A stretch of 64,000 bases of DNA, from NCBI RefSeq assembly GCF_036924515.1, contig NZ_JAZHRR010000001.1, positions 5,055,001 through 5,119,000 on the forward strand, in the 5' to 3' direction. The notes beneath the pieces were generated by a model. The model did not search any database and was not told the origin of the DNA. It was given only the letters and a program-made list of their open reading frames with translations. This document shows, piece after piece, positions 1 to 64,000 of the stretch (positions within the stretch are counted from its first letter, which is position 1; each line of letters opens with the position of its first letter). The stretch is from Bradyrhizobium sp. AZCC 1610. Its GTDB lineage: Bacteria > Pseudomonadota > Alphaproteobacteria > Rhizobiales > Xanthobacteraceae. The position numbers and the translations under genes were made by a program.

Positions 1-352
1 GCTGGCCGATTTCATCGTCCCGCTGGATGCCAAACGTAACCCGCAAATCGGCTCGACCGACGTCGGCGACGTGAGCTGGGTCGTGCCGACCGTTCAGGTC
101 CACGCCCCGACCGTTGCCATCGGCACCCCGTTCCACACCTGGCAGGTGGTGGCGCAGGGCAAGAGCCCGCACGCCCACAAGGCCATGGTGCAGGCCGCCA
201 AGGCCATGGCGGCACTCGGCGTCAGGGCGCTGACGGAACCGGACCTGATCGCCGCCGCCAAGGCCGACCTGAAAAAGCGCACCGCCCGCACCCCCTATGT
301 CAGCCCGCTGCCGGACAGCGTCGCGCCCCCGCTGGACATGTCGCTGATCTGA
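1..352 (+). CDS. M20-family amidohydrolase, C-terminal fragment
   Basis: The reading frame is open from the left edge of the window (first full codon at base 2) to a TGA at 350-352, so only about 116 C-terminal residues are visible. The GSTDVGDVSW motif followed by a conserved block ending in GKSPHAHKAM is typical of the metal-binding and substrate-closing region of M20D amidohydrolases (AbgB and hippurate hydrolase-like). Known members hydrolyse N-acyl or peptide-like amide bonds in the cytoplasm. The gene lies just upstream of a peptide ABC transporter in the same direction, so I infer it processes an imported peptide-like substrate. The N-terminal catalytic half is outside the window and the exact subfamily is not decided. 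Confidence 0.8.
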   Translation, partial: LADFIVPLDAKRNPQIGSTDVGDVSWVVPTVQVHAPTVAIGTPFHTWQVVAQGKSPHAHKAMVQAAKAMAALGVRALTEPDLIAAAKADLKKRTARTPYVSPLPDSVAPPLDMSLI

Positions 353-660
353 CCTGACCCGGCCTAAAACGGACTTGGCACCAGACCTGGCACCAGCCGC
401 CTGGCGAATAAATTTTTTGCACTCCGTGGGGCATTTAACCGCGCTTTGGCGTGCCAAGGCCGCCGGATTGCCAAAGCGATGTGCGGCGCAGCATGTTTCT
501 GCCCAAGCAAAATATCATCGCCGCTTCGCCATCCTGCGGATTGTCGATCTGGGGGCGTTGACCTCCAGGGCATTTGATGTGCCATCTTACAGGTGGGACA
601 CCCGACGCTGCCGCCCGGCGGCGCGCCGCAACAAAACACCAGAACCAGACGGGGACAACG
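353..660. other. Intergenic region upstream of the ABC transporter operon
   Basis: About 308 bases without a convincing gene. It separates the amidohydrolase from the transporter operon and presumably carries the transporter promoter. A short direct repeat (GGCACCAG, twice near 375-400) is visible. No clear terminator hairpin follows the amidohydrolase. Confidence 0.4.
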
Positions 661-2451
661 ATGCTGGACACCGAACTGCGAACCATGATCGACGAGGTGA
701 AGGACGGGCGCATGGATCGCCGCGGCTTCGTTCAGCGCATGCTTGCCTTCGGTCTCACCGCGCCCATGGCCACGCAGATACTCGCCATCGGCGGTGTGGC
801 AATGGCGCAGAGTCCCACTCCTTACAAGCCGACCAAGCGCGGCGGCGGCGGCCCGCTTAAACTGCTGTGGTGGCAGGGACCGACCCTGCTCAATCCGCAT
901 TTTGCCACCGGCACCAAGGACCAGGACGGCTCGCGCCTGTTCTATGAGCCGCTGGCGAGCTGGGATTCCGCCGGCAACCTCAACCCAATTCTGGCGGCGG
1001 AAATTCCGTCGATTCAGAACGGCGGTCTCACTGCCGACGGCAAGTCGGTGACCTGGAAGCTCAAGCCAGGCGTCAAATGGCATGACGGCAAGCCGTTCAC
1101 CGCCGACGACGTCGTGTTCAACTGGGAATACGCCCGCGATCCCGCCACCTCGGCGCTAACCATCGGCGTTTACCAGGACATCACCGTCGAAAAGGTTGAT
1201 GATCTCACCGTCCGCATCCTGTTCAAGAACCCCACCCCGTTCTGGGCCGATGCCTTTGTCGCGGTGGTCGGCTGCATCCTGCCCAAGCATCTGTTTGCAG
1301 ATTACAAAGGCGCCAAATCCCGCGAGGCTCCGAACAATCTCAAGCCCGTCGGCACCGGTCCTTACAAGTTCGTCGAGTTCAAGCCGGGCGACCTCGTGCG
1401 CGGGGAAATCAATCCTGACTACCACATGCCGAACCGCCCCTACTTCGATACGATCGAGATCAAGGGCGGCGGAGACGCCGTCTCGGCGGCGCGCGCGGTG
1501 ATTCAGACCGGCGAATATGACTATGCCTGGAACATGCAGGTGGAAGACGATGTCCTGCTGCGCCTGGAGAAGGGCGGCAAGGGTAAGACCGTCTACTCGA
1601 CGGGCGGCGATATCGAGTTCATTGCGCTGAACTTCACGGATCCCAACACCGAGATCGACGGCGAACGTTCCTCAATCAAGACCAAGCATCCCCTGCTCTC
1701 CAATCCGGCCGTTCGCAAGGCGCTGGCGCTCCTCGTCGACCGCGATGCCATTCAAAAGCACATCTACGGTCGCGCCGGACGTACCACCGCCAGCTTCCTC
1801 AACGGTCCGGAACAGTTCGTCTCCAGGAACACGAAATGGGAGTTCTCAATCGAGAAGGCGACCCAACTGCTGGAGGAGGCCGGATGGAAAGTCGGGGCCG
1901 ACGGCATCCGGGAGAAGGACGGCAAAAAACTGAAACTGCTGTACCAGACCGCGATCAACGGCCCACGCCAGAAGACCCAGGCGATCGTCAAACAGGCCTG
2001 CCAGAAGGCCGGCATCGACGTCGAATTGAAATCGGTCGTGGCCTCGGTCTTTTTCTCCTCGGATGTCGCCAATCCAGACACGTATTCCAAATTCTATGCC
2101 GACATCGAAATGTTCCAGATTCCGATGACCCAGCCCGACCCGGCCCAGCATATGCGGCGCTTTCATTCGCGCTTCGTGGCCACCAAGGAAAACAAGTGGC
2201 AGGGCAGGAATTTCCCGCGCTGGGTCAACAAAGAGTTTGACGCTGCGATCGACGCGGCCGAGGCTGAAGTCGATCCGGTCAAGCGGGCCGCGTTCTACAT
2301 CAAGGCCAACGACGTCATGTGGCAGGACACGGTGGTCATCCCGGTGATGCACCGCCTGAAGGTCGGCGCCGCAACCAACTCGCTGCGCCCGGTGCTCAGC
2401 GGCTGGACCAACGACACCGACAATATCCAGGACTGGTACCGAGAGACCTGA
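661..2451 (+). CDS. Peptide ABC transporter substrate-binding protein (SBP family 5)
   Basis: A 596-residue periplasmic solute-binding protein of the DppA/OppA class (SBP_bac_5). I chose the ATG at 661 because it puts a twin-arginine signal (RRGFVQRML, Arg20-Arg21, then a hydrophobic stretch ending in AMAQ) close to the N-terminus; an in-frame start at 574 would add unlikely residues. The mature part carries family-typical blocks such as WKLKPGVKWHDGKPFTADDV and VGTGPYKF. It delivers peptides or related solutes to the permeases encoded immediately downstream. The twin-arginine signal suggests export in a folded state. The ligand cannot be read from the sequence; the neighbouring amidohydrolase hints at N-acylated or dipeptide-like compounds. 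Confidence 0.9.
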   Translation: MLDTELRTMIDEVKDGRMDRRGFVQRMLAFGLTAPMATQILAIGGVAMAQSPTPYKPTKRGGGGPLKLLWWQGPTLLNPHFATGTKDQDGSRLFYEPLASWDSAGNLNPILAAEIPSIQNGGLTADGKSVTWKLKPGVKWHDGKPFTADDVVFNWEYARDPATSALTIGVYQDITVEKVDDLTVRILFKNPTPFWADAFVAVVGCILPKHLFADYKGAKSREAPNNLKPVGTGPYKFVEFKPGDLVRGEINPDYHMPNRPYFDTIEIKGGGDAVSAARAVIQTGEYDYAWNMQVEDDVLLRLEKGGKGKTVYSTGGDIEFIALNFTDPNTEIDGERSSIKTKHPLLSNPAVRKALALLVDRDAIQKHIYGRAGRTTASFLNGPEQFVSRNTKWEFSIEKATQLLEEAGWKVGADGIREKDGKKLKLLYQTAINGPRQKTQAIVKQACQKAGIDVELKSVVASVFFSSDVANPDTYSKFYADIEMFQIPMTQPDPAQHMRRFHSRFVATKENKWQGRNFPRWVNKEFDAAIDAAEAEVDPVKRAAFYIKANDVMWQDTVVIPVMHRLKVGAATNSLRPVLSGWTNDTDNIQDWYRET

Positions 2452-2478
2452 TAGCCAGCGTTAGGCGGATCGTTTCTC

Positions 2479-3438
2479 ATGCGTCAGTATATCCTGCGTC
2501 GCCTCCTGATCGCGGTTCCGAGCCTGCTCGGCATTTCGCTTGTGCTGTTCATCGTGCTGGCGCTGGCGCCCGGCGATCCCTTCAGCGAGCTCGCGACCAA
2601 TCCCAACGTGCCGCCCGAAGTAGCGGCGGCGCTTCGGACCAAGTTCGGCCTCGACGATCCGGTCTACCTCCGCTACCTGCACTGGCTCGCGGCCATGCTG
2701 CAGGGCGACTGGGGATTTTCCTTCGTCAGCCGGATGAACGTCGACACGCTCATCCTGCAGCGCCTGCCGGCGACGCTCTATGTGATCGGCTCGGCGCAAC
2801 TGCTCGCGCTCACGATCGCGATACCGGTCGGGGTCTATGCCGCGACGAGGCCCTACTCGATCTTCGACCAGATCGCCAACACGCTCGCCTTTATCGGCTT
2901 TTCGCTGCCGACTTTCTTCACCGGCCTTTTGTTCATCCTGATCTTCTCGATCACGCTGGACTGGTTGCCTTTCGTCTACACCACCGACATCAAGGCGACC
3001 GGCTTCCGCTGGATGATCGAACAGGTTCGGCAGGCCATCATGCCGGTGATGGTGCTCGCCCTGTTTCAGGCGGCCTCCATGACACGCTTCGTGCGCTCGG
3101 CCATGCTGGACGTAATCCGCCTCGACTACGTCACCACCGCCCGCGCCAAGGGCCTCGGGCAGACAAGAGTGATCGTCAAGCACGCGATGCGCAACGCCAT
3201 GATCCCGGTCGTCACCCTGGTCGCGCTGCAGATGCCCGCCGTGTTCGGCGGCGCCATCGTCACCGAGCAGATCTTTCGCATTCCGGGCATCGGCTCGCTC
3301 TTGATCTCCTCCATCCTCTCCAACGACACGCCGGTCGTGATGGCCGTGACGTTCGTCTTCGCCTGTCTTGTCGTGCTCTTCAACCTGATCGCGGATGTCC
3401 TTTATGGCTGGCTTGACCCTCGCATCTCCCTCCGCTGA
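2479..3438 (+). CDS. Peptide ABC transporter permease, DppB type
   Basis: A 319-residue inner-membrane permease. It starts with the family-typical MRQYILRRLL and has about six hydrophobic segments, with the coupling-loop motif around TARAKGLGQTRVIVKHAMRN that contacts the ATPases. It follows the binding-protein gene by 27 bases, and its 3' end overlaps the next permease by 44 bases, indicating one operon. It forms the heterodimeric channel with the DppC-type subunit. Confidence 0.92.
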   Translation: MRQYILRRLLIAVPSLLGISLVLFIVLALAPGDPFSELATNPNVPPEVAAALRTKFGLDDPVYLRYLHWLAAMLQGDWGFSFVSRMNVDTLILQRLPATLYVIGSAQLLALTIAIPVGVYAATRPYSIFDQIANTLAFIGFSLPTFFTGLLFILIFSITLDWLPFVYTTDIKATGFRWMIEQVRQAIMPVMVLALFQAASMTRFVRSAMLDVIRLDYVTTARAKGLGQTRVIVKHAMRNAMIPVVTLVALQMPAVFGGAIVTEQIFRIPGIGSLLISSILSNDTPVVMAVTFVFACLVVLFNLIADVLYGWLDPRISLR

Positions 3439-4324
3439 GCGGCGGCCGGCCTGGTCGCCCTGGCGCGAGACCTGGCGGCGCTATCGCCGCCACAAGCTCG
3501 CCGTGGTCAGCGCGGTCCTGCTGCTCGTCCTGATCGTGTCGGTGGTGTTCGGTCCCTTCGTCTGGCGCGTCAGCATCAACGACATCGATTTCAGCGCGCG
3601 CCTCGAAGGCCCCTCGCTCGCCCATCCCTTCGGAACCGACGATCTCGGACAGGATATTCTGGCCCGCATGATCTATGGCGGACGGATATCGCTTGCGGTC
3701 GGCCTTGCCGCGATGGCGGTCGCCGTCATCGTCGGCACGGTAATCGGGGCGCTCGCCGGCATGTCGCGCGGCGCGCTCGGACATGCGCTGATGTGGCTCA
3801 CTGACCTGTTCCTCTCGCTGCCGCAACTGCCGCTGCTGCTGCTCCTCATCTATCTGTTCCGCGACGGGCTCAAGGCCGCCTTCGGCCCCGAGGGCGGCAT
3901 CTTCATTCTCATCGTGCTCGTCATCGGCGGCCTGCGCTGGATGCCGGTCGCCCGCCTGGTGCGTGCGCAATTCCTCTCGCTGCGCGAAAAGGATTTTGTC
4001 GAAGCCGCCCGCGCGCTCGGCGCCAGTCCGCTGCGGCAGGTGGTACGTCATATCCTGCCCAACGCGCTGGGACCGGTGATCATTGCGGGCACCATCGACG
4101 TCGCCGCCGCCATCATCGCGGAATCGACCTTGTCCTTTCTCGGCCTGGGCTTCCCGCCCGACGTTCCGACCTGGGGCCGGCTGCTGTTCGACGCCAAGGA
4201 CTTTCTCGACATCGCCGCCCACTGGGCGCTGTTTCCGGGCGGCGCCATCTTCGTCGCGGTCGTCGCCATCAACTTCATCGGCGACGGAATGCGCGATGCG
4301 CTCGATGCAAGGCGGGTGATCTGA
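3395..4324 (+). CDS. Peptide ABC transporter permease, DppC type
   Basis: A 309-residue permease of the DppC/OppC class. An N-terminal cytoplasmic segment (WRRYRRHKLAVVSAVLL) leads into the first membrane helix; the coupling motif EAARALGASPLRQVVRHILPN is recognisable near residue 205. The start at 3395 (or ATG 3404, three codons later) lies inside the end of the DppB-type gene. The stop overlaps the next start as TGATG, so translation is probably coupled. Confidence 0.9.
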   Translation: MSFMAGLTLASPSAERRPAWSPWRETWRRYRRHKLAVVSAVLLLVLIVSVVFGPFVWRVSINDIDFSARLEGPSLAHPFGTDDLGQDILARMIYGGRISLAVGLAAMAVAVIVGTVIGALAGMSRGALGHALMWLTDLFLSLPQLPLLLLLIYLFRDGLKAAFGPEGGIFILIVLVIGGLRWMPVARLVRAQFLSLREKDFVEAARALGASPLRQVVRHILPNALGPVIIAGTIDVAAAIIAESTLSFLGLGFPPDVPTWGRLLFDAKDFLDIAAHWALFPGGAIFVAVVAINFIGDGMRDALDARRVI

Positions 4325-5316
4325 TGGCGCCGCTGCTCGAGATCAAGGGCCTGAAGACCCACTTTGCCACCGACGACGGCATGCTAAGGGCCGTCGACGG
4401 CGTCGACATCGCGCTCAACAAGGGCGAGACGCTCTGCGTGGTCGGCGAATCCGGCTGCGGCAAGACCGTCACGGCGATGTCGATCCTCAAGCTGATCGCG
4501 ATGCCGCCGGGCCGCATCGTCGAAGGCCAGATCCTGTTCGAGGGCCGCGATCTCGTGCCGCTCACGAGCAGCGAGCTGGACGACATCAGGGCCAAGCAGA
4601 TCGGCTTCATCTTCCAGGAGCCGATGACCTCGCTCAACCCGGTGCTGTCGATCGGCGAGCAGATCGCCGAAAGCCTGCGCCGCCATGAGGGACTGTCGAA
4701 AAAGGAAGCCCTGGCCCGCACGGTGGAGATGCTGAAGCTGGTGCAGATTCCCAATGCCGAAGGCCGCGTGCATGATTATCCGCACCAGTTCTCGGGCGGC
4801 ATGCGCCAGCGCGTCATGATCGCCATGGCGCTGGCCTGCAAGCCCAAGCTCGTCATCGCCGACGAGCCGACCACCGCGCTCGACGTCACCATCCAGGCGC
4901 AGATCCTCGATTTGTTGCAGGACATGAAGGAACGCTTCGGCATGGCGGTCATGCTGATCACCCACGCCATGGGCGTGGTCGCCGAGACCGCGCAGCGCGT
5001 CGTCGTCATGTATGCCGGCAAGGTGGTGGAAGAGGCCGATGTCGACAGCCTGTTCGCAAGCCCGCGCCATCCGTACACGCAAGGGTTAATCCGCTCGATC
5101 CCGCGCATCGACCTCGACAGCGCGCGCAAGACCCGGCTGGAAACGATCGGCGGCACCGTGCCGATGCTGATCAATCCCGCGCCCGGCTGCCGCTTCGCAC
5201 CGCGCTGCCGCCACGCCTTTGGTCTTTGCTCCAAACAGGAACCGGTTCTGCGCGAGGTCGCACCGGGCCATCGCATGGCCTGTCACCTCGGAGAGACGCA
5301 GGGAGCGAGCTCATGA
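4324..5316 (+). CDS. Peptide ABC transporter ATP-binding protein, DppD type
   Basis: A 330-residue nucleotide-binding subunit. Walker A is GESGCGKT (about residues 40-47), the signature is FSGGMRQRV and Walker B is LVIADEP. The C-terminal oligopeptide-transporter extension with CRFAPRC is present, so this is a peptide importer ATPase rather than a generic one. It overlaps the upstream permease by one base and the downstream ATPase by ATGA. It hydrolyses ATP at the cytoplasmic face to drive import. Confidence 0.93.
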
Positions 5317-6281
5317 GCGAACCCCTGCTGCGCGTCACCGGTTTGAAGAAGCATTTTTCCGTCAAGAGCGGCCTGTTCTCGCGCGAAGTTGGGCGCGTTC
5401 ACGCGGTGGACGGCGTGTCGTTTGCGGTCAACCGCGGCGAAACGCTCGGACTGGTCGGCGAATCCGGCTGCGGCAAGTCGACCACGGCGCGCTGCGTGCT
5501 GCGCCTCGTCGAGCCCAGCGAAGGCGAGATCGTCTTTGACGGTCGCGACGTGCGCGGTCTATCCGGCGGCGACCTGCGCGCGATGCGGCGCAACATGCAG
5601 ATCGTGTTCCAGGACCCGTTTGCCTCGCTCAATCCGCGCATGACCGTCGCTGCGATCCTTGGCGAAGCCTTCACCATCCACGAGCTCGCCTCTTCGGCCA
5701 GCGAGCGGGACGACCGTGTGGCGAGCCTGCTCGTCAAGGTCGGACTGAAGGCCGAGCACATGCGCCGCTACCCGCACGAATTTTCCGGCGGCCAGCGCCA
5801 GCGCATCGGGATTGCGCGCGCGCTCGCGGTGGAGCCGAAGTTCATCGTGTGCGACGAGCCGGTTTCCGCGCTCGACGTCTCGATTCAGGCGCAGGTGATC
5901 AATCTGTTGGAGGATCTGCAGGCCGAACTCAACCTGACCTATTTGTTCGTCGCCCACGATCTCTCCGTGGTGGAGCATATTTCCGACCGCGTGGCGGTGA
6001 TGTATCTCGGGCGCATCGTCGAACTGGCCAGTGCGAGCGATCTCTACCGCCATCCGCAGCACCCCTACACCCAGGCGCTGCTCTCCGCCGTGCCGGTGCC
6101 GGACCCCAAGGTGAAGCGCAAGCGGATCCGCCTGCAAGGCGACGTGCCGAGCCCGATAAACCCGCCGCGCGGCTGTCATTTTCACACCCGCTGCCCGATC
6201 GCCGAGCCCCGCTGCCGGGAAAGCGCGCCCGAACTGAAGCAAGGCAGCGATGGGCATTTCGTGGCCTGTCACCTGAGCTGA
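5313..6281 (+). CDS. Peptide ABC transporter ATP-binding protein, DppF type
   Basis: A 322-residue second ATPase of the transporter. The ATG at 5313 overlaps the TGA of the previous gene (ATGA), which decides the start; a longer in-frame opening from 5226 has no support. Walker [10 protein letters not shown], signature FSGGQRQRI, Walker B FIVCDEP and the C-terminal cysteine motif ([14 protein letters not shown]) are all visible. It is the last gene of the operon; a strong hairpin terminator lies about 105 bases downstream. Confidence 0.93.
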
Positions 6282-6385
6282 TCGTACTGCCAGGCACTGT
6301 CGGGTTCCGTACAGACAGCGGCGGGGGTCAGGTTTTAGCTTGGGCACATGCCGGGACAGCATGGGGATCGGCGCGCCCCGGCATA

Positions 6386-6431
6386 GAACGGCCCCAGCGG
6401 ACCCTAGCCCCTGAAGCTGGGGCCGTTCTTT
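6386..6431 (+). terminator. Rho-independent terminator of the ABC transporter operon
   Basis: A perfect 13-base stem, GAACGGCCCCAGC (6386-6398) against GCTGGGGCCGTTC (6416-6428), with a 17-base loop followed by a short T run. It is the only strong hairpin after the transporter operon. Confidence 0.8.
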
Positions 6432-6613
6432 GACCGGCCGCTTTTTGAAACAGGCCACTGTTAGCTGCTGACGGCGGCGCGTATTCCGCCCGGCTATCCG
6501 CCGCTTCCCGTGCGGGGCGGCTTCCGCGTGAATTCAATCATCGAAAATGGAGCGGCCCCGCCCGCGTGGTTGAACCGCTCTTGCCGGGGCGGGGCCGAGA
6601 TCGGATCGTGGCG

Positions 6614-6859
6614 TTACCGCGGGTGAACGCCGTTTTTGCGAATGATGTCCGATAGCTGAGCCAAAAGCTCCCGAAGCCGGGCATTCTCCTCGATCAGCGA
6701 GTGGGCTTCGTCGGCCTGTTCGTCGCGACGAAGGGCGGGCTCGTCCCCGCGAAGGGCATTCTCAAGCAGTGAAAAAGCATCGTCAGTCGGTTCCTGAACC
6801 CAAAATGAAGGTTCTGCGCGGCGGTCTCGCTTATTATGCTGCGGATGGTCTACTCGCAT
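6614..6859 (-). CDS. Small conserved hypothetical protein with EENARLR motif
   Basis: An 81-residue charged protein. The ATG at 6859 is preceded on the minus strand by GGAG at a good distance. The C-terminal third carries IEENARLRELLAQLSDII, a short predicted coiled coil. The same motif occurs near the C-terminus of the gene at 8228-8542 (LLEENARLRKLAVKLSNLL), so the two are likely paralogues. I do not recognise a function; there is no signal peptide or membrane segment. Confidence 0.65.
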   Translation of the reverse strand: MRVDHPQHNKRDRRAEPSFWVQEPTDDAFSLLENALRGDEPALRRDEQADEAHSLIEENARLRELLAQLSDIIRKNGVHPR

Positions 6860-7054
6860 GATTGATACTCCAATTTTAAAATGCGGAACGAACCCCCAGT
6901 CGTCCTGTCGCGCGCGGAGAATGAGGTGAGTCGGCGGGCAAATTTGCGACTAAAATTGGAATCGTGCGGAGGCGACCCCGGCGCTAAAGCGGCGTGATTG
7001 CGGCGAATCCCGAAGCCCGCGCAGGCCGGAGCTGCAGCCTGCGCGTGCGATTTA

Positions 7055-7170
7055 TGGCGTTTTCGAGCACAGCATGTTCCCGTATTTGGGTCCGAGGCAG
7101 CACCGGCTCGCGTCAGGAAAACGCGTCAAAACAACAGTCTAGCGCGCGTTCTGATTCAATCAGAACTGAC
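7055..7170. repeat. Degenerate dispersed palindromic repeat
   Basis: The stretch includes ACCGGCTCGCGTCAGG, AAAACGCGTCAAAACAACA and a perfect palindrome GTTCTGATTCAATCAGAAC (7148-7166). From memory this matches a repeat found many times between genes in Rhizobiales genomes, where it usually reads accggt-cgcgt-aaaacgcgtcaaaaca-ctagagc. Copy number cannot be checked here. It fills most of the gene-free gap 6860-7174. Confidence 0.55.
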
Positions 7171-7174
7171 GTTT

Positions 7175-7267
7175 CTAAAGAAACGTGGCCAATTGATAGA
7201 GCGCGTAAAGAACTTCCAGCCCCATGAGAACGAGCGCGGCGATCATTAGATAATAACCAAAATGCAT
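7175..7267 (-). CDS. Small single-span membrane protein (30 aa)
   Basis: A 30-codon frame on the minus strand (ATG 7267, TAG 7175-7177). Residues 4 to about 26 are almost all hydrophobic (start MHFGYYLMIAALVLMG), consistent with one membrane helix. It ends in a hairpin ACGTTTC-TAAA-GAAACGT that overlaps the stop. A ribosome-binding site is only weakly visible. The sense is hard to explain by chance, but without homologues it stays a candidate. Confidence 0.45.
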   Translation of the reverse strand: MHFGYYLMIAALVLMGLEVLYALYQLATFL

Positions 7268-7478
7268 GCGAGACTTGAAACCAATGCCTTTCGCGGCCCG
7301 TGCGGATCTCGCGCCAGGCCGTAAACCAAACTCGAAACGCGTCGGAAGGGACAAGCCTCCAACGAACCATGCGTCGGCAACTAGAAATGAAAAGGCTTCC
7401 GCCGCCGCGGAAGTGACACCTTTGTCGCGAGCCTCTTCTTTGACCGGAGGTCTCTAGTTCGACGCCAGTTCGCCCTGT

Positions 7479-7577
7479 TCACACACCGTGGAAAATCTTG
7501 ATTCCCCACAGCACGATGACGATGGCCAGTACCAGCGTAGCCGCCGTCAGTACACTTTCTAAGGAAGCGACTCTCAT
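7479..7577 (-). CDS. Small single-span membrane protein (32 aa)
   Basis: A 32-codon frame on the minus strand (ATG 7577, TGA 7479-7481). It is preceded by GCGGAGAGTGAGT, giving a good Shine-Dalgarno sequence. Residues 9-27 (LTAATLVLAIVIVLWGIKI within the frame) form a clear membrane helix with a basic residue at each end. No function is recognised. It lies 210 bases from another short membrane-protein frame on the same strand. Confidence 0.55.
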   Translation of the reverse strand: MRVASLESVLTAATLVLAIVIVLWGIKIFHGV

Positions 7578-7797
7578 ACTCACTCTCCGCTTCCCAGCCC
7601 CGCTACCGGTCTAGGTGATTCGTTGATTCCCCTGCAATCGCATGATCACAATGCTTTGAACGTTGCCCCGCGGTTGTGTTTTACGGGTCACACATCTGGG
7701 TAATGGCGGCACACTTCTCCGCCACGACAGCATCGCCATGCGCCAACTGAAGCGCGAAATGCCCGCTTCTCCCGACGGTTTTTCGATTGAAGAGGAT

Positions 7798-7998
7798 TTA
7801 CTCGGGCTGGCCTGCCGGAGCGTAGGAACCGGCCGGAGCCGGAGCACTTCGCCGCCGTTCGGCAAGAGCTGCCAGGCGATCGTATTCCTCCGCCACCTTG
7901 AGCAGGCGGCCCTGGTCCTTGACGGCATTCGCGGCTAACGCCCTTGTCCGCTCCGCGCGCCTGCGCCAGTGATCCGCATTGGTCAGGAAATCCGTCAT
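7798..7998 (-). CDS. Small conserved hypothetical protein, helical
   Basis: A 66-residue protein. It starts MTDFLTNADHWRRRAERTR and continues with a helical segment (KVAEEYDRLAALAERR). This HWRRRAE...EYDRLA pattern recurs in many short proteins of Bradyrhizobium-like genomes that have no known function. The start has GGGGCG upstream on the minus strand. A Pro/Ala-rich tail follows. It is soluble, with no signal peptide. Confidence 0.65.
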   Translation of the reverse strand: MTDFLTNADHWRRRAERTRALAANAVKDQGRLLKVAEEYDRLAALAERRRSAPAPAGSYAPAGQPE

Positions 7999-8227
7999 CG
8001 ATACGCCCCAAAATAAGTTGGTTTGCTCCCCAGCCGCGCAGACATCAGAAAGGCCCGCGATAAGTCAAAAATTTGGCCTAATCCGATCTGCCGTGTGACT
8101 CCAAGGACGTGTGACTTTTCGGGCAAGCCTCATCGTCGTTCCCTTTCCGACGCAAATTTGCCCTCGACTCAATGGAATGCTCGTCGTCGAACCGACGACC
8201 GGGCCACCTTGTGAACAGGAATGTGTC

Positions 8228-8542
8228 ATGAGTATCGAACATCCGCCGCACGACAAGCAGGCTCGCCGCGAGGCATTTCGAAATGTCGGGCGAGCCGGCA
8301 ATGTCGTGCCGCTGCGTGAAGACAATTGCGCGCGTCAGGCCAATGAAGCGCCGCATCCGGGCGACGAACTTCTCACCGCCTTGTCGCCCCTGCTCGACGA
8401 AGTCGACGGACTTCGGGAAGATGACGCGCTGCATCAGGAAACCGATAACGTCGTGCGGCTGCTCGAAGAGAATGCCCGGCTTCGAAAGCTTGCGGTCAAG
8501 CTGTCGAATCTGCTTGGCGATCTTCCCGAGCGGGGCGCCTAA
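8228..8542 (+). CDS. Small conserved hypothetical protein with EENARLR motif
   Basis: A 104-residue acidic protein. I chose the ATG at 8228 (preceded by AGGA) over a longer in-frame opening at 8111 because it aligns with the N-terminus of its probable paralogue at 6614-6859 (both begin M-x-x-(E/D)HP-(P/Q)H). The C-terminal LLEENARLRKLAVKL is the shared coiled-coil motif. Function unknown. Confidence 0.65.
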   Translation: MSIEHPPHDKQARREAFRNVGRAGNVVPLREDNCARQANEAPHPGDELLTALSPLLDEVDGLREDDALHQETDNVVRLLEENARLRKLAVKLSNLLGDLPERGA

Positions 8543-8588
8543 GATCGTGACTGCCGCTTAGAGCGCGGCGCGGCCCAAGCGTTGTCCT

Positions 8589-9329
8589 TTGCTCAAATCA
8601 GCTGCAATCTTTCTGTTGTTGGTCTTTTTCCCGGTCGGTGTGTCGGCCGGGCGCTACTGGTTTGCCGAATCCCGAGGAAATTGGCAGACTGCAGACCGCT
8701 CCAGCGCTGGCCTGTTGCCGCTACCATCTCATCATCCTGAAGCAGTAATCCGGGTTTACGGGGCGCGCACGGTTCGATGGAAGGCGATATTCGCCATCCA
8801 CACCTGGATCGTCGTTAAAGAGCAGAATGCTGCTACGTACACGCGTTATGACTATACTGCCTGGGGCGAGCCTATTCGCACCAACGGATTCGTTGCCGAC
8901 GCACGGTGGTTTGGCGTCGTCCCCGAAACCATTGCCGCTGTCGACGGTCCTGAAGCTGGCCGTCTAATTCCCAAAATCCGTCACGTCATCGAGAACTATA
9001 AGTTTCGTACCTACGGCGACTACAACGCATGGCCGGGACCGAACTCCAATACCTTTGTCCAGGCTGTGCTGGATGCGGTTCCCGAACTCAAGACTGTCTT
9101 GCCGCCGACCGCCATTGGAAAGGACTACCCCTATCGAGGTGAGTGGGTCGGGCTGACATCGTCCGGTACCGGGGTATACGCTTCCCTCGGAGGCTATGTA
9201 GGTCTCACCATCGGATGGGTCGAAGGTCTGGAAGTCAATTTCCTGGGCGCGGTGGTGGGACTCGACATTCGCCGGCCCGCGCTGAAGCTTCCAGGCATCG
9301 GCCGATTGGGAATGATGGCCGGGATCTAG
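8589..9329 (+). CDS. DUF3750 family protein
   Basis: A 246-residue protein, from a TTG start giving MLKSAAIFLLLVFFPVGVSA, a signal peptide or membrane anchor. The body matches my memory of DUF3750: RTVRWKAIFAIHTWIVVKE near residue 60, WPGPNSNTF near 155, then PPTAIGKDYPY and the Gly-rich GGYVGLTIGWVEG block. The family has no assigned activity; the His and Asn/Asn-Thr positions suggest an enzyme-like fold, but that is inference. The TTG start has no strong ribosome-binding site, so the N-terminus is uncertain. Confidence 0.8.
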   Translation: MLKSAAIFLLLVFFPVGVSAGRYWFAESRGNWQTADRSSAGLLPLPSHHPEAVIRVYGARTVRWKAIFAIHTWIVVKEQNAATYTRYDYTAWGEPIRTNGFVADARWFGVVPETIAAVDGPEAGRLIPKIRHVIENYKFRTYGDYNAWPGPNSNTFVQAVLDAVPELKTVLPPTAIGKDYPYRGEWVGLTSSGTGVYASLGGYVGLTIGWVEGLEVNFLGAVVGLDIRRPALKLPGIGRLGMMAGI

Positions 9330-9423
9330 AAACTCTTCGAAGGCTATGGCCTCCCTGAGGATGATCTGCAGCTCCAGGGCGTGTACTCACAAATCCGGAA
9401 TGCCCGCGGATAACGTCTAGCCG

Positions 9424-9840
9424 CTAGAGGAAGATATTCCAGATAGTGACGCGTGCATTGCTCAGGCGCCCATCGGCGTCGAATTCCAAGTCTACAATCC
9501 ATTGTTTGTATCCAAGGACGTTTGTAGACAACGTTTGACAATTGGTTGGTCCGGCGATGCCTTTGCAGTCAAATTTCTCCTTGCTGAGCAGAGCGATGGC
9601 CGCCTCTCTGTCTGTTCCCAGCGGGATTATCTTCAATAATGCTTCGCGTGCCGGTATGGAGTCATTCGCGCTGTCCTTTTGTGCGGCGCGCATTTCGCCG
9701 AGCAAGCGATGTTCTTGATAAAAACGGTCTACTTCCGCAGTTTTGTACCACATCCAAAGCCAGACGAATGCGTACAGAGCCGCTGGAACGGACAATACCG
9801 TCAAGCAGGCAATTAGCGCGATTTTGACGAACTTCCGCAC
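9424..9840 (-). CDS. Hypothetical membrane-anchored protein
   Basis: A 138-residue protein from a GTG start at 9840. Residues 5-32 form one hydrophobic helix (KIALIACLTVLSVPAALYAF) ending in a Trp-rich edge; the rest is a soluble domain, probably periplasmic, with two cysteines (FDCKG and TNCQT) that could pair. The C-terminus has a beta-strand-like pattern. Convergent with the DUF3750 gene. Not recognised. Confidence 0.6.
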   Translation of the reverse strand: MRKFVKIALIACLTVLSVPAALYAFVWLWMWYKTAEVDRFYQEHRLLGEMRAAQKDSANDSIPAREALLKIIPLGTDREAAIALLSKEKFDCKGIAGPTNCQTLSTNVLGYKQWIVDLEFDADGRLSNARVTIWNIFL

Positions 9841-10479
9841 AGGGCCATCCGGGTCCGAACCACGCCGGAAGACTATTCAGCAATTCCTAACAATTTTTCC
9901 GAGTTGCATCGGGAAACGTCCGCTTCGGGTCACAAAAGGCGAAATTCCGGGATGACCAGCGCATGTCTGCTTTAGCCAGCACCTCAAAAGCGGACATCTC
10001 TCGTTTTATGAGTAACGCCCCAGTTTGCAACAGCCATTGTGGCCTGGTTAGCGGCCTTAGCTCCCTGCCAGTCCCCACGCGAGATCGGTTCTCGGCTCCT
10101 GCGGTGGTGCGTCGACCACCACGACCAGCGGGCCGTTCGAAATTGAGGGATAGACATCATCGTCGCGTCTGAGTTCAGTGAGGCAGGACCTGATTTCAAA
10201 AGGACCCAGCTCGCCTTTCTGAGCACGGCTGCTGGGTGTCAGTTGAAGGGCAGGTTTTAACGCTCCCGCCCGTCACTTAGATGGTTCAGACGCAACTCGC
10301 TGCAATGAGATTACGCAAACTTAAGGTCTGCGAAGCCGATCCGCCGCAACGCATGCCGCGGTGCCGAACGTAGTGCATTAAACGGGATCACGGTAACGTG
10401 GACGGAAGAGGAAGGGAGCCAAACTGACCTGTTGGCGCGCCCAACTGAACATGCACGAAGAAAACCCGGGTGGAAATCA
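9841..10479. other. Gene-poor stretch with a dispersed repeat
   Basis: About 640 bases without a convincing gene. The section 9905-10010 contains GTCCGCTTCGGGTCACAAAA and, further on, AAAAGCGGACAT in inverted orientation. This resembles a repeat that I remember being common between genes in Bradyrhizobium-like genomes, where it gives spurious frames of the SAFDPKRTF type. Short frames on both strands here look like products of that repeat. Confidence 0.4.
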
Positions 10480-11568
10480 ATGGCACTCATCAAAACGGTC
10501 GAGACTGGGCTCTATCGGATCCCGCTGACAGTTACCCTCTCCGACAGCACACATGGCGAAATCGCAGCCTTCGAATTGGTGACATGCCGTGTTCGCGATT
10601 CGGATGGGGCTGAAGGCACAGGCTATACCTACACCGTCGGCCGCAATGGCGGCGCGATTGCCGACATTCTCAGGCGGGAGATTCCTGAACTGATCGAGGG
10701 CCGGCAAGCCGACGACACCGAGGCCATCTGGCATCACGTCTGGTGGGGCCTGCATTATGGCGGGCGCGGCGGACCGCCCGTGCTTGCGCTCTCGGCGCTC
10801 GATGTCGCCCTGTGGGACCTGAAGGCGCGACGCGCCAATCTGCCGCTGTTCCGTCTGCTCGGTGGCTTCGACGCCCGCGTGCCCTGTTACGCCGGCGGCA
10901 TCGACCTCGATCTTTCCGTCGAGGCGCTTCTCAAGCAAACCGACGATAATCTTGCCAAGGGCTTTCGCGCCCTCAAGATGAAAGTGGGTCGCCCCGATCT
11001 CGCATCCGACGTCGCGCGCGTGCAGGCGATGCGCCAACATCTCGGTGACGGCTTTCCCCTGATGGCGGATGCCAACATGAAATGGACGGTCGAGGAAGCC
11101 ATCCGCGCCGCGCGAGCCCTGCAGCCCTGCGACCTCACCTGGCTCGAAGAGCCGATCATTCCCGATGACATTGCCGGTCATGCCCGCATCATGGCTGCCG
11201 GCGGCGTGCCGATTGCGGCCGGTGAGAACCTGCGCTCGCTCTGGGAGTTCAAGAACTACATCGCGGCCGGCGCAGTGTCCTATCCCGAGCCCGACGTCAC
11301 CAATTGCGGCGGCGTCACCGCCTTCATGAAGATCGCGCGGCTCGCAGAAGCGTTCAATCTTCCGGTCACCAGCCACGGCGCGCATGACGTCACGGTCCAC
11401 CTTCTCGCGGCCTGCTCAAATCGTTCCTATCTCGAGGCGCACGGATTTGGGCTCGATCGGTATATCGAGCACCCGCTGGTCCTCGACCAAGGCATGGCAT
11501 TGGCGCCAACCCGGCCCGGCCACGGAATCAGCTTCGACTGGAAAGGATTGGCGCAGCTCGCGCAATAA
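10480..11568 (+). CDS. Mandelate racemase / muconate lactonizing enzyme family protein
   Basis: A 362-residue enolase-superfamily enzyme. The start ATG at 10480 gives MALIKTVETGLYRIPL, the usual N-terminus. Catalytic features are visible: KxK at Lys166/Lys168 (ALKMKVG), metal ligands Asp197 (DANMKW), Glu223 (LEEPI) and Glu249 (AAGEN), and His299 in TSHGAHD. This set defines the mandelate racemase subgroup, which abstracts a proton next to a carboxylate. The substrate, probably a sugar acid or hydroxy acid, is not readable. It stands alone, without a transporter or regulator beside it. Confidence 0.88.
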   Translation: MALIKTVETGLYRIPLTVTLSDSTHGEIAAFELVTCRVRDSDGAEGTGYTYTVGRNGGAIADILRREIPELIEGRQADDTEAIWHHVWWGLHYGGRGGPPVLALSALDVALWDLKARRANLPLFRLLGGFDARVPCYAGGIDLDLSVEALLKQTDDNLAKGFRALKMKVGRPDLASDVARVQAMRQHLGDGFPLMADANMKWTVEEAIRAARALQPCDLTWLEEPIIPDDIAGHARIMAAGGVPIAAGENLRSLWEFKNYIAAGAVSYPEPDVTNCGGVTAFMKIARLAEAFNLPVTSHGAHDVTVHLLAACSNRSYLEAHGFGLDRYIEHPLVLDQGMALAPTRPGHGISFDWKGLAQLAQ

Positions 11569-11689
11569 TCGCAGAGGCTGCGTGGGCACCGCAGAACTGG
11601 CAACCAAGTTTCTTCTTCCAAAACTCTCTCGGGAAACGATCGCTGCCTCGCGCGTTGTGAGCGGAGAGGAACAATAGGAAGGATGGCTT

Positions 11690-11995
11690 ATGCGAACCTC
11701 AATGCTCATCATCACGGCCACTATTGGCATTGCCATCGCCGCGCCGGCACAGGCCCAGCAGTCGACGGCGCCCAGCCAGCAGATGCAATCCGACAAGCAG
11801 ATGCAGGAAGAAGCGGATAAAGGCATCAAGACTCGCGACTCCGGAGAATCCGGCGTTGTGGGGCAACAGGAAAGTTCAGGCGCTTCCGCGCATCCGCCCG
11901 GGCGTCCCGATCCGAGCGGCAGCCAGACGACGACCGGTTCAGGCGCTGGTACGGGTGGCGGCCGGGGTTCCGAGACCAGCAGCACGCCACGCTAG
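11690..11995 (+). CDS. Small secreted hypothetical protein
   Basis: A 101-residue protein with a signal peptide (MRTSMLIITATIGIAIAAPAQAQ) and a Gln/Ser/Gly/Thr-rich, disordered mature region. The ribosome-binding site AGGAAGGA precedes the ATG. No recognised domain. Probably periplasmic or secreted; function unknown. Confidence 0.65.
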   Translation: MRTSMLIITATIGIAIAAPAQAQQSTAPSQQMQSDKQMQEEADKGIKTRDSGESGVVGQQESSGASAHPPGRPDPSGSQTTTGSGAGTGGGRGSETSSTPR

Positions 11996-12458
11996 CGCCG
12001 AGTTTCAGCGCGGCGCGCGGTACGAAGGAAGTCCGGCATCGCCGCTCCCGTTGCGGTGCGGGCGTAACGGCATCGAAGGCTCGCGCTGTGTGCCGTCGTC
12101 CTTCGAACCCGGGCGTACCCATAAATCGAGCTTGATTGCTACTCGATGTCCCAAATGCGCCGCCGATAGCGGACCAAATTCCGCATCGCAGCGAAACGAC
12201 GCCAAGGATAAGCGGAAGTGAACCTGCTCTTTTGGCAGCACCGAAAGTGGCGTATTCTTCGATGAGCTGCCAATGGGACGTGCCGGAGCTCTGTAGTTGA
12301 GCGCAGCACCAGTGCCCTTCGGCGGACAAGCACTACTCATTCATTGATATTTTCATTGATATTGGATTTGAGGGCGCGATTTCGCGCCCTCTATACTTCG
12401 CCAGTTTTGGAGTCATCCAGCCAAGGATAACGCTTGGCTCCATTGCAGGGAGGGATCG
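11996..12458. other. Intergenic region
   Basis: About 460 bases with no frame I can defend. It contains a short direct repeat TCATTGATATT (near 12340-12363) and a strong hairpin, listed separately, just before the next gene. Confidence 0.4.
12370..12391. terminator. Perfect GC-rich hairpin upstream of the MBL-fold gene
   Basis: GAGGGCGCGA (12370-12379) pairs perfectly with TCGCGCCCTC (12382-12391). There is only a short A/T-rich flank on either side, so it may be a bidirectional terminator or an attenuator ahead of the gene that starts 67 bases downstream. Confidence 0.5.
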
Positions 12459-13568
12459 ATGATCGAGCAATTCAAACGCCGCGATTTTCTGAGGGGGTGT
12501 GCGGCCATTGGGGGAGCCGTCGCCGCCGGCAGCTTCACCTGCATCGAAATCGCCAAAGCAGCCACGATCGACATTCCCGTGGTGGACAAACTCACGATCC
12601 GGGTGCTGATCGATGGAAGCCAGAATATTTTCGAGCGCCCGGGCAAGCTGGGGAACGTCTCGATCGAGCCGGCACCACGGCAGCAGGACTATCGTCGCGC
12701 ACTACACAATCAATGGGGTTTGTCTCTGTACCTGCAGTCACAGCGCGGCAATGAGCAGCGCACTATCATGCTCGACTTCGGCTATACGCCGGAAGCTCTG
12801 CTCAACAATATCGAACTGACCGGCGCTGATCCCAGCAAGATCAATGCAATGGTCGTGAGCCACGGCCACTTCGATCACTACGGCGGCCTCATCGGCTTCC
12901 TGCAGAAATACCGCAGCGCGTTGCCCGCCGATGTGAAACTCTATGCCGGCGGCGAGGACAATTTCTGCCAGCGCTATAGCGGCGCGCCCGGCGCACTTGC
13001 CGAATTTGGCGCGCTCGATCGCCGCGAGCTGGCCGCGAACAAGGTCTCAGTCGTTCTGGCGGAAAACCCGACGGTTATCGCCGACCACGCTTTCACGACG
13101 GGTAAGATCAAGAGGTCGGGCATCGAAAGAGTGTTGCCGAACACGCACGTCGGTTTCGCTGTGAAGGACGGTCTTGGCTGTAACGCGAGCCACTACCTGC
13201 CGGCGGAGATGCTGGGCAAGATCGTTCCGGACGAGCACATCCACGAGCACGCGACCTGTTTCAATGTAAAAGACCGCGGGCTCGTGGTGATCAGCTCCTG
13301 CGGTCACGTCGGTATCGTCAATTCGGTCCGGCAGGCACAGGAAGTCTCCGGCGTGCAGAAGATCCACGCTATCGTCGGTGGCTTCCATCTCGGGCCGGCA
13401 CCCGAGGACTATCTCAACCAAGTCGTCGCCGAGATCAAGAAGCTCGAACCGGACGTGATTATCCCGATGCATTGTAGCGGCGACAACTTCGCTCGCGCCG
13501 TGCGCGCGCAGCTACCGGACAAGCTCCTGGTTTCGACAACCGGCGTCCGTATGACGATGGGCGCATGA
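12459..13568 (+). CDS. Tat-exported MBL-fold metallo-hydrolase
   Basis: A 369-residue protein. The N-terminus KRRDFLRGCAAIGGAVAAG is a twin-arginine signal. The metal motif HGHFDH (His135, His137, Asp139, His140) and later His-containing blocks (SCGHVG, MHCSG) mark a binuclear metallo-beta-lactamase fold. Overall it resembles the group annotated as similar to 7,8-dihydropterin-6-methyl synthases, but a periplasmic location argues against that reaction. GGAGGG precedes the ATG. It overlaps the SCO gene by ATGA, so the two form one operon. Substrate unknown. Confidence 0.85.
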   Translation: MIEQFKRRDFLRGCAAIGGAVAAGSFTCIEIAKAATIDIPVVDKLTIRVLIDGSQNIFERPGKLGNVSIEPAPRQQDYRRALHNQWGLSLYLQSQRGNEQRTIMLDFGYTPEALLNNIELTGADPSKINAMVVSHGHFDHYGGLIGFLQKYRSALPADVKLYAGGEDNFCQRYSGAPGALAEFGALDRRELAANKVSVVLAENPTVIADHAFTTGKIKRSGIERVLPNTHVGFAVKDGLGCNASHYLPAEMLGKIVPDEHIHEHATCFNVKDRGLVVISSCGHVGIVNSVRQAQEVSGVQKIHAIVGGFHLGPAPEDYLNQVVAEIKKLEPDVIIPMHCSGDNFARAVRAQLPDKLLVSTTGVRMTMGA

Positions 13569-14182
13569 GGAACAGCCGGGTGCTTGTCGGCTCGGTCCTG
13601 GCCGCGGGGCTGCTCGGTGCAGTGCCCGTGGCGCACGCGCAGAGCGAACGCAGCGCCGGCGAGCTGATGGACGCAGTGATGTGGGGCAAGGAGCCGATCG
13701 GCGGCCCCTTCACTCTCATCGATCACACCGGCAAGCCTCGTACGGACGCCGATTTCCGTGGCAAGCTGATGCTTGTCTATTTCGGGTTCAGCTTCTGTCC
13801 GGACGTCTGCCCGACCGATCTGATGGCGATCGGGCAGGCCGTCGACAAACTTGGCCCCGGCGGCGACGCGGTGCAGCCGTTGTTCGTCACTGTCGATCCC
13901 GACCGCGATACGCCTGCGCATCTCGCCGACTATGTGCCGTTCTTTCACCCGCGCCTGCTCGGCCTGACAGGCGATGCTGCGCAGATTCGCGACGCTGCGC
14001 GCTTGTATCGGGTCTATTACGCGAAGGTCGCGATCGAAGGCGCCGCAGAATACACCATCGATCATTCAGGCTTCATCTATCTGATGGATCGCGACGGCAA
14101 GTATCTCGGGTTCTTCCCGCCGGGCACCCCCTCGGATCGGATCGCCGCGGTCATCAAGGCTCATCTCTCAGCCAGACGCTGA
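13565..14182 (+). CDS. SCO1/SenC family protein
   Basis: A 205-residue periplasmic protein with a signal peptide ending VAHAQ. The thioredoxin-fold copper site is complete: Cys78 and Cys82 in FCPDVCP and His167 in DHSGF. SCO proteins deliver copper to the CuA or cbb3 centres of terminal oxidases or act as thiol reductants. It is coupled by ATGA to the Tat MBL-fold gene instead of an oxidase. A second SCO gene sits at 47591-48223 beside the cbb3 operon. Confidence 0.88.
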   Translation: MRNSRVLVGSVLAAGLLGAVPVAHAQSERSAGELMDAVMWGKEPIGGPFTLIDHTGKPRTDADFRGKLMLVYFGFSFCPDVCPTDLMAIGQAVDKLGPGGDAVQPLFVTVDPDRDTPAHLADYVPFFHPRLLGLTGDAAQIRDAARLYRVYYAKVAIEGAAEYTIDHSGFIYLMDRDGKYLGFFPPGTPSDRIAAVIKAHLSARR

Positions 14183-14867
14183 AGGGTCTATTGCGCGAAA
14201 AATCTAATTTGCTGAACAGATTCAATCTGATTTGGGTGGTCCAGCCTGCTCTACAAATATAAATCGCTTCCCCCTCGCCCCAAATCAGTGGCTATTTCCG
14301 CGCGTCTCGTCTCGGCAAGAGGGGCGTATCGCGATCGTCACGAACGCGAGGCGGGATGTGATGGACGCGGCAGCGTTGGGCGCGAGAAGGTGTTCGCAGG
14401 GCGGTTATCCGTGAGCGAGCACACCGCGCAAGACGTACGGCGCTGATGCGTACGGCAAAACCGTGTGGTCCTGGCACCCGTGGCTGGTGTTAAGCTGCCG
14501 GTGGCGAAATTGATCCAACCGGATCGGTTGAGCCATCAAGCCGGCAGCGATGGAGGCAAGACGAATTCGTCTCCAGGGAGAGCGCGGCATAAGCCGTCAA
14601 ACCATTGCGCAGGGAATGCCGGAGTGCTCCGGCTGTACCTGTATGCTCGTGTGCGCACTTCCTACACATTTGCACACGAGACCGCGGGTGCAGCAAGCAC
14701 CCGGCATTCCCTGCTCCCTCCGATGCGAGGGTGACGCAAGCAAGCCTCGGGCGCTGATTGCGCCGCGAGAACGCATGTTTATGTTTCGTTTCAGGCAGGG
14801 AATCCGCGGTTGACTCGGGAACCGCCAGCAATCAGAAAAGCCCTGAAAAATGAATGGCAAAAATAAA
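14183..14867. repeat. Gene-poor region dominated by a dispersed intergenic repeat
   Basis: The section about 14320-14740 contains blocks I remember from numerous Bradyrhizobium and Rhodopseudomonas intergenic regions: TCACGAACGCGAGGCGGGAT, GTGTGGTCCTGGCACCCGTG, TAAGCCGTCAAACCATTGCG and CTGTATGCTCGTGTGCGCAC, in that order. The short frames that cross it on both strands are typical artefacts of this repeat. No gene is supported. Confidence 0.55.
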
Positions 14868-14912
14868 TGGTCGGAGTGGCAGGATTCGAACCTGCGACCC
14901 CTGCGTCCCGAA
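14868..14912 (-). tRNA. 3' fragment of tRNA-Pro(CGG), putative island attachment site
   Basis: On the minus strand the sequence runs from the anticodon loop TTCGGGA through CGCAG, a complete T arm (GGTTCGAATCC) and the acceptor strand CACTCCGA to CCA. Upstream of the anticodon loop the expected 5' half (D arm and CGGAGTG acceptor strand) is missing. Loss of identity at the anticodon loop is the usual mark of a tyrosine-integrase crossover. No intact copy lies in this window. Confidence 0.75.
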
Positions 14913-15119
14913 CCCAGTTATCACGCCGCATAGTCCTGAAAAATCGAGAGTTTTGGCTTCATTCGACGCCGGTTATGTCCGTTCGTTCCTGACGTAGTCG
15001 GGGTTATTCCGGGGTTGGCACTTGATGCAGAAATAGGTTTTCGACCAAGGCATTCGGTTGATTGCGGGGCATGCAACCATCTCACTTGCTTTTTCAGGCG
15101 GTCGCTTAAGCGGTTGGAG

Positions 15120-15169
15120 TTGCCCTCCGAAGGCAAAGGTCACACGTTCGAATCGTGTCGGGTGCGCCA
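15120..15169 (+). tRNA. 3' fragment of tRNA-Arg(CCG), putative island attachment site
   Basis: The complete anticodon arm (TTGCC-CTCCGAA-GGCAA), variable region, T arm (ACACGTTCGAATCGTGT) and acceptor strand CGGGTGCG-CCA are present, but no 5' GCACCCG strand or D arm can be found upstream. The fragment is therefore not a working tRNA. It lies 207 bases from the tRNA-Pro fragment in opposite orientation. Confidence 0.75.
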
Positions 15170-15533
15170 ATTTCCCCTTATCCTACAGGATAATGCGCGC
15201 GCTCGAGATCGATCTGTAGCTCCGTCCGGGTTTGTGTGAGTAAGCAATCTGATCAAAAATTGTCGCAAACAGGCGATGCCGATCGTCGCTGCCGAAATGC
15301 GAGTCGCGAGTGCATGCGCATGGACGTCGTCGGTGTACCGAAAGGCTGTTTCCGCTTTCGGTGAGGAGCTGAGATCGACCTCAGCTTCAGCGGTGTCCGC
15401 TGAGGGCCAATCCAAAATTTAGCCTTCTTGCATGCGCCCCCGACTTAGTGAGGTTCGCGGCCCCGACGACCTCCGCGTCTGCTGGCCGACGCTTCACCTC
15501 TACCTCGGCAGAAATGGTTAGCCTTGACTTACG
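15170..15533. other. Intergenic region after the tRNA fragments
   Basis: About 360 bases with no supported gene. A minus-strand frame across it begins inside the tRNA fragment and is an artefact of that. The right end carries the putative ArsR operator. Confidence 0.35.
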
Positions 15534-15549
15534 GTAAGTATAAACTTAC
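15534..15549. promoter_or_regulatory. Candidate ArsR operator palindrome
   Basis: A perfect inverted repeat GTAAGT-ATAA-ACTTAC, 25 bases before the ATG of the ArsR gene. Autoregulated ArsR repressors usually bind such AT-rich palindromes overlapping their own promoter. Confidence 0.5.
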
Positions 15550-15573
15550 TATTTGTCGATAGCGAGCAGCGAC

Positions 15574-15900
15574 ATGATCAATGCAGAACGCGCCCTCGAC
15601 GCACTTGGAGACCCGACTCGACGACGGGTGTTCATGCGGCTGCGCGAGGGCAACAGATCCGTAAGAGAGATCTCGGATGGCCTCAACGTGAGTCGGCCCG
15701 CGGTCTCGCAGCATCTCAGGGTGCTTAAGGATTCGGGCCTCGCGGTGGTGAGGATCGAAGGCACGCGGCGGCTCTATGCAATCGACACGCGCGGACTCGA
15801 AAGCCTGCGGGGATGGCTCGACGGGTTCTGGGACAAGACGCTCAAAGCCTTCAAACAGGCGGCCGAACGCGAAGCCGCCAAAGAGAGGAGATCCCGATGA
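15574..15900 (+). CDS. ArsR-family transcriptional regulator
   Basis: A 108-residue winged-helix regulator. I use the ATG at 15574; a TTG at 15553 is possible. The fold is clear: LGDPTRRRVFMRL, then recognition helix VSRPAVSQHLRVLKDSGLA. There are no metal-binding cysteines, and this subgroup (ArsR next to an AHSA1-domain gene) is generally not a metal sensor. It overlaps the AHSA1 gene by ATGA, and a palindrome lies just upstream, so autoregulation of the three-gene operon is likely. The effector is unknown. Confidence 0.85.
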   Translation: MINAERALDALGDPTRRRVFMRLREGNRSVREISDGLNVSRPAVSQHLRVLKDSGLAVVRIEGTRRLYAIDTRGLESLRGWLDGFWDKTLKAFKQAAEREAAKERRSR

Positions 15901-16400
15901 TGGAGAAGGCGCCCGACCACTCATACGATCCCTACAGCGTCCGCAAGGTGATGACCGTGCAGGCGCCCCGCTCGGTGGCCTGGCGCGTTTTCACGGAGCA
16001 GATGGCCAGCTGGTGGCCGCTCGCACACTACAAGATAGGAAAGACGAACGCGGTCGATGCGATCATGGAGCCGCGGGTTGGTGGCCTCTGGTACGAACGC
16101 GGCGACGACGGCAGCACCTGCAATTGGGGCAGCGTGCTCGCTTGGGAGCCGCCGTCGCGCCTCGTCCTGTCGTGGGACATCACCGCGGACTGGCAGTACG
16201 ACCCGAATTTGAAGACCGAGATCGAGGTCCTCTTCATCGCGGAAGGCGAAGGAGCCACCCGCGTCGAACTCGAGCACCGCAAGCTGGACCGGTACGGAGC
16301 GCGAGCCGCCGAGATGCGGCACATCTTCGATACTGAGGGCGATTGGGGGCGCCTTCTCGCTATGTTCGCAGCGCGCGCGGTACAGGAGCGCGGCCAATGA
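15897..16400 (+). CDS. SRPBCC / AHSA1-domain protein
   Basis: A 167-residue protein of the activator-of-Hsp90-ATPase-like (AHSA1) branch of the START superfamily. Recognisable blocks are VQAPRSVAWRVFTE near the N-terminus and WEPPSRLVLSWDI in the middle. The start lies in the ATGA overlap with the ArsR gene and has AGAGAGGAG upstream. These proteins bind hydrophobic ligands in a deep pocket; no enzymatic activity can be inferred. It is followed by a GST gene with another ATGA overlap. Confidence 0.85.
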   Translation: MMEKAPDHSYDPYSVRKVMTVQAPRSVAWRVFTEQMASWWPLAHYKIGKTNAVDAIMEPRVGGLWYERGDDGSTCNWGSVLAWEPPSRLVLSWDITADWQYDPNLKTEIEVLFIAEGEGATRVELEHRKLDRYGARAAEMRHIFDTEGDWGRLLAMFAARAVQERGQ

Positions 16401-17155
16401 CCGGCAAGGACCGACCGCTCAGACTGTTTCAGTTTCCACGCATGTTCGACATACCGAACCTCAGTCCGTTCTGCTGCAAGCTCGAGACGTGGCTGCGGAT
16501 CGCCGGCATTCCCTACGAAGTCGAGGTCACGACGAACCCGCGCAAGGGACCGCGAGGCAAACTGCCATTCGTCGACGACGGCGGCGTGATCGTCGCGGAT
16601 ACGACGATCATTATCGACCATCTCAAGCGCACGCGCGGCGTCGATCCCGACGCCGACCTGAACGCATCGCAGCGCGCCATCGCCCTGCTGGTCCAGCGCA
16701 CGCTGGAGGAGCACTACGCGTTCGTTCTGGCCTACACGCATCTGATCCGCGAGGAAGGCCAACGCCACACTAACGAGCGCTTCGATGCGCTGCCGACGCT
16801 GGTGCGTCCCCTGGTATCGCATCTCGTGGCGAAGCAGGTCGGCAAAATACTCTGGTTCCAGGGGCTCACCCGCAATTCCCACGAAGAGATCGTGGAATCG
16901 GCGCTGCGCGACTGGCGTGCGGTGCTGACCGTGATCGGCCCCGGTCCGTACTTCTTCGGCGACACGCCGTCGAGCATTGACGCCGTGGTCTTCGGTACGC
17001 TCGCCTCTTCGGTACTCACTCCGATCGACACGCCCATCCGATCGTATCTGCGATCGCAACCCGGGTGTCTCGACTACGCGGAGCGGATGCGCGCCCGGTT
17101 CTTTCCGGAGCTCTTGACGGCGCCGAATGTCATGAAGCGTTCGGCAAGCGCCTAG
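16397..17155 (+). CDS. Metaxin-like glutathione S-transferase family protein
   Basis: A 252-residue cytoplasmic protein. The N-terminal thioredoxin fold reads FDIPNLSPFCCKLETWLRIA, typical of the metaxin/Tom37 (Fax-like) branch, and the C-terminal helical GST domain contains GDTPSSIDAVVFG. The start at 16397 overlaps the previous stop. A CxxC-type site is replaced by FCCKLE, so the usual GST serine or tyrosine is not obvious. Third gene of the ArsR operon; a detoxification role is inferred from context only. Its 3' end overlaps the convergent phosphorylase gene by four bases. Confidence 0.82.
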   Translation: MTGKDRPLRLFQFPRMFDIPNLSPFCCKLETWLRIAGIPYEVEVTTNPRKGPRGKLPFVDDGGVIVADTTIIIDHLKRTRGVDPDADLNASQRAIALLVQRTLEEHYAFVLAYTHLIREEGQRHTNERFDALPTLVRPLVSHLVAKQVGKILWFQGLTRNSHEEIVESALRDWRAVLTVIGPGPYFFGDTPSSIDAVVFGTLASSVLTPIDTPIRSYLRSQPGCLDYAERMRARFFPELLTAPNVMKRSASA

Positions 17156-17967
17156 CCGCGCCACCCCTGCGCCGCGGCGGCCACCACCGCGAGCGTGGCC
17201 TTGGCGCCGTCGGCTTCGCCCTTCTCGAAGTCGCCCTCCGTCTGCGCCATCGAGTTCGTGACATGCGCGAAGCAGACGATCGAGTGGCCGCTCGTCGCGC
17301 CGAAAGCGTAGAGGGCCGCGGCTTCCATCTCGACGGCAAGCGTCCCCAGATCCCGCGCTCGCGCGATCGCCGCTTCGGTCTCGCGATAGGGGGCATCCGT
17401 GGTCCACGTCGAGCCGCGATGCAGTTTCTCCGGCAGCGACCGGCCCGCCCGCTCGACGCGGTCCAGAAGCGTCGTGTCGGGTGCTTCGGCGAAGATCGAG
17501 CCCGGCAGATAGTGATAGCTTGTCCCCTCGTCGCGCATCGCCCGGTCGATCAGGACGAAATAGGGAGTCGGTCCAATAGGATTGATCTGACCCGCCGAGG
17601 TAACGCTAACGAGCAGCCGGCAGCCCGACGCGAAGAGCTGCTCGGCGACCAAGACGGCGAAGGGTGCTCCGACCGCGCAGCCGACGATCCCGACCTCGCC
17701 GACGCCATCAATATCCAAAGCAAGGAGCTCCGTATGGTAGCAGGCCCACCCTTCATGGATGCGCCCGGCGCCCGTCCGCTTGAGGTGACGGACGACATCA
17801 CCGTCCGGATCAAGCACGCAGATTTCGGGGACAGCGACGAGCGGCAACTGTCTCTGCCGGCGCGCCTCCCTCAACAGGGCTTCGGGCCGGAACACGGAGG
17901 CCGCTTTGTGGTCCTTGACACCGACAATCGGCCACGCGGCTTCTGCGCGATGAGGCTTATCATCCAT
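17152..17967 (-). CDS. Nucleoside phosphorylase-like protein
   Basis: A 271-residue protein of the PNP/UDP phosphorylase superfamily. Supporting motifs are VSVTSAGQINP in the phosphate-binding region and the ribose-binding VEMEAAALYAFG near residue 214. The family cleaves nucleosides with phosphate, and the sequence does not decide between uridine, purine or methylthioadenosine substrates. It is convergent with the GST gene and follows the ArsR-rhodanese gene in the same direction by about 20 bases, so it may be cotranscribed with that regulator. Confidence 0.78.
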   Translation of the reverse strand: MDDKPHRAEAAWPIVGVKDHKAASVFRPEALLREARRQRQLPLVAVPEICVLDPDGDVVRHLKRTGAGRIHEGWACYHTELLALDIDGVGEVGIVGCAVGAPFAVLVAEQLFASGCRLLVSVTSAGQINPIGPTPYFVLIDRAMRDEGTSYHYLPGSIFAEAPDTTLLDRVERAGRSLPEKLHRGSTWTTDAPYRETEAAIARARDLGTLAVEMEAAALYAFGATSGHSIVCFAHVTNSMAQTEGDFEKGEADGAKATLAVVAAAAQGWRG

Positions 17968-17988
17968 GATGCACCTGATCGACTTGTC

Positions 17989-18657
17989 TCAAGCGACGGA
18001 TTCAACCGGCAGACCGGCGGCCTTCCATTCGGGATAACCGTCCTCGAGACGGCGGACGCGATAGCCGCGGGATCTCAACGCTGCGACAGCTTCGAATGAA
18101 AGAATGCAGTAGGGCCCGCGGCAATAGGCGATCACCTCGCGGCTTTTCGGAAGTTCGCCCAAGCGCCGTTCCAGTTCTGCAAAAGGAATGTTGAGAGCCC
18201 CGGGAAGATGGCCCAGCGCGAACTCATCCTGAGGCCGCACATCGAGCAGCGTCACCAGATTGTCGCGCAGTCGCGTAACCAAATCATCGCGCGAGACGGG
18301 CTCCAGCGCATCACGTGTCTGAAAGTAATCGGTCACCACGCGGCCGATCTCTGCAACGTTCCGTTCGCCGACGCGGCCCAGCGCCTTGATCAGGGTGACC
18401 ACTTCGGCATCGCCGGCCAGGCGATAGAGAATGTGCTTGCCGCGACGCTCAGTCTCCACGAGACGCGCACGCCTGAGGAGTTGCAGGTGGCGCGAGGTGT
18501 TGGCGAACGTCAGATGCGCCCGGGCCGACAGCTCCTCGACAGTGCGTATCCCCTGCGCCAAGTGCTCCAGCAGTTCCAGCCGATGAGCGTGGCCAAGCGC
18601 CTGCGCCACTCCGGCGAGATTCTCGTAGATCGCCTGTTTTGGTCCAATGCTTGACAA
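17989..18657 (-). CDS. ArsR-family regulator fused to a rhodanese domain
   Basis: A 222-residue two-domain protein. Residues about 10-95 form the winged helix (AHRLELLEHL, then FANTSRHLQLLRRARLVE). Residues about 125-220 form a rhodanese domain with LLDVRPQDEFALGHLPGA and the active-site loop AYCRGPYC (Cys179, Cys184). These two are the only cysteines, so unlike BigR/SqrR the DNA-binding domain has none, and sulfur sensing would have to go through the rhodanese loop. The start is a TTG preceded by AAGGGA. It is divergent from the persulfide dioxygenase operon, with an inverted repeat between them. Confidence 0.88.
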   Translation of the reverse strand: MSSIGPKQAIYENLAGVAQALGHAHRLELLEHLAQGIRTVEELSARAHLTFANTSRHLQLLRRARLVETERRGKHILYRLAGDAEVVTLIKALGRVGERNVAEIGRVVTDYFQTRDALEPVSRDDLVTRLRDNLVTLLDVRPQDEFALGHLPGALNIPFAELERRLGELPKSREVIAYCRGPYCILSFEAVAALRSRGYRVRRLEDGYPEWKAAGLPVESVA

Positions 18658-18670
18658 GGCATCCCTTCAA

Positions 18671-18703
18671 TATATCATTCAGCAGATCGATTGAATGTTG
18701 TAT
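18671..18703. promoter_or_regulatory. Candidate operator between the ArsR-rhodanese and persulfide dioxygenase genes
   Basis: An imperfect inverted repeat built on CATTCA (18676-18681) and TGAATG (18692-18697), flanked by TATATC and TTGTATA. It is AT-rich, lies within the 74-base divergent promoter region and has the size of an ArsR/BigR-type operator. Confidence 0.5.
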
Positions 18704-18731
18704 ACCCGTTCTCATCAAGGAGTGCAAGCCC

Positions 18732-19472
18732 ATGATTCTACGCCAGTTCCTGCATAGCCATCCGGTCGGCATCTCCTACCTCTTCGGCTGCGGCGGCAAG
18801 GCTAAGGGCGCCGTAGTTGATCCGGTTGGCGACATTCAGCCCTACCTGAAGGCTGCCGACAATGCCGGCATGCGGATAGATTTCGTCATCGACACGCATG
18901 TCCATGCCGACCACCTGTCGGCGGGCCGGGCTCTTGCCGCCGCGGCGGGGGCCGAATACGTCCTCTCAGCAGATGCGGCGGTCTCGTTCCCATACAAAGC
19001 GGTGCGCGATGGCGACGTTCTTCCACTCGGTAACGTCTCGGCAACGGTGCTGCACACGCCGGGGCACACACCGGAGCATATCTGCATTCTCGTGACGGAC
19101 CGGACGCGCGCCGACGAGCCGTGGTTCGTGTTGACCGGCCACACCCTCATGGTCGGCGATCTCGGCCGCACTGAACTTGCCGCGAACGCCGAGGAAGGCG
19201 CACGGCAATTGTTCCGAAGCGTGTACCGGCTGAAGGAGCTTCCCGAGTATGTCGATGTGTTGCCTGGGGCCTATGCGGGCTCAGTTTGCGGCCGGCGGCT
19301 GAGTGGCAAGCCATGGTCCACCATCGGCTTCGAGAAGCGGAATAATCAGGCATTCAAGATCGCGGACGAAGCCGAGTTCGTTCGATTCATGACCGCCGAG
19401 ATTCCGCCGGCACCACCGGAGGCAGCGAAGATCAGGGCAGCCAATTCAGGCATCACAGCTGCCGCTGCGTGA
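18732..19472 (+). CDS. Persulfide dioxygenase-like MBL-fold protein
   Basis: A 246-residue cytoplasmic protein. The metal motif THVHADH (His56, His58, Asp60, His61) with the following LSAGR and LHTPGHTPEH blocks is typical of the ETHE1/SdoA/Blh group, which oxidises glutathione persulfide to sulfite with O2. The ATG at 18732 is chosen because upstream in-frame codons lie in the promoter. There is no C-terminal rhodanese domain; that activity sits in the divergent regulator instead. First gene of the operon with an MFS transporter, GFA protein and cysteine desulfurase. Confidence 0.82.
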   Translation: MILRQFLHSHPVGISYLFGCGGKAKGAVVDPVGDIQPYLKAADNAGMRIDFVIDTHVHADHLSAGRALAAAAGAEYVLSADAAVSFPYKAVRDGDVLPLGNVSATVLHTPGHTPEHICILVTDRTRADEPWFVLTGHTLMVGDLGRTELAANAEEGARQLFRSVYRLKELPEYVDVLPGAYAGSVCGRRLSGKPWSTIGFEKRNNQAFKIADEAEFVRFMTAEIPPAPPEAAKIRAANSGITAAAA

Positions 19473-19476
19473 TCCG

Positions 19477-20736
19477 ATGACTGAAGCGATAGCTGCTCCG
19501 CAGACTGCCTCGTCGGTCCGATTGGGGCTGAAGGAGAACTGGCCGCAGTTCGCCTTGCTTGTGGTGATCAACGCCTTCGTCGGCGGCATGGTCGGAATCG
19601 AGCGAACGGTCGTACCGCTGATCGGCTCCGAGGAGTTCAGGATCAGTTCGACGACGCTGGTCGTTTCCTTCATCGTCAGCTTCGGCGTTGTGAAGGCGTG
19701 CGCGAATCTGGTTTCAGGCCAGCTCGCCGACAAGTGGGGGCGCAAGCGGGTTCTGATCCTCGGCTGGCTCGTTGGCCTGCCGGTGCCGTTCATGATCATG
19801 TGGGCGCCAAGCTGGGGATGGGTCATCGCAGCAAACGCGCTACTCGGGATCAACCAGGGCCTTGCCTGGTCGATGACGGTGATCATGAAAATCGATCTCG
19901 TCGGGCCGAGGTCGCGGGGACTTGCCGTGGGCTTGAACGAGTTCGCCGGTTATCTTGCAGTCGGCGTGACCGCTTTCCTCACCGGGTATCTTGCCTCTAA
20001 GTACGGGCTTCGGCCGGTGCCGATCTATCTCGGTGTTGCCTATGCGATTCTTGGCACAGCGCTCTCAATCCTGCTGGTGCAGGATACGCGGGAGCATGTC
20101 CGACTGGAAACGGCGGCCCATACGCAGCAATCGGCCCCGATCAGCTTCCGCGAGATATTTCTTCTCACCTCCTTCAGGGATCGCAACCTGTTTGCCGCGT
20201 CACAGGCCGGGCTCGTCAACAATCTCAATGATGGAATGAGCTGGGGAATCTTTCCGCTGTTCTTCGCCTCCTTCGGCCTCCATGTCGATCGGATCGGCAT
20301 TTTGAAGGCCGTCTATCCGGCCACCTGGGGCATCCTGCAGATCGCCACGGGTCCTCTTTCTGATCGTTGGGGTCGCAAGGGGCTGATCGTTGCCGGCATG
20401 TGGGTGCAGGCCGTGGGCTTGTTCTTGACTGCAGCAACAAGTCATTTCGAATGGTGGCTTGTCGGCAGCCTGCTGCTCGGGCTTGGCACCGCCATGGTGT
20501 ATCCAAGCCTGATCGCCGCCGTCTCCGACGCTTCGCATCCAAGCTGGCGCGCACGATCGCTCAGCGTCTACCGCTTCTGGCGCGATCTCGGTTACGCGAT
20601 CGGGGCGCTGGCGGCCGGTCTGATCGCCGACCTGCTCGGCATGGCTTGGGCCATCGGAACGATCGGCACGCTCACCTTCCTGTCCGGGGTGGTCGTCGCT
20701 GTGGCCATGGAGGGCAGGCCCGGAGCACGACCATGA
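19477..20736 (+). CDS. MFS transporter
   Basis: A 419-residue inner-membrane transporter with about 12 hydrophobic segments. MFS signature motifs are visible at LADKWGRKRVLILG (loop 2-3) and the equivalent LSDRWGRKGLIVAG (loop 8-9). The start lies four bases after the persulfide dioxygenase stop and its stop overlaps the GFA gene by ATGA. From context it may export a sulfur product such as sulfite or a thiol; other BigR-type operons use a TauE-type exporter for this. The substrate is inference. Confidence 0.85.
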   Translation: MTEAIAAPQTASSVRLGLKENWPQFALLVVINAFVGGMVGIERTVVPLIGSEEFRISSTTLVVSFIVSFGVVKACANLVSGQLADKWGRKRVLILGWLVGLPVPFMIMWAPSWGWVIAANALLGINQGLAWSMTVIMKIDLVGPRSRGLAVGLNEFAGYLAVGVTAFLTGYLASKYGLRPVPIYLGVAYAILGTALSILLVQDTREHVRLETAAHTQQSAPISFREIFLLTSFRDRNLFAASQAGLVNNLNDGMSWGIFPLFFASFGLHVDRIGILKAVYPATWGILQIATGPLSDRWGRKGLIVAGMWVQAVGLFLTAATSHFEWWLVGSLLLGLGTAMVYPSLIAAVSDASHPSWRARSLSVYRFWRDLGYAIGALAAGLIADLLGMAWAIGTIGTLTFLSGVVVAVAMEGRPGARP

Positions 20737-21119
20737 GTGAAATCTATTTGGGCCGTTGTCTCTGCGGGACGGTGCGTTTCGAAGCGCGCGGCCGACCGAA
20801 GGGTGTCTTCTGGTGTCACTGCAATAGCTGCCGTCGCCATTCCGGCGCCCCGGTCAGCGTCTTCGTCGGGTTCGGGAACGACGCTGTCACGGTGACCGAG
20901 GGCGCCATCACGACGTTCAAATCGTCGCCGGGAACGACGCGTGGCTTCTGCTCCCGCTGCGGCTCGACGCTGACCTGCGCGACCGTGCATTTTCCGACGG
21001 AGACGCATTATCACGTCGGCGCCTTCGACCGGGCTTCGGAGCTGCAACCGAGCAAGCATTTCTTCGCTAATGAGCAACTGCCCTGGCTGCAGCTTAGCCA
21101 CACCTATCAAGGCACGTGA
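20733..21119 (+). CDS. GFA / CENP-V domain protein
   Basis: A 128-residue zinc protein of the glutathione-dependent formaldehyde-activating (GFA) family. The cysteine pattern is clear: GRCLCGTVRF, CHCNSCRRHSG and GFCSRCGS. Members bind zinc through these cysteines, and some react with glutathione adducts. Both ends overlap neighbours (ATGA and GTGA), so it is tightly coupled. Its place between a persulfide dioxygenase/MFS pair and a cysteine desulfurase suggests a role with low-molecular-weight thiols. Confidence 0.85.
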   Translation: MSEIYLGRCLCGTVRFEARGRPKGVFWCHCNSCRRHSGAPVSVFVGFGNDAVTVTEGAITTFKSSPGTTRGFCSRCGSTLTCATVHFPTETHYHVGAFDRASELQPSKHFFANEQLPWLQLSHTYQGT

Positions 21120-22246
21120 CCGTGACAACACGGCCGATTTACCTCGATTACAACGCGAGCACGCCCGTCGATTCGGTGGTCGCGGCAGCGATGCGGCCAT
21201 TCCTGGACGAGGCGTTCGGCAATCCTTCCAGCGGCCACTGGGCCAGTGCGCCGGCGAAGGCCGCGCTGGACCAAGCACGCGCTCAGGTCGCGGCACTGCT
21301 CGGCGCCGCGCCCGAAGAGATCGTGTTCACAAGCGGCGGCAGCGAAGCGAATAACCTTACCATCAAAGGCACCTACTTCGCGGCGAAGCCCGGCAGAGCG
21401 CACATCATCACCTCAAGCATCGAGCATCCCGCCGTTCTCGGCCCTTGCCGGTTCATCGAGCGGCTCGGCGGTTCGGTCACATACCTACGGGTGGACCGGA
21501 CAGGCCTGATCGATCCAGCGGACGTGCGCCGCGCCATTACTCCGCAGACGCTGCTGATCAGCATCATGCACGCCAACAATGAAGTCGGCACTGTCCAGCC
21601 GCTCGCGGAAATCGGCGCGATCGCGCGGCAGCATGGAATCCGCTTTCATACCGATGCAGCGCAATCGGTCGGAAAAATCCCGACCAAGGTGGACGAGCTT
21701 GGCGTCGATGTGCTGACGATCGCCGGTCACAAGCTTTACGCTCCAAAAGGCGTTGGCGCGCTTTATGTCAGGCGAGGCCTCGAACTTGAACCACTGATCC
21801 ACGGCGCTGGCCACGAATTGGGCCGCCGCGCCGGAACCGAGAGCGCCCTGCTCGCAGTTGGGCTTGGAATGGCTTGTACGATGGCCGCGGACCTAGCACC
21901 CATGAACCGCATTCAGGCCTTGCGCGATCGCTTCTGGCAGGCCCTGCAGGACAGGTTCGGTGAGGGCGTCGCACTCAACGGCCATCCATCGCGTCGTTTG
22001 CCCAACACCCTCAACGTGTCTTTCGTCGGCAGAATAGGCGCGGACATCCTGGGCCAGTTGCATGATGTCGCGGCATCGACGGGTTCGGCGTGCCATTCCG
22101 GCCAGATCGAGCTCTCGCCCGTTCTCGCCGCCATGCGCGTGCCGGAGAGGATTGGAATGGGAGCGATCCGCTTCAGCCTGGGAAGGCACACCACATCCAC
22201 CGAGATCGACGATGTGGTCGCACGTCTGTCCACGATCGTACCGTGA
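21116..22246 (+). CDS. Cysteine desulfurase-like aminotransferase class V protein
   Basis: A 376-residue PLP enzyme of the NifS/IscS group. The N-terminus IYLDYNASTPVDSVV, the PLP-lysine motif AGHKLYAPKGVGALY and the active-site cysteine loop STGSACHSG are all present. It would release sulfur from cysteine as an enzyme persulfide. It is not next to iscU, sufB or other Fe-S genes. The GTG start overlaps the GFA stop. In this operon it could produce or recycle sulfane sulfur; that is inference from context. Confidence 0.85.
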   Translation: MTVTTRPIYLDYNASTPVDSVVAAAMRPFLDEAFGNPSSGHWASAPAKAALDQARAQVAALLGAAPEEIVFTSGGSEANNLTIKGTYFAAKPGRAHIITSSIEHPAVLGPCRFIERLGGSVTYLRVDRTGLIDPADVRRAITPQTLLISIMHANNEVGTVQPLAEIGAIARQHGIRFHTDAAQSVGKIPTKVDELGVDVLTIAGHKLYAPKGVGALYVRRGLELEPLIHGAGHELGRRAGTESALLAVGLGMACTMAADLAPMNRIQALRDRFWQALQDRFGEGVALNGHPSRRLPNTLNVSFVGRIGADILGQLHDVAASTGSACHSGQIELSPVLAAMRVPERIGMGAIRFSLGRHTTSTEIDDVVARLSTIVP

Positions 22247-22261
22247 TCGCTTCCCGGGCAG

Positions 22262-22903
22262 TCAGTTCAAGGCGCACCGTTTCGTCGCCAACACAAGCGC
22301 GGGTTCGTTGGCGCCATCCCCCGCAACATGGACGTCCATGCCCGTCCGTTCGAGCGCTGCCGATATTTCGGCCAGCGCGGGAAAGCGGTAAATTTCCGGC
22401 GGGAACGATGCGATGGCTTTCAAGTCCGCGTTCGTTCGGAACAGCAATCCCAGACGGCCGCCCGGCTTCAGTACGCGCGCGATCTCGCGCAATGATGTCT
22501 CGATATCTTTCCAGAAATAAAGCACGTGCACGCACTGCACCTTGTCGAACATGCCGTCGGGAAAAGGCAGCGAGTCCACGCTGGAAAGAACGACGTCCAC
22601 GCGAGCGGCTTCGATCAGCGGCCGGTTTCGCTGCGCGGCGATCTCGACCATCAACTGGGAAGGGTCCACCCCGACGACGTGCCCCAAAGGAGCCCGCACG
22701 GCCAATTCCGTCAGGCTCCGGCCATGACCGCATCCGATGTCGAGCACATGGTCGCCCTGCTCGATGCCCAGTGCATTCATCGCGCGCAGATTCTGACGCC
22801 AGGTTTCGTGCGCCATAATGAACGCAATGAGCCGGCCCAAGAGACCGCGCGCATTCCGCGCGTGTTCGGCAATGAATTGAGGACGACGCATCCAGCTTCC
22901 CAT
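22262..22903 (-). CDS. Class I SAM-dependent methyltransferase
   Basis: A 213-residue methyltransferase. Motif I is VLDIGCGHGRSL and the acidic end of strand 2 is VVGVDPS; motif III region reads VLKPGGRLGLLF. The fold is that of small-molecule methyltransferases of the Methyltransf_11 type. It is convergent with the desulfurase gene, with 15 bases between them. The methyl acceptor is unknown; the neighbouring thiol genes allow a thiol methyltransferase but nothing shows it. Confidence 0.82.
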   Translation of the reverse strand: MGSWMRRPQFIAEHARNARGLLGRLIAFIMAHETWRQNLRAMNALGIEQGDHVLDIGCGHGRSLTELAVRAPLGHVVGVDPSQLMVEIAAQRNRPLIEAARVDVVLSSVDSLPFPDGMFDKVQCVHVLYFWKDIETSLREIARVLKPGGRLGLLFRTNADLKAIASFPPEIYRFPALAEISAALERTGMDVHVAGDGANEPALVLATKRCALN

Positions 22904-22940
22904 GGCTCACCAATTTCGCTGGCAGCGTGCCTGAAAGTAC

Positions 22941-23473
22941 ATGAAGAGTCCTGCGGCTAGGACAAAGACGGGCTTCGTCGCATCGAGAGAATCGATTCAA
23001 AGCGGATCGAACGCAGAGCACTCCAAAAGCCGGTTTCGTGGATTGGTTGGCAGCAATTGCCGTCGTGCCGCAATCGACTCCGTCGACGCCAACAATTCAA
23101 TCAATCGCCGGCACTCACGATTTGCCGCCGACTGCAGGGACGCGCCGACGTGCGACGAAATTGCTGCGGCCGATCAGAGTCAGACCGAAATCAGTCAGCC
23201 ACCAGCTGAAGCCTTGTTGAAGCAATGGGCGGCCGAGGAAGATACACGGGCACGGGTTGACCCCGTACAAGATGCCCCAGTACAGGTTGTGCAAGATGCC
23301 CCAGTACAGGTCCGGCCCGTGCAAAATGCACGGGCAGAGATCCGGCCCGAGCGAAATCGAGCAAAGGCCCGGGGGAGCAAAATGCACGGGTACAGGACCC
23401 TCCCGTACCAGACGCCCGAGCACAGGACCAGTCTTTGCAAAATGCCCTGCAAAGCTTCGGTTGGCGCAACTAG
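22941..23473 (+). pseudogene. Possible repeat-protein gene with a frameshift
   Basis: The frame open from 22941 contains a Val/Gln/Pro-rich repeat from about 23257 (VDPVQDAPVQV, VQDAPVQV, RPVQNARAEIRP). At the GGGGG run near 23372 the repeat pattern moves by one base: reading on in the next frame gives EQNARVQDPPVPDARAQDQ and a stop at 23471. One added G would restore one continuous repeat-bearing frame. At DNA level it is a degenerate tandem repeat with recurrent GTGCAAAATGC-like blocks, including the palindrome CCCGTGCAAAATGCACGGG. The N-terminal part is not convincing. Confidence 0.35.
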
Positions 23474-23847
23474 ATATAGCAGGGAACTGACGCTCTCCAA
23501 GCCCCCATGGTTCGCACGGCTCCGTTTAGAGCAGACCTGTTCCCCTCATGATCCTTGAATGACTCAGCATCAACAGGAGGCCGTCATCGCCAGGCCACCA
23601 GGAACGAAGGCCTGCGCCACTGGCATGGAGTAACAATGCTGCAGCGACGGGAGCACTCTTGGACCTCAACGGCCGAGATTGTCGACGGTTCGGCTTATCA
23701 TCTCCGCCCATCAGGAATAAGATGAGCCGACGTCCACGGGCGTTCGAGCCCTTAGGCGAGCCCGCCCGGCTAGATATCGTGGCAACTCTCCGTCACGCCC
23801 GTTGGCAACAAACTGAGGTCTGCTTAACGATCCACACGACGAATTCC
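23474..23847. other. Intergenic region before amrS
   Basis: About 370 bases with no supported gene. The amrS frame stays open back to 23659, but the extra residues do not look like family sequence. Confidence 0.35.
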
Positions 23848-24981
23848 ATGACCGAACCCGAGCGTTTGGAAGGCGTTCCTGGCCGCTACTGGCACCGGCT
23901 CGAAGACGGGCGTATCCAGTGCGATGTCTGCCCGCGCTATTGCAGGCTTAACGAAGGCCAGCGCGGCCTGTGCTTCGTGCGTGGCCGGCAGGACGACCGG
24001 ATCGTGCTCACGACGTACGGCCGCTCCTCAGGATTCTGTGTCGATCCAATAGAGAAGAAGCCACTGAACCACTATTTGCCCGGAACTCCCGTGTTGTCGT
24101 TCGGTACCGCCGGGTGCAACCTGACCTGCAATTTCTGCCAGAACTGGGACATCTCCAAAGCGCGAGAACTCGACCGGCTCCAGGACGCGGCCTCGCCCGA
24201 AGATATTGTCGAGGCCGCGATTGCCACGGGCTCGCGCTCCATCGCCTACACCTACAATGACCCCGTTATCTTCCTGGAATATGCCGTGGATGTTGCAAAG
24301 GCGGCGCGCCGGCGCGGGATCAAGAACGTGGCGGTCACAGCGGGCTACATTGACGCGGCGGCGCGGGAGGAGCTTTACACCTTCATGGACGCCGCCAATG
24401 TCGACCTCAAGGCGTTCACCGAGGCGTTCTACAAGCGGATGTGCACGGGGCGTCTCGGCGCCGTCCTCGAGACGCTCGAGTATCTGAAGAACAAGACGAA
24501 GGTCTGGTTCGAAATCACAACGCTGCTGATCCCGGGTCACAATGACAGCTCAGAGGAGGTGAAAAAGCTGAGCGAATGGGTGATGACAAGGCTAGGACCT
24601 GACGTGCCCTTGCATTTCACCGCCTTCCACCCTGACTACAAGATGCTGGATCTGCCCTGTACGCCGGCCTTCACGCTGACGACGGCTCGCGATATCGCGC
24701 GCAAGGTCGGGCTTCATTTCGTCTACACCGGCAATGTCCATGACGAGAGGGGCCAAAGCACGTACTGCCCGGGCTGCAGTGAGCGGATCATCGGTCGAGA
24801 TTGGTATGACATCACCACTTGGCGGCTCACAGGGAACGGCCGCTGCGGTATTTGCTCCACCGCAATCCCTGGCTTGTTCGAGGTGCATCCGGGCAACTGG
24901 GGGCAGCGGCGGATGATGCCGACGTCGAGGCGCCTCCCTGCTGCGAGTTGGAGCGGGAGCCTGATTAGGAGGTCACGATGA
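23848..24981 (+). CDS. amrS: AmmeMemoRadiSam system radical SAM enzyme
   Basis: A 377-residue radical SAM protein. The [4Fe-4S] cluster motif is CNLTCNFC (Cys90, Cys94, Cys97). N-terminal cysteines CDVCPRYC, KPLNHYLPGT, the NVDLKAFTEAFYK block and C-terminal CPGC / RCGIC pairs match AmrS. The start at 23848 gives MTEPERLEGVPGRYW, which fits the family; an upstream opening from 23659 would add about 60 unrelated residues. AmrS usually occurs with MEMO and AMMECR1 genes; those are not in this window. The reaction is not known. It is coupled by ATGA to an Mth938-domain gene. Confidence 0.85.
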   Translation: MTEPERLEGVPGRYWHRLEDGRIQCDVCPRYCRLNEGQRGLCFVRGRQDDRIVLTTYGRSSGFCVDPIEKKPLNHYLPGTPVLSFGTAGCNLTCNFCQNWDISKARELDRLQDAASPEDIVEAAIATGSRSIAYTYNDPVIFLEYAVDVAKAARRRGIKNVAVTAGYIDAAAREELYTFMDAANVDLKAFTEAFYKRMCTGRLGAVLETLEYLKNKTKVWFEITTLLIPGHNDSSEEVKKLSEWVMTRLGPDVPLHFTAFHPDYKMLDLPCTPAFTLTTARDIARKVGLHFVYTGNVHDERGQSTYCPGCSERIIGRDWYDITTWRLTGNGRCGICSTAIPGLFEVHPGNWGQRRMMPTSRRLPAASWSGSLIRRSR

Positions 24982-25334
24982 AGATTGACAGCACCATATT
25001 TGGCGCGATTACGATTGACGGAAAGATCTATCAGCACGACGTGGTCGTTCGTCTTTCCGGCAAAGTTGTGAAGCGGAAAAAGAAGCTATCAAAGAAGCTG
25101 TATGGTACCTCGCACGTGCTTTCAAAAGACGAGGCAAAGTTTCTCTTCGAGAAGGGGTGCGATCAGATCGTCATTGGCTCGGGTCAGATGGGCAACGTGC
25201 ACTTATCACCGGAAGCTGAAGCCTATTTCGAAAGAAAGGGCGGCGAGGTCGTGTTGAAGCCGACACCCGAGGCAATCCGGATGTTCAACCGGTCGCGCGC
25301 AAAGAGAAGCGGACTCTTTCACGTGACCTGTTGA
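24978..25334 (+). CDS. Mth938-like (DUF498) domain protein
   Basis: A 118-residue protein. The pattern FGAITIDGKIYQHDVVV near the N-terminus, VIGSGQMGNVHLSPEAEAYF in the middle and the ending FHVTC are typical of the Mth938/NDUFAF3-like fold (PF04430). Eukaryotic relatives help assemble respiratory complex I; bacterial members have no settled role. It overlaps the AmrS gene by ATGA, so the two are probably made together. Confidence 0.82.
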   Translation: MKIDSTIFGAITIDGKIYQHDVVVRLSGKVVKRKKKLSKKLYGTSHVLSKDEAKFLFEKGCDQIVIGSGQMGNVHLSPEAEAYFERKGGEVVLKPTPEAIRMFNRSRAKRSGLFHVTC

Positions 25335-25352
25335 AAATGCCCTGGTGAAACT

Positions 25353-26096
25353 GTGTATCCCCGTTGGATCAGCCGGATCGGCGCTCCCCTCATTGCTTTT
25401 GTTTTGACCGTTGCGCCGTCGGTTTCGACGGTGCACGCCGTTGAGGGTACTCGCAAGGTGAGCGTGGTGTCCTTCGGCCTGTTCGGCGATCAAGGCGTGT
25501 TTAGAAGCGAGGCGACCGGCGCAGCCCGGATCGTAGCGGGCCGTTTCGGGGGCGCCCCGATCAACGTGCAATACAATTCGAAGAAAGGCGGAGGTGCAAC
25601 GATCGAAGGCCTGGCCATGTCCTTGCAAGCGGCGGCCAACGGGATGGACGCCAACAACGACATTCTGTTTTTGATTCTCACCTCGCACGGCTCCCGCGCC
25701 GGCCTTGCAGTCAAAGCGGGGCGGCTTACGCAAACGCTCACGCCGTCTAATCTCGCCTACATGCTGGCGCGGACCAGCATGCGATACAAGGTGGTGGTCA
25801 TCTCGGCCTGCTATTCCGGGATCTTTATCCCTCGTCTCGCGAACCCCGATACGCTGGTAATCACCGCGGCCGATGCCGACCATCCATCGTTCGGCTGCCG
25901 GGACAAAGCCAAATGGACCTATTTCGGCAACGCCTTTTTTAATATAGCACTCCGGCAAGCTAAAAGCCTGAAGGATGCCTTTGTTGTTGCGCGCTCGCTC
26001 GTCAAAAAGCGAGAAGTGCGCGAGCGCTTCGAGCCGTCGAATCCCCTAATGGCAGGCGGCGAAAATGTGCAGCCGTTGCTCATTGCGCGCCCTTGA
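25353..26096 (+). CDS. C13-type (legumain-like) cysteine peptidase
   Basis: A 247-residue exported protein with a signal peptide (to about residue 29, ending VHA). The caspase-fold catalytic pair is visible: His112 in ILTSHGS and Cys153 in ISACYSG, as in bacterial peptidase C13 proteins. The GTG start at 25353 follows the previous gene by 18 bases, in the same direction. Likely periplasmic. Substrate unknown; legumain relatives cleave after Asn or Asp. Confidence 0.82.
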   Translation: MYPRWISRIGAPLIAFVLTVAPSVSTVHAVEGTRKVSVVSFGLFGDQGVFRSEATGAARIVAGRFGGAPINVQYNSKKGGGATIEGLAMSLQAAANGMDANNDILFLILTSHGSRAGLAVKAGRLTQTLTPSNLAYMLARTSMRYKVVVISACYSGIFIPRLANPDTLVITAADADHPSFGCRDKAKWTYFGNAFFNIALRQAKSLKDAFVVARSLVKKREVRERFEPSNPLMAGGENVQPLLIARP

Positions 26097-26781
26097 GCGA
26101 CCGGCCGCCTTCGCGGCCGACGCCTGTCTGCCGAAAACCGCGTCCGTATTGATCTAATGACCGAAGCGCGCCGCATGTCTGCCAATGGCCCTCAACCGAA
26201 GTCGCTATCGCGCCCGATGTTTGCGGCAGATTGTGTTGAAAAAAGTCCTTTTTGGCTGATGACTAAAAATTCTCAGGACCGCTCGTGCGTCTCACGCGCT
26301 GCTTTGTGAGGGGACCACATCGGTTAACGCAAAAGCGACCGCCGACGCTCGCATCGATTCTGCAGAGCCTTGCAGCGGCTGAGATCATCAACATTCGACA
26401 TTCGCGAGATTTTCGAAGCCCTCGAATCCGTAAGGCCGTCGGGGGGTTCGCGGCGAATCCGCCAAGTGCTGCAGCCGGCTGCTTTGCCTCAATGAACCGG
26501 CATCGTCGGCCAACCGGCATGTTCGAAAGTGCACCGAGCGGACGTCTTCAAAGCAGCGATAGAGCCCTAGCCGTTACTGCAGTGCAACCGCAGAGGTTCT
26601 GCGTCCAGATCTTCCTGTCCGATTGCCACTACCCCTCTGTGAAGCACTACGCCAAGGCGCACGCCACCAGATCGTCATCCTAACGGCGAATTGCAGGCGA
26701 AATAATCAACGAGGAGTTTCCTGACGTGGAACCGGGGCACTCTCTCGTGCATATCTTTGCAATCGGCACGAGGCCTCACGG
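26097..26781. other. Intergenic region
   Basis: About 685 bases without a supported gene. A GC-rich hairpin CGGCCGC-CTTC-GCGGCCG (26102-26119) sits just after the peptidase stop and could end transcription, but no T run follows. Overlapping frames on both strands between 26263 and 26683 mirror each other and look non-coding. Confidence 0.4.
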
Positions 26782-28014
26782 ATGAACAGATCGAGCCTTG
26801 CCCTCGTCAATCTTCGGGCGGTTGTGATCCTGATCGTGCTGGCGTTCCATTCGGTCCTCCCTTACCTCGCCTCCCTGCCTCCCAGCCCGTATCCGTTCGA
26901 CAGCGCCCCCTACCTGTGGCTGGCATTTCCGATTATCGATAGCCGGCGATGGTTCGGCTTCGACCTGTTCTGCGCCTGGCAGGATGTGGGTTTGATGAGC
27001 CTCATGTTCTTTCTCTCGGGCCTGTTCGTGCCCTCAAGCCTTGCGAGCAAGGGAAGCCGGAAGTTCTTGTCCGACCGCCTGCTGCGGATCGGCTTGCCGA
27101 TGGTGCTGGCAGTCATTTTTCTTGCGCCGCTCGCCTATTACGCCGCCTATCGCACGACCGCCCGCGATCCAGGCCTCCGTGCCTATTGGCAAGATTGGCT
27201 CGCGCTGCCGTTCTGGCCGTGCGGACCGCAGTGGTTTCTGGGCCAGCTATTGGCGCTCACAGTTCTCGCAGCCGCAGTGCATCAATTCGCTCCAGGGTGG
27301 GATCAACGTCTTGTCCGGCTGGTGGCGTTCCCCGGCGGCAATCCGGTTCGATTCCTTGCCGTTCTGGTGACGGTCTCCGCACTGGCCTATATTCCCCTGA
27401 TGCTGGCCTATTCGCCCTTCGCATGGGTGAGCATCGGCCCCATCGCCTTTCAGCCCAGCCGACCGTTGCACTACCTCGTCTATTTCCTTGCCGGCGTGGT
27501 GGTCGGGACCTATGGCCTCGATCGTGGCTTGCTCGACTGCAACGGAATTCTGGCGCGGCACTGGATGGCATGGCTCGCCGCAGCCATTGCCGGTTTCCTG
27601 CTTTGGGCTACGCCGACTTCGGCGACACTGGCGGATTGGAGCGGCGCTCCCCTGATCGCGAAATTCGCGGCCGGCATAGGTTTTGTTGTCGCCTGCGCGA
27701 CGAGCTGTCTCTGCTCGCTGGCGATCTGCTTGCGCTTCGCACATTGGCGCACGTGGGCGTTCGACAGTCTGTCAGACAATGCCTATCGAATCTATCTGAT
27801 ACACTATGTGTTTGCCGTCTGGCTGCAATATGCGCTGCTGGGCACCGACTTGTTTGCGATCGGCAAGGCCACGATCGTGTTCAGTGGAACGCTAATCATA
27901 AGCTGGTCCATCGCCGCCGCCATGGCCGGCGCGCTGCCGGTCTCGCGACTGAATGCGACCATATGCGGCATACGCCAACACATGAAGACTGAATTGACAT
28001 TGGACAGAAAGTAA
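26782..28014 (+). CDS. Acyltransferase 3 family membrane protein
   Basis: A 410-residue integral membrane protein with about ten hydrophobic segments. The N-terminal LVNLRAVVILIVLAFHSVLP carries the conserved His of acyltransferase family 3 (OafA and glucan-biosynthesis protein C-like), followed by the Arg-containing FLSDRLLRIGLPM loop. These enzymes move acyl or succinyl groups to sugars or lipids at the membrane. It precedes a three-gene exporter by 15 bases, in the same direction, which suggests that it modifies the exported molecule. Confidence 0.82.
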   Translation: MNRSSLALVNLRAVVILIVLAFHSVLPYLASLPPSPYPFDSAPYLWLAFPIIDSRRWFGFDLFCAWQDVGLMSLMFFLSGLFVPSSLASKGSRKFLSDRLLRIGLPMVLAVIFLAPLAYYAAYRTTARDPGLRAYWQDWLALPFWPCGPQWFLGQLLALTVLAAAVHQFAPGWDQRLVRLVAFPGGNPVRFLAVLVTVSALAYIPLMLAYSPFAWVSIGPIAFQPSRPLHYLVYFLAGVVVGTYGLDRGLLDCNGILARHWMAWLAAAIAGFLLWATPTSATLADWSGAPLIAKFAAGIGFVVACATSCLCSLAICLRFAHWRTWAFDSLSDNAYRIYLIHYVFAVWLQYALLGTDLFAIGKATIVFSGTLIISWSIAAAMAGALPVSRLNATICGIRQHMKTELTLDRK

Positions 28015-28029
28015 TCGAGTCCCGGTAAC

Positions 28030-29163
28030 ATGCCATTGGTTTTCAAGATCGCATTCCGAAATCTGTTTCATGACCGGCTGCGTCTCATTGCAACCGTGAT
28101 CGGGATCGTGTTTTCCATCGTTCTGGTAACCATCCAGATGGGCCTCTATTTCGGCTTTGGGCGCATGGTGACGACGATGATCGATCATACGTCCGCCGAT
28201 CTCTGGGTCATGCCGCGCGGAACCAAGTGCTTCGAGGACCCTTCCCTGCTGAACACGCGTGAGCGCTATCGCGCGCTTGCAATCAACGGAGTGGTGGAGG
28301 CCATACCCGTCGTAATCGGATTTGCCGATTGGCGAATGTCGAGCGGGGCGTCGACCCCCGTTTTCGTCATCGGTTCGGATCTGCGGTCCGGCGGGCTGCA
28401 GCCGTGGGACCTGGTGGAAGGCCGGATCGAGGCGCTGTCGAGCCCCAAGGCAGTCGCGGTCGACCGGACCTATTTCGATCGCCTTGGCGTCTCCGGGATC
28501 GGGGCGACCGCCGAAATCCGACAGCAACCCGTACAAGTGGCGGCCGTCACCAGCGGCATTCGTTCATTCACCACGACGCCGTTCGTTTTCATGGACGTCG
28601 ATCGGGCGCGGGCTCACACGGGAGTTCCGTCCGGAAAGGCCACCTATCTTATTATTCGTCTGAGCGCCGACGCCGATCCTGATCGCGTTCGCCGGCAGCT
28701 GACGTCGAACATCGCGGATGTCGAGGTCCTTACCCCGGCCGAGTTTCGCGAACGCAGCCGCACGTTCTGGCTGTTCGGCACGGGCGCCGGCGCCGCGCTC
28801 TTCGCGGGCGCCCTACTCGGCGTGATAGTCGGCACCGTCGTGGTCGCCCAGACTCTTTATGCAAGCACGAAAGAGCACCTGAACGAATTCGCTACCCTGC
28901 GCGCCATGGGCTCCTCCCGACGGTATATCTACAACGTGATCGTCTGCCAAGCGCTGCTCAGTGCTGTCATCGGCTTCTCCATCGCGGCGCTGATTGGCGA
29001 CGCCGTTGTGCGACTGACCGCGGCGACGGCGTTGCCGATCGTCATCACGCCCGGGCTGATCGCCGGGCTGTTTCTGCTGACCCTCGTCATGTGCATTGGG
29101 TCATCCATCGCGGCAATCGTTCAGGTCACCCGCATCGACCCTGCCATGGTGTTCACGCGATGA
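28030..29163 (+). CDS. ABC exporter permease, DevC/MacB-like FtsX family
   Basis: A 377-residue permease: one N-terminal membrane helix (about 20-45), a large periplasmic domain, and three C-terminal helices with the FtsX-domain pattern (EFATLRAMGSSRRYIYNVIV). It starts MPLVFKIAFRNLFHDRLRL. This is the DevC-type architecture of tripartite exporters. It overlaps the ATPase gene by ATGA. Substrate not readable; DevBCA in cyanobacteria exports glycolipids. Confidence 0.85.
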   Translation: MPLVFKIAFRNLFHDRLRLIATVIGIVFSIVLVTIQMGLYFGFGRMVTTMIDHTSADLWVMPRGTKCFEDPSLLNTRERYRALAINGVVEAIPVVIGFADWRMSSGASTPVFVIGSDLRSGGLQPWDLVEGRIEALSSPKAVAVDRTYFDRLGVSGIGATAEIRQQPVQVAAVTSGIRSFTTTPFVFMDVDRARAHTGVPSGKATYLIIRLSADADPDRVRRQLTSNIADVEVLTPAEFRERSRTFWLFGTGAGAALFAGALLGVIVGTVVVAQTLYASTKEHLNEFATLRAMGSSRRYIYNVIVCQALLSAVIGFSIAALIGDAVVRLTAATALPIVITPGLIAGLFLLTLVMCIGSSIAAIVQVTRIDPAMVFTR

Positions 29164-29864
29164 CCGAACCATTGATCGAGGCGGCAAATATCACGAAGGA
29201 CCTTGGCAGCGGCGCTGCCAAGGTGGCGGCGCTCAAGGGCGTAAGCCTGGCGCTCAACGGCGGTGAACTCACCCTGCTCATGGGACCTTCCGGGAGCGGC
29301 AAGACCACGCTTCTGTCCATCCTCGGATGCATGTTGACGCCTACGGAGGGAACGATTCGTATCTGCCGACATTCAACCGCAGGCGCCGACCCTGAGGACC
29401 TGGCGCGTCTCAGGCGCGAGCATGTGGGTTTTGTTTTCCAGTCGTTTCATCTGTTTCCGACGTTGTCTGCCACCGACAACGTGAGGCTCGCGCTCGATGT
29501 CCGCGGTGCCCCCTCCAGAGCGGCAAGGGTCCGGTCACGAGAGGCACTGGCGAAGGTCGGCCTGGCCCACAAGACAAAGGCGTATCCGCGCGAACTCAGC
29601 GGCGGCGAACAGCAGCGCGTGGCGATCGCTCGCGCCATTGTCGGAAACCCGTCCATCATCCTTGCGGACGAGCCAACCGCCGCACTTGATGGCACAAATG
29701 GCCAAGCGATCATGAAGATACTTGCCGAAATCGCCAAGGAACGGGGACATGCTGTGCTGATTGTGACGCATGATCCGCGTCTGTTGCCATTCGCGGATCG
29801 AGTCGTTCATATCGAGGATGGACGGATCATTGATGATGAACGCGACGGCGCCAAACTGCAATGA
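29160..29864 (+). CDS. ABC exporter ATP-binding protein, DevA/LolD-like
   Basis: A 234-residue ATPase. Walker A GPSGSGKTT, Q-loop VFQSFHLFPTLSATDNV, signature LSGGEQQRVAIARA and Walker B IILADEPTAALD place it in the LolD/MacB/DevA family. The start at 29160 lies in the ATGA overlap with the permease gene; a longer opening to 29091 is not supported. It powers the adjacent permease and adaptor. Confidence 0.9.
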   Translation: MTEPLIEAANITKDLGSGAAKVAALKGVSLALNGGELTLLMGPSGSGKTTLLSILGCMLTPTEGTIRICRHSTAGADPEDLARLRREHVGFVFQSFHLFPTLSATDNVRLALDVRGAPSRAARVRSREALAKVGLAHKTKAYPRELSGGEQQRVAIARAIVGNPSIILADEPTAALDGTNGQAIMKILAEIAKERGHAVLIVTHDPRLLPFADRVVHIEDGRIIDDERDGAKLQ

Positions 29865-29893
29865 ATTCGCGAAATGCGGGAGGACCACTAGTC

Positions 29894-30946
29894 ATGTCGA
29901 AGCGCCGGACAGCCTTGGTCGCCGTCTTGGCTCTGATTGCAATCGTCGTAGTCTTGGTGGCGATTGCAGCAATGGCCCCCGTCAAGCCGGCAATGTGGGG
30001 TTTGTCGGCCGATGCACCGCAGGAAAAGCGCTGGCAAGCGGTTGCGCCCGGGCGCATCGAGCCTTGCTCCGGTCAGATCAAGGTCGCGACGGCAGTGGTC
30101 GGGGTGGTCCAAAAGGTGTTGGTGAAGACCAATGACAGGGTGTTCGCCGGCGAACCGCTGATCCAGCTCGCAGACGATGAGCTCCGAGCGCGGTTGGCGG
30201 CGGCGGAGACGCAAGTCGCCCTGCGCGAGCGCGCCCGGGATGAACGGTCGGCGACAGGCAGTGCGAGGACTCGACGCAAAGCCCTGGATGCTGTGGCCGA
30301 TGCCGAACGGACGCTGCATGACGCGCGATCGGCAGTTGATCGGGCTGCCGCGAGGCTACGGGTCAGCGGCGGGTCGGACGCCGACCTGACCGCTGCCCGC
30401 CTGGCATTCACGCGTGCTCAGAATGAACTGTCGACACGACAAGACGAGCTTCGTACCGCCGAGGACGATGGAGCTTTACCAACCTCGCTGGAGGGCCAGC
30501 TTAGTATCGCCCGATCGGAATACGCTGTGGCGCGATCCGCCCTCGACAAAATGACGGTGCGCGCACCGATTGACGGCACGGTGCTGCAGGTCAATGTGCG
30601 GGTGGGTGAAGTGGTCTCGCCCGGTTCGCCGCAGCCACCGCTGCAGCTCGCCGACCTCTCGGCCCTATGCGTGCGCGCGGAACTGGACGAACGCGACCTC
30701 GGGTCGATCAAGGTCGGGCAAGCAGTTGCCGTGCGAGCGGCCGCGTTTCCCGATCGCGAGTTCGAGGGAAACGTCTCGTCGATCGCGCCGCTGATCGAGC
30801 CTGGCCGCCTCGAGCCGGCCGGATCGCGCAATCAGACCGACGTGGATGTCGTTCGGGTCACAGTCGGATTGACGGGAGCGGGAGAGCTCACGATCGGAAT
30901 GAAGGCCGATGTCTATTTCCGTTCGGAAAAGATCACGGCACCGTGA
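29894..30946 (+). CDS. Membrane fusion protein (HlyD/DevB-like) of the ABC exporter
   Basis: A 350-residue periplasmic adaptor. I chose ATG 29894, which follows GGGAGGA by about ten bases and gives MSKRRTALVAVLALIAIVVV, an N-terminal anchor; ATG 29861, overlapping the ATPase stop, is an in-frame alternative. A lipoyl-like half (VGVVQKVLVKTNDRVFAGEP), a coiled-coil hairpin (about 105-205) and the second lipoyl half (MTVRAPIDGTVLQV) are in order. It completes a tripartite exporter, but no TolC gene is nearby. Confidence 0.86.
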   Translation: MSKRRTALVAVLALIAIVVVLVAIAAMAPVKPAMWGLSADAPQEKRWQAVAPGRIEPCSGQIKVATAVVGVVQKVLVKTNDRVFAGEPLIQLADDELRARLAAAETQVALRERARDERSATGSARTRRKALDAVADAERTLHDARSAVDRAAARLRVSGGSDADLTAARLAFTRAQNELSTRQDELRTAEDDGALPTSLEGQLSIARSEYAVARSALDKMTVRAPIDGTVLQVNVRVGEVVSPGSPQPPLQLADLSALCVRAELDERDLGSIKVGQAVAVRAAAFPDREFEGNVSSIAPLIEPGRLEPAGSRNQTDVDVVRVTVGLTGAGELTIGMKADVYFRSEKITAP

Positions 30947-31133
30947 GGGCGTTTCGTCGCCCGCGGGCATGAAATCTTTCGCGCTTCCGGTGAAACCATT
31001 TTCTCGGCCGACGAAAAATCCGCGACATCATGTTATGTGGTCCTGTGATCAGACAATGGGGCCGATTCCCGCGCCGCGCCCGGACGCGTACGTAGCGCAG
31101 TAAGAACAGCGCAAATCTACAACGAGGTGCTGA

Positions 31134-31833
31134 TTGAACTTGGGCTCGATCGGTGACCGTATCCTCACTGGTGACATGGACGCGCCGGTGGTCATGACGG
31201 CGCCGATCGATAGCTGCCTCCTGATGATTGCGGACGGCATGGGCGGCCACGCGCATGGCGCGATGGCCAGCCGAGCCGTTCTCGATTATCTGGTTGCAGC
31301 TGTCGATCGGCTTTCAAATCCTGCCTCCTGCACCGAAGTGATCGAGGAAGCCAATCAGCACTTGTTTAAACTCATGCACGAGCACGAAGAGGCGCTCGGC
31401 ATGGGCACGACGCTCTTGGGGACCCTTCTGACCGCCGACCAGGTGGTCAGATTCAATGTTGGCGATAGCCGCTGCTACCTGTTCAGCGCACGCCAGCTAG
31501 TGCAGCTCAGCTACGATGATGTGCCCGAAGGCGAGAACAACCACTTCGGTCGCCGCAGGTCCCATGCCCTCACTCAGGCGCTAGGCGGCTCTTCGTTTCC
31601 CGTAGCGATCAAACCCCCACATCTCCGTCGACTCGCCGCTTGCACCCGGAGAGACCCTGCTCCTTTGCAGCGACGGCCTCGCCGATATGGTCACCAATCA
31701 GATCATCAGCTACACGTTGAGGACGGCCAAAGACCCTCGTCGATCTGCGCGTGAACTCGCAGCAAAGGCGTTCAGGGCGGGCGCTAAAGACAACGTGTCT
31801 CTAATTGTCGCGCGACGTACGGACGCGTACTGA
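31134..31833 (+). pseudogene. PP2C-type protein phosphatase, frameshifted
   Basis: The first frame encodes the PP2C blocks LLMIADGMGGHAHG, GMGTTLLGTLL and FNVGDSRCYLF. At a CCCCC run (31614-31618) the family pattern continues one base over: ISVDSPLAPGETLLLCSDGL, ADMVTNQIIS and AKDNVSLIVAR, ending at a TGA at 31831-31833. Removing one C restores a complete gene of about 232 residues. The TTG start at 31134 is uncertain, and the usual N-terminal NEDR metal-binding motif is not visible, so the 5' end may also be eroded. It may be a true pseudogene or a sequencing error. Confidence 0.75.
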
Positions 31834-32329
31834 GCACAAGCGCCGAATTTCCGAATGCCCACCCCGGAGCTCATCCAAGGATAGCCAGGTTCACGTCGGC
31901 TTCCGGGGATGGAATAGCTCTTCGACGGACCGTTTCGGATCCTTGATCCGAGAGCGGTCCTTGCGATCATTCTTCTCTGCTTCGAGCTTCTGCAGGAAAC
32001 GGAAGCGCGGCGATCGGGTCGCGTGCCCCGATCGGCCGTGCTTGGTCATGCCGAAACCCTTTTGGCCGCCATGCGTCATTTGATCACCAACGAAAGCTGT
32101 GCGGCTCATTTCTTGCACCCGGGAGCCGCCACCGGAGCCAACCTTCATGCGGTTCGCCGAAAGCACGATCAGAGAGAAAGGATAGCCCTGACCGTCAAAA
32201 GGCGCGAGGCCGGGACGGTCGGTTTGCGAGAGCAAAACGCTGCAGTGCGGCACGCAGGGCCAGTTGGCCGCGCACGCCTGCGGACTTGTCGGGCCAGGCG
32301 ATCATCTTGGGGCCGGTCAGTGTGAGCAC
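31834..32329. other. Region with possible degraded coding sequence
   Basis: About 500 bases with no gene that I can defend. The minus strand has an open stretch 31891-32253 rich in Gly, Lys and Arg, and an adjoining one in a different frame, which could be a decayed gene, but I recognise no family. Confidence 0.3.
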
Positions 32330-32590
32330 GAACTGGTCTTCCGAAAGGGCGGCACGCCTGCGTCGGTTCGCGTTGCTTCGGCGTCATGGATAACGCTGGT
32401 TCGCCGAACCCACCAGAAAACGCCTCCGAAGAGGTGTTCATACCTCCGTCAGGCAGCTCGAGGCCGATATTCGCGCTTTCATCGACCGGCATAACGAAAA
32501 TCCAAAATGGACAAATCTGCAGACCAAATCTTGGCTTCAGTTAAGCGCTTCTGCCGCAAAGCTCAGCAGACCTTATGCGACGATATTTAG
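32330..32590 (+). pseudogene. IS630-family transposase, C-terminal remnant
   Basis: Three consecutive pieces in shifted frames match the end of IS630-type DDE transposases: SWITLV, then WFAEPTRKRLRRGVHTSVRQ and LEADIRAFIDRHNENPK, then KSADQILASVKRFCRKAQQT up to a TAG at 32588-32590. At least two frameshifts and loss of the catalytic N-terminal part make it non-functional. Confidence 0.8.
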
Positions 32591-32609
32591 ATTCACGTGA
32601 CTAGCACCA

Positions 32610-33554
32610 CTAGATTTCCCTCCGCAGACCGGCGCGCTGGTGGCGGATACATTGCGGCCGGGCGGGCGCGTTCAGCGCGTTCTTCACCATCTGACCAAGC
32701 GCCAGGAAGTCGACCTTGCGTGGAGACGTCCGGCGCCACGCCAGCCCGATACTGCGGCCCGGTTGCGGTTCGACAAAACGCAGGAGCTTCACTCGGTCGT
32801 CGCGCAACTCGACATCGGCCGCTACTTCTGGAACCAGCGTGGCGCCATATCCGCTCGCCACCATCTGCATAACCGTTGCAAGGCTCGTTGCACTGAGGCT
32901 CGAGGCCACAGTCCAACGCCCCTTGGCGCAATAGTCGAGCGCCTGATCCCGCAGACAATGACCTTCTTCCAGCAGAATGAGCTTACGCTTCTTCACCTCG
33001 CCGGGCGTCACGCGCGCCGTTTCCGGAAGAGGGTCGTCGGCGGGTACAGCAAAGAGGAAGCGGTCCCTCGCGAGATGGAAAACTTCAACCGCGGCCGCCT
33101 TGAGCGGCAACGCCAACAGCAATACTTCGAGAGCGCCACGCTCGAGATCCGCGAGCAGCACCTTGGTCTGTGCTTCCACCAAATCAAGGCGCAGATCGGG
33201 ATACCCGAGTTCCAGTTGCGGCAGCAACCGCGGCAATATATACGGCGCCAGCGTCGGGATGACGCCAACGCGCAACGTTCCGCTCAGCACCTTGGCTCTG
33301 TGTTGAGCCAGGTCTGTCAGGTCGCGCACTGCACCAAGGATCACGCCGGCGCGTTGCGCGATCTCGATTCCAAGTTCCGTGAACATCGGCGCGCCCGGGC
33401 GCCGCTCGATCAACTCTATGCCGAGAAGCCCTTCCAGTTCGTGGATCTGCATTGAAAGAGCGGGCTGGCTGACACAACACTCCGCCGCGGCTCGTCCGAA
33501 ATGCTGATGACGGGCAAGCGCATGAAGATAGCATAGCTGCCGGGTCGTGATCAC
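32610..33554 (-). CDS. oxyR: OxyR hydrogen peroxide-sensing LysR-family regulator
   Basis: A 314-residue LysR regulator. The N-terminal helix-turn-helix is AAAECCVSQPALSMQIHELE. The regulatory domain keeps the redox loop LEEGHCLRDQALDYC with Cys200 and Cys209, matching Cys199 and Cys208 of E. coli OxyR, so disulfide-based peroxide sensing is expected. It is divergent from a groEL gene, with 230 bases between. No katG, ahpC or dps gene is adjacent. The C-terminal tail (about 20 residues after FLALGQMVKNAL) is longer than usual. Confidence 0.88.
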   Translation of the reverse strand: MITTRQLCYLHALARHQHFGRAAAECCVSQPALSMQIHELEGLLGIELIERRPGAPMFTELGIEIAQRAGVILGAVRDLTDLAQHRAKVLSGTLRVGVIPTLAPYILPRLLPQLELGYPDLRLDLVEAQTKVLLADLERGALEVLLLALPLKAAAVEVFHLARDRFLFAVPADDPLPETARVTPGEVKKRKLILLEEGHCLRDQALDYCAKGRWTVASSLSATSLATVMQMVASGYGATLVPEVAADVELRDDRVKLLRFVEPQPGRSIGLAWRRTSPRKVDFLALGQMVKNALNAPARPQCIRHQRAGLRREI

Positions 33555-33784
33555 CCCGATAAGATATTCTTAATGCCGCGGCAAAGCAATTTGATTGGCT
33601 TTTTGGCCGCTAGCTTAAAACACTGGACGGCTTGAAATCGTGCGGGTTGAAGTCACCAGCGCAAGCGCGCCACACGTGCACGCTCTGAGGGTCGCTGTTG
33701 TGCGGACAAGCAAAGGGAGGACCGCAAATTCGGACTTAGACGCCCGCGGCCCGCGAGATCGCCTGATCAAATCGGGAACCATCC

Positions 33785-35428
<1,644 letters not shown>

Positions 35429-35612
35429 GCGCTCGCGAGATGCACACGGCCGCGTGTCCGGTTGTGCCCGCCAACAGGATTACTGTCGAGCCGTGCCAAC
35501 AGTCGCAGCAGCCGCGAGAAGGAATCGTTTTGCGAGGGCGCCCATGATAAGATTACAGCGTACAAAAGCGCCGGCTTCGAGAATTTCACCTATCGATAGG
35601 AAGGATCTCGGG

Positions 35613-36080
35613 TTGGAGAAGAAAAGGCAACTCAGCTTTACGCGCCGAACCGTCTTGAGCGCTGCCGTTGCCGGGAGCGCCGGATTTGCGAGCGCCGCTC
35701 TTGCCTCAACACCAACGCCGGGCGATGACGCGGCGAAACTCGTTAAGCAGCTGACCGGAAAAACCCCGATCGCATCGGATCGTCTCCATCTGATGATGCC
35801 GCAGGTGTTTCCGAATGGCTACACCGTGCCATTCACGCTCGTGATCGATAGTCCCATGACCGAATCCGATCACGTCAGGCACGTCTCTGTGCTAGCGCCG
35901 CGGAACCCGCTTGTCGAGGTTGCGACGTTTCATTTCGTCCCACAACGCAGCGAGCCCCGCGTTTCAACGCGCATTCGCCTTGCCGAACCGCAATATGTTC
36001 TGGCGGTGGCGGAGACGAACGACGGCACGTTGCTGATGACCGAGACCTGGGTCGAGGTCGCCACCAACGGATGCAAATGA
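35613..36080 (+). CDS. soxY: SoxY-like sulfur carrier protein
   Basis: A 155-residue protein. I chose the TTG at 35613, which follows GATAGGAAGG at good spacing and puts the twin-arginine signal FTRRTVLSAAVAGSAGF at the N-terminus; an ATG at 35544 would add a long leader. The mature SoxY fold is recognisable (NGYTVPFTLVIDSPM, SVLAPRNPLVEVATFHF). The family normally ends with a GGCGG arm carrying sulfur on cysteine; here the end is TNGCK, keeping the cysteine (154) but not the glycines. It is next to soxZ. Confidence 0.8.
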   Translation: MEKKRQLSFTRRTVLSAAVAGSAGFASAALASTPTPGDDAAKLVKQLTGKTPIASDRLHLMMPQVFPNGYTVPFTLVIDSPMTESDHVRHVSVLAPRNPLVEVATFHFVPQRSEPRVSTRIRLAEPQYVLAVAETNDGTLLMTETWVEVATNGCK

Positions 36081-36101
36081 CATCCCGGAAGGAGGTGCGG
36101 A

Positions 36102-36428
36102 ATGTTCGCTCCGACACCCCGTGTACAAGTGCCAGGCGCCGCCGCGAGCGGTGAAGTGTTTTCGGTCAAAACCCTGATCAGCCATCCGATGGAGACCGGG
36201 CTGCGGTACGATGACCAAGGCAACGTCATCCCGCGCAAGATCGTCAACAAGTTTACTTGCCGCCACAATGGTGTCGTGGTGTTCAGCGTCGATCTCCACG
36301 AAGCCATGGCGGCGAATCCGTTTATCGAGTTCTACTTGCGCGCGACAGAGAGTGGCAGGCTTGAGTTCGTTTGGGAGGAGGATGGCGGCGGTATCTATGT
36401 ATTGGAGCACCAGCTCACTGTCACCTAA
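36102..36428 (+). CDS. soxZ: SoxZ sulfur-oxidation protein
   Basis: A 108-residue protein of normal SoxZ length. VKTLISHPMETGLRYDDQGN and PFIEFYLRATESGRLEFVW are family-typical. A textbook ribosome-binding site (GGAAGGAGGT) precedes the ATG. SoxZ pairs with SoxY to carry thiosulfate- or sulfide-derived sulfur in the periplasm. No soxA, soxX, soxB or soxCD lies in the window. Confidence 0.88.
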   Translation: MFAPTPRVQVPGAAASGEVFSVKTLISHPMETGLRYDDQGNVIPRKIVNKFTCRHNGVVVFSVDLHEAMAANPFIEFYLRATESGRLEFVWEEDGGGIYVLEHQLTVT

Positions 36429-36518
36429 TGATGTTGTAGTGATGTTGCCATGCTCCTTTTCGCAGCCATGAGCAAAGGGATCGGCGATCGCAGACACGCG
36501 GATAGAGCCGTACTCAGC

Positions 36519-36836
36519 ATGCGAAAAATCATCGCCGCTTCCATTGCTGCAGGTACGTTCATTACTTTCGCCGGTCCCAGCCAGGCAGCGGACCGCGATG
36601 GTGGAGCCCAACTCGTCGCGATGTGCGCGTCGTGCCATCGTCTGGATGGCGGCGATGGTGGTGTTCCGACGATCCTTGGCATGAGTCCGGAGATGCTCGC
36701 CCGCGCAATGCTTGCGTACAGATCGCGCGAGCGCCCAAGCCATATCATGCGCGCCATTGCCCTGTCGCTCAGTGATGAAGAAATCGCGACAGTGGCGCGC
36801 TATCTCGCAGCCCTGAACAAGCAGGTTAGGCCATGA
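36519..36836 (+). CDS. Cytochrome c, FccA/SoxE-like
   Basis: A 105-residue monoheme cytochrome with a signal peptide (MRKIIAASIAAGTFITFAGP) and a heme site CASCH (Cys36, Cys39, His40). GMSPEMLARAMLAYRSRERP and the C-terminal LSDEEIATVARYLAAL are typical of cytochromes paired with flavocytochrome c. ATG 36519 is chosen because it begins the signal peptide; the frame is open from 36450. It overlaps the flavoprotein gene by ATGA and should accept electrons from it. Confidence 0.82.
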   Translation: MRKIIAASIAAGTFITFAGPSQAADRDGGAQLVAMCASCHRLDGGDGGVPTILGMSPEMLARAMLAYRSRERPSHIMRAIALSLSDEEIATVARYLAALNKQVRP

Positions 36837-38113
36837 AGTCCTGGACCCGTCGAGAGTTCGGCCGCTCGACGGGAGCAATGGTCCTTGCAGGGCTCGGTTC
36901 TCGATTGGCCGCGAGCGAATCCAAGGCGAGGGTTGTCGTTGTTGGTGGCGGCATCGGCGGTGCCACGGCCGCCAAGTACTTGGCCGTCAGCGCGCCAACG
37001 ATCGAGGTCACGCTGGTTGAGCCAAAGCTGAACTATACGACCTGCTTTTTCAGCAACCTCTATCTCGCCGGGCTATGCTCGCTCGAGTCGCTTACGCATG
37101 GGTACGAGACGCTCGCGCAACGATACGGCATAAATGTCATTCATGACTCCGTGGCAGCGGTTGATCCGGTCGGAAAAACCGTCGGGCTCAAGAGTGGTCC
37201 AAAATTACCTTACGACCGCGTCGTCGTTGCCCCTGGCATCGCTTTCAATTACGAGGCCCTCGCAGGGTATGACGAGGCGGCAACGCAGGTCATCCCGCAT
37301 GCCTGGAACGCAGGCCTGCAGACGCAGCTGCTGCGACGGCAGCTCGAAAGCATGGAGGATGGCGGCGTCTTCGTGCTCGTCGCGCCCCCTAACCCGTTCC
37401 GCTGTCCGCCCGCCCCATACGAACGTGCCTCTCTGGTTGCTTATTATTTCAAGCAGCATAAGCCGCGCTCGAGGATCCTGATCCTCGATGCCAAAGATAG
37501 CTTCAACGCGCAGGATTTATTTCTGGATGCGTGGGAGCGACACTATCGGGGCATGATCGAATGGCTACCTGCCCAATTCACCGGTGGAATAAAGGCCATC
37601 GACGTGAAGGAGCGATCCGTCAAGACTGCGAACGAGACATTCAAGGCCGCGGTCTCGAATGTCATACCACCACAAGTGGCTGGGCAGCTCGCGCAGCAAA
37701 TCGGCCTCGTGGATCAATCTGGCTGGTGTCCGGTCGATCCCATAACGTTCGAGTCGAGGCTACAGCCGGGAATCCATGTCGTTGGCGATGCGACCAGTGC
37801 GGGTGACATGCCGAAATCGGCGTTTGTTGCGAATAGCCAAGCCAAGGCCTGTGCATTTGCCATCGCCGAGGCACTTGCCGGGTCCGAGCGCGTTCCGCCT
37901 CGTTTGTTCAACACTTGCTATACTCATCTTGGTCCCGACGATGCGGTGAGCAATGCTGTCAACTTCAAGCCTGTCGCCGGAACGATCAAGATCGTCGACA
38001 ATTTCGTCAGCCAAGTGCAGGAAAGCGCCGAAACCCGCCACCGGACCGCACGGGAGGCGCAAAGCTGGTACGCTGCCTTTGTGCGTGACACGTTCGGCTA
38101 TGCCGCTTTCTGA
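36833..38113 (+). CDS. Flavocytochrome c sulfide dehydrogenase flavoprotein (FccB/SoxF-like)
   Basis: A 426-residue FAD protein with a twin-arginine signal (TRREFGRSTGAMVLAG). The FAD-binding VVVGGGIGGATAAKYL follows. The two redox cysteines of FccB are present in TTCFFSNLYL and NPFRCPPAPYER, and the C-terminal FCSD domain contains FNTCYTHLGPDDAVS. It oxidises sulfide or polysulfide in the periplasm and passes electrons to the cytochrome encoded just upstream. Its 3' end overlaps the convergent FixI gene by 16 bases. Confidence 0.88.
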   Translation: MKSWTRREFGRSTGAMVLAGLGSRLAASESKARVVVVGGGIGGATAAKYLAVSAPTIEVTLVEPKLNYTTCFFSNLYLAGLCSLESLTHGYETLAQRYGINVIHDSVAAVDPVGKTVGLKSGPKLPYDRVVVAPGIAFNYEALAGYDEAATQVIPHAWNAGLQTQLLRRQLESMEDGGVFVLVAPPNPFRCPPAPYERASLVAYYFKQHKPRSRILILDAKDSFNAQDLFLDAWERHYRGMIEWLPAQFTGGIKAIDVKERSVKTANETFKAAVSNVIPPQVAGQLAQQIGLVDQSGWCPVDPITFESRLQPGIHVVGDATSAGDMPKSAFVANSQAKACAFAIAEALAGSERVPPRLFNTCYTHLGPDDAVSNAVNFKPVAGTIKIVDNFVSQVQESAETRHRTAREAQSWYAAFVRDTFGYAAF

Positions 38114-40257
38114 TTTGCAGTGGCCGTGCTGCGAGGTGCAGGAGCGCTCTCCGCCGCGGCGGATGGAACTGGTTCGGGCAACCGCTCCAACCGCAGCGAA
38201 TTCAGGACGACGATGATGCTTGAGCCGGCCATCACGGCCGCCGCCAGCACTGGCTGGAGGACTCCAACCATCGCCAGCCCAATGGCGATGAGATTATAAC
38301 CGAACGCCCACGCCAGGTTGGTGAGAATGGTCGCGCGAACTGCGCGAGCGACGTCGATCACCCACGGCAGCGTCCGTAGCCCCCCGGGTGGGAGCACGAC
38401 CGCTGCGGCCTCGCGAGCGAGGTCCGTCGCCGAACCGACAGCGATGCCGACATCGGCTCCGGCCAACACCGGCGCGTCATTGAGGCCGTCGCCGACCATC
38501 GCTACCATGCCATGGTCATGCCGGCGGCGTCCCAGCGCCGCGCATTTGGCCTCGGGTGTGAGGCCCGCCTCGATACCGCCGCTCTCAATTCCGACCGCAG
38601 CGGCAATCCGCACTGCGGCTGCCGGAAGATCGCCGGTCAACAGCGTCACGCGCACCCCACGGCGGCGCAGCGCTTCGACGGTCGAGCGCGCCTCCGGCAG
38701 CGGCGTATCGTCAAGTGAAAGCACAGCATATACCCGCTCGCCCCAGCCGACATAGATTACGGAATGGCTGCTCGCTTCACGTTGTCTCCCGTAATCGGCC
38801 AGATTTGGCGTCAGCGACCAATTCAACTCCTGCATCAATGCGGCGCTGCCTGCCGCTACGATCCGACCGTCCGACTTGCCACGGATGCCACGCCCCGGCA
38901 CGACTCGAACGTCGTGGATGGCGATTGGCACGAGCCCGCGCGCAGCTGCCGCTGCAGCTATCGCGCGGGCCAAGCGGTGTTCGGAATGGCGCTCCAGTCC
39001 GGCGGCATGCGCGAGCACCACATCGGCGCTGGTTCCATCGCTGTCGATAGCGACAACGCGCGCCTGGCCCGAAGTGAGCGTGCCGGTCTTGTCAAAGGCG
39101 ATCAGCCGGATGCGCGCCAGCGCCTCAAGCGCGGCCGGGTCGCGCACCAGGCAGCCGTTCCGGGCAAGCCGTCCAATGCCCAGCGAGGTGGCCATCGGTG
39201 CCGCCAGCCCGACTGCGCAGGGACAGGCCACCACCAGTACCGCAAGGCCGATCAATAGCGCACGGTCGAACGGCAAGTGCCGCGCCCAGTACACCGACGC
39301 TCCAATGCCCAGCACGAGAATAATCGGCACGAAGACGCCTACAATGTTGTCGGCGAGACGCTGGCTCGGGCTGCGGCGGATCAATGCATCCCGTACCGAT
39401 CGACAAATCTGCGCCCAGCGGGTCGCGTTTGCCACGCCGCTGCTTTGGATCAGGAGCGGCCCGTCAAGATTGATGCTGCCGGCGATCACATGCGAGCCGA
39501 CGCCCTTGGCGATCTGCCGGCTTTCGCCTGTGATCAGGGCCTCGTCGGTGTGCGATTCGCCCTCCATGATCACGCCGTCGACGGGAATGCGTTCGCCCGG
39601 CCGAACTCGAACCAGCACACCTGCGTCAACCTCGCGCACCGGCCGGCGGTACTCTCCGTCGCCAAGGACGACGGTGGCCCACTCACTTTCCGCGGCCAAG
39701 AGCGGCTGCAGGTCACGCGCCGCCCGTGCACGCCCGGCGGCGTCGAGGTAGTAGCCCGCGGTGAACAGCATCAGCACCATGGTGGCCGTATCGAAGTAAA
39801 CGTGCGGGCTGCCCTCGATGGTGGCAAAAGCGGAATAAAGGTAGGCGGCGCCGACGCCGAGCACGATGAGTGCCGAGGAGGTCAGGCGCCCCTCCATGCC
39901 GTGGAGCCACGCCTCGCGCAGAAACGGTCCGCCGAGAATGATCACCGCGGGTGTTGCGAACAGCCAGAGCAGAAGATGAATCCAGGGAAGCATCTCGGCA
40001 TCCGCGCCGCTGAAGGCATCGCTGTACAGGAGCAGGCTGAACAGCATGATATTCATGGAGAGAAAGCCGCCAACACCGAGCCGAATCAGCAGCCAAGCGG
40101 CCTCCCATTCCTCGGTTTTGCCGTGCTTGACCTGGTAGGCGATACAGCAGCCGTAGCAGCAGAATGCGCAAGCCTCACCGTTCACCGTGCGTCGCATCGC
40201 CCGCCGCCCGATGGGTAACAGGCAGTGGCTGCACAGCGCATGGTCCTGGGCCGTCAT
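38098..40257 (-). CDS. ccoI: Copper-translocating P-type ATPase, FixI/CcoI type
   Basis: A 719-residue P1B ATPase. The start at 40257 overlaps the previous gene (ATGA). Motifs are the metal path CPC (VVACPCAVGLA), phosphorylation site DKTGTLTSG, the TGE loop (ALITGES) and MVGDGLNDAPVL. The N-terminus has a cysteine-rich metal site (CSHC and FCCYGC) as in FixI/CcoI, but runs straight into the first membrane helix, so the usual HMA domain seems missing. It supplies copper for cbb3 oxidase assembly and is the last gene of the oxidase operon. Confidence 0.9.
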   Translation of the reverse strand: MTAQDHALCSHCLLPIGRRAMRRTVNGEACAFCCYGCCIAYQVKHGKTEEWEAAWLLIRLGVGGFLSMNIMLFSLLLYSDAFSGADAEMLPWIHLLLWLFATPAVIILGGPFLREAWLHGMEGRLTSSALIVLGVGAAYLYSAFATIEGSPHVYFDTATMVLMLFTAGYYLDAAGRARAARDLQPLLAAESEWATVVLGDGEYRRPVREVDAGVLVRVRPGERIPVDGVIMEGESHTDEALITGESRQIAKGVGSHVIAGSINLDGPLLIQSSGVANATRWAQICRSVRDALIRRSPSQRLADNIVGVFVPIILVLGIGASVYWARHLPFDRALLIGLAVLVVACPCAVGLAAPMATSLGIGRLARNGCLVRDPAALEALARIRLIAFDKTGTLTSGQARVVAIDSDGTSADVVLAHAAGLERHSEHRLARAIAAAAAARGLVPIAIHDVRVVPGRGIRGKSDGRIVAAGSAALMQELNWSLTPNLADYGRQREASSHSVIYVGWGERVYAVLSLDDTPLPEARSTVEALRRRGVRVTLLTGDLPAAAVRIAAAVGIESGGIEAGLTPEAKCAALGRRRHDHGMVAMVGDGLNDAPVLAGADVGIAVGSATDLAREAAAVVLPPGGLRTLPWVIDVARAVRATILTNLAWAFGYNLIAIGLAMVGVLQPVLAAAVMAGSSIIVVLNSLRLERLPEPVPSAAAESAPAPRSTATANQKAA

Positions 40258-40973
40258 GCTGGTTCTGTCCAACCATGCGCGAAGTGCACGGCGAAGGGCA
40301 GGATGCCGCGGCCAACGGTGACGAGACCGAGGAGCAGAATGCAACTGCCGGCCAGCCACACGCCGCGCTGCCGCCACGCTGGCGCCAGCGCTCGGCTGAC
40401 GCCGCCCATCAGAAGCATTGCGGGGAAGGTCCCAAGCCCGAACGCTGCCATGGTGAGAAAGCCCGGCAACGCTCCGGCCGTGCTCGCTGCCTGGGCAGCA
40501 AAGGCGTAGACCAGCGGACAAGGCAGGAAGCCATTGAATACGCCAAACGCGAGGGGGGCGGCATGTCCCGGCGCCGTCAACAGGCTGCGCAGCGATGCCG
40601 AGAGCGTACTGGCGCCGAAGCCGGCGGTGACGCGATGCAGGAGCGGCAGCAGGCCAAAGAACTGCAGCGCCATGGCGACCATCAGCAGTCCGGCGAGGAT
40701 CGCGAGAATTCGCTGACCGGTGTCAAGCGGACCGCTCAGCAGCGGGACTGTCGTTCCCTGCGGCGTGCATATGACCTGACCGAGGGCGCCCGCAAGTCCG
40801 CCGAGAAAGCAGTAGGTCGTCAATCGCCCCGTATTGTACAGCAGATGGCGCAGAACTGTCGCGCCGCGTCCCTGCGGATCGCGGCCCAGCGCACAAGCGA
40901 ACCCGCCGCACATTCCGATGCAGTGAAAACTGCCGGCGAACCCCGTGAAGAAGATTATCAGATAGGCGCTCAT
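40254..40973 (-). CDS. TauE/SafE-like (DsbD_2) membrane protein
   Basis: A 239-residue membrane protein with about six helices. Conserved cysteines occur in FHCIGMCGGFACAL near the N-terminus and FLPCPLVYAFAAQ in the middle. Proteins of this kind are common in ccoGHIS clusters, where they are annotated as sulfite exporter TauE/SafE family, and are thought to act in copper or thiol handling. The start 40973 and the stop both overlap neighbours as ATGA. Confidence 0.82.
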   Translation of the reverse strand: MSAYLIIFFTGFAGSFHCIGMCGGFACALGRDPQGRGATVLRHLLYNTGRLTTYCFLGGLAGALGQVICTPQGTTVPLLSGPLDTGQRILAILAGLLMVAMALQFFGLLPLLHRVTAGFGASTLSASLRSLLTAPGHAAPLAFGVFNGFLPCPLVYAFAAQAASTAGALPGFLTMAAFGLGTFPAMLLMGGVSRALAPAWRQRGVWLAGSCILLLGLVTVGRGILPFAVHFAHGWTEPA

Positions 40974-41092
40974 CGGCGCACGAGCCAGGCAACCCAACCA
41001 AAAAAGGCAATGGTGGCGATCGCGAAGCCGACAAACGCGATGACCTGGATCGCACTCACATCGGCGAGCGAGAAAACTGGATTCTCCAACAT
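40970..41092 (-). CDS. Small membrane protein of the oxidase operon (40 aa)
   Basis: A 40-codon gene. A near-perfect AGGAGGG lies just before the ATG, and the stop overlaps the next start by ATGA. The N-terminus MLENPVFSLADVSAIQ is followed by one membrane helix (about 15-37) and ends in WLVRR, so the C-terminus probably faces the cytoplasm. It may be a small oxidase subunit in the manner of CcoQ or CcoH, but no family is recognised. Confidence 0.7.
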   Translation of the reverse strand: MLENPVFSLADVSAIQVIAFVGFAIATIAFFGWVAWLVRR

Positions 41093-41104
41093 GCGCCCTC
41101 CTGA

Positions 41105-41227
41105 TCATCCGAAATAGACACGGACCACGTTCATGGTGAGTTCCAAGAACAGGAAGAGCAGATTCAAGGCGATGATGGCGAGAATGATCCTGGCTGCCAG
41201 CATCCTCTGCTCCTTCTGTACCGGCAT
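41105..41227 (-). CDS. Small membrane protein of the oxidase operon (40 aa)
   Basis: A second 40-codon gene, 12 bases upstream of the previous one in operon order. AAGGAG precedes the ATG at 41227. It starts MPVQKEQRMLAARIILAI and has one helix (about 10-32) rich in Leu, Ile and Phe, then a short tail NVVRVYFG. Function unknown; probably an accessory subunit. Confidence 0.65.
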   Translation of the reverse strand: MPVQKEQRMLAARIILAIIALNLLFLFLELTMNVVRVYFG

Positions 41228-41288
41228 CTCCTGCTCCTTATAGAGTCAGCATTCAATCGGTTGCCGGCCTGCCCGTGGGTCGCGATCG

Positions 41289-41498
41289 CTAGATCCGTCC
41301 CGGTCCCAGCCCACCCCAATAGACGACGAGATAGTACAGCGCCCAGATGAAGAGGACGACATAGACAGCCAGCAGCCACACGGGAATGTAGCCGTGGCGA
41401 GACTGAATAGTGCCGCCGGCATACTCCTCCATCTCCTCCGTCTCGGCGGGTGAGTTGTTATTCGCCGTCGTGCTTGGCGTGTGCGCCGGATCCGTCAT
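41289..41498 (-). CDS. FixP-N-like membrane anchor protein (69 aa)
   Basis: A 69-residue protein from ATG 41498. A hydrophilic N-terminus (rich in Asn, Thr and Glu) leads to EEMEEYAGGTIQSRHGYIP and one helix (about 40-62, WLLAVYVVLFIWALYYLVVY). The arrangement resembles the N-terminal anchor of CcoP (FixP_N domain), which is otherwise absent from the fused cytochrome subunit upstream. That match is by pattern only. It overlaps the CcoS-like gene by 41 bases. Confidence 0.6.
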   Translation of the reverse strand: MTDPAHTPSTTANNNSPAETEEMEEYAGGTIQSRHGYIPVWLLAVYVVLFIWALYYLVVYWGGLGPGRI

Positions 41499-41649
41499 CG
41501 CCGATCTCCCTCTGCAGGAACCGTATGGATGCATCGTTGGCGCCGCCGAAGGCGCCCGAGAGCACGCCCCAAATGAAGACGCAGAGTGCACCGAGACTCA
41601 TCATCAAGGCTGCAATATAGGGGCCGACGATCTCGAAATAGATGGTCAT
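41458..41649 (-). CDS. CcoS-like small membrane protein (63 aa)
   Basis: A 63-residue protein with one N-terminal helix (about 7-31) followed by FIWGVLSGAFGGANDASIRF and GDD. The pattern helix, then (F/I)WxxxSGxFxxxxxxxxRxL and acidic residues is that of CcoS, the short protein needed to insert cofactors into cbb3 oxidase. It lies 6 bases after the fused cytochrome gene. The identification is by pattern and not certain. Confidence 0.55.
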   Translation of the reverse strand: MTIYFEIVGPYIAALMMSLGALCVFIWGVLSGAFGGANDASIRFLQREIGDDGSGAHAKHDGE

Positions 41650-41655
41650 TGCTCA

Positions 41656-43341
41656 TTACTCCTTGGCGGCCCGTTGCTTGGCCACGCTATTCCCCTTGCC
41701 GGCCAGGATGTGATCGCCGCCGCGGCTCGCCGCAGCGCGGCCGCTTGGGATGTAGGCTTTGTCCGGCGTATCGGCCTCGAGCGCAGGATCGTCGAGTGCC
41801 CTGCGATCACTGGGGGCGATCGGCAGCGGCTCGCCCGACAGCGGATCCTTGTAGGCCGATAGTGCAAGCACGTAGTAGGAGAGCGCCCAGCGGTCCTCTT
41901 CTGACAGCGGATCCCGGTAGGATGGCATGGGCGTGCCGCTCAACCCGGTCGTCATCGTACGGAAGATGTCCTCAACTGTAGGACCTGACTTGAATTGGCC
42001 GGCGGTAAGGTCCGCGGGCGGGCTTGGAAAGCCCAGATCGTCCTTCAGCCCGGGAGCCTTTTCGCCATCACCCTTCCCGGTCTGACCATGACACTCCCAA
42101 CACTTTGCACTCTGCCACACATTCTTGGCGCGAGTGAGCATCTGCTCAGACGGAACAGGCGGCCGCCCGATGTACAGGGGCGGACCTGGCGGTTCTTCCT
42201 TGAAATAGGCATAGGGCTTTGCCGGGTCGGAACGGTCGACCGCCAGTTCATACTTGATGTACTGAATGACAGCGAGGCGGTCGATTATATGCAGCTCGTG
42301 CCAGGCCGGCATCGCCGTGCCCCGAACGCCGCGCGTAATGGTGCGCAGAAGGTCGCCATCGGTTGGCAACGGCTCCTTGGTCAGCCTGAACTTGAAAACG
42401 GCCGCCGCGAAGCTCCTCGGGCGCTGCTTGTACATAAAGGTTGCAGCCTGTCCATTACCGTCGCCGCTCTCCCCGTGGCAGCCGAGGCATCGCCGCTGAT
42501 AGACCTCTTTGCCGTAGGCGATCCATTCGCTCGATCGCGGCACCGTAGCATCCGTAACTTCGAGCTTTTGCGGCTCAAACAGGTCCCGCCACTTGCCGCG
42601 ATTCATGCCAAGTTTTTGGAGATAAGCGATGAGCCCCTGCAGCGCTTCTGTCTCGGCGGCGATGTTGACGGTGTCGCCTGTATATTCCTTGTTCGGCGTC
42701 CAAATGATCGGAGCCTTGCCGCGCGCCGCCATGGGCACAAACAGAAGTCCATCGGCGTTCGGCGTGAGCTTAATTTGCTCCTTGCTTTCAAATGCGAAGA
42801 GCTTCTCAGTAACGGGCGTTCGTTCCAGGCCGCGATTACCAGCTCCGTCATCGACAATCTTGACGGATTCTGCGGGCGTGTCGAACAGTCCCCGAAAAGG
42901 CGCCATATTCGAATCCGGCGAGAGCATTCGGGGATTCCAGAAATGCGCGAGATGCCATTCGTCGCTGTATTTGAGCCCGACCCGCGTCAGATCCGGCCCG
43001 ATACGCCGGGTGCCCCATAGGTGCGGCACGTCGAAGGCGTATTCGCCTGCTTCGGAGACCGGACCCCAACGGCGCGTCTCGCCGGTCACCGGACGCACGT
43101 ATTGCGAATGGCAGTACCAACACCCCTCGCGTAGATACACCTGGCGGCCGAGCTGCTGCAGCGGCGTATAATCAGTGGCATCGGTCACTATCCATTTGAG
43201 CTGACCAAAATCGGTGCGGACCACAGCGGTCACGTCGGTCGTCCGCGCCGTCGGCTCAATAAAGGGTAGGATGCCCTGGGTGACCACGGCGAGAAAGAAG
43301 AATAAAACCCCGGCCACCAGAGCGACGAAGCGCGCACTCAT
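41656..43341 (-). CDS. cbb3 oxidase CcoO subunit fused to two cytochrome c domains
   Basis: A 561-residue triheme protein. Residues 1-25 are a membrane anchor (FVALVAGVLFFFLAVVTQG). The CcoO part has heme site CWYCH (74-78) in REGCWYCHSQYVRP, plus WGTRRIGPDLTRVG and KYSDEWHLAHF. After about residue 245 two more cytochrome c domains follow, CLGCH (285-289) and CWECH (414-418), corresponding in number to diheme CcoP. The fusion would put CcoO and CcoP electron-entry functions in one chain. The start overlaps the CcoN gene by ATGA. Confidence 0.85.
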   Translation of the reverse strand: MSARFVALVAGVLFFFLAVVTQGILPFIEPTARTTDVTAVVRTDFGQLKWIVTDATDYTPLQQLGRQVYLREGCWYCHSQYVRPVTGETRRWGPVSEAGEYAFDVPHLWGTRRIGPDLTRVGLKYSDEWHLAHFWNPRMLSPDSNMAPFRGLFDTPAESVKIVDDGAGNRGLERTPVTEKLFAFESKEQIKLTPNADGLLFVPMAARGKAPIIWTPNKEYTGDTVNIAAETEALQGLIAYLQKLGMNRGKWRDLFEPQKLEVTDATVPRSSEWIAYGKEVYQRRCLGCHGESGDGNGQAATFMYKQRPRSFAAAVFKFRLTKEPLPTDGDLLRTITRGVRGTAMPAWHELHIIDRLAVIQYIKYELAVDRSDPAKPYAYFKEEPPGPPLYIGRPPVPSEQMLTRAKNVWQSAKCWECHGQTGKGDGEKAPGLKDDLGFPSPPADLTAGQFKSGPTVEDIFRTMTTGLSGTPMPSYRDPLSEEDRWALSYYVLALSAYKDPLSGEPLPIAPSDRRALDDPALEADTPDKAYIPSGRAAASRGGDHILAGKGNSVAKQRAAKE

Positions 43342-44795
43342 TCGGCTGATCCTCCGGCGGGAATCGGGGCTGCACCTGGAGCCTGAATGGGCGCTCTTTC
43401 CTCGGCCGGTCGGCTGAGTGCGGTCATCATAAGATTGAAGACGAGCAGCGACATCCCGATGTCCATCGTGATGCCGCTGAGCGTACGCACCAGCCAATAG
43501 GCTTTCATCCGGACCACCGTGTCGAGCCACTCGGTGCCATTCATCCATTCGAAGCCTTGCTGCAGACCTCCGGCGGTCAGCACCAGACCCATGGTCGTAA
43601 TACCGACGGTGATCAGCCAGAACGACCAGTTGCCAAGGGTCCATGACCAAAGCTCGCGTTTGACCGCGCGCGGCCACACGTAAATTAGACCGCCCATCGC
43701 CCAGACCACGAACGTGCCGAAAACGGTGAGATGCGAGTGTGAGATGACGAAGTCGGTGAAATGGGTGGGCTGCTGGATCGAGCGCAACGCCTCGGTTGAG
43801 CCCTGGAAGCAACCGACCAGATACATCAGCGAACCCATGATCAGGAATTTCGCGGGGAGGTTCTTCCCGAAACCATCCCAACGCCCCTTCACGGTGCCGA
43901 AGAAATTCACGAGCACCGTCCACACGGGAATTATCAGCAACATGGAGGTGATGATCGCGAGAGTCTCGGTCCAGTCGGCGATCGGGCTATACAGATAATG
44001 GTGGATGCCAACGAAGGGATAGAACAGCGCGAGCGACCAGAAACCCACCAGCGACAGCTGGTGTGCGTAAAGCGGATTGCGCACAGCGACCGGCAGGAAA
44101 TAGTAGATGAGCACGTAGCCTGCGGGCGTGAGCCACAGTCCGACGATGTAGTGGATGTAGAGGCCATGAAATGCGGCGCTATTAATGCCTGGAATCGTGT
44201 AGGGAAGGATGAAGCTACCCAGCAAGAGATTCATCGTCGTCCACACGAAGGCCCCTATGAGATACCAGAGCGCCACATAGAGCGGCGCTTCGAGCCGTTG
44301 TGCGATGGTGAGGAGGAACTGTGCCGTCGTCGCTGCGATGACGATGAAGATGGGAATCTCGGCGAAGAGCGGGAGCTCGCCTGCCTCCAGGCCATGGTTC
44401 TGCGCAAAAGGCAACGAGATGAGCCCCGCCGCCAAGCTGATGTTATAAAGCCATGCTAGCGGTACGCCCCATTGTGCCCATGGCACCCGCACACCGCAGA
44501 GGCGCGGGACCAGATAGTGACATTCGCCAATGAAGAGGGCGGAAAAGGCGCCGAAGATGACGCCATTGACATGAACCGGCCGCAGCCGGCCAAAGGTCAG
44601 CCCTAGATTACTGGTCCCAAGATAGTCCGGATAGTTGAAGAGACCTGAGATCGCCACGCCCACCGACGGCGTGACGAGGAGCCAGAACATGCCAAAATAA
44701 AGCCAGGTTCGGACCACCCGCCAATCGACCAGATCATCCAAGATGACGCCACTGAACCTGCCGCGCAGTCTCTCTGCAGGAAACACCTCCGCCAT
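43338..44795 (-). CDS. ccoN: cbb3-type cytochrome c oxidase catalytic subunit I
   Basis: A 485-residue heme-copper oxidase subunit with about 12 membrane helices. Ligand-bearing blocks are visible: RPVHVNGVIFG (low-spin heme), AAFHGLYIHYIVGLWL, GIHHYLYSP (CuB His-His) and FVISHSHLTVFGTF (heme b and b3 ligands). The absence of the A-family helix VI Tyr-His pair, and the neighbouring CcoO, place it in the C family (cbb3). It reduces O2 to water at the inner membrane. It starts the ccoN / fused-cytochrome pair. Confidence 0.9.
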   Translation of the reverse strand: MAEVFPAERLRGRFSGVILDDLVDWRVVRTWLYFGMFWLLVTPSVGVAISGLFNYPDYLGTSNLGLTFGRLRPVHVNGVIFGAFSALFIGECHYLVPRLCGVRVPWAQWGVPLAWLYNISLAAGLISLPFAQNHGLEAGELPLFAEIPIFIVIAATTAQFLLTIAQRLEAPLYVALWYLIGAFVWTTMNLLLGSFILPYTIPGINSAAFHGLYIHYIVGLWLTPAGYVLIYYFLPVAVRNPLYAHQLSLVGFWSLALFYPFVGIHHYLYSPIADWTETLAIITSMLLIIPVWTVLVNFFGTVKGRWDGFGKNLPAKFLIMGSLMYLVGCFQGSTEALRSIQQPTHFTDFVISHSHLTVFGTFVVWAMGGLIYVWPRAVKRELWSWTLGNWSFWLITVGITTMGLVLTAGGLQQGFEWMNGTEWLDTVVRMKAYWLVRTLSGITMDIGMSLLVFNLMMTALSRPAEERAPIQAPGAAPIPAGGSAE

Positions 44796-44904
44796 GGAGC
44801 ATTCCCCCTTGCCTGTCTGTTAATGCGCTTTCTCCTGTTCTCGGGAAGACGCGGCTTCGACAGCGACGCCCCGGCCTAGAAACCTCCGGTTCGCAGCATC
44901 GAAA

Positions 44905-45357
44905 TCAGAACTTGCCCGGGTTCAACACCGAGCCGCTCTGCGACCAGTAGATGTACGCTTCCAGAGCCTTCATCGCTTCCGAGTCATCGGCGATTTTTTC
45001 TCCCTGGTTGGGTTTCTCGATGCACCAATTGATCATGTCGCGCAACGTCGCGAACTTGGCCATCTGGGCTTGGTACTTCGGAAACGTGGCGGGGTGGGTA
45101 TCGGCCGTCATGGGATGGCACATGGCGCATGCCATTCCCGTTTTGGACAACACGACATCCATCGCCTGCTCGGTTGCAGCATCGCCGTGGAACAGCAGAT
45201 CGCCCTTGCGGACCTGCTCCATAAACACTTGCTGGTAGGAGTTCAGCAGCTGCGGCGTCACCGGATCCTTGTGCGCACCCGCAGGGCCGACCAGGACGGC
45301 AAGTGCTACCGCCGGGGCAGCGCGGAACAGAATGAAACGTGTGATGGGCGCGGTCAT
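44905..45357 (-). CDS. Periplasmic monoheme cytochrome c
   Basis: A 150-residue protein. ATG 45357 is chosen because AGGAGG lies seven bases before it; the frame is open slightly further. A signal peptide (to about residue 28, ending GPAGA) is followed by a single heme site CAMCH (Cys77, Cys80, His81). NWCIEKPNQGEKIADDSEAM and ALEAYIYWSQSG resemble the SoxA/TsdA-like cytochrome fold, including an extra cysteine (in NWC). It may deliver electrons to the oxidase encoded downstream. Confidence 0.75.
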   Translation of the reverse strand: MTAPITRFILFRAAPAVALAVLVGPAGAHKDPVTPQLLNSYQQVFMEQVRKGDLLFHGDAATEQAMDVVLSKTGMACAMCHPMTADTHPATFPKYQAQMAKFATLRDMINWCIEKPNQGEKIADDSEAMKALEAYIYWSQSGSVLNPGKF

Positions 45358-45368
45358 GACCATTCCTC

Positions 45369-46499
45369 CTAGTATGGCCAAATATTATCGGCGATCCGAG
45401 GCCGCAAAACCTCGGGAATGCTCTTCGAATAGTCATCCGGTGACTGCGCGAACACCTGCTTACGCCACATGATGTATTCGGCTTCGACTTTGTCCTGGGC
45501 GCTGACGTCGATCTTGGCCCATCCTACCCCGTCAAAGTGATCACCAGGGTCGACCCGGATCATCGGCTTGGTCAGCTTCGGCACCCCCTCCGGCGCGTAC
45601 GGCCAAGGCCATGAGGTTGCCAGCATGCCGATCGAGCGCATGGTGCCGATTTCGTTGTAGAGCACCTGATGCGTGTGACCGTGGATGTTGGTGACCTTGG
45701 TGTAGGGCTTGAGCACCTCGTTCACCTCGCGCCAGTCGCGCACCCAGAAGTTCCACGGCGGATAGTACTCGTAGAGCGGATTGTGGCTGAAGATGACGAC
45801 CGGCCGGTTCCGGTCCCAATTGGCAAGCGTCTTCTGCAACCAGTCGAGCTGATCGCGGCCAACGCCCGCCCACGCGCCGGCAACAGTTCCGTCGAGCGTG
45901 GCCATGTGACCCATACGCTCCTCGGGACTCATCTTCCTCGCCGTCCAATAGTCCGGCCCGCGACTGACGGTGTCGAGCCCGACAAAGCGCACGCCCTTGT
46001 GGTCGAAGGTCCAGTGGGGCTGACCGAACAGCTCGCCCCATTTCTTGCCCATGTCGAGGTACCAATCGTGCTCGCCCGGAATGTAGACCTTGCGGATGTT
46101 GATTTCTTTCAGGATCTCTACACCGAGCTCGAGTTCCTCGACCTTGCCAAGCTGGGCCAGATCGCCGCCGAAGATCAGGAAATCGGCCGGCGGACTCATC
46201 GCCTGCACCTCCTTGGCGGCACGCACCGTCTTCTCGACGAAGCGCGTATTGAGTGATTTCGGATAGAGATGGGTGTCGGAAATCCAGGCAAACTTGAATG
46301 GCGCCTCGGCCGCATAAGCGACGTCGAGAGTGTTGAGCAGCGGCCACCAGGCGAAGGTCTCGGCTACGGTCGCGGCTCCGACGAGACATGATCTGTGAAC
46401 AAAGGTGCGCCGGGTAATCCGCAGCGAGGGGTCAGGACGCACTCCGGGCTGTTGGAGCACCGCAGCCATTTCACGCCGGTCGCGCTCAAGCTCGGACAT
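45369..46499 (-). CDS. Tat-exported metallophosphoesterase
   Basis: A 376-residue protein with a twin-arginine signal RITRRTFVHRSCLVGAAT (about residues 27-44). The calcineurin-like metal motifs are in order: WISDTHLYP, FGGDLAQLG, PGEHDWYLD, FSHNPLYE and HGHTHQV. ATG 46499 follows GGGAGGAAG. It would act on a phosphoester outside the cytoplasm. It sits between a cupredoxin-like gene and a cytochrome gene in the oxidase operon, which is not a usual place for a phosphoesterase; its link to respiration is unknown. Confidence 0.85.
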   Translation of the reverse strand: MSELERDRREMAAVLQQPGVRPDPSLRITRRTFVHRSCLVGAATVAETFAWWPLLNTLDVAYAAEAPFKFAWISDTHLYPKSLNTRFVEKTVRAAKEVQAMSPPADFLIFGGDLAQLGKVEELELGVEILKEINIRKVYIPGEHDWYLDMGKKWGELFGQPHWTFDHKGVRFVGLDTVSRGPDYWTARKMSPEERMGHMATLDGTVAGAWAGVGRDQLDWLQKTLANWDRNRPVVIFSHNPLYEYYPPWNFWVRDWREVNEVLKPYTKVTNIHGHTHQVLYNEIGTMRSIGMLATSWPWPYAPEGVPKLTKPMIRVDPGDHFDGVGWAKIDVSAQDKVEAEYIMWRKQVFAQSPDDYSKSIPEVLRPRIADNIWPY

Positions 46500-46628
46500 G
46501 GGCTTCCTCCCTTGCGATTGGTCGTTACAAGGCGTCGCCCCCTCCCCGCGGCGACTTCGGCTGTTCACCACCTCGCCGGATTCTTGTTCCTTCGGCTCGA
46601 TTGTCGCCGGTCTAGCCGCAGAAGCCCG

Positions 46629-47387
46629 TTACTTCGCGCCGGAACCGCCTTGAACCGACGTGGCGCCCTTCTTCAGTTCGATATTCAGATCGCTCGCCTT
46701 CCCCGCCGCAACGGTCACCGTCTGCTCGTTCGGGCCGGTGAAGGGTTGGTACGCCACCAGCTTGTAGGTTCCGGCCGGAACGTCGGAGATGGTGAACTTT
46801 CCGTCGGCGCCGGTGACGGCGTAGTAGGGATTGTCGGCGACATAGATAAACGCTTCCATCCAGCCATGTGCGTCACAGTCGATGCGCACCTCGCCCGGCC
46901 GCGGCAATTCGACGGGAATTCGCTGACCCTGGTTGGGCAGAGCGAGGTTGAACACAGTGCGCTTGCCGTAATAGCCGTGCGTGTTGTGGAGCATCGGATC
47001 GCTATTGACGACGTCCAGCCCGCCCACGCGTATCACCTGAATGCTAGGTTCGAACTTGCACTTCTTGTTGTCGATTTCCGGCTTCTTGGCGTCCGCCGGC
47101 CAGGCTTTTCCTTTCGCGATATCGGTCAGATACACGACGGCGTTCTGTACGCTCTTGTCCGGCCCCACCTGAATGAGCGTCTCCTCGTAGGGACCGCCGC
47201 ACACCTCGATGTCCTTGGTCGGAATGACCTTGCGGGTGCCGGGGGGTCCGTTGAACACGACCTTGCCGGTGATCGATCCGCCGCCCGCGACCGGGCCCGC
47301 TTCGTAGGCTGGCGCCGGGAGCGGCGTTGCCACCGCCGCGACCATCGCCGACGCCCCGATCAGCCACTTAATGGCTAAGCCAGTCAT
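46629..47387 (-). CDS. Cupredoxin-like protein with carboxypeptidase-regulatory-like domain
   Basis: A 252-residue exported protein. ATG 47387 gives MTGLAIKWLIGASAMVAAV, a signal peptide. The middle contains LHNTHGYYGKRTVFNLALP and RIDCDAHGWMEAFIYV, a His/Cys/His/Met set typical of a type 1 copper site. The C-terminal part (GKFTISDVPAGTYKLVAYQP) is a carboxypeptidase regulatory-like beta sandwich. It is first in the leftward oxidase operon and may carry electrons or copper in the periplasm. Confidence 0.8.
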   Translation of the reverse strand: MTGLAIKWLIGASAMVAAVATPLPAPAYEAGPVAGGGSITGKVVFNGPPGTRKVIPTKDIEVCGGPYEETLIQVGPDKSVQNAVVYLTDIAKGKAWPADAKKPEIDNKKCKFEPSIQVIRVGGLDVVNSDPMLHNTHGYYGKRTVFNLALPNQGQRIPVELPRPGEVRIDCDAHGWMEAFIYVADNPYYAVTGADGKFTISDVPAGTYKLVAYQPFTGPNEQTVTVAAGKASDLNIELKKGATSVQGGSGAK

Positions 47388-47485
47388 CACAGCCCTCTCT
47401 CGATCTTTGATGTCCGCTGGAACTTCGTCGAGAGCTAACCGCCATTTACAGGGGTTAGGAAAATCAGAACTCCTTTTCGAAACCT

Positions 47486-47498
47486 TAAGCAAAGCTTA
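47486..47498. promoter_or_regulatory. Palindrome in the divergent promoter region of the oxidase operon and SCO gene
   Basis: TAAGC-AAA-GCTTA lies in the 203-base region between the cupredoxin-like gene and the SCO gene. It could be an operator. I looked for a FixK/FNR box (TTGAT-N4-ATCAA) here, as expected for cbb3 genes, and did not see one. Confidence 0.3.
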
Positions 47499-47590
47499 TG
47501 AAGCCTGAGGGCAAAAATCGTCTAAGAAACACCTGCTGAAACGAGAGGGAGGTTTGTGGCGGATAAGGCCGCAGCCGCGGGAGGCATTTG

Positions 47591-48223
47591 ATGCGTCGCC
47601 GTCCCATATTTTCGGATATTGGGCGAGCAATGCCTTTCGGCATTGCTCTCGCGACCGCCTTGGCGTTGAGCCAACCGCTCGTACGCGCGGCCAACTCGCC
47701 GGCGACGATCGGCGGCCCGTTCACACTCACCTCACCTGACGGCGCGACGGTCACGGATCAGACCTACCGTGGGAAATGGCTGCTGGTTTATTTCGGCTTC
47801 ACTTCGTGCCCCGATAGCTGCCCGACGGCGCTCCTTGATATTTCCGCCGCGCTTGAGAAGCTCGGCCCCGACGCCGACAAGCTCCAACCGTTGTTCATCA
47901 CAATCGATCCGCAGCGCGACACGCCGGACGTAATGGGAACCTACACCCAGTCGTTCGATTCGAGGATCGTCGGACTCACGGGCACGCGGCAGCAGATCGC
48001 TGCCGTTGCCCAGGAGTATGGAGTCTATTACGCCCCCCGTAGGAGCGAGCCGGGCGCCGTCGATTACGTCATGGACCACAGCACCTATCACTACCTGATG
48101 GACGCTGAAGGCAAATTCGTGCGCGGCTTTGACGCCGACACGCCAGGCGAGCGCATCGCCGAGGCGGTGCGCGGCGCCATGGCAAAGGCTCGCGCATGTG
48201 GTCGGGGACCATCAACGCAATGA
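47591..48223 (+). CDS. SCO1/SenC family protein
   Basis: A 210-residue protein. ATG 47591 follows GGGAGG. N-terminal signal (about 34 residues, ending VRAAN), then the SCO fold with Cys73 and Cys77 (TSCPDSCP) and His163 (MDHSTYHYL). It is divergent from the cbb3-type operon and thus a likely copper chaperone for it. It shares the overall pattern of the SCO protein at 13565-14182 but is clearly a different copy. Confidence 0.88.
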   Translation: MRRRPIFSDIGRAMPFGIALATALALSQPLVRAANSPATIGGPFTLTSPDGATVTDQTYRGKWLLVYFGFTSCPDSCPTALLDISAALEKLGPDADKLQPLFITIDPQRDTPDVMGTYTQSFDSRIVGLTGTRQQIAAVAQEYGVYYAPRRSEPGAVDYVMDHSTYHYLMDAEGKFVRGFDADTPGERIAEAVRGAMAKARACGRGPSTQ

Positions 48224-48837
48224 AGCCCCCGTAAATCTTGAAATCCGTTTGTATACCGTAGGCCAGCAGCCCGAACAGCCAGCCGAGCGAATCATGAAGA
48301 AGGTTGGCCGAACTGGGAATTGCAAGCAAGATAGACAGCGCGAGGTGAGATCTCGAATGCGCTGCAAGTAACAGCCGCTTCGACAAGCCTGGAGCATCCG
48401 GTGCTTTATCATGTTTAGCGAACGCGAAGTTCCCGCTTCTGGCTGAGAGGTGGTCCCGGCACAGATTTCTCCACGACGCACTCGCTAGTCATAGATGGCT
48501 GCTCATGCGCTCGGGTCCAGTGAGCGATGTTGACCTGGCTCAGTCCGTGTCGACTTAGATAATTTTCGCAAGCAGCACGCTTGCGGGCTGCCCGCTCACC
48601 CGTTCCATAATCGATCAATTCAGCGAATGTCTTGGCAATGATCGGCCTCGCCAATTTCTGGATTGCGCGCTCTCGAAACATCGAGTTCCTGCCGACACTA
48701 AAGCCCAGTACGGCTGCTCACTCTGGCTGTCTCTAGCTTTTCTTTGATCTCCCGGTGCACATCGTGCACACGCCGCCTTCTAACTAGTTGGAAAACCTAA
48801 ACTCTCGCTCCAATCCATCATGAGGAAGCTTGAGCTA
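48224..48837. other. Region with a weak hypothetical frame
   Basis: About 610 bases. The only candidate is a minus-strand frame listed separately at 48415-48681. Nothing else is recognisable. Confidence 0.3.
48415..48681 (-). CDS. Hypothetical protein (88 aa), weakly supported
   Basis: An 88-residue basic frame starting MFRERAIQKLARPIIAK with a helical middle (GERAARKRAACENYLSRHG). There is no ribosome-binding site that stands out and no recognised family. The composition is coding-like, but chance cannot be excluded. Confidence 0.3.
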   Translation of the reverse strand: MFRERAIQKLARPIIAKTFAELIDYGTGERAARKRAACENYLSRHGLSQVNIAHWTRAHEQPSMTSECVVEKSVPGPPLSQKRELRVR

Positions 48838-49958
48838 GGTCCAGCCAATGAGAGATGGCCAGGTCGAATATCTTCCGACGTGGGCGCCTCGTGGACCGCG
48901 CAGTCGAAGCCGGCCGAGCTTGAGGTGCGCAAACCGCATCTCGATCTTCTTGCGCTCGCGCCGCGACTGCTCAAAGTCCTCGGTGCCAACTAACGATCGG
49001 GCGACGTCGCGGGCATGCTCATGGATATCGCGCGGGATCTTGCGTGATGGCTCTTTTGGGCAGCACTTGGGTTTGAGTGGGCATACATCGCAGTCGAGCT
49101 TGCTGGCACGATACAGAAGCGTCTTGCCCTCATGCACTGTGCCACTTGTCCCAAGTTGCTTTCCGCCCGGGCAGGGTAGACGTCGCCGGTCGGATGAAAG
49201 TCGCCGCGCGAGAAGGTGCCATCGTCTCGCTCCGACGTGTCGTTCACCGGAATATGGGGCGCGATACCCTTCTCCTCGACCAGCCAGTTCAGCATCGGAG
49301 CCGCCCCGTAAGCGGTATCGGCCGCAAGCCTATCCGGCTTGAGGCCGAAGCGCTCTTCCGTCCGCTCGATCACGGTCTTCGCCGCACCGACCTCGGCCTG
49401 GCGAATGGCGCGGGATGCTTCGACGTCAACGATGACGCCGTACTTCACGTCGATGAGATAGTTGTCGGCGTAAGCGAGGAATGCCGGCCCCTTGTGAGTT
49501 CCCGTCCACTGGGCCGCCGGAACTGATGGCGAGACGAACTTTGGGACGACGTCGCTTGCTTTGGGACGACGTCGCTTGCGCCCCCCACGACGTATTATCG
49601 AGGGTCGCCAAATACTCGAGCGCTGCTTGTTGGCGTCGGCTTGGATCAGGCTCGCGTCAACGGCAAAACCTTCACCCCCAACCAGTCCGGCCGCGAGGTA
49701 TGCTTCGATGACCCGCTCGAACACGCGACGGAAGATATCCCCCTCGCGGAAACGCTCGTTGCGGGTACGCGAGAACGCTGAATGGTCCGGGATCGCATCT
49801 TCGATGCCGAGCTTGCAGAACCAGCGATAGGCGAGGTTCACCTGTACTTCACGGCAGATCAATCGCTCCGAGCGGATCGCAAAGACATACCCAACCACCA
49901 GCATCCGGATCATTAGTTCCGGGTCGATCGATGGTCGACCCCGCCGCGATTCACGTCA
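48838..49958 (-). pseudogene. IS1182-family transposase, degraded
   Basis: On the minus strand, RRGRPSIDPELMIRMLVVGY, DHSAFSRTRNERFREGD, GEGFAVDASLIQADANK, DNYLIDVKYGVIVDVEASRA and KPDRLAADTAYGAAPMLNWL match IS1182-type transposases. Near 49140 the frame shifts, and the match continues with CDVCPLKPKCCPKEPSRKIP and RRERKKIEMRFAHLK. The N-terminal part before RRGRP is cut by a stop, and the C-terminus after RLRLRGP diverges. Frameshift plus truncation at both ends make it inactive. Terminal inverted repeats were not found by eye. Confidence 0.85.
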
Positions 49959-50070
49959 ACACAACGGAATCACGCTTCGCGGGCTGTCTCAACCGATTTT
50001 TGCAACAAAATCCGCCAGAAGCGGCCATTCCCCTCGCGCGATGCACAGTTCACGTGGTGAGAACCGGCAC

Positions 50071-51228
50071 TCAGCATGATATTCTAGGGGCTTGCGATCG
50101 GCCCGCGGCAAATGCGGTTCCACTCGCTGCCAGAAGCAACACAGCTCCTCCCCACGCGAGCGCGTTCGTGCTGAACCCGCTGGTTAGCCCGCCTCCCAGG
50201 ACACTGCCGAGCATCTGTCCGAGATATGTGCCGGACGAATTTAGGGCGGCAGTAGCTGAAGCCAAGTTCGGTGCGATTGCCACCAGTCGCGCTTGCTGAG
50301 ACGGATGAATAGCGAAGCCGCCGAGCCCCCATATCAGGATCGCCAGCATCGTTAGCTTCATCGATCCTTCTGCCAGGGGCCATATCACGAACGCCGCAAT
50401 GATCAGCGCCAGACACACAGCGACGACACGTGCCGCACCAGCGCGATCGATAATGCGACTTGCAATGAAGTTGCCGATGAGCCCCGACAACCCGAACCAA
50501 CCGAACAGAAGGCCAATTTCTCTTGCGTTGACTTCCAGGCGGTCTCGAAGTGCGGGTGCAAGGTAAGTATAAAGGGTAAATTGACCCGCACACTGAAGAA
50601 TCGTGGTCAGCAACAACCAAAGAAGTGCCGCATTACGCACCAAGGACCGCGACGCATTCCAGTCTACCGGCATATTCGGAAGTTTCGCTGAAATGGCGAG
50701 TCCGATCCAGATCGCACTCATGAACGCCATTGCGCCCACAAGGCCCAACGTTGCACGCCAACCAAGAACTGCTCCCAACGCATTTCCTGCGGGTATCCCA
50801 ATCACAATGGAAAGGGTAAAGCCTAGAAACATCGTGGCGATGGCTCTGCCACCCTGTCCAGACGGTGCTGCCAGCCCAGCGGCGACGATCGAATGCGGGA
50901 TGACGATCGCAGCAGCGAACCCAGCAAAGACGCGCGCCGCCACGAGCGTACCGTAGGTTGGCGCAATGGCCGCGGCAAACTGCATGGCTCCAAATAACAC
51001 CAGTCCCGCAGTAATCAGCGCGCGCCGCTCAAGTCGCTTGGTGAGAGGTGTGAGCAGCGGCGCCCCAATCGCGAGGGCAGCCGAATAGGTGGACATCAAT
51101 TGTCCGGCGCCTGCGGCTGACGTGCCGAGGTCTCTCGCAATCTCGTTGAGCAGACCGCCCACCGCGAAGGCGCCGATCCCCACAACGAAATAGCCGAATG
51201 CGAGCGCGACGAGCTGCGTTCTATGCAC
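50071..51228 (-). CDS. MFS transporter, DHA1-like
   Basis: A 385-residue transporter with about 12 hydrophobic helices. The pattern GGLLNEIARDLGTSAAGAGQ near the N-terminus and LTPLTKRLERRALITAGL in loop 2-3 is that of the AraJ/YdhP-type drug or sugar efflux proteins. It follows the hydrolase gene in the same direction with six bases between, so both are likely in one transcript. It may export the hydrolase product or its toxic substrate; the substrate is not known. Confidence 0.83.
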   Translation of the reverse strand: MHRTQLVALAFGYFVVGIGAFAVGGLLNEIARDLGTSAAGAGQLMSTYSAALAIGAPLLTPLTKRLERRALITAGLVLFGAMQFAAAIAPTYGTLVAARVFAGFAAAIVIPHSIVAAGLAAPSGQGGRAIATMFLGFTLSIVIGIPAGNALGAVLGWRATLGLVGAMAFMSAIWIGLAISAKLPNMPVDWNASRSLVRNAALLWLLLTTILQCAGQFTLYTYLAPALRDRLEVNAREIGLLFGWFGLSGLIGNFIASRIIDRAGAARVVAVCLALIIAAFVIWPLAEGSMKLTMLAILIWGLGGFAIHPSQQARLVAIAPNLASATAALNSSGTYLGQMLGSVLGGGLTSGFSTNALAWGGAVLLLAASGTAFAAGRSQAPRISC

Positions 51229-51234
51229 GCAAAC

Positions 51235-52146
51235 TCACCTGAGCTGAACGAACTGTTTGATCAGCGCAATCAGAATTTCCGGTACGTCCTCCTGGCAGTA
51301 GTGACCCGCATTTTCCAATTCGATCACGGCTCCATCCGGAAATGCTGTGCGAAAATGAGTAAGGGCAGTTTCAGGCAGCACGGCCCTATCCCGCATACCC
51401 TCGGCAAGCATTGCCGGCTTCCGTCTGACTGCCTCGGCCTGATCCGGCCTCCCGGTCTGAAATTGCGCTTTGCCAAGTGCAAAATCGAGGGGAAAGTTGA
51501 TCGCACCAATACAGTCCTCCTTGGTTCGGAAATGGGCGCCGTATGCCTGAATCCACGTTTGGTCGACGGCTGCGCTGTTCTCGAATCCAAGAAGCTTCAT
51601 GACGCTTAAGACTGTCACATCGAGATGACCAAGTACGTTCTCCAGCGATCCATTGTCGTGCGATTTTCGTATCCAGCGAAACCACTCCGATTCCATGTTC
51701 TTGGGAAAGAGGTCCGGCTCCAGTGGAAGGCCGAGTGGCACGATTGTATTCAGCAGACAGAGCCGCTTGACATGATCGGGATGACGGCAGGCGAACCCTC
51801 CTCCGATCGGCCCACCCCAATCCTGCATGACCAGCGTGATATCGGCGAGGTTAAGCCCGAGGAGGAGCGCCTCGAGATTATCAACGTGTGTTCGGAGCGT
51901 GTACTCGCGATCAGCCGGGGTCTCGCTCTTCCCAAATCCCATGTGGTCGGGAACAATGACGCGATGTGATCTGCTCAGCGACGGGATGAATTTTCGATAT
52001 ATGTAACCCCAGGTCGGCTCACCGTGGAGACATACGATCGGCTCTCCATGGCCTTCATCGACGTAGTGCATTCGGAATCCTGGAGCGCTGGTGAAGTTAG
52101 GCTTGAATGGATAGGTGCCGTTGAAGGTTTCGTTTGCCGGTATCAT
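51235..52146 (-). CDS. Haloalkane dehalogenase-like alpha/beta hydrolase
   Basis: A 303-residue protein of HLD-I type. The nucleophile is Asp109 in VMQDWGGPIG (an Asp-Trp pair as in DhlA), the oxyanion/halide region is HGEPTWGYIYRK, the acid is Asp253 in GMRDRAV and the base His282 in AGHYCQED. An Asp rather than Ser nucleophile points to a dehalogenase or epoxide hydrolase-like reaction; HGEPTW favours dehalogenase. The cytoplasm is the expected location. It is divergent from an AraC regulator with 155 bases between, and followed by an MFS exporter. Confidence 0.82.
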   Translation of the reverse strand: MIPANETFNGTYPFKPNFTSAPGFRMHYVDEGHGEPIVCLHGEPTWGYIYRKFIPSLSRSHRVIVPDHMGFGKSETPADREYTLRTHVDNLEALLLGLNLADITLVMQDWGGPIGGGFACRHPDHVKRLCLLNTIVPLGLPLEPDLFPKNMESEWFRWIRKSHDNGSLENVLGHLDVTVLSVMKLLGFENSAAVDQTWIQAYGAHFRTKEDCIGAINFPLDFALGKAQFQTGRPDQAEAVRRKPAMLAEGMRDRAVLPETALTHFRTAFPDGAVIELENAGHYCQEDVPEILIALIKQFVQLR

Positions 52147-52301
52147 TGGAACCTCCTGTTCGAATAGGACAACTGCTCCTTTGGATATGTCGTGGCGTGG
52201 GCTCTCGCTTGGGAAAAATTGCTAAAGTTGCCGGGCTGAGCGGAGCATCCGGGCAGCTATGTTGCTTGAGGAACCTGCGGCCAAATTGTTCGTTGTGGGG
52301 T

Positions 52302-53126
52302 ATGGCACTCAGCATTCAGCTACTGGCGTCCGGCCCCGGGTGGAGCGTGCGTGATGTAATTTGCGACTACGGGCCGCACGATCACTCCTTCGTGGAGGAG
52401 CATGCCGAAATGGCAATCGCATCCGTTACGCACGGAAGCTTTCAATACCGGACGCAGGCTGGATCAGCGACTCTGGTCCCAGGCTCGCTCCTGCTTGGCA
52501 ATGCCGGCAGCAGCTTCGAATGCGGGCATGAACATGCGCAGGGCGACCGCTGCCTCGCCTTCCATTTTGCGCCGGCGTTCTTCGAGACTGTTGCAGCGGG
52601 CGTAATGGACGTGCGCAAGGCGGCGTTCTCCTATGCCAGCGTGCCCCCGACGAGCGAACTCGTCGGCCTGCTGGCTGAGGCGGAAGTGGTCCGCGACGCA
52701 CGCGATGCAGCCGCACTCGAGGAAATTGCAATACGACTTACGGGTGCCGCGTTGACGATCACGACAGGAAAGCGCGCGGCCACGCGCAGCCCGAACGCGC
52801 GCGACGAACGACGGATCACCCAAGCCTTGCGCCGCATTGACGCGCCGGTAGATGAAAACTTCCGGCTCAACTCCCTCGCCCGTGAAGCAGCAATGAGCCC
52901 ATACCATTTCTTGCGCACGTTCCGCCAGGTGACCGGGATGACGCCGCATCAATATGTTCTCCGTACCCGGCTTCATCGCGCCGCGATACGGTTGCGGACG
53001 AGCAGAGATTCGATCTCTGCGATCGCATTCAAGGCCGGCTTCAGAGATCTCGCCACCTTTAACCGACGCTTTCACCGGCTGATCGGCACAACCCCGAGCG
53101 CCTACCGCACGGTGGGCAGGATGTAG
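52302..53126 (+). CDS. AraC-family transcriptional regulator
   Basis: A 274-residue regulator. ATG 52302 is chosen because the upstream in-frame codons run into the promoter region of the divergent gene. The N-terminal part is cupin-like (HDHSFVEEHAEMAIAS), and the C-terminal double helix-turn-helix is LNSLAREAAMSPYHFLRTF and ISAIAFKAGFRDLATFNRRF. The divergent position suggests that it controls the hydrolase-MFS pair. Confidence 0.85.
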   Translation: MALSIQLLASGPGWSVRDVICDYGPHDHSFVEEHAEMAIASVTHGSFQYRTQAGSATLVPGSLLLGNAGSSFECGHEHAQGDRCLAFHFAPAFFETVAAGVMDVRKAAFSYASVPPTSELVGLLAEAEVVRDARDAAALEEIAIRLTGAALTITTGKRAATRSPNARDERRITQALRRIDAPVDENFRLNSLAREAAMSPYHFLRTFRQVTGMTPHQYVLRTRLHRAAIRLRTSRDSISAIAFKAGFRDLATFNRRFHRLIGTTPSAYRTVGRM

Positions 53127-53510
53127 ATCGCACTAGAACACCAAAGGAAGCGTGTCTTTGAACTCCTTCGTTATGGTGACCGGCCGGCCGTTTATGAACC
53201 TGCGCAGCCGGCGCGACGACCGGCAGCAGCGATAGGACGATAGCAATCGACAGAAACACGAGGCGCGACATAAGCGCACGATCGAAGGCCGGCTGTTGAG
53301 AGGCGATTCAAATCTGAGTGCACAGTGCAGCTCAGCTTCTTCCGATTCGCTTGCGAAACGACCGCCTTGCGCCAACAGCTGCCTTTTGGGGGAATGGCCG
53401 CTCCTGGCGCAAGCGGTCATTGACCACGCACCAAAGACGAACGCCGTCAACCACACGATCCCAATTGCAGGTATTCGCGGGCGCTGTTGACGGCAAGATT
53501 GCTCGTCCAT
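53127..53510. other. Intergenic region with a possible broken small secreted gene
   Basis: About 380 bases. On the minus strand a good signal peptide is readable from 53271 (MSRLVFLSIAIVLSLLPVV), and in a different frame the short ending INGRPVTITKEFKDTLPLVF stops at 53133. One frameshift would join them into a product of about 45 residues. Not strong enough to call as a gene. Confidence 0.3.
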
Positions 53511-54872
53511 TCAGGTTTCGCGGAAACCGCGGGAGAAGCTGTCGAAGACCGGCCTCATAATGTACTCGAAAAACGTACGCTCTCCGGTCTTGATGTAGAC
53601 GTCGGCGGGCATCCCGGGCGTCGGGATGAATTCAGGCATGCGCCTGAGGATATCGTCCTGGTCCAGGCGCACCCGAACGACGTAGAATTCCCGACGCGTG
53701 TCACTGTCTGGGCGTGCTTCGTTCTTGGCCTGCATTTGCGCCGCCAAGGCGTCGGCCGACACGTAGATGACGCTCGCTCCGACCGTGGGCGTAATGCGCT
53801 GGTTCAGCGCCGACAGCCGCACCAGCGCTTCCTGGCCTACGCTCACGTGCGAAATGTCCTTGGGATTCATGTGTGCCTCGATGATGCGCTCTTCGCCTAT
53901 CGGCAGAAGCTCAAGGATCACGGCGCCAGGAGAGACGACGCCGCCCGGCGTATGGAAGTTCTTCTTCACCACGATGCCACGGACCGGCGAACGGACTTCG
54001 ACCCGGTCGACTACGTCTTGGGCGGCGCGAATCTGCTCCTCGACGTCGTCCAGATCCCCCTCGGTCTCGCGCAGCTCCTTGATCGCATCCCGCAGCGCCG
54101 TCGAGTGGAGTTGGGCTATCCTCTCGTTGGCCTGAGCGATCCGCTCCTTTGAATCGGCGATGCGACCGAGATACTCGCCGAGGTCTCCGCCGAGACTCGC
54201 CTCGGAGCGCCGCAGCGCCAGCACATCCGACTTGCGGACCAACTGCTGTCCAAGAAGCGAATTCTTGTCCTTCAGCTCTTCGGCGAACAGAGTAATACGA
54301 TCTTTGGTGGACTGCACTTGCGCCTGATATCCGCGAATGCTTTCCTCCAGCCCGGCGATTTGCTTGCCGAGCAGGCTTTCTTCGGTCGCGAGACTAACCC
54401 GGCGTGCCCGCAGCTCGGCACGTTGCCGCTCAAGAATCGCTTTGACTTCCGGATCACGTACGCTGCCGCTGAATGCTGCCGGAATTTCGATTGTCTCCAT
54501 AGAGTTCATTTCGGCTTCGAGACGCGCCTTCATGGCAATCAGTCGATACTTCTTTAGAACCAGCCGCCTCAGCTTGGCATTGACCGCGGTGTCGTCCATG
54601 CGAACGAGGATCTGGTTCGCCTCGACCACATCGCCGTCCCTGACCGCAATCTCGCGGATGATGCCGCCCTCGAAGTGCTGGATCAGCTTGTTCTGCCCGG
54701 TGGCCACGAACGTGCCCGAGGCAACGACCGCACTGTTCAGAGGAGCTACTCCGGCCCAAACACCGAAACAACCGAGCCCAACGACAAGAATGGCGAGGCC
54801 TGCGAAGATAGGCCATTTGGCGCTGAGCGGAACGCCGCGATGCCACTCGCCGATGTCCTTTTTCGCGCTCAT
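53511..54872 (-). CDS. Type I secretion membrane fusion protein (HlyD family)
   Basis: A 453-residue periplasmic adaptor. One N-terminal membrane helix (about 22-45), lipoyl half (QHFEGGIIREIAVRDGDVVE), a long coiled coil (about 100-290) and the C-terminal part with VRSPVRGIVVKKNFHTPGGVV and TPGMPADVYIKTGERT match HlyD/PrtE adaptors of type I secretion. It follows the ABC exporter gene by 23 bases. The outer-membrane TolC partner is not in the window. Confidence 0.9.
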   Translation of the reverse strand: MSAKKDIGEWHRGVPLSAKWPIFAGLAILVVGLGCFGVWAGVAPLNSAVVASGTFVATGQNKLIQHFEGGIIREIAVRDGDVVEANQILVRMDDTAVNAKLRRLVLKKYRLIAMKARLEAEMNSMETIEIPAAFSGSVRDPEVKAILERQRAELRARRVSLATEESLLGKQIAGLEESIRGYQAQVQSTKDRITLFAEELKDKNSLLGQQLVRKSDVLALRRSEASLGGDLGEYLGRIADSKERIAQANERIAQLHSTALRDAIKELRETEGDLDDVEEQIRAAQDVVDRVEVRSPVRGIVVKKNFHTPGGVVSPGAVILELLPIGEERIIEAHMNPKDISHVSVGQEALVRLSALNQRITPTVGASVIYVSADALAAQMQAKNEARPDSDTRREFYVVRVRLDQDDILRRMPEFIPTPGMPADVYIKTGERTFFEYIMRPVFDSFSRGFRET

Positions 54873-54895
54873 GCTGTCCTCCCGCGCTGGTTACC

Positions 54896-56710
54896 TCACG
54901 GGCCGGAGGATTCGATGCGTCGCGGCTGCTCCGGCTTGTCTCCGCCGGACGACCGAACCAGGCGATGCAGCACCTCGCTCGGAGATCCAAATGCTTCGGC
55001 GCGTCCGGCCCGCAGAATGAGCACTTTGTCCACGCTGTTCAGCAGCGCCGGGCGCAGGGTTACGACCACCGCGGTGACCCCGCGCTCCTTGGCGCGCTGC
55101 AGGGTCTCGGTCAGTGCCTGCTCGCCCGCCGCGTCGAGGTTCGAGTTCGGCTCGTCGAGCACGACAAGGCACGGATTACCGAAGAAAGCCCGCGCGAGCG
55201 CGATGCGCTGCTTCTGTCCTCCGGAGAGTGGGCCGCCGCCGCGGTCGAGCACGGTTTCGTATCCTTGCGCCAACTGACAGACCATGTCGTGGATGCCCGA
55301 GAACATCGCCGCCTCGTAGATACTCGCGTCGGGCAGATCGTCCCGCATGCGACAGATGTTCTGCTTGATAGTTCCGGGAAAAAGCTCGACCTCCTGGGGC
55401 AGGTAGCCGGTATATTCCCCGAACTGGCGGCGATCCCAGTTGCGCAGCTCCGTTCCCTCCAGCCTGACCTTGCCGGCGGTCGGCACCAAACAGCCCACCA
55501 GCATGCGCGCGAGCGTCGACTTGCCCGATCCTGACGGCCCGACAATGGCTAGAGACTCTCCGGGCGCGAGCTCAAGCGACACACTGTTGAGCACCGCCTC
55601 CTTCGAGCCGGGCGGCAGGTACAAGACCCGATCCACGGTCAGGCGCCCTTGCGGTTTGGGCAGGCGCAGCTTCGGCGTCTCGCGCTGGAATGACTCGACC
55701 GCCTCCTTGACCCGCGCATAGGCCGATCGCGCCTGAACGCAACTGCGCCATCCCTCGATCAAGCCCTCGAGCGGCTGCAGGGCGCGGCTGGCAATGATCG
55801 CGGCAGCGATCATCATGCCGCCGGTGATCTCGGCTTGAAGGGCCAAATAGGCGCCCGTGCCGAGGATCGCAATCTGGGCCACGAGCCGGACGAACTTCGA
55901 CGCACCGCTGATCCAGAAGTTCCGGTCGAGGGCCTGGCTTTGCACCGTCAGGGCCGGTGCCTGCCGGCGACCCCAATGGAGAATGCTCTCGCTCAGCATT
56001 CCCATTGCATTGATCACCTGCGAATTTCGCGCCAGCGACTCGGCCGCCGCATCGGCCTCGGCGGCATGCAGGCCTGCCTGGCCCAAGCGCTCGGAGGTCG
56101 CTTTCTGGTTGATCAACGCAATCAGCGCCAGGGCCAGGCCCGACACGACGGCGATGTAACCGAGATCTCGGTGAACGAGGAATATGACTCCGAAGTAAAG
56201 CGGCGAGAGCGGCGCGTCCATCAGCAGAAGCACGACGGGGCTCGAGAGGAATCCGCGCACCTGGTGAAGGCTGCGGATCGCCTGGATGGTCCCACCCTCG
56301 CCGGCCCTGGCGTTGTTGATGCTGCTCGCCAGCACCGGGCCGCCGAGCAGGACCTCCATCTTGGTCGCAAGACGCCCCAGTACCTGGCGACGCAGAATGT
56401 CGACGATCGAGAGAATGCCGATGAACCCCAGCGCCAGAGCCGAGAGCATCAGCAGCGTTTCGAGGCTGCGGCTCGCCAGCACGCGGTCGGATAACTGGAA
56501 CAGGTACAACGGCATCGTGAGCATCAGCAGGTTCACGACGACCGAAAATGCTACGACCGCGATCAGGTTCGTGCGCGCGACCGAACGCCAGGCGGCCAGC
56601 GGGTTGACAGGTCCAACGTGATCGGCGCGGGCCTCCGTAGCGGGCGGAACGCGAAGCTGATCCGCAGAAGGGTCGTGCGGCGGAATGCTTACTGGTTCGA
56701 CTGCCGCCAT
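54896..56710 (-). CDS. Type I secretion ABC exporter (PrtD-like permease/ATPase)
   Basis: A 604-residue fused permease-ATPase. Five or six membrane helices lie between about 45 and 330; Walker A GPSGSGKST, signature LSGGQKQRIALARA and Walker B LVVLDEPNSNLD are in the C-terminal half. There is no N-terminal C39-like domain, which places it with PrtD/HasD-type exporters. It is 12 bases after the repeat-protein gene, so the cargo is probably encoded immediately upstream. Confidence 0.92.
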   Translation of the reverse strand: MAAVEPVSIPPHDPSADQLRVPPATEARADHVGPVNPLAAWRSVARTNLIAVVAFSVVVNLLMLTMPLYLFQLSDRVLASRSLETLLMLSALALGFIGILSIVDILRRQVLGRLATKMEVLLGGPVLASSINNARAGEGGTIQAIRSLHQVRGFLSSPVVLLLMDAPLSPLYFGVIFLVHRDLGYIAVVSGLALALIALINQKATSERLGQAGLHAAEADAAAESLARNSQVINAMGMLSESILHWGRRQAPALTVQSQALDRNFWISGASKFVRLVAQIAILGTGAYLALQAEITGGMMIAAAIIASRALQPLEGLIEGWRSCVQARSAYARVKEAVESFQRETPKLRLPKPQGRLTVDRVLYLPPGSKEAVLNSVSLELAPGESLAIVGPSGSGKSTLARMLVGCLVPTAGKVRLEGTELRNWDRRQFGEYTGYLPQEVELFPGTIKQNICRMRDDLPDASIYEAAMFSGIHDMVCQLAQGYETVLDRGGGPLSGGQKQRIALARAFFGNPCLVVLDEPNSNLDAAGEQALTETLQRAKERGVTAVVVTLRPALLNSVDKVLILRAGRAEAFGSPSEVLHRLVRSSGGDKPEQPRRIESSGP

Positions 56711-56722
56711 CTTCGCCCCCCG

Positions 56723-58795
56723 CTATAGGATGGCATTTCCAAGGTGATCGACTGGATGAGTTGTATCCACGACGTCGGGAGGCGGTGGTGCGTGCTTCTG
56801 GTCGGCAACCGCCGGCTCCGAAGTGTCGTGAGCCGACGCGGCATCGGTCGGAGACACGTCATCCTGCGGGGGAACGACGATGTCGCTGCTCAGCGTGACG
56901 CCGTAGTCGGTGTACTGGTTTCCGGTGTACAGAGCATTTGCTGGAGGCGGTGGCGCGTCGTCCAAGGCGATCACGTCGCCTGCGACGGGGGCTGGATCGA
57001 CAGCGTCATTCGATACCTCCGTTACAACGTTGGCCGGCGCAGCGGTCGCGGATGCCGGAACCTCGATCGGTGCGTCAGCCGCGGTGGCGAGCGCGAGAAG
57101 GGTATCGGCTGGGTCGGAGGCTTGACTACCGCTGCTGGTATCCGGCGCTGTCGAATCTGATGCGTCGGTAGTCGGATCGCTCGGCGCGGCAGCGGTTGTG
57201 GCGAGCACCGGCTCGATCGTATCAACGGCCGGCGCCACACTCGCAAGAGCATCGCTCACCACATTGCCGGTGTCGGCCGGATCTGGCGCGTCGGTCGTCG
57301 GATGGCTCGGAGCGGCGGCGGTTGGGGTGAGCACCGGCCCGATCACATCAACGACCGGTGCCGCACTTGCAAGAGCATCGCTCGCCACATTGCCGGTGTC
57401 GGCCACCGGCCCCGCAGTCGCGGTGGCGTCATTCGTCAAGCTGCCAAGCGTGTCCACGCTGTCGGTCGCGGTCGTGAGCACCGGCTGCGCCGCCGCCACG
57501 ACCGGCGCCGCCACGTCGACCACGTCATCGACCAGCGTCCCCGCGCTGTCGGTCGCGGTCGCGAGCACCGGCTGCGCCGCCGCCACGACCGGCGCCGCCA
57601 CGTCGAGCACGTCATCGACCAGCGTGCCCGCGGTGTCGGTCACGGTCGTGAGCACCGGCTGCGCCGCCGCCACGACCGGCGCTGCCACGTCGACCACGTC
57701 ATGGACCAGCGTCCCCGCGCTGTCGGTCGCGGTCGCGAGCACTGGCTGCGCCGCCGCCACGACCGGCGCCGCCACGTCGACCACGTCATGGACCAGCGTG
57801 CCCGCGTTGTCGGTCACGGTCGCGAGCACTGGCTGCGCCGCCGCCACGACCGGCGCTGCCACGTCGACCACGTCATGGACCAGCGCGCCCGCGGTGTCGG
57901 TCACGGTCGCGAGGACCGGCTCCGCCGCCGCCACGACCGGCGCTGCCACGTCGACCACGTCATCGACCAGCGCGCCCGCGGTGTCGGTCACGGTCGCGAG
58001 GACCGGCTCCGCCGCCGCCACGACCGGCGCTGCCACGTCGACCACGTCATTCACCAGCGGACCCACGCTGTCGGTCACGGGCGCGAGGACCGGCTCCGCC
58101 GGCGCCAAGGCTGGCGCAATCGTGCCGACCAAGTCATTGCTCAGATTGCCGACGCCTCCAAGTAGGCCGGCGGAGCCAATGATCGACGGATCAAAGGAGT
58201 CGCCAGGTACATTGGACTGAACGGGCCCGAGCGTTGACCCACCCGTCGGTTGACCGCTTCCGACACGGGAATCCGCTGACAGCAAGTTGACGGAATTATC
58301 GTCGATTGAGGCGTGAGTGTCATGATGACGGGAATCGGCATCATCGCCGCCTCCGCCTCCGCCTCCGCCGCCCCCGCCTCCACCCCCAGCGGCGGCGACA
58401 GCTTCTTCGCTGCGGGCGGCACTCGGCTTGGCCGCGTCTTTCTGCGGCTGCGTCAGAAACTCGGTCGGATCGAGCTGGACCGCATGCGCCTCCGACGACG
58501 CGGCGGGCTCCTCGGCCGTCTCATCCTCTGTGCTCGTTTTCGAGGGATCATGAGCCGGCGAATCGTCATTCGCAGCCTGCTGCGCCGCGCCTGCCAGAGC
58601 GGCTTTCGCCTGCTCCTCGGCCGCCGCGGAATTGAACGTGGCGGCGAGAAACTCCTCGCCGGCAATCAGCGGGGCAATGAAGAACGGCCAGGTCAAGAAA
58701 CCAAAAGAGCCGGCTCGCTTGTTTGCACGCTGCGCTCCGGCTTCGAAGATCTTCTGCTCTTGTTCGAACAGTTCGCGTTTTTCTACTTCGCTCAT
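56723..58795 (-). CDS. Repeat-rich protein, probable type I secretion cargo
   Basis: A 690-residue acidic, Ala/Val/Asp/Thr-rich protein. The N-terminal 60 residues (MSEVEKRELFEQEQKIFEAG, then GSFGFLTWPFFIAPL) are followed by a low-complexity acidic region and a run of 14 glycines near residue 145. Seven tandem units of 29 residues follow (about 237-440; consensus PVLATVTDTAGTLVDDVVDV then AAPVVAAAQ), then two longer imperfect repeats starting DTGNV(A/V)SDALAS. No signal peptide and no RTX nonapeptides. Position directly upstream of the exporter suggests a secreted adhesin or matrix protein; that is inference. Confidence 0.75.
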   Translation of the reverse strand: MSEVEKRELFEQEQKIFEAGAQRANKRAGSFGFLTWPFFIAPLIAGEEFLAATFNSAAAEEQAKAALAGAAQQAANDDSPAHDPSKTSTEDETAEEPAASSEAHAVQLDPTEFLTQPQKDAAKPSAARSEEAVAAAGGGGGGGGGGGGGGDDADSRHHDTHASIDDNSVNLLSADSRVGSGQPTGGSTLGPVQSNVPGDSFDPSIIGSAGLLGGVGNLSNDLVGTIAPALAPAEPVLAPVTDSVGPLVNDVVDVAAPVVAAAEPVLATVTDTAGALVDDVVDVAAPVVAAAEPVLATVTDTAGALVHDVVDVAAPVVAAAQPVLATVTDNAGTLVHDVVDVAAPVVAAAQPVLATATDSAGTLVHDVVDVAAPVVAAAQPVLTTVTDTAGTLVDDVLDVAAPVVAAAQPVLATATDSAGTLVDDVVDVAAPVVAAAQPVLTTATDSVDTLGSLTNDATATAGPVADTGNVASDALASAAPVVDVIGPVLTPTAAAPSHPTTDAPDPADTGNVVSDALASVAPAVDTIEPVLATTAAAPSDPTTDASDSTAPDTSSGSQASDPADTLLALATAADAPIEVPASATAAPANVVTEVSNDAVDPAPVAGDVIALDDAPPPPANALYTGNQYTDYGVTLSSDIVVPPQDDVSPTDAASAHDTSEPAVADQKHAPPPPDVVDTTHPVDHLGNAIL
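57476..58084 (-). repeat. Tandem repeat array, 7 x 87 bp
   Basis: Seven consecutive units of exactly 87 bases (starts at 57476, 57563, 57650, 57737, 57824, 57911 and 57998 on the plus strand), each coding for 29 residues on the minus strand. Units are highly similar, with variation concentrated at a few codons (Asp/His, Ala/Thr, Glu/Gln). Partial units flank the array. Direct repeats of this regularity are prone to copy-number change. Confidence 0.9.
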
Positions 58796-58836
58796 GACCG
58801 TCGCCCTTCATCTCGTTATCTCGCCCCACTCACAAA

Positions 58837-58865
58837 CTCGCCCGGCGAATTTACTGCCGGGCGAG
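58837..58865 (-). terminator. Hairpin between the two repeat-protein genes
   Basis: CTCGCCCGGC (58837-58846) pairs perfectly with GCCGGGCGAG (58856-58865), loop of nine bases. Read on the minus strand it follows the stop of the upstream gene and is followed by TTTGTGAG. With the weak T run it may be a partial terminator or an attenuator that lowers expression of the downstream genes. Confidence 0.55.
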
Positions 58866-58877
58866 CCTTTTCGGACA

Positions 58878-59747
58878 TCAGGCGTGATTCACTCCTTCGT
58901 GCAACGTCACGTCGTCTTGCCCTATGTCGAACTGATCCGCCGGGCCCATCTGGCCGATGGCGTAATCCAGCGCATGGTCGGACGACATCGAAGCGAGCGC
59001 GCCCTGGATGTCACCCGAATGATCCGGACCGCGCGAGCCGAAATCACCTCGGGAGAAGTCGAACCTTGCCAGCATTTCACCCGGGCTATGATTGGTGTCT
59101 GCACTGCCCTTGCCACAGTCGTCTGACGGCCTGGGGGCGCAATAGTCCTTCTGCGGTTGGCAGTCCTTCGGTGGGCAATAGTCCTTCGGCGGCTCGCAGT
59201 AGTCCTTGTGCGGTCGGCAATCGTCGTTCTTGGCGTCCTTCCAACCACCGTCGTGCTTGCCGTGGTCGCCCTTGCCATCCTTCGAGTAGTCGTCCTTGCC
59301 GTGCTTCGAATGGCCGTCCTTGTGGCCGTCATCGGAGCAGTCATCGTTCTTGGCGTGCTTCGAATAACCGTCCTTGTCGCCATGCTTGGAATCACCGTCC
59401 TTGTCGCCGTCCTTCCAGTGGTCCCGACCCTTGTGATCGTCGTCGTTCTTGCCGTGCTTATCATCCTTGCCGTGCTTCGAATGGCCGTCCTTGTCGCCGT
59501 CCTTCCAGTGATCGCGATCCTTGTGATCGTGGTCATTCTTGGCGTGCTTCGAGTAATCATCCTTGCCGTGCTTGGAATAATCGTCCTTGTCGCCATTCTT
59601 CCAGTGGTCACGACCCTTGTGATCGTCATTCCACTTGGACTCCTTGCCGTCGCCGCAGTCGTCGGGCCTGGCTGGCTTGCAGTCCTCGCGTGGCATTGGA
59701 ATCGGCTTCGGGTGGAAAAAGCTCGTAACGTTGTTCAGGATTGACAT
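58878..59747 (-). CDS. Asp/Lys/His/Gly-rich low-complexity protein, possible secreted matrix or metal-binding protein
   Basis: A 289-residue hydrophilic protein. About residues 35-165 are built from a few short words: three copies of RDHWK(N/D)GDKD spaced by 30-32 residues and six copies of SKH(G/A). Residues about 165-205 are Cys/Pro-rich (DYCEPPKDYCPPKDC), and the protein has nine cysteines. The last 80 residues are of normal complexity (GEMLARFDFSRGDFGSRGPD). No signal peptide. GAGGAG lies before the ATG. Abundant His and Asp would allow metal binding. It is first in the operon after the sigma gene. Not recognised. Confidence 0.7.
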   Translation of the reverse strand: MSILNNVTSFFHPKPIPMPREDCKPARPDDCGDGKESKWNDDHKGRDHWKNGDKDDYSKHGKDDYSKHAKNDHDHKDRDHWKDGDKDGHSKHGKDDKHGKNDDDHKGRDHWKDGDKDGDSKHGDKDGYSKHAKNDDCSDDGHKDGHSKHGKDDYSKDGKGDHGKHDGGWKDAKNDDCRPHKDYCEPPKDYCPPKDCQPQKDYCAPRPSDDCGKGSADTNHSPGEMLARFDFSRGDFGSRGPDHSGDIQGALASMSSDHALDYAIGQMGPADQFDIGQDDVTLHEGVNHA

Positions 59748-59873
59748 GGCTTCGCTCCTCGCTTCGGGTTTGCGACGGTCGCGGGCACATGCCTTGTCCG
59801 GATCATCACGCCGTCACCCTTAACTGTCGCCGACGCTCCCCGATGGATGCAGCGGCGAAAAATAAATTCACAC

Positions 59874-60494
59874 TCATTCGATCTGCCGGCGCATGGCCAC
59901 GAGTTCTCTCCGGATCCACGCCTTGACGGTTCCCACCGGTACCCCGAGGTATTCGGCGATCTCCTGGTGCGTGCAGCCGTCGATGATCGCCAACAGCAGG
60001 CTCGCGCGGTGCCTTGGCTCGAGCTGATCGAGCATGGCCCGTAGCGTCATGCTGTCCGGGATGCAGGACGCGGGGTCCTCCGGGACGGTCTGTTTCCGCT
60101 CGCAGATGGCGTTCAGCGTGTCTTCGCCGAGCGCGAGTTCGCGCCTGGCATTCTCCCGCATCTTGAGCGCCGTGTTGCGGACGATCGCGTAGATCCAGCA
60201 TCGGGCGGATCCGCGTGCAGGATCGAAGTCTCTTGCATCTCGGAGAATCTGCGCGAATGCCTCATGGATGACGTCCTCCGCGCGTGACATGTCGTGGACG
60301 ATGCGGTGTGCCATCGCGCGCAACTGGTCCTTCTCCCGGGCGTAGATTTTGCCGACGGCAGACTGCGATCCGGAGGCGCACTCGAGCAGCGCCGTCTCGT
60401 AGTTGAGAGTCTCGCAATTGAGATATGTATTGAGATCCCGCGCTGCGCTGGAGTGAGACTCTGCCGTTGTAAAGCCGGCGCCTGGGTGGGGCAT
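59874..60494 (-). CDS. ECF-type RNA polymerase sigma factor
   Basis: A 206-residue sigma-70 family protein from ATG 60494 (a TTG at 60527 is an alternative). Region 2 reads AHRIVHDMSRAEDVIHEAF and FDPARGSARCWIYAIVRNTA; region 4 reads LEPRHRASLLLAIIDGCTHQ and EIAEYLGVPVGTVKAWIRR. No anti-sigma gene is adjacent, unusual for ECF factors. It lies 126 bases upstream of the Asp/Lys/His/Gly-rich gene, in the same direction, and could drive the secretion locus. Confidence 0.88.
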   Translation of the reverse strand: MPHPGAGFTTAESHSSAARDLNTYLNCETLNYETALLECASGSQSAVGKIYAREKDQLRAMAHRIVHDMSRAEDVIHEAFAQILRDARDFDPARGSARCWIYAIVRNTALKMRENARRELALGEDTLNAICERKQTVPEDPASCIPDSMTLRAMLDQLEPRHRASLLLAIIDGCTHQEIAEYLGVPVGTVKAWIRRELVAMRRQIE

Positions 60495-60563
60495 GGTCGA
60501 ACTCACCCTGTCGTAACGCACACGCAACCACTATTCCCGGAGAAGGAATATTTGTGATGAACT

Positions 60564-60580
60564 GCATTTCCAAGAAATGC
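60564..60580. promoter_or_regulatory. Palindrome 1 upstream of the sigma factor gene
   Basis: GCATTTCCAAGAAATGC, a perfect inverted repeat with 7-base arms and a CAA centre, about 70 bases before the sigma-factor ATG. It is nearly the same as palindrome 2, whose centre is 41 bases away. Confidence 0.65.
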
Positions 60581-60603
60581 CGATGGTGGTGGTGATGACG
60601 ACC

Positions 60604-60622
60604 TGCATTTCCTAGAAATGCA
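60604..60622. promoter_or_regulatory. Palindrome 2 upstream of the sigma factor gene
   Basis: TGCATTTCCTAGAAATGCA, a perfect inverted repeat with 8-base arms and a CTA centre. The 41-base centre-to-centre distance from palindrome 1 is close to four helical turns, so two dimers could bind the same DNA face. Confidence 0.65.
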
Positions 60623-61001
60623 AAGCGAGCTGTTGGAAAACTCAAAGCCAGCGGCATGAGTTTTGTTCCGGAAAAATTTTTCACTCGCCGCCATCGCGTC
60701 GTCGCCAGGGCGTACACCGCGCTTCACACTTCATGCAGGTTGCCACGCGAGCCGCGCTGGCCACACCGAGGCAGAGCGTCCCGCGCGGAGTACGGCTCCC
60801 GCAGCAAGTTGGTGATTCCGTTGGGCTTAACCTTGTTCTCCAACTGTCAATCCTAACTTGCTCTTGTCCGATTTATCCCATTCTGCGTGCCGGGAGTGGG
60901 CTCATGACGAATGGTTCGGGACATCAGCGCGACGGTGCACCGCGACTTTTCCGCTCAAGTCGACCGTCTGCACCGGATACCGCTTGCCTGGCTGATCACG
61001 G
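60623..61001. other. Intergenic region
   Basis: About 380 bases between the sigma-factor control region and the frameshifted AraC gene. No gene, hairpin or repeat stands out. Confidence 0.35.
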
Positions 61002-61890
61002 GTGGGGTTGGCGCTGATGATAGCCACCACTGGAAGACTAGCAGCCAAGTTTAAACTAAGGGTGTTAGACCCGGCTCAGCTCGTCGTAGAAAAAATGCCG
61101 GCGAGTCGATACCGCTTCAATCGACAAAATGCGCGCTCTGCTGGCGTGTGGGGGCGGCGTAGCCGATACCGCCACGAAGAGCTAGTGATCGCGATCACCG
61201 AGATCGGCGGCTCCGTGATCCAGAGCCGCGGCGTCGTCGACAATGCCGATACATCGGCACTGCTGGTCTTCAACCCGTCCGGACCTCATGCGGGATGGAT
61301 GGGCGCAAGCTGCCACTGGCGCTACCGGTCGCTTTACCTCGAACAGAGCGCGCTCGACGATCTCTCGCGCACTCGGCACCGATCGTATTCCCTACTTCAC
61401 CCGCAATTGGATTGCCGATCCCGAACTGGCCAGCAATCTGCATGCGCTGCATCGCGCGCTCGACGGCGAACATGATCCGCTGCTGCAGCGCGAATTGATG
61501 GTCACGAGCTTCGGAGCACTGTTCAGGCGTCACGGCAGCGGCGGGCTGCGCGTCGAGCCCGTGCCGCGCGACCGCGTGCGCGTCGAAAGGGCGATCGAGT
61601 ACATCCGAGCGCGATTGGCGATGCCGATTTCCCTGGCGGACCTGAGCGACACGCTCGATCTCACGCAATTTCAGGTCATCAGGCTGTTCAAGCGCACGAT
61701 CGGCATGACACCGCATGCCTATGTCCTGCAACTGCGGCTCGACGCCGCCCGGCGCTATCTCGCGACGGGATCGCCGATTGGCGATGCCGCGGTCGCCGCC
61801 GGGCTCTACGATCAGAGCTCGCTGACGCATCACTTCAAGCGAAGCTACGGGCTCACCCCGCTGCAGTTCGCTCAGGCTACACGAGCCTGA
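61002..61890 (+). pseudogene. AraC-family regulator, frameshifted
   Basis: The first frame gives HEELVIAITEIGGSVIQSRG, ALLVFNPSGPHAGWMGASCH and WRYRSLYLEQSALDDLSR, an AraC-type cupin sensor domain. Around 61353-61375 the match moves to another frame with ALGTDRIPYFTRNWIADPEL and continues to a complete double helix-turn-helix (ISLADLSDTLDLTQFQVIRL; IGDAAVAAGLYDQSSLTHHF). One base change would give a full gene of about 290 residues. The start (GTG 61002 or ATG 61017) is uncertain. Pseudogene or sequencing error. Confidence 0.72.
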
Positions 61891-61898
61891 GCCAAGCC

Positions 61899-62117
61899 TT
61901 ATCGCGAACTCAGCGCTTGCGGACATTCACTCTCGGAAAGCGGGCGATATGCCACTTCTCCGGGGATCGTTCCGATCACTTCGTATTCGTCCCAGTCCCG
62001 CTTGGACTCGGTTGTGCCGTGGCATGTAGGGCATTTCACGAAGTGCCACCTGTCGGATTTTTCCTTTGCCTCAGCTTCCAGCCGTGAGCCGGATCCGTCG
62101 TTGCACCCTCTGACCAA
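61899..62117 (-). CDS. Small hypothetical protein with CxxC motif
   Basis: A 72-residue frame with WHFVKCPTCHGTTESKRDWD, a possible single zinc-knuckle half, followed by EYEVIGTIPGEVAYRPLSES. The composition looks coding, and I have an uncertain memory of similar short proteins in related genomes. Convergent with the AraC pseudogene, with eight bases between. Confidence 0.45.
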   Translation of the reverse strand: MVRGCNDGSGSRLEAEAKEKSDRWHFVKCPTCHGTTESKRDWDEYEVIGTIPGEVAYRPLSESECPQALSSR

Positions 62118-62227
62118 ACTTAGATGCCGCGTAGATTCGATCGCGGTCGTGCCACAAAAAATCCTCTCTTTTGTCGGTCACTCAAGGCATCGGCGGTCTG
62201 CAATGACGCACTAAGGATGCGAATGAA

Positions 62228-62629
62228 ATGAAAAAGAGCGCAGGGGTCGCGGGGTTGGCTGTTCTCGCCACTGTCGGAATGCTTGATCCTCCCGGTGTTG
62301 TCGGCAACCAGGCTGTTGCCCAGATGAATTGGCTTACGCCTCACCTCGAATCGCAGCGCCACCACAATATTCGGCGTCACCAGCAGCGCCTGCACGAGCA
62401 ACGTCTGCAGCGTCAAGGAACGGCGCAAGATCAGCCGCGGCGGCCCCCAGTCTCGCCAGGACCGGATCCGGTGCGCCGCGAGCAGTTGAAGCGTCAGCTT
62501 GAGCCTGAGTATCATCGGCGGGTGCAGCTATACGGCAAAGCAAGTGCCGACGACTGGGTGAGGCGCACCGCCTGGCAGCTTGGGGTCGAAGAGGGACGAA
62601 GGGCCCGGCAGCGCGCCGAGAACCAGTGA
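62228..62629 (+). CDS. Exported hypothetical protein, Arg/Gln/His-rich
   Basis: A 133-residue protein with an N-terminal signal (MKKSAGVAGLAVLATVGML, about 32 residues) and a basic, Gln/Arg/His-rich mature part that is probably helical and disordered (HHNIRRHQQRLHEQRLQRQG). AAGGATG lies before the start. A hairpin GAGCCG-CAA-CGGCTC (62639-62653) follows the stop. Not recognised. Confidence 0.6.
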   Translation: MKKSAGVAGLAVLATVGMLDPPGVVGNQAVAQMNWLTPHLESQRHHNIRRHQQRLHEQRLQRQGTAQDQPRRPPVSPGPDPVRREQLKRQLEPEYHRRVQLYGKASADDWVRRTAWQLGVEEGRRARQRAENQ

Positions 62630-62701
62630 CGTTGGTCTGAGCCGCAACGGCTCGGCGAGAGCAAGGGATTTCCGAAACTCTGATCGAGGCAGGTGCCCGC
62701 G

Positions 62702-63316
62702 ATGTTAGCGAGAACACCGTTAGTCAGCCTTGCCGTTTCAATCGCATGTGCCGCTTTCGTTTTCAGTGCGTCGCTGTCACCCGCGGCCGCACAAGTGAGC
62801 GGCTACCTCGGAGTTCCCGGTCCAATCCAGTTCGATGGCAAGTCCTACAAGCTGGTCTGGAGCTCCAGGCCCACGCCCGGCTACGCGAAGCAGGAGTATC
62901 TGCCATCCGACCAGAGCATCGGCAGCTATACGCAGATGCTGATCGTCGAGAGGGTGACAGGCGATCTGACGGTGACGGGCGCTGTTCGCGCCCAGGTCGA
63001 CATGTTGAAGAAGCGGAAGGCCACTGACCCGCTCGTGAACATGAATGTGATCGAGAACTCCAATGCCGGAGAAGCTCTGCTCGACTTCATCGTAAGTTCG
63101 AAGGACCCGAAAGGCGAATATGTCGTCGAATGGAACGGCTATCGCTATGCGCCGCTAAAGGGCGCAGCGGACAAGTCCGGCGTGCTCCTGTTCGCCATCA
63201 GTCACCGGGCCTACGGGAACGACAATGCAAAGAGTTTCATGGGGCAACTGAAGAATGTCCGGGCGGCGCAGATCGCCGCGTTGACGAAGGCTGCCATGCC
63301 CAGCGTGGGGCAGTAG
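62702..63316 (+). CDS. Exported hypothetical protein
   Basis: A 204-residue protein. ATG 62702 is preceded by GAGGCAGG at proper spacing; a GTG three codons earlier is in frame. A signal peptide (ending SPAAAQ) is followed by a soluble domain with VSGYLGVPGPIQFDGKSYKL and IENSNAGEALLDFIVSSKDP. No family is recognised. Probably periplasmic. It follows the previous gene by 72 bases in the same direction. Confidence 0.65.
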   Translation: MLARTPLVSLAVSIACAAFVFSASLSPAAAQVSGYLGVPGPIQFDGKSYKLVWSSRPTPGYAKQEYLPSDQSIGSYTQMLIVERVTGDLTVTGAVRAQVDMLKKRKATDPLVNMNVIENSNAGEALLDFIVSSKDPKGEYVVEWNGYRYAPLKGAADKSGVLLFAISHRAYGNDNAKSFMGQLKNVRAAQIAALTKAAMPSVGQ

Positions 63317-63319
63317 GCT

Positions 63320-63445
63320 GTGAGCCTTTCCATTTCGGTCTCACAGATGGCATGGATCGTTGCAACCACTGGACTGATTGCATCGATCATCGTTCTTGTT
63401 CGTGTTTACTACCATGCGCAATCCGCTGTGGTTATGATGGTGTGA
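63320..63445 (+). CDS. Small single-span membrane protein (41 aa)
   Basis: A 41-codon frame from GTG 63320 (three bases after the previous stop; ATG 63347 is an internal alternative) to TGA 63443-63445. Residues 11-30 (AWIVATTGLIASIIVLVRVY) form one membrane helix. No obvious ribosome-binding site, but the tight spacing suggests translational coupling. Confidence 0.45.
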   Translation: MSLSISVSQMAWIVATTGLIASIIVLVRVYYHAQSAVVMMV

Positions 63446-63657
63446 CAGTCATCGAATAAGGCATGACGACGAAGTTTCAGTCTGCGGTGCAGAGAAATTC
63501 CGCCACTGATAGCAACTCCGGCAGTTGTCGAAGAGGATATCTTTGGTTTCAGGTGCAAGCCGCAAATTTCGTCGGCTCGGAAACTCTCTGGTTGAGCGCC
63601 TACTTGGGAAACACCCATATTATTGGTCGTCCCCGACTCAGCTCGAAGGAAGTCACA

Positions 63658-63837
63658 GTGGCAGATTCCCAGAAGATGAAGATCACACGGCGCGCTTACG
63701 AGCTGTGGCTGCAGGCAGGTGAGCCGAAAGATAGAGACGAAGAGTTTTACGTTCAGGCTGAGCGAGAATTGAACGAGGCTCCAGAAAATGCAATCACTGC
63801 AAAAATCTCGCCGGCACCGTCTCAAGGACGGCTCTAA
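63658..63837 (+). CDS. DUF2934 domain protein
   Basis: A 59-residue protein. KITRRAYELWLQAGEPKDRD followed by EEFYVQAERELN is the DUF2934 pattern. I use the GTG at 63658 because GAAGGAAG lies just upstream and the family is usually short; the frame is open back to ATG 63463, with unrelated sequence. Function unknown, cytoplasmic. Confidence 0.65.
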   Translation: MADSQKMKITRRAYELWLQAGEPKDRDEEFYVQAERELNEAPENAITAKISPAPSQGRL

Positions 63838-64000
63838 CTTCACCCTGCTACTGAATTTGTTGCCACAACTGCATTTGACCTCGATTGCGATGAAATTCCC
63901 GAGAGCGACCAGCGCGTCGCTGGTACTTTGCAGCCGTACACGGCGGCTACAGGACGCCGCCGGGTTGCTGTGTGTATGACTATTATGGAAGCTCATTCAG

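Follow-up and report, generated by a model that had tools for sequence, protein, structure and literature searches.

The window, a stretch of 64,000 nucleotides from Bradyrhizobium sp. AZCC 1610, contains a run of five minus-strand genes in the order ECF sigma factor, 289-residue Asp/Lys/His/Gly-rich protein, 690-residue repeat protein, PrtD-type ABC exporter and HlyD-family adaptor, with intergenic gaps of 126, 82, 12 and 23 bases, respectively (Table 1). A sequence-only reading of this DNA had described five genes lying on one strand with small gaps and forming one unit, and both points hold: all five open reading frames are in place, and their order is identical in 15 of 15 Bradyrhizobium loci (19 in total) where the stretch reaches all five genes. 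The GC content at third codon positions of the operon genes is 0.74–0.81, consistent with coding. The share of differences to relatives that falls on position 3 is 0.44 and 0.48 for the N- and C-terminal ends of the 690-residue protein, 0.48 for the C-terminal end of the 289-residue protein, 0.57 for the sigma factor and 0.64 for the adaptor, these values coming from related and hence not independent sequences, and with the ABC gene excluded because its alignment mixed in C39 exporters. Together, the third-position-biased differences and the GC content support the reading frames as coding. A split AraC gene is located upstream of the operon.

Table 1. Features of the operon and its upstream region (positions in the window).
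Feature	Position	Strand	Basis
HlyD-family type I periplasmic adaptor, 453 aa	53511..54872	(-)	TIGR01843
PrtD-type ABC exporter (permease/ATPase), 604 aa	54896..56710	(-)	TIGR01842
690-aa repeat protein, second protein of the operon	56723..58795	(-)	repeat finding, alignment, AlphaFold, helix periodicity
289-aa Asp/Lys/His/Gly-rich protein, probable type I cargo	58878..59747	(-)	composition, conservation
ECF sigma factor, 206 aa from conserved ATG	59874..60494	(-)	Pfam, NCBIfam, conserved start
17-bp palindrome GCATTTCTTGGAAATGC, 5' of the sigma gene, possible operator	60564..60580	(-)	genome pattern count
Second palindrome copy GCATTTCTAGGAAATGC	60605..60621	(-)	genome pattern count

The assignment of the last two genes as adaptor and PrtD-like exporter is confirmed, since both products exceed the NCBIfam cut-offs (379.6 bits against 208.65 for TIGR01843 and 658.8 against 510.15 for TIGR01842). 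Identity of the adaptor is 86–90% at the 14 further Bradyrhizobium loci whose examined stretch reaches it, and the exporter is at least 90% identical in 17 other genomes (146 searched). HasDE, AprDE, PrsDE and RsaDE presumably belong together as PrtD/PrtE-type type I systems. The operon shares with this group the exporter and adaptor models, likely cargos encoded beside the exporter and the lack of a TolC gene within the operon; candidate outer-membrane channel genes of the TolC family (PF02321) are found at three other places in the same genome. The differences from this group are that the likely cargos have neither RTX arrays nor a Pfam or NCBIfam family, and that an ECF sigma factor is the first gene.

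The 289-residue protein is indeed rich in the four residues named before (D 21%, K 13%, G 12% and H 9%) and has nine cysteines; its gene contains a 90-bp array of three copies with 80% matches. It has no match in Pfam or NCBIfam up to E = 1, and is probably a disordered polyampholyte. The metal binding that had been suggested for the exported material is a possibility, judged from composition. Among 17 aligned cargos of the family, mean pairwise identity is 0.79 for residues 216–240 and 0.83 for residues 241–275, 0.71 for the N-terminal 20 residues and 0.57–0.64, with many gaps, in the middle. The best-conserved part is thus the C-terminal region (216–275), the expected place of an uncleaved type I signal, and judged from its sequence the protein is probably a type I cargo. 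Outside Bradyrhizobium the C-terminal profile gives weak matches in 8 of 18 loci, with E values of up to 0.05, so that the cargos there are identified by their position and by a motif seen by eye; the match at L119 does not fall in the expected open reading frame.

The second protein has a different layout, with an N-terminal helix including a hydrophobic stretch (residues 1–50), a Gly-rich linker predicted to be disordered, the 29-residue repeats (approximately residues 221–452) and a C-terminal tail with a YTDYG motif. The tandem repeats reported previously correspond to a strong 87-bp array of 7.6 copies with 93% matches (TRF score 1063). One unit makes eight helical turns, so that an amphipathic helix stays in phase across units; the periodicity peaks at 99 degrees per residue, with a mean moment of 0.322 vs 0.144 ± 0.016 in 300 shuffles. 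AlphaFold likewise places helices across the repeat region, in a model that is weak overall (mean pLDDT 52.9) and was used for helix assignment only. The protein is acidic and free of cysteine, has no Pfam match up to E = 1 and a single NCBIfam match (E 0.11) far under the cut-off; matches of its family to solved structures are limited to three at chance level (E 0.03–0.33). Precomputed Pfam labels occur on 6 of 44 homologues (four PF04513, one PF11172 and one PF01442), and a distant second protein has a sub-threshold match to PF04513; we read all of these as amphipathic-helix look-alikes.

RTX arrays are absent from both proteins, as had been noted, with GGxGxD occurring not at all in the 289-residue protein and twice in the 690-residue protein, at the end of a poly-Gly stretch. 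RTX lipases and S-layer proteins are described as lacking cysteines (PMC3034196), so the nine cysteines of the 289-residue protein weigh against its being a cargo of a type I system. Compared with the RTX proteins covered in the available part of that account, the operon has in common an acidic, repeat-rich and cysteine-free 690-residue protein and a conserved C-terminal region in the 289-residue protein, but differs by having amphipathic helical and D/K/H polyampholyte repeats in place of calcium-binding nonapeptide arrays (GGxGxDxUx), and by the nine cysteines of the smaller protein (PMC3034196).

Of 146 Bradyrhizobium genomes, the same 19 carry homologues of the sigma factor and of the 289-residue protein, and 18 of these 19 have the exporter at 90% identity or more. 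A search for genomes with the exporter and without the repeat proteins found none, all 18 (of the 146) having relatives of both. The flanks of the Bradyrhizobium loci mostly differ. The N-terminus of the 690-residue protein was found in all 19 loci and has a pairwise identity of 0.83–0.84, vs 0.61–0.68 for the C-terminus in 15 loci, one of which ends in unknown bases. Such conservation is unlike the prediction for a simple cargo with a C-terminal signal. Export of both proteins, as proposed before, is on this account uncertain. The wider exporter family reaches Hyphomicrobium and others. At 18 more distant loci (exporter identity 62–75%) a 690-like protein is always encoded just upstream of the exporter, and its N-terminal motif, basic residues followed by a SFLTW-type hydrophobic stretch, recurs in all 18. 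Helical amphipathicity reached z of at least 3 in 10 of the 15 distant second proteins tested (from the 18 loci) and was not detected in the other five.

The first gene product passes the cut-offs of Pfam Sigma70_r2 and Sigma70_r4_2 and of TIGR02937, and region 3 has no match among the Pfam and NCBIfam results, so that regions 2 and 4 are present as in ECF sigma factors. The earlier identification is therefore upheld; the start codon is corrected to a conserved ATG at 60494 (206 residues) from the TTG at 60527 (217 residues). Likewise, no anti-sigma domain was found with Pfam and NCBIfam in the four other operon genes or the split AraC gene upstream, in agreement with the sequence-only reading. 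The pattern GCATTTCNNGGAAATGC has only two copies in the 7.75-Mb genome, both 5' of the sigma gene, compared with none for a control pattern, and GGAAATGC is repeated in several relatives at the palindrome position; from sequence, the palindromes are a possible operator. The self-regulation proposed for the system could not be substantiated, because the sigma gene is missing at 16 of the 18 more distant exporter loci and a scan for sigma-70-like promoters and terminators gave chance-level results only. The distant loci have the sigma gene in two cases and a LuxR-type gene in 14, which indicates that the sigma factor is not a fixed part of the system. Among the gene lists examined, the D/K/H-rich cargo occurs only alongside the sigma gene, namely at the 19 Bradyrhizobium loci and at L108 and L109.

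The gene set, its conservation and co-occurrence, the helix periodicity and the domain layout together suggest an operon devoted to the type I secretion of two non-RTX low-complexity proteins that it encodes itself, under an ECF sigma factor, a reading to which we give a probability of about 0.55. The sigma factor would be made from its own upstream region, which carries the two genome-unique palindromes, and would direct expression of all five genes, its own through to hlyD. The PrtD-type exporter would recognise the 289-residue protein via its conserved C-terminal region, and the protein would leave the cell in unfolded form by way of PrtD, HlyD and a TolC encoded elsewhere. The 690-residue protein may be exported alongside, or may stay attached by its conserved N-terminal helix, exposing long amphipathic helices that could coat the surface or bind partners, and the two proteins together might form a hydrated, ion-binding coat or matrix. 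In line with the earlier statement that no described system has this gene set, a literature search, with subscription journals mostly outside its reach, found none.

The strongest competitor, which we consider possible at clearly lower odds, is that only the 289-residue protein is a type I cargo, and that the 690-residue protein is an envelope protein with its own N-terminal helix, a signal anchor or Sec signal, serving as tether or assembly partner. It is favored by the N-terminus, found in all 19 Bradyrhizobium loci, being the best-conserved part, by the N-terminal motif in 18 of 18 distant loci, and by Ala-x-Ala-like ends, seen by eye after the hydrophobic stretch in several relatives (e.g. 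GGSAHAATA). Residues 28–46 have a mean Kyte-Doolittle value of 1.39, which makes the earlier verdict of no signal peptide uncertain for this protein; however, with this value as its maximum the stretch is short and moderately hydrophobic, and the acidic, cysteine-free composition resembles that of some type I cargos in the available part of one account (PMC3034196). The conserved N-terminus and Gly-rich linker may also hint at a LapA-like tethered adhesin, a class with an N-terminal retention module and a LapG cleavage site; the protein has no Pfam match. That the locus is instead a standard PrtD system, with its RTX substrate encoded elsewhere and lying by accident beside low-complexity frames, would account for two anonymous, low-complexity cargos, but is hardly credible, being contradicted by the identical co-occurrence of sigma and cargo, by the order and ends kept in 19 loci and by the second protein in 18 further loci, even though flanks mostly differ. 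FlgM is an anti-sigma factor removed by secretion, and the 289-residue protein, whose gene always adjoins that of the sigma factor, or the 690-residue protein could act in the same way. The lack of an anti-sigma domain in the operon and the restriction of the D/K/H-rich cargo to sigma-bearing loci among the gene lists examined would fit such export-coupled control, but no anti-sigma domain can be recognised in either protein, and the association could stem from one shared ancestor, given that the exporters of L108 and L109 are the distant ones closest to that of the window (75%); we regard it as improbable.

A further reading, which is doubtful, arises from the surroundings of the operon in relatives. 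In 18 of the 19 genomes a divergent C39-type ABC exporter and adaptor lie beside it (counted at 83% identity or more to the copy in L051, which has a Peptidase_C39 domain), a peptide with a double-glycine-type leader is encoded between these and the sigma gene in 14 of 14 loci scanned, and a cargo-like match is present at the end of the C39 gene in 17 of 18 loci. Four of the peptides score 18–21 bits with the CTB bacteriocin model, whose cut-off is 32. In Cdz contact-dependent inhibition of Caulobacter, a small peptide gene adjoins that of its own type I exporter in divergent orientation, as in the C39 half of the relatives, and CdzC aggregates sit on the producer cells; the available part of the report mentions no PrtD half, large repeat proteins or sigma factor (PMC5380434). 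The operon may accordingly be half of a surface-displayed, bacteriocin-like antagonism, in which the C39-released peptide would be held or presented by the 289- and 690-residue proteins, as CdzC, and of which the genome of the window would have lost the peptide half. Indeed, this genome has no close C39 relative (best 30%) and its scanned region no double-glycine-type peptide, in difference from Cdz. This genome keeps the other five genes nonetheless, and no close relative of the C39 query was found in the examined flanks of L108–L122, which argues against such a coupling. With the same reserve, the window may be seen as holding a reduced two-exporter island whose PrtD system, run by the ECF sigma factor, would build a surface coat of amphipathic-helix and polyampholyte proteins. 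The full form would hold the C39 peptide on this coat for contact-dependent action, and the halves would be linked by a truncated cargo domain that is joined to the C39 exporter. A combined action of surface material and bacteriocin-like peptide is open to test in soil and nodule bacteria.

Returning to the proposed secretion operon, the same genome harbors a sister operon (G000:C1, locus L179) whose exporter is 52% identical; 13 genomes in the exporter search carry only the paralog. This arrangement, also seen in other Hyphomicrobiales, likewise has a PrtD-type exporter and adaptor behind a low-complexity and a ~650-residue protein, but its cargo is Q/N/G-rich, its ~650-residue protein has GDYY..N..QTN..D repeats, and a neighbourhood search matched no ECF sigma gene near sister-type exporters. 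Within the 52–55% exporter group, an analogous pair occupies the same position in all 15 of the loci listed, consisting of a low-complexity protein of 262–384 residues (742 in L125) and a protein of ~650 residues. Together with the second protein at 18 of 18 distant loci, this indicates that unusual proteins accompany this exporter branch in pairs. The result would be a type I export operon family in Bradyrhizobium, Hyphomicrobium and relatives, with likely cargos that, among the members scanned, exceed the cut-off of no family in Pfam or NCBIfam, with regulators that can replace one another (an ECF sigma or a LuxR-type protein) and with repeat passengers varying quickly between conserved ends, and it bears on non-RTX type I export and on the role of the N-terminal helix of the second protein. 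Homology between the 289-residue and Q/N/G-rich cargo families was rejected after a non-significant profile comparison, as was a relationship of the ~650-residue family to the Q/N/G-rich one within the sister operon (probability 5%), and solved structures gave no match to the ~650-residue family. The profile-profile comparison of the 690- and ~650-residue families was not significant either (probability 0.04), and the single stretch it reported is the YTDYG-like motif. A Hyphomicrobium protein (L122:7519-9615) matches both second-protein profiles, scoring 35 and 64 bits when two sequences were searched, and this sequence match is only suggestive of a link between the two families.

The window (G000:C1:5055001-5119000) belongs to a one-contig genome of 7.75 Mb which groups with Bradyrhizobium: its 289-aa protein has named relatives in B. 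erythrophlei and Bradyrhizobium sp. B117, and exporter identity is 89-92% in B. hereditatis, B. canariense, B. vignae, B. valentinum and B. retamae. On the minus strand the genes follow in the order ECF sigma factor, 289-aa protein, 690-aa protein, ABC exporter and HlyD adaptor, with intergenic gaps of 126, 82, 12 and 23 bases. The ABC and HlyD proteins pass the curated cut-offs for PrtD-type type I export, and the 289-aa and 690-aa proteins matched no Pfam or NCBIfam family. The sequence-only reading was therefore right in describing five genes on one strand with small gaps and type I exporter families, as well as in seeing no anti-sigma gene, since no anti-sigma domain was found among the operon's proteins.

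Coordinates of the features discussed in the text
Feature	Sequence	Coordinates	Strand
Sigma factor gene, conserved ATG start codon	window	60494	-
AraC-type regulator gene, divided between two frames	window	61002-61890	+
Ligand-binding part	window	61002-61475	+
Helix-turn-helix part	window	61243-61890	+
Sister operon: 262-aa Q/N/G-rich protein, 644-aa repeat protein, PrtD-type ABC exporter (52%), HlyD	G000:C1 (L179)	1432567-1439003 (6567-13003)	
95-aa ORF upstream of sigma gene, second copy of cargo-like C-terminal motif	L108 (distant locus)	6170-6457	
698-aa Hyphomicrobium protein matching both second-protein families	L122 (distant locus)	7519-9615	
C39-type exporter with truncated D/K/H protein copy at C-terminus (matching genes elsewhere)	L051 (Bradyrhizobium)	6899-9394	

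The 289-aa protein is present in 19 of 146 Bradyrhizobium genomes, and the sigma factor in the identical 19. An exporter at least 90% identical accompanies them in 18; in the remaining genome, G091, the assembly is broken, with a contig that begins within the 690-like gene and a sigma gene that is interrupted too. Thirteen further genomes of the 146 have, at the cut-off used, the 52-54% paralog alone. The 690-like N-terminus occurs at all 19 loci, and the five-gene order is identical in all 15 loci with a fetched stretch long enough to span the genes, the other four stopping at contig edges. Since the flanking DNA mostly differs from locus to locus, the five genes have stayed together as a unit while their surroundings vary. 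Distances correlate at 0.86 for ABC versus HlyD and 0.55 for sigma versus ABC (Spearman, 105 pairs each).

Exporters 62-75% identical were found in Hyphomicrobium and further Alphaproteobacteria. Among 397 genomes of the order, 4 outside Bradyrhizobium have one, and in one family 21 of 103 genomes do; the 18 distinct loci with enough upstream sequence were examined. At each of the 18, a protein carrying the 690-like N-terminal motif lies directly upstream of the exporter; the regulator is a sigma factor at two (L108 and L109), LuxR-type at 14 and neither at two. A sigma factor at 57% identity occurs in one of the 103 genomes (G563, whose contig equals that of L108 in length), adjoining the exporter, and 43% relatives in two others, both without an exporter of this class. 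Among the matches listed, a D/K/H-rich cargo appears only at L108 and L109, the two sigma loci. A profile built from the C-terminus of the Bradyrhizobium cargo matched weakly in 8 of the 18 loci (E 9e-05 to 0.03, the L119 match lying outside the expected ORF), so that the case for cargo homology beyond Bradyrhizobium is one of position, composition and a motif recognized by eye. P0135, which is homologous to the 690-aa protein, is assigned to a Mycobacterium metagenome bin, probably a binning error.

Co-occurrence of the five genes in related genomes thus holds within Bradyrhizobium, but the sigma factor reaches only 2 of the 18 distant loci. Of the earlier proposal of a self-regulated system exporting surface material, the conserved unit with a type I exporter stands, but the sigma factor is not general, being absent from 16 of the 18. 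We favor, at a probability of roughly 0.55, a type I system dedicated to exporting or displaying non-RTX surface material. The sequence-only reading knew of no described system with this gene set, and a search covering part of the literature likewise found no description, which does not in itself prove novelty.

The 51-57% identical exporters (55 loci, upstream sequence in part of them) showed no match to the sigma, 289-aa or 690-aa ends. An analogous protein pair lies beside such an exporter at 15 listed loci, including the sister operon of the window's genome, whose 262-aa and 644-aa proteins matched nothing in Pfam or NCBIfam at E values up to 0.1. The Hyphomicrobium protein of L122 is a possible link between the two kinds of operon.

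The 690-aa protein is acidic (pI 4.05), lacks Cys and is rich in Ala, Val and Asp. Periodicity in its repeat region peaks at 99 degrees per residue, equal to 8 turns per 29 residues, with a mean moment of 0.322 versus 0.144 +/- 0.016 in 300 shuffles. Helical amphipathicity at z of at least 3 was found in 10 of 15 tested distant second proteins (from 15 of the 18 loci) and not in the other five (L112, L116, L193, L254 and L122). An AlphaFold model (mean pLDDT 52.9) places helices at residues 3-74 and, with breaks, 234-459, with little order elsewhere. Conservation is highest over the N-terminal 50 residues (0.83-0.84), where residues 28-46 form a hydrophobic stretch. Copies that reach a stop codon are between 690 and 1548 aa long, excluding L052, which runs into unknown bases. 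The 289-aa protein, a polyampholyte, contains nine Cys; it is most conserved at residues 241-275 (0.83) and gapped in the middle. Other copies measure 154-190 aa in 16 parsed and 193 aa in L051, so the repeat has expanded in the window's copy.

Two palindromes 5' of the sigma gene are the sole matches of their pattern genome-wide, and occupy the place of direct repeats of about 24 bp in L052, L055, L056, L066 and L068, which share their GGAAATGC / GGAAATGCAAGCC core; this suggests a candidate locus-specific control site. The AraC-type gene of the window looks frameshifted because its parts lie in two frames.

In 18 of the 19 genomes, the window's excepted, a divergent HlyD-like adaptor and ABC exporter lie upstream of sigma. 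These exporters share at least 83% identity with the L051 copy, itself a protein with a Peptidase_C39 domain; the closest relative in the window's genome reaches 30%. Between this pair and sigma, a small peptide with a double-glycine-type leader occurs at all 14 scanned loci of the 18 (13 by pattern, L058 by similarity). Five such peptides, one from a distant locus, all matched the CTB bacteriocin model, though below its cut-off (14.7-21.4 versus 32 bits). C39 relatives at 64-65% in three genomes also adjoin look-alike peptides, as read by eye. In 17 of 18 loci the end of the C39 gene gives a cargo-like match, and this tail ends before the cargo's conserved C-terminal block in 8 of 8 readable loci.
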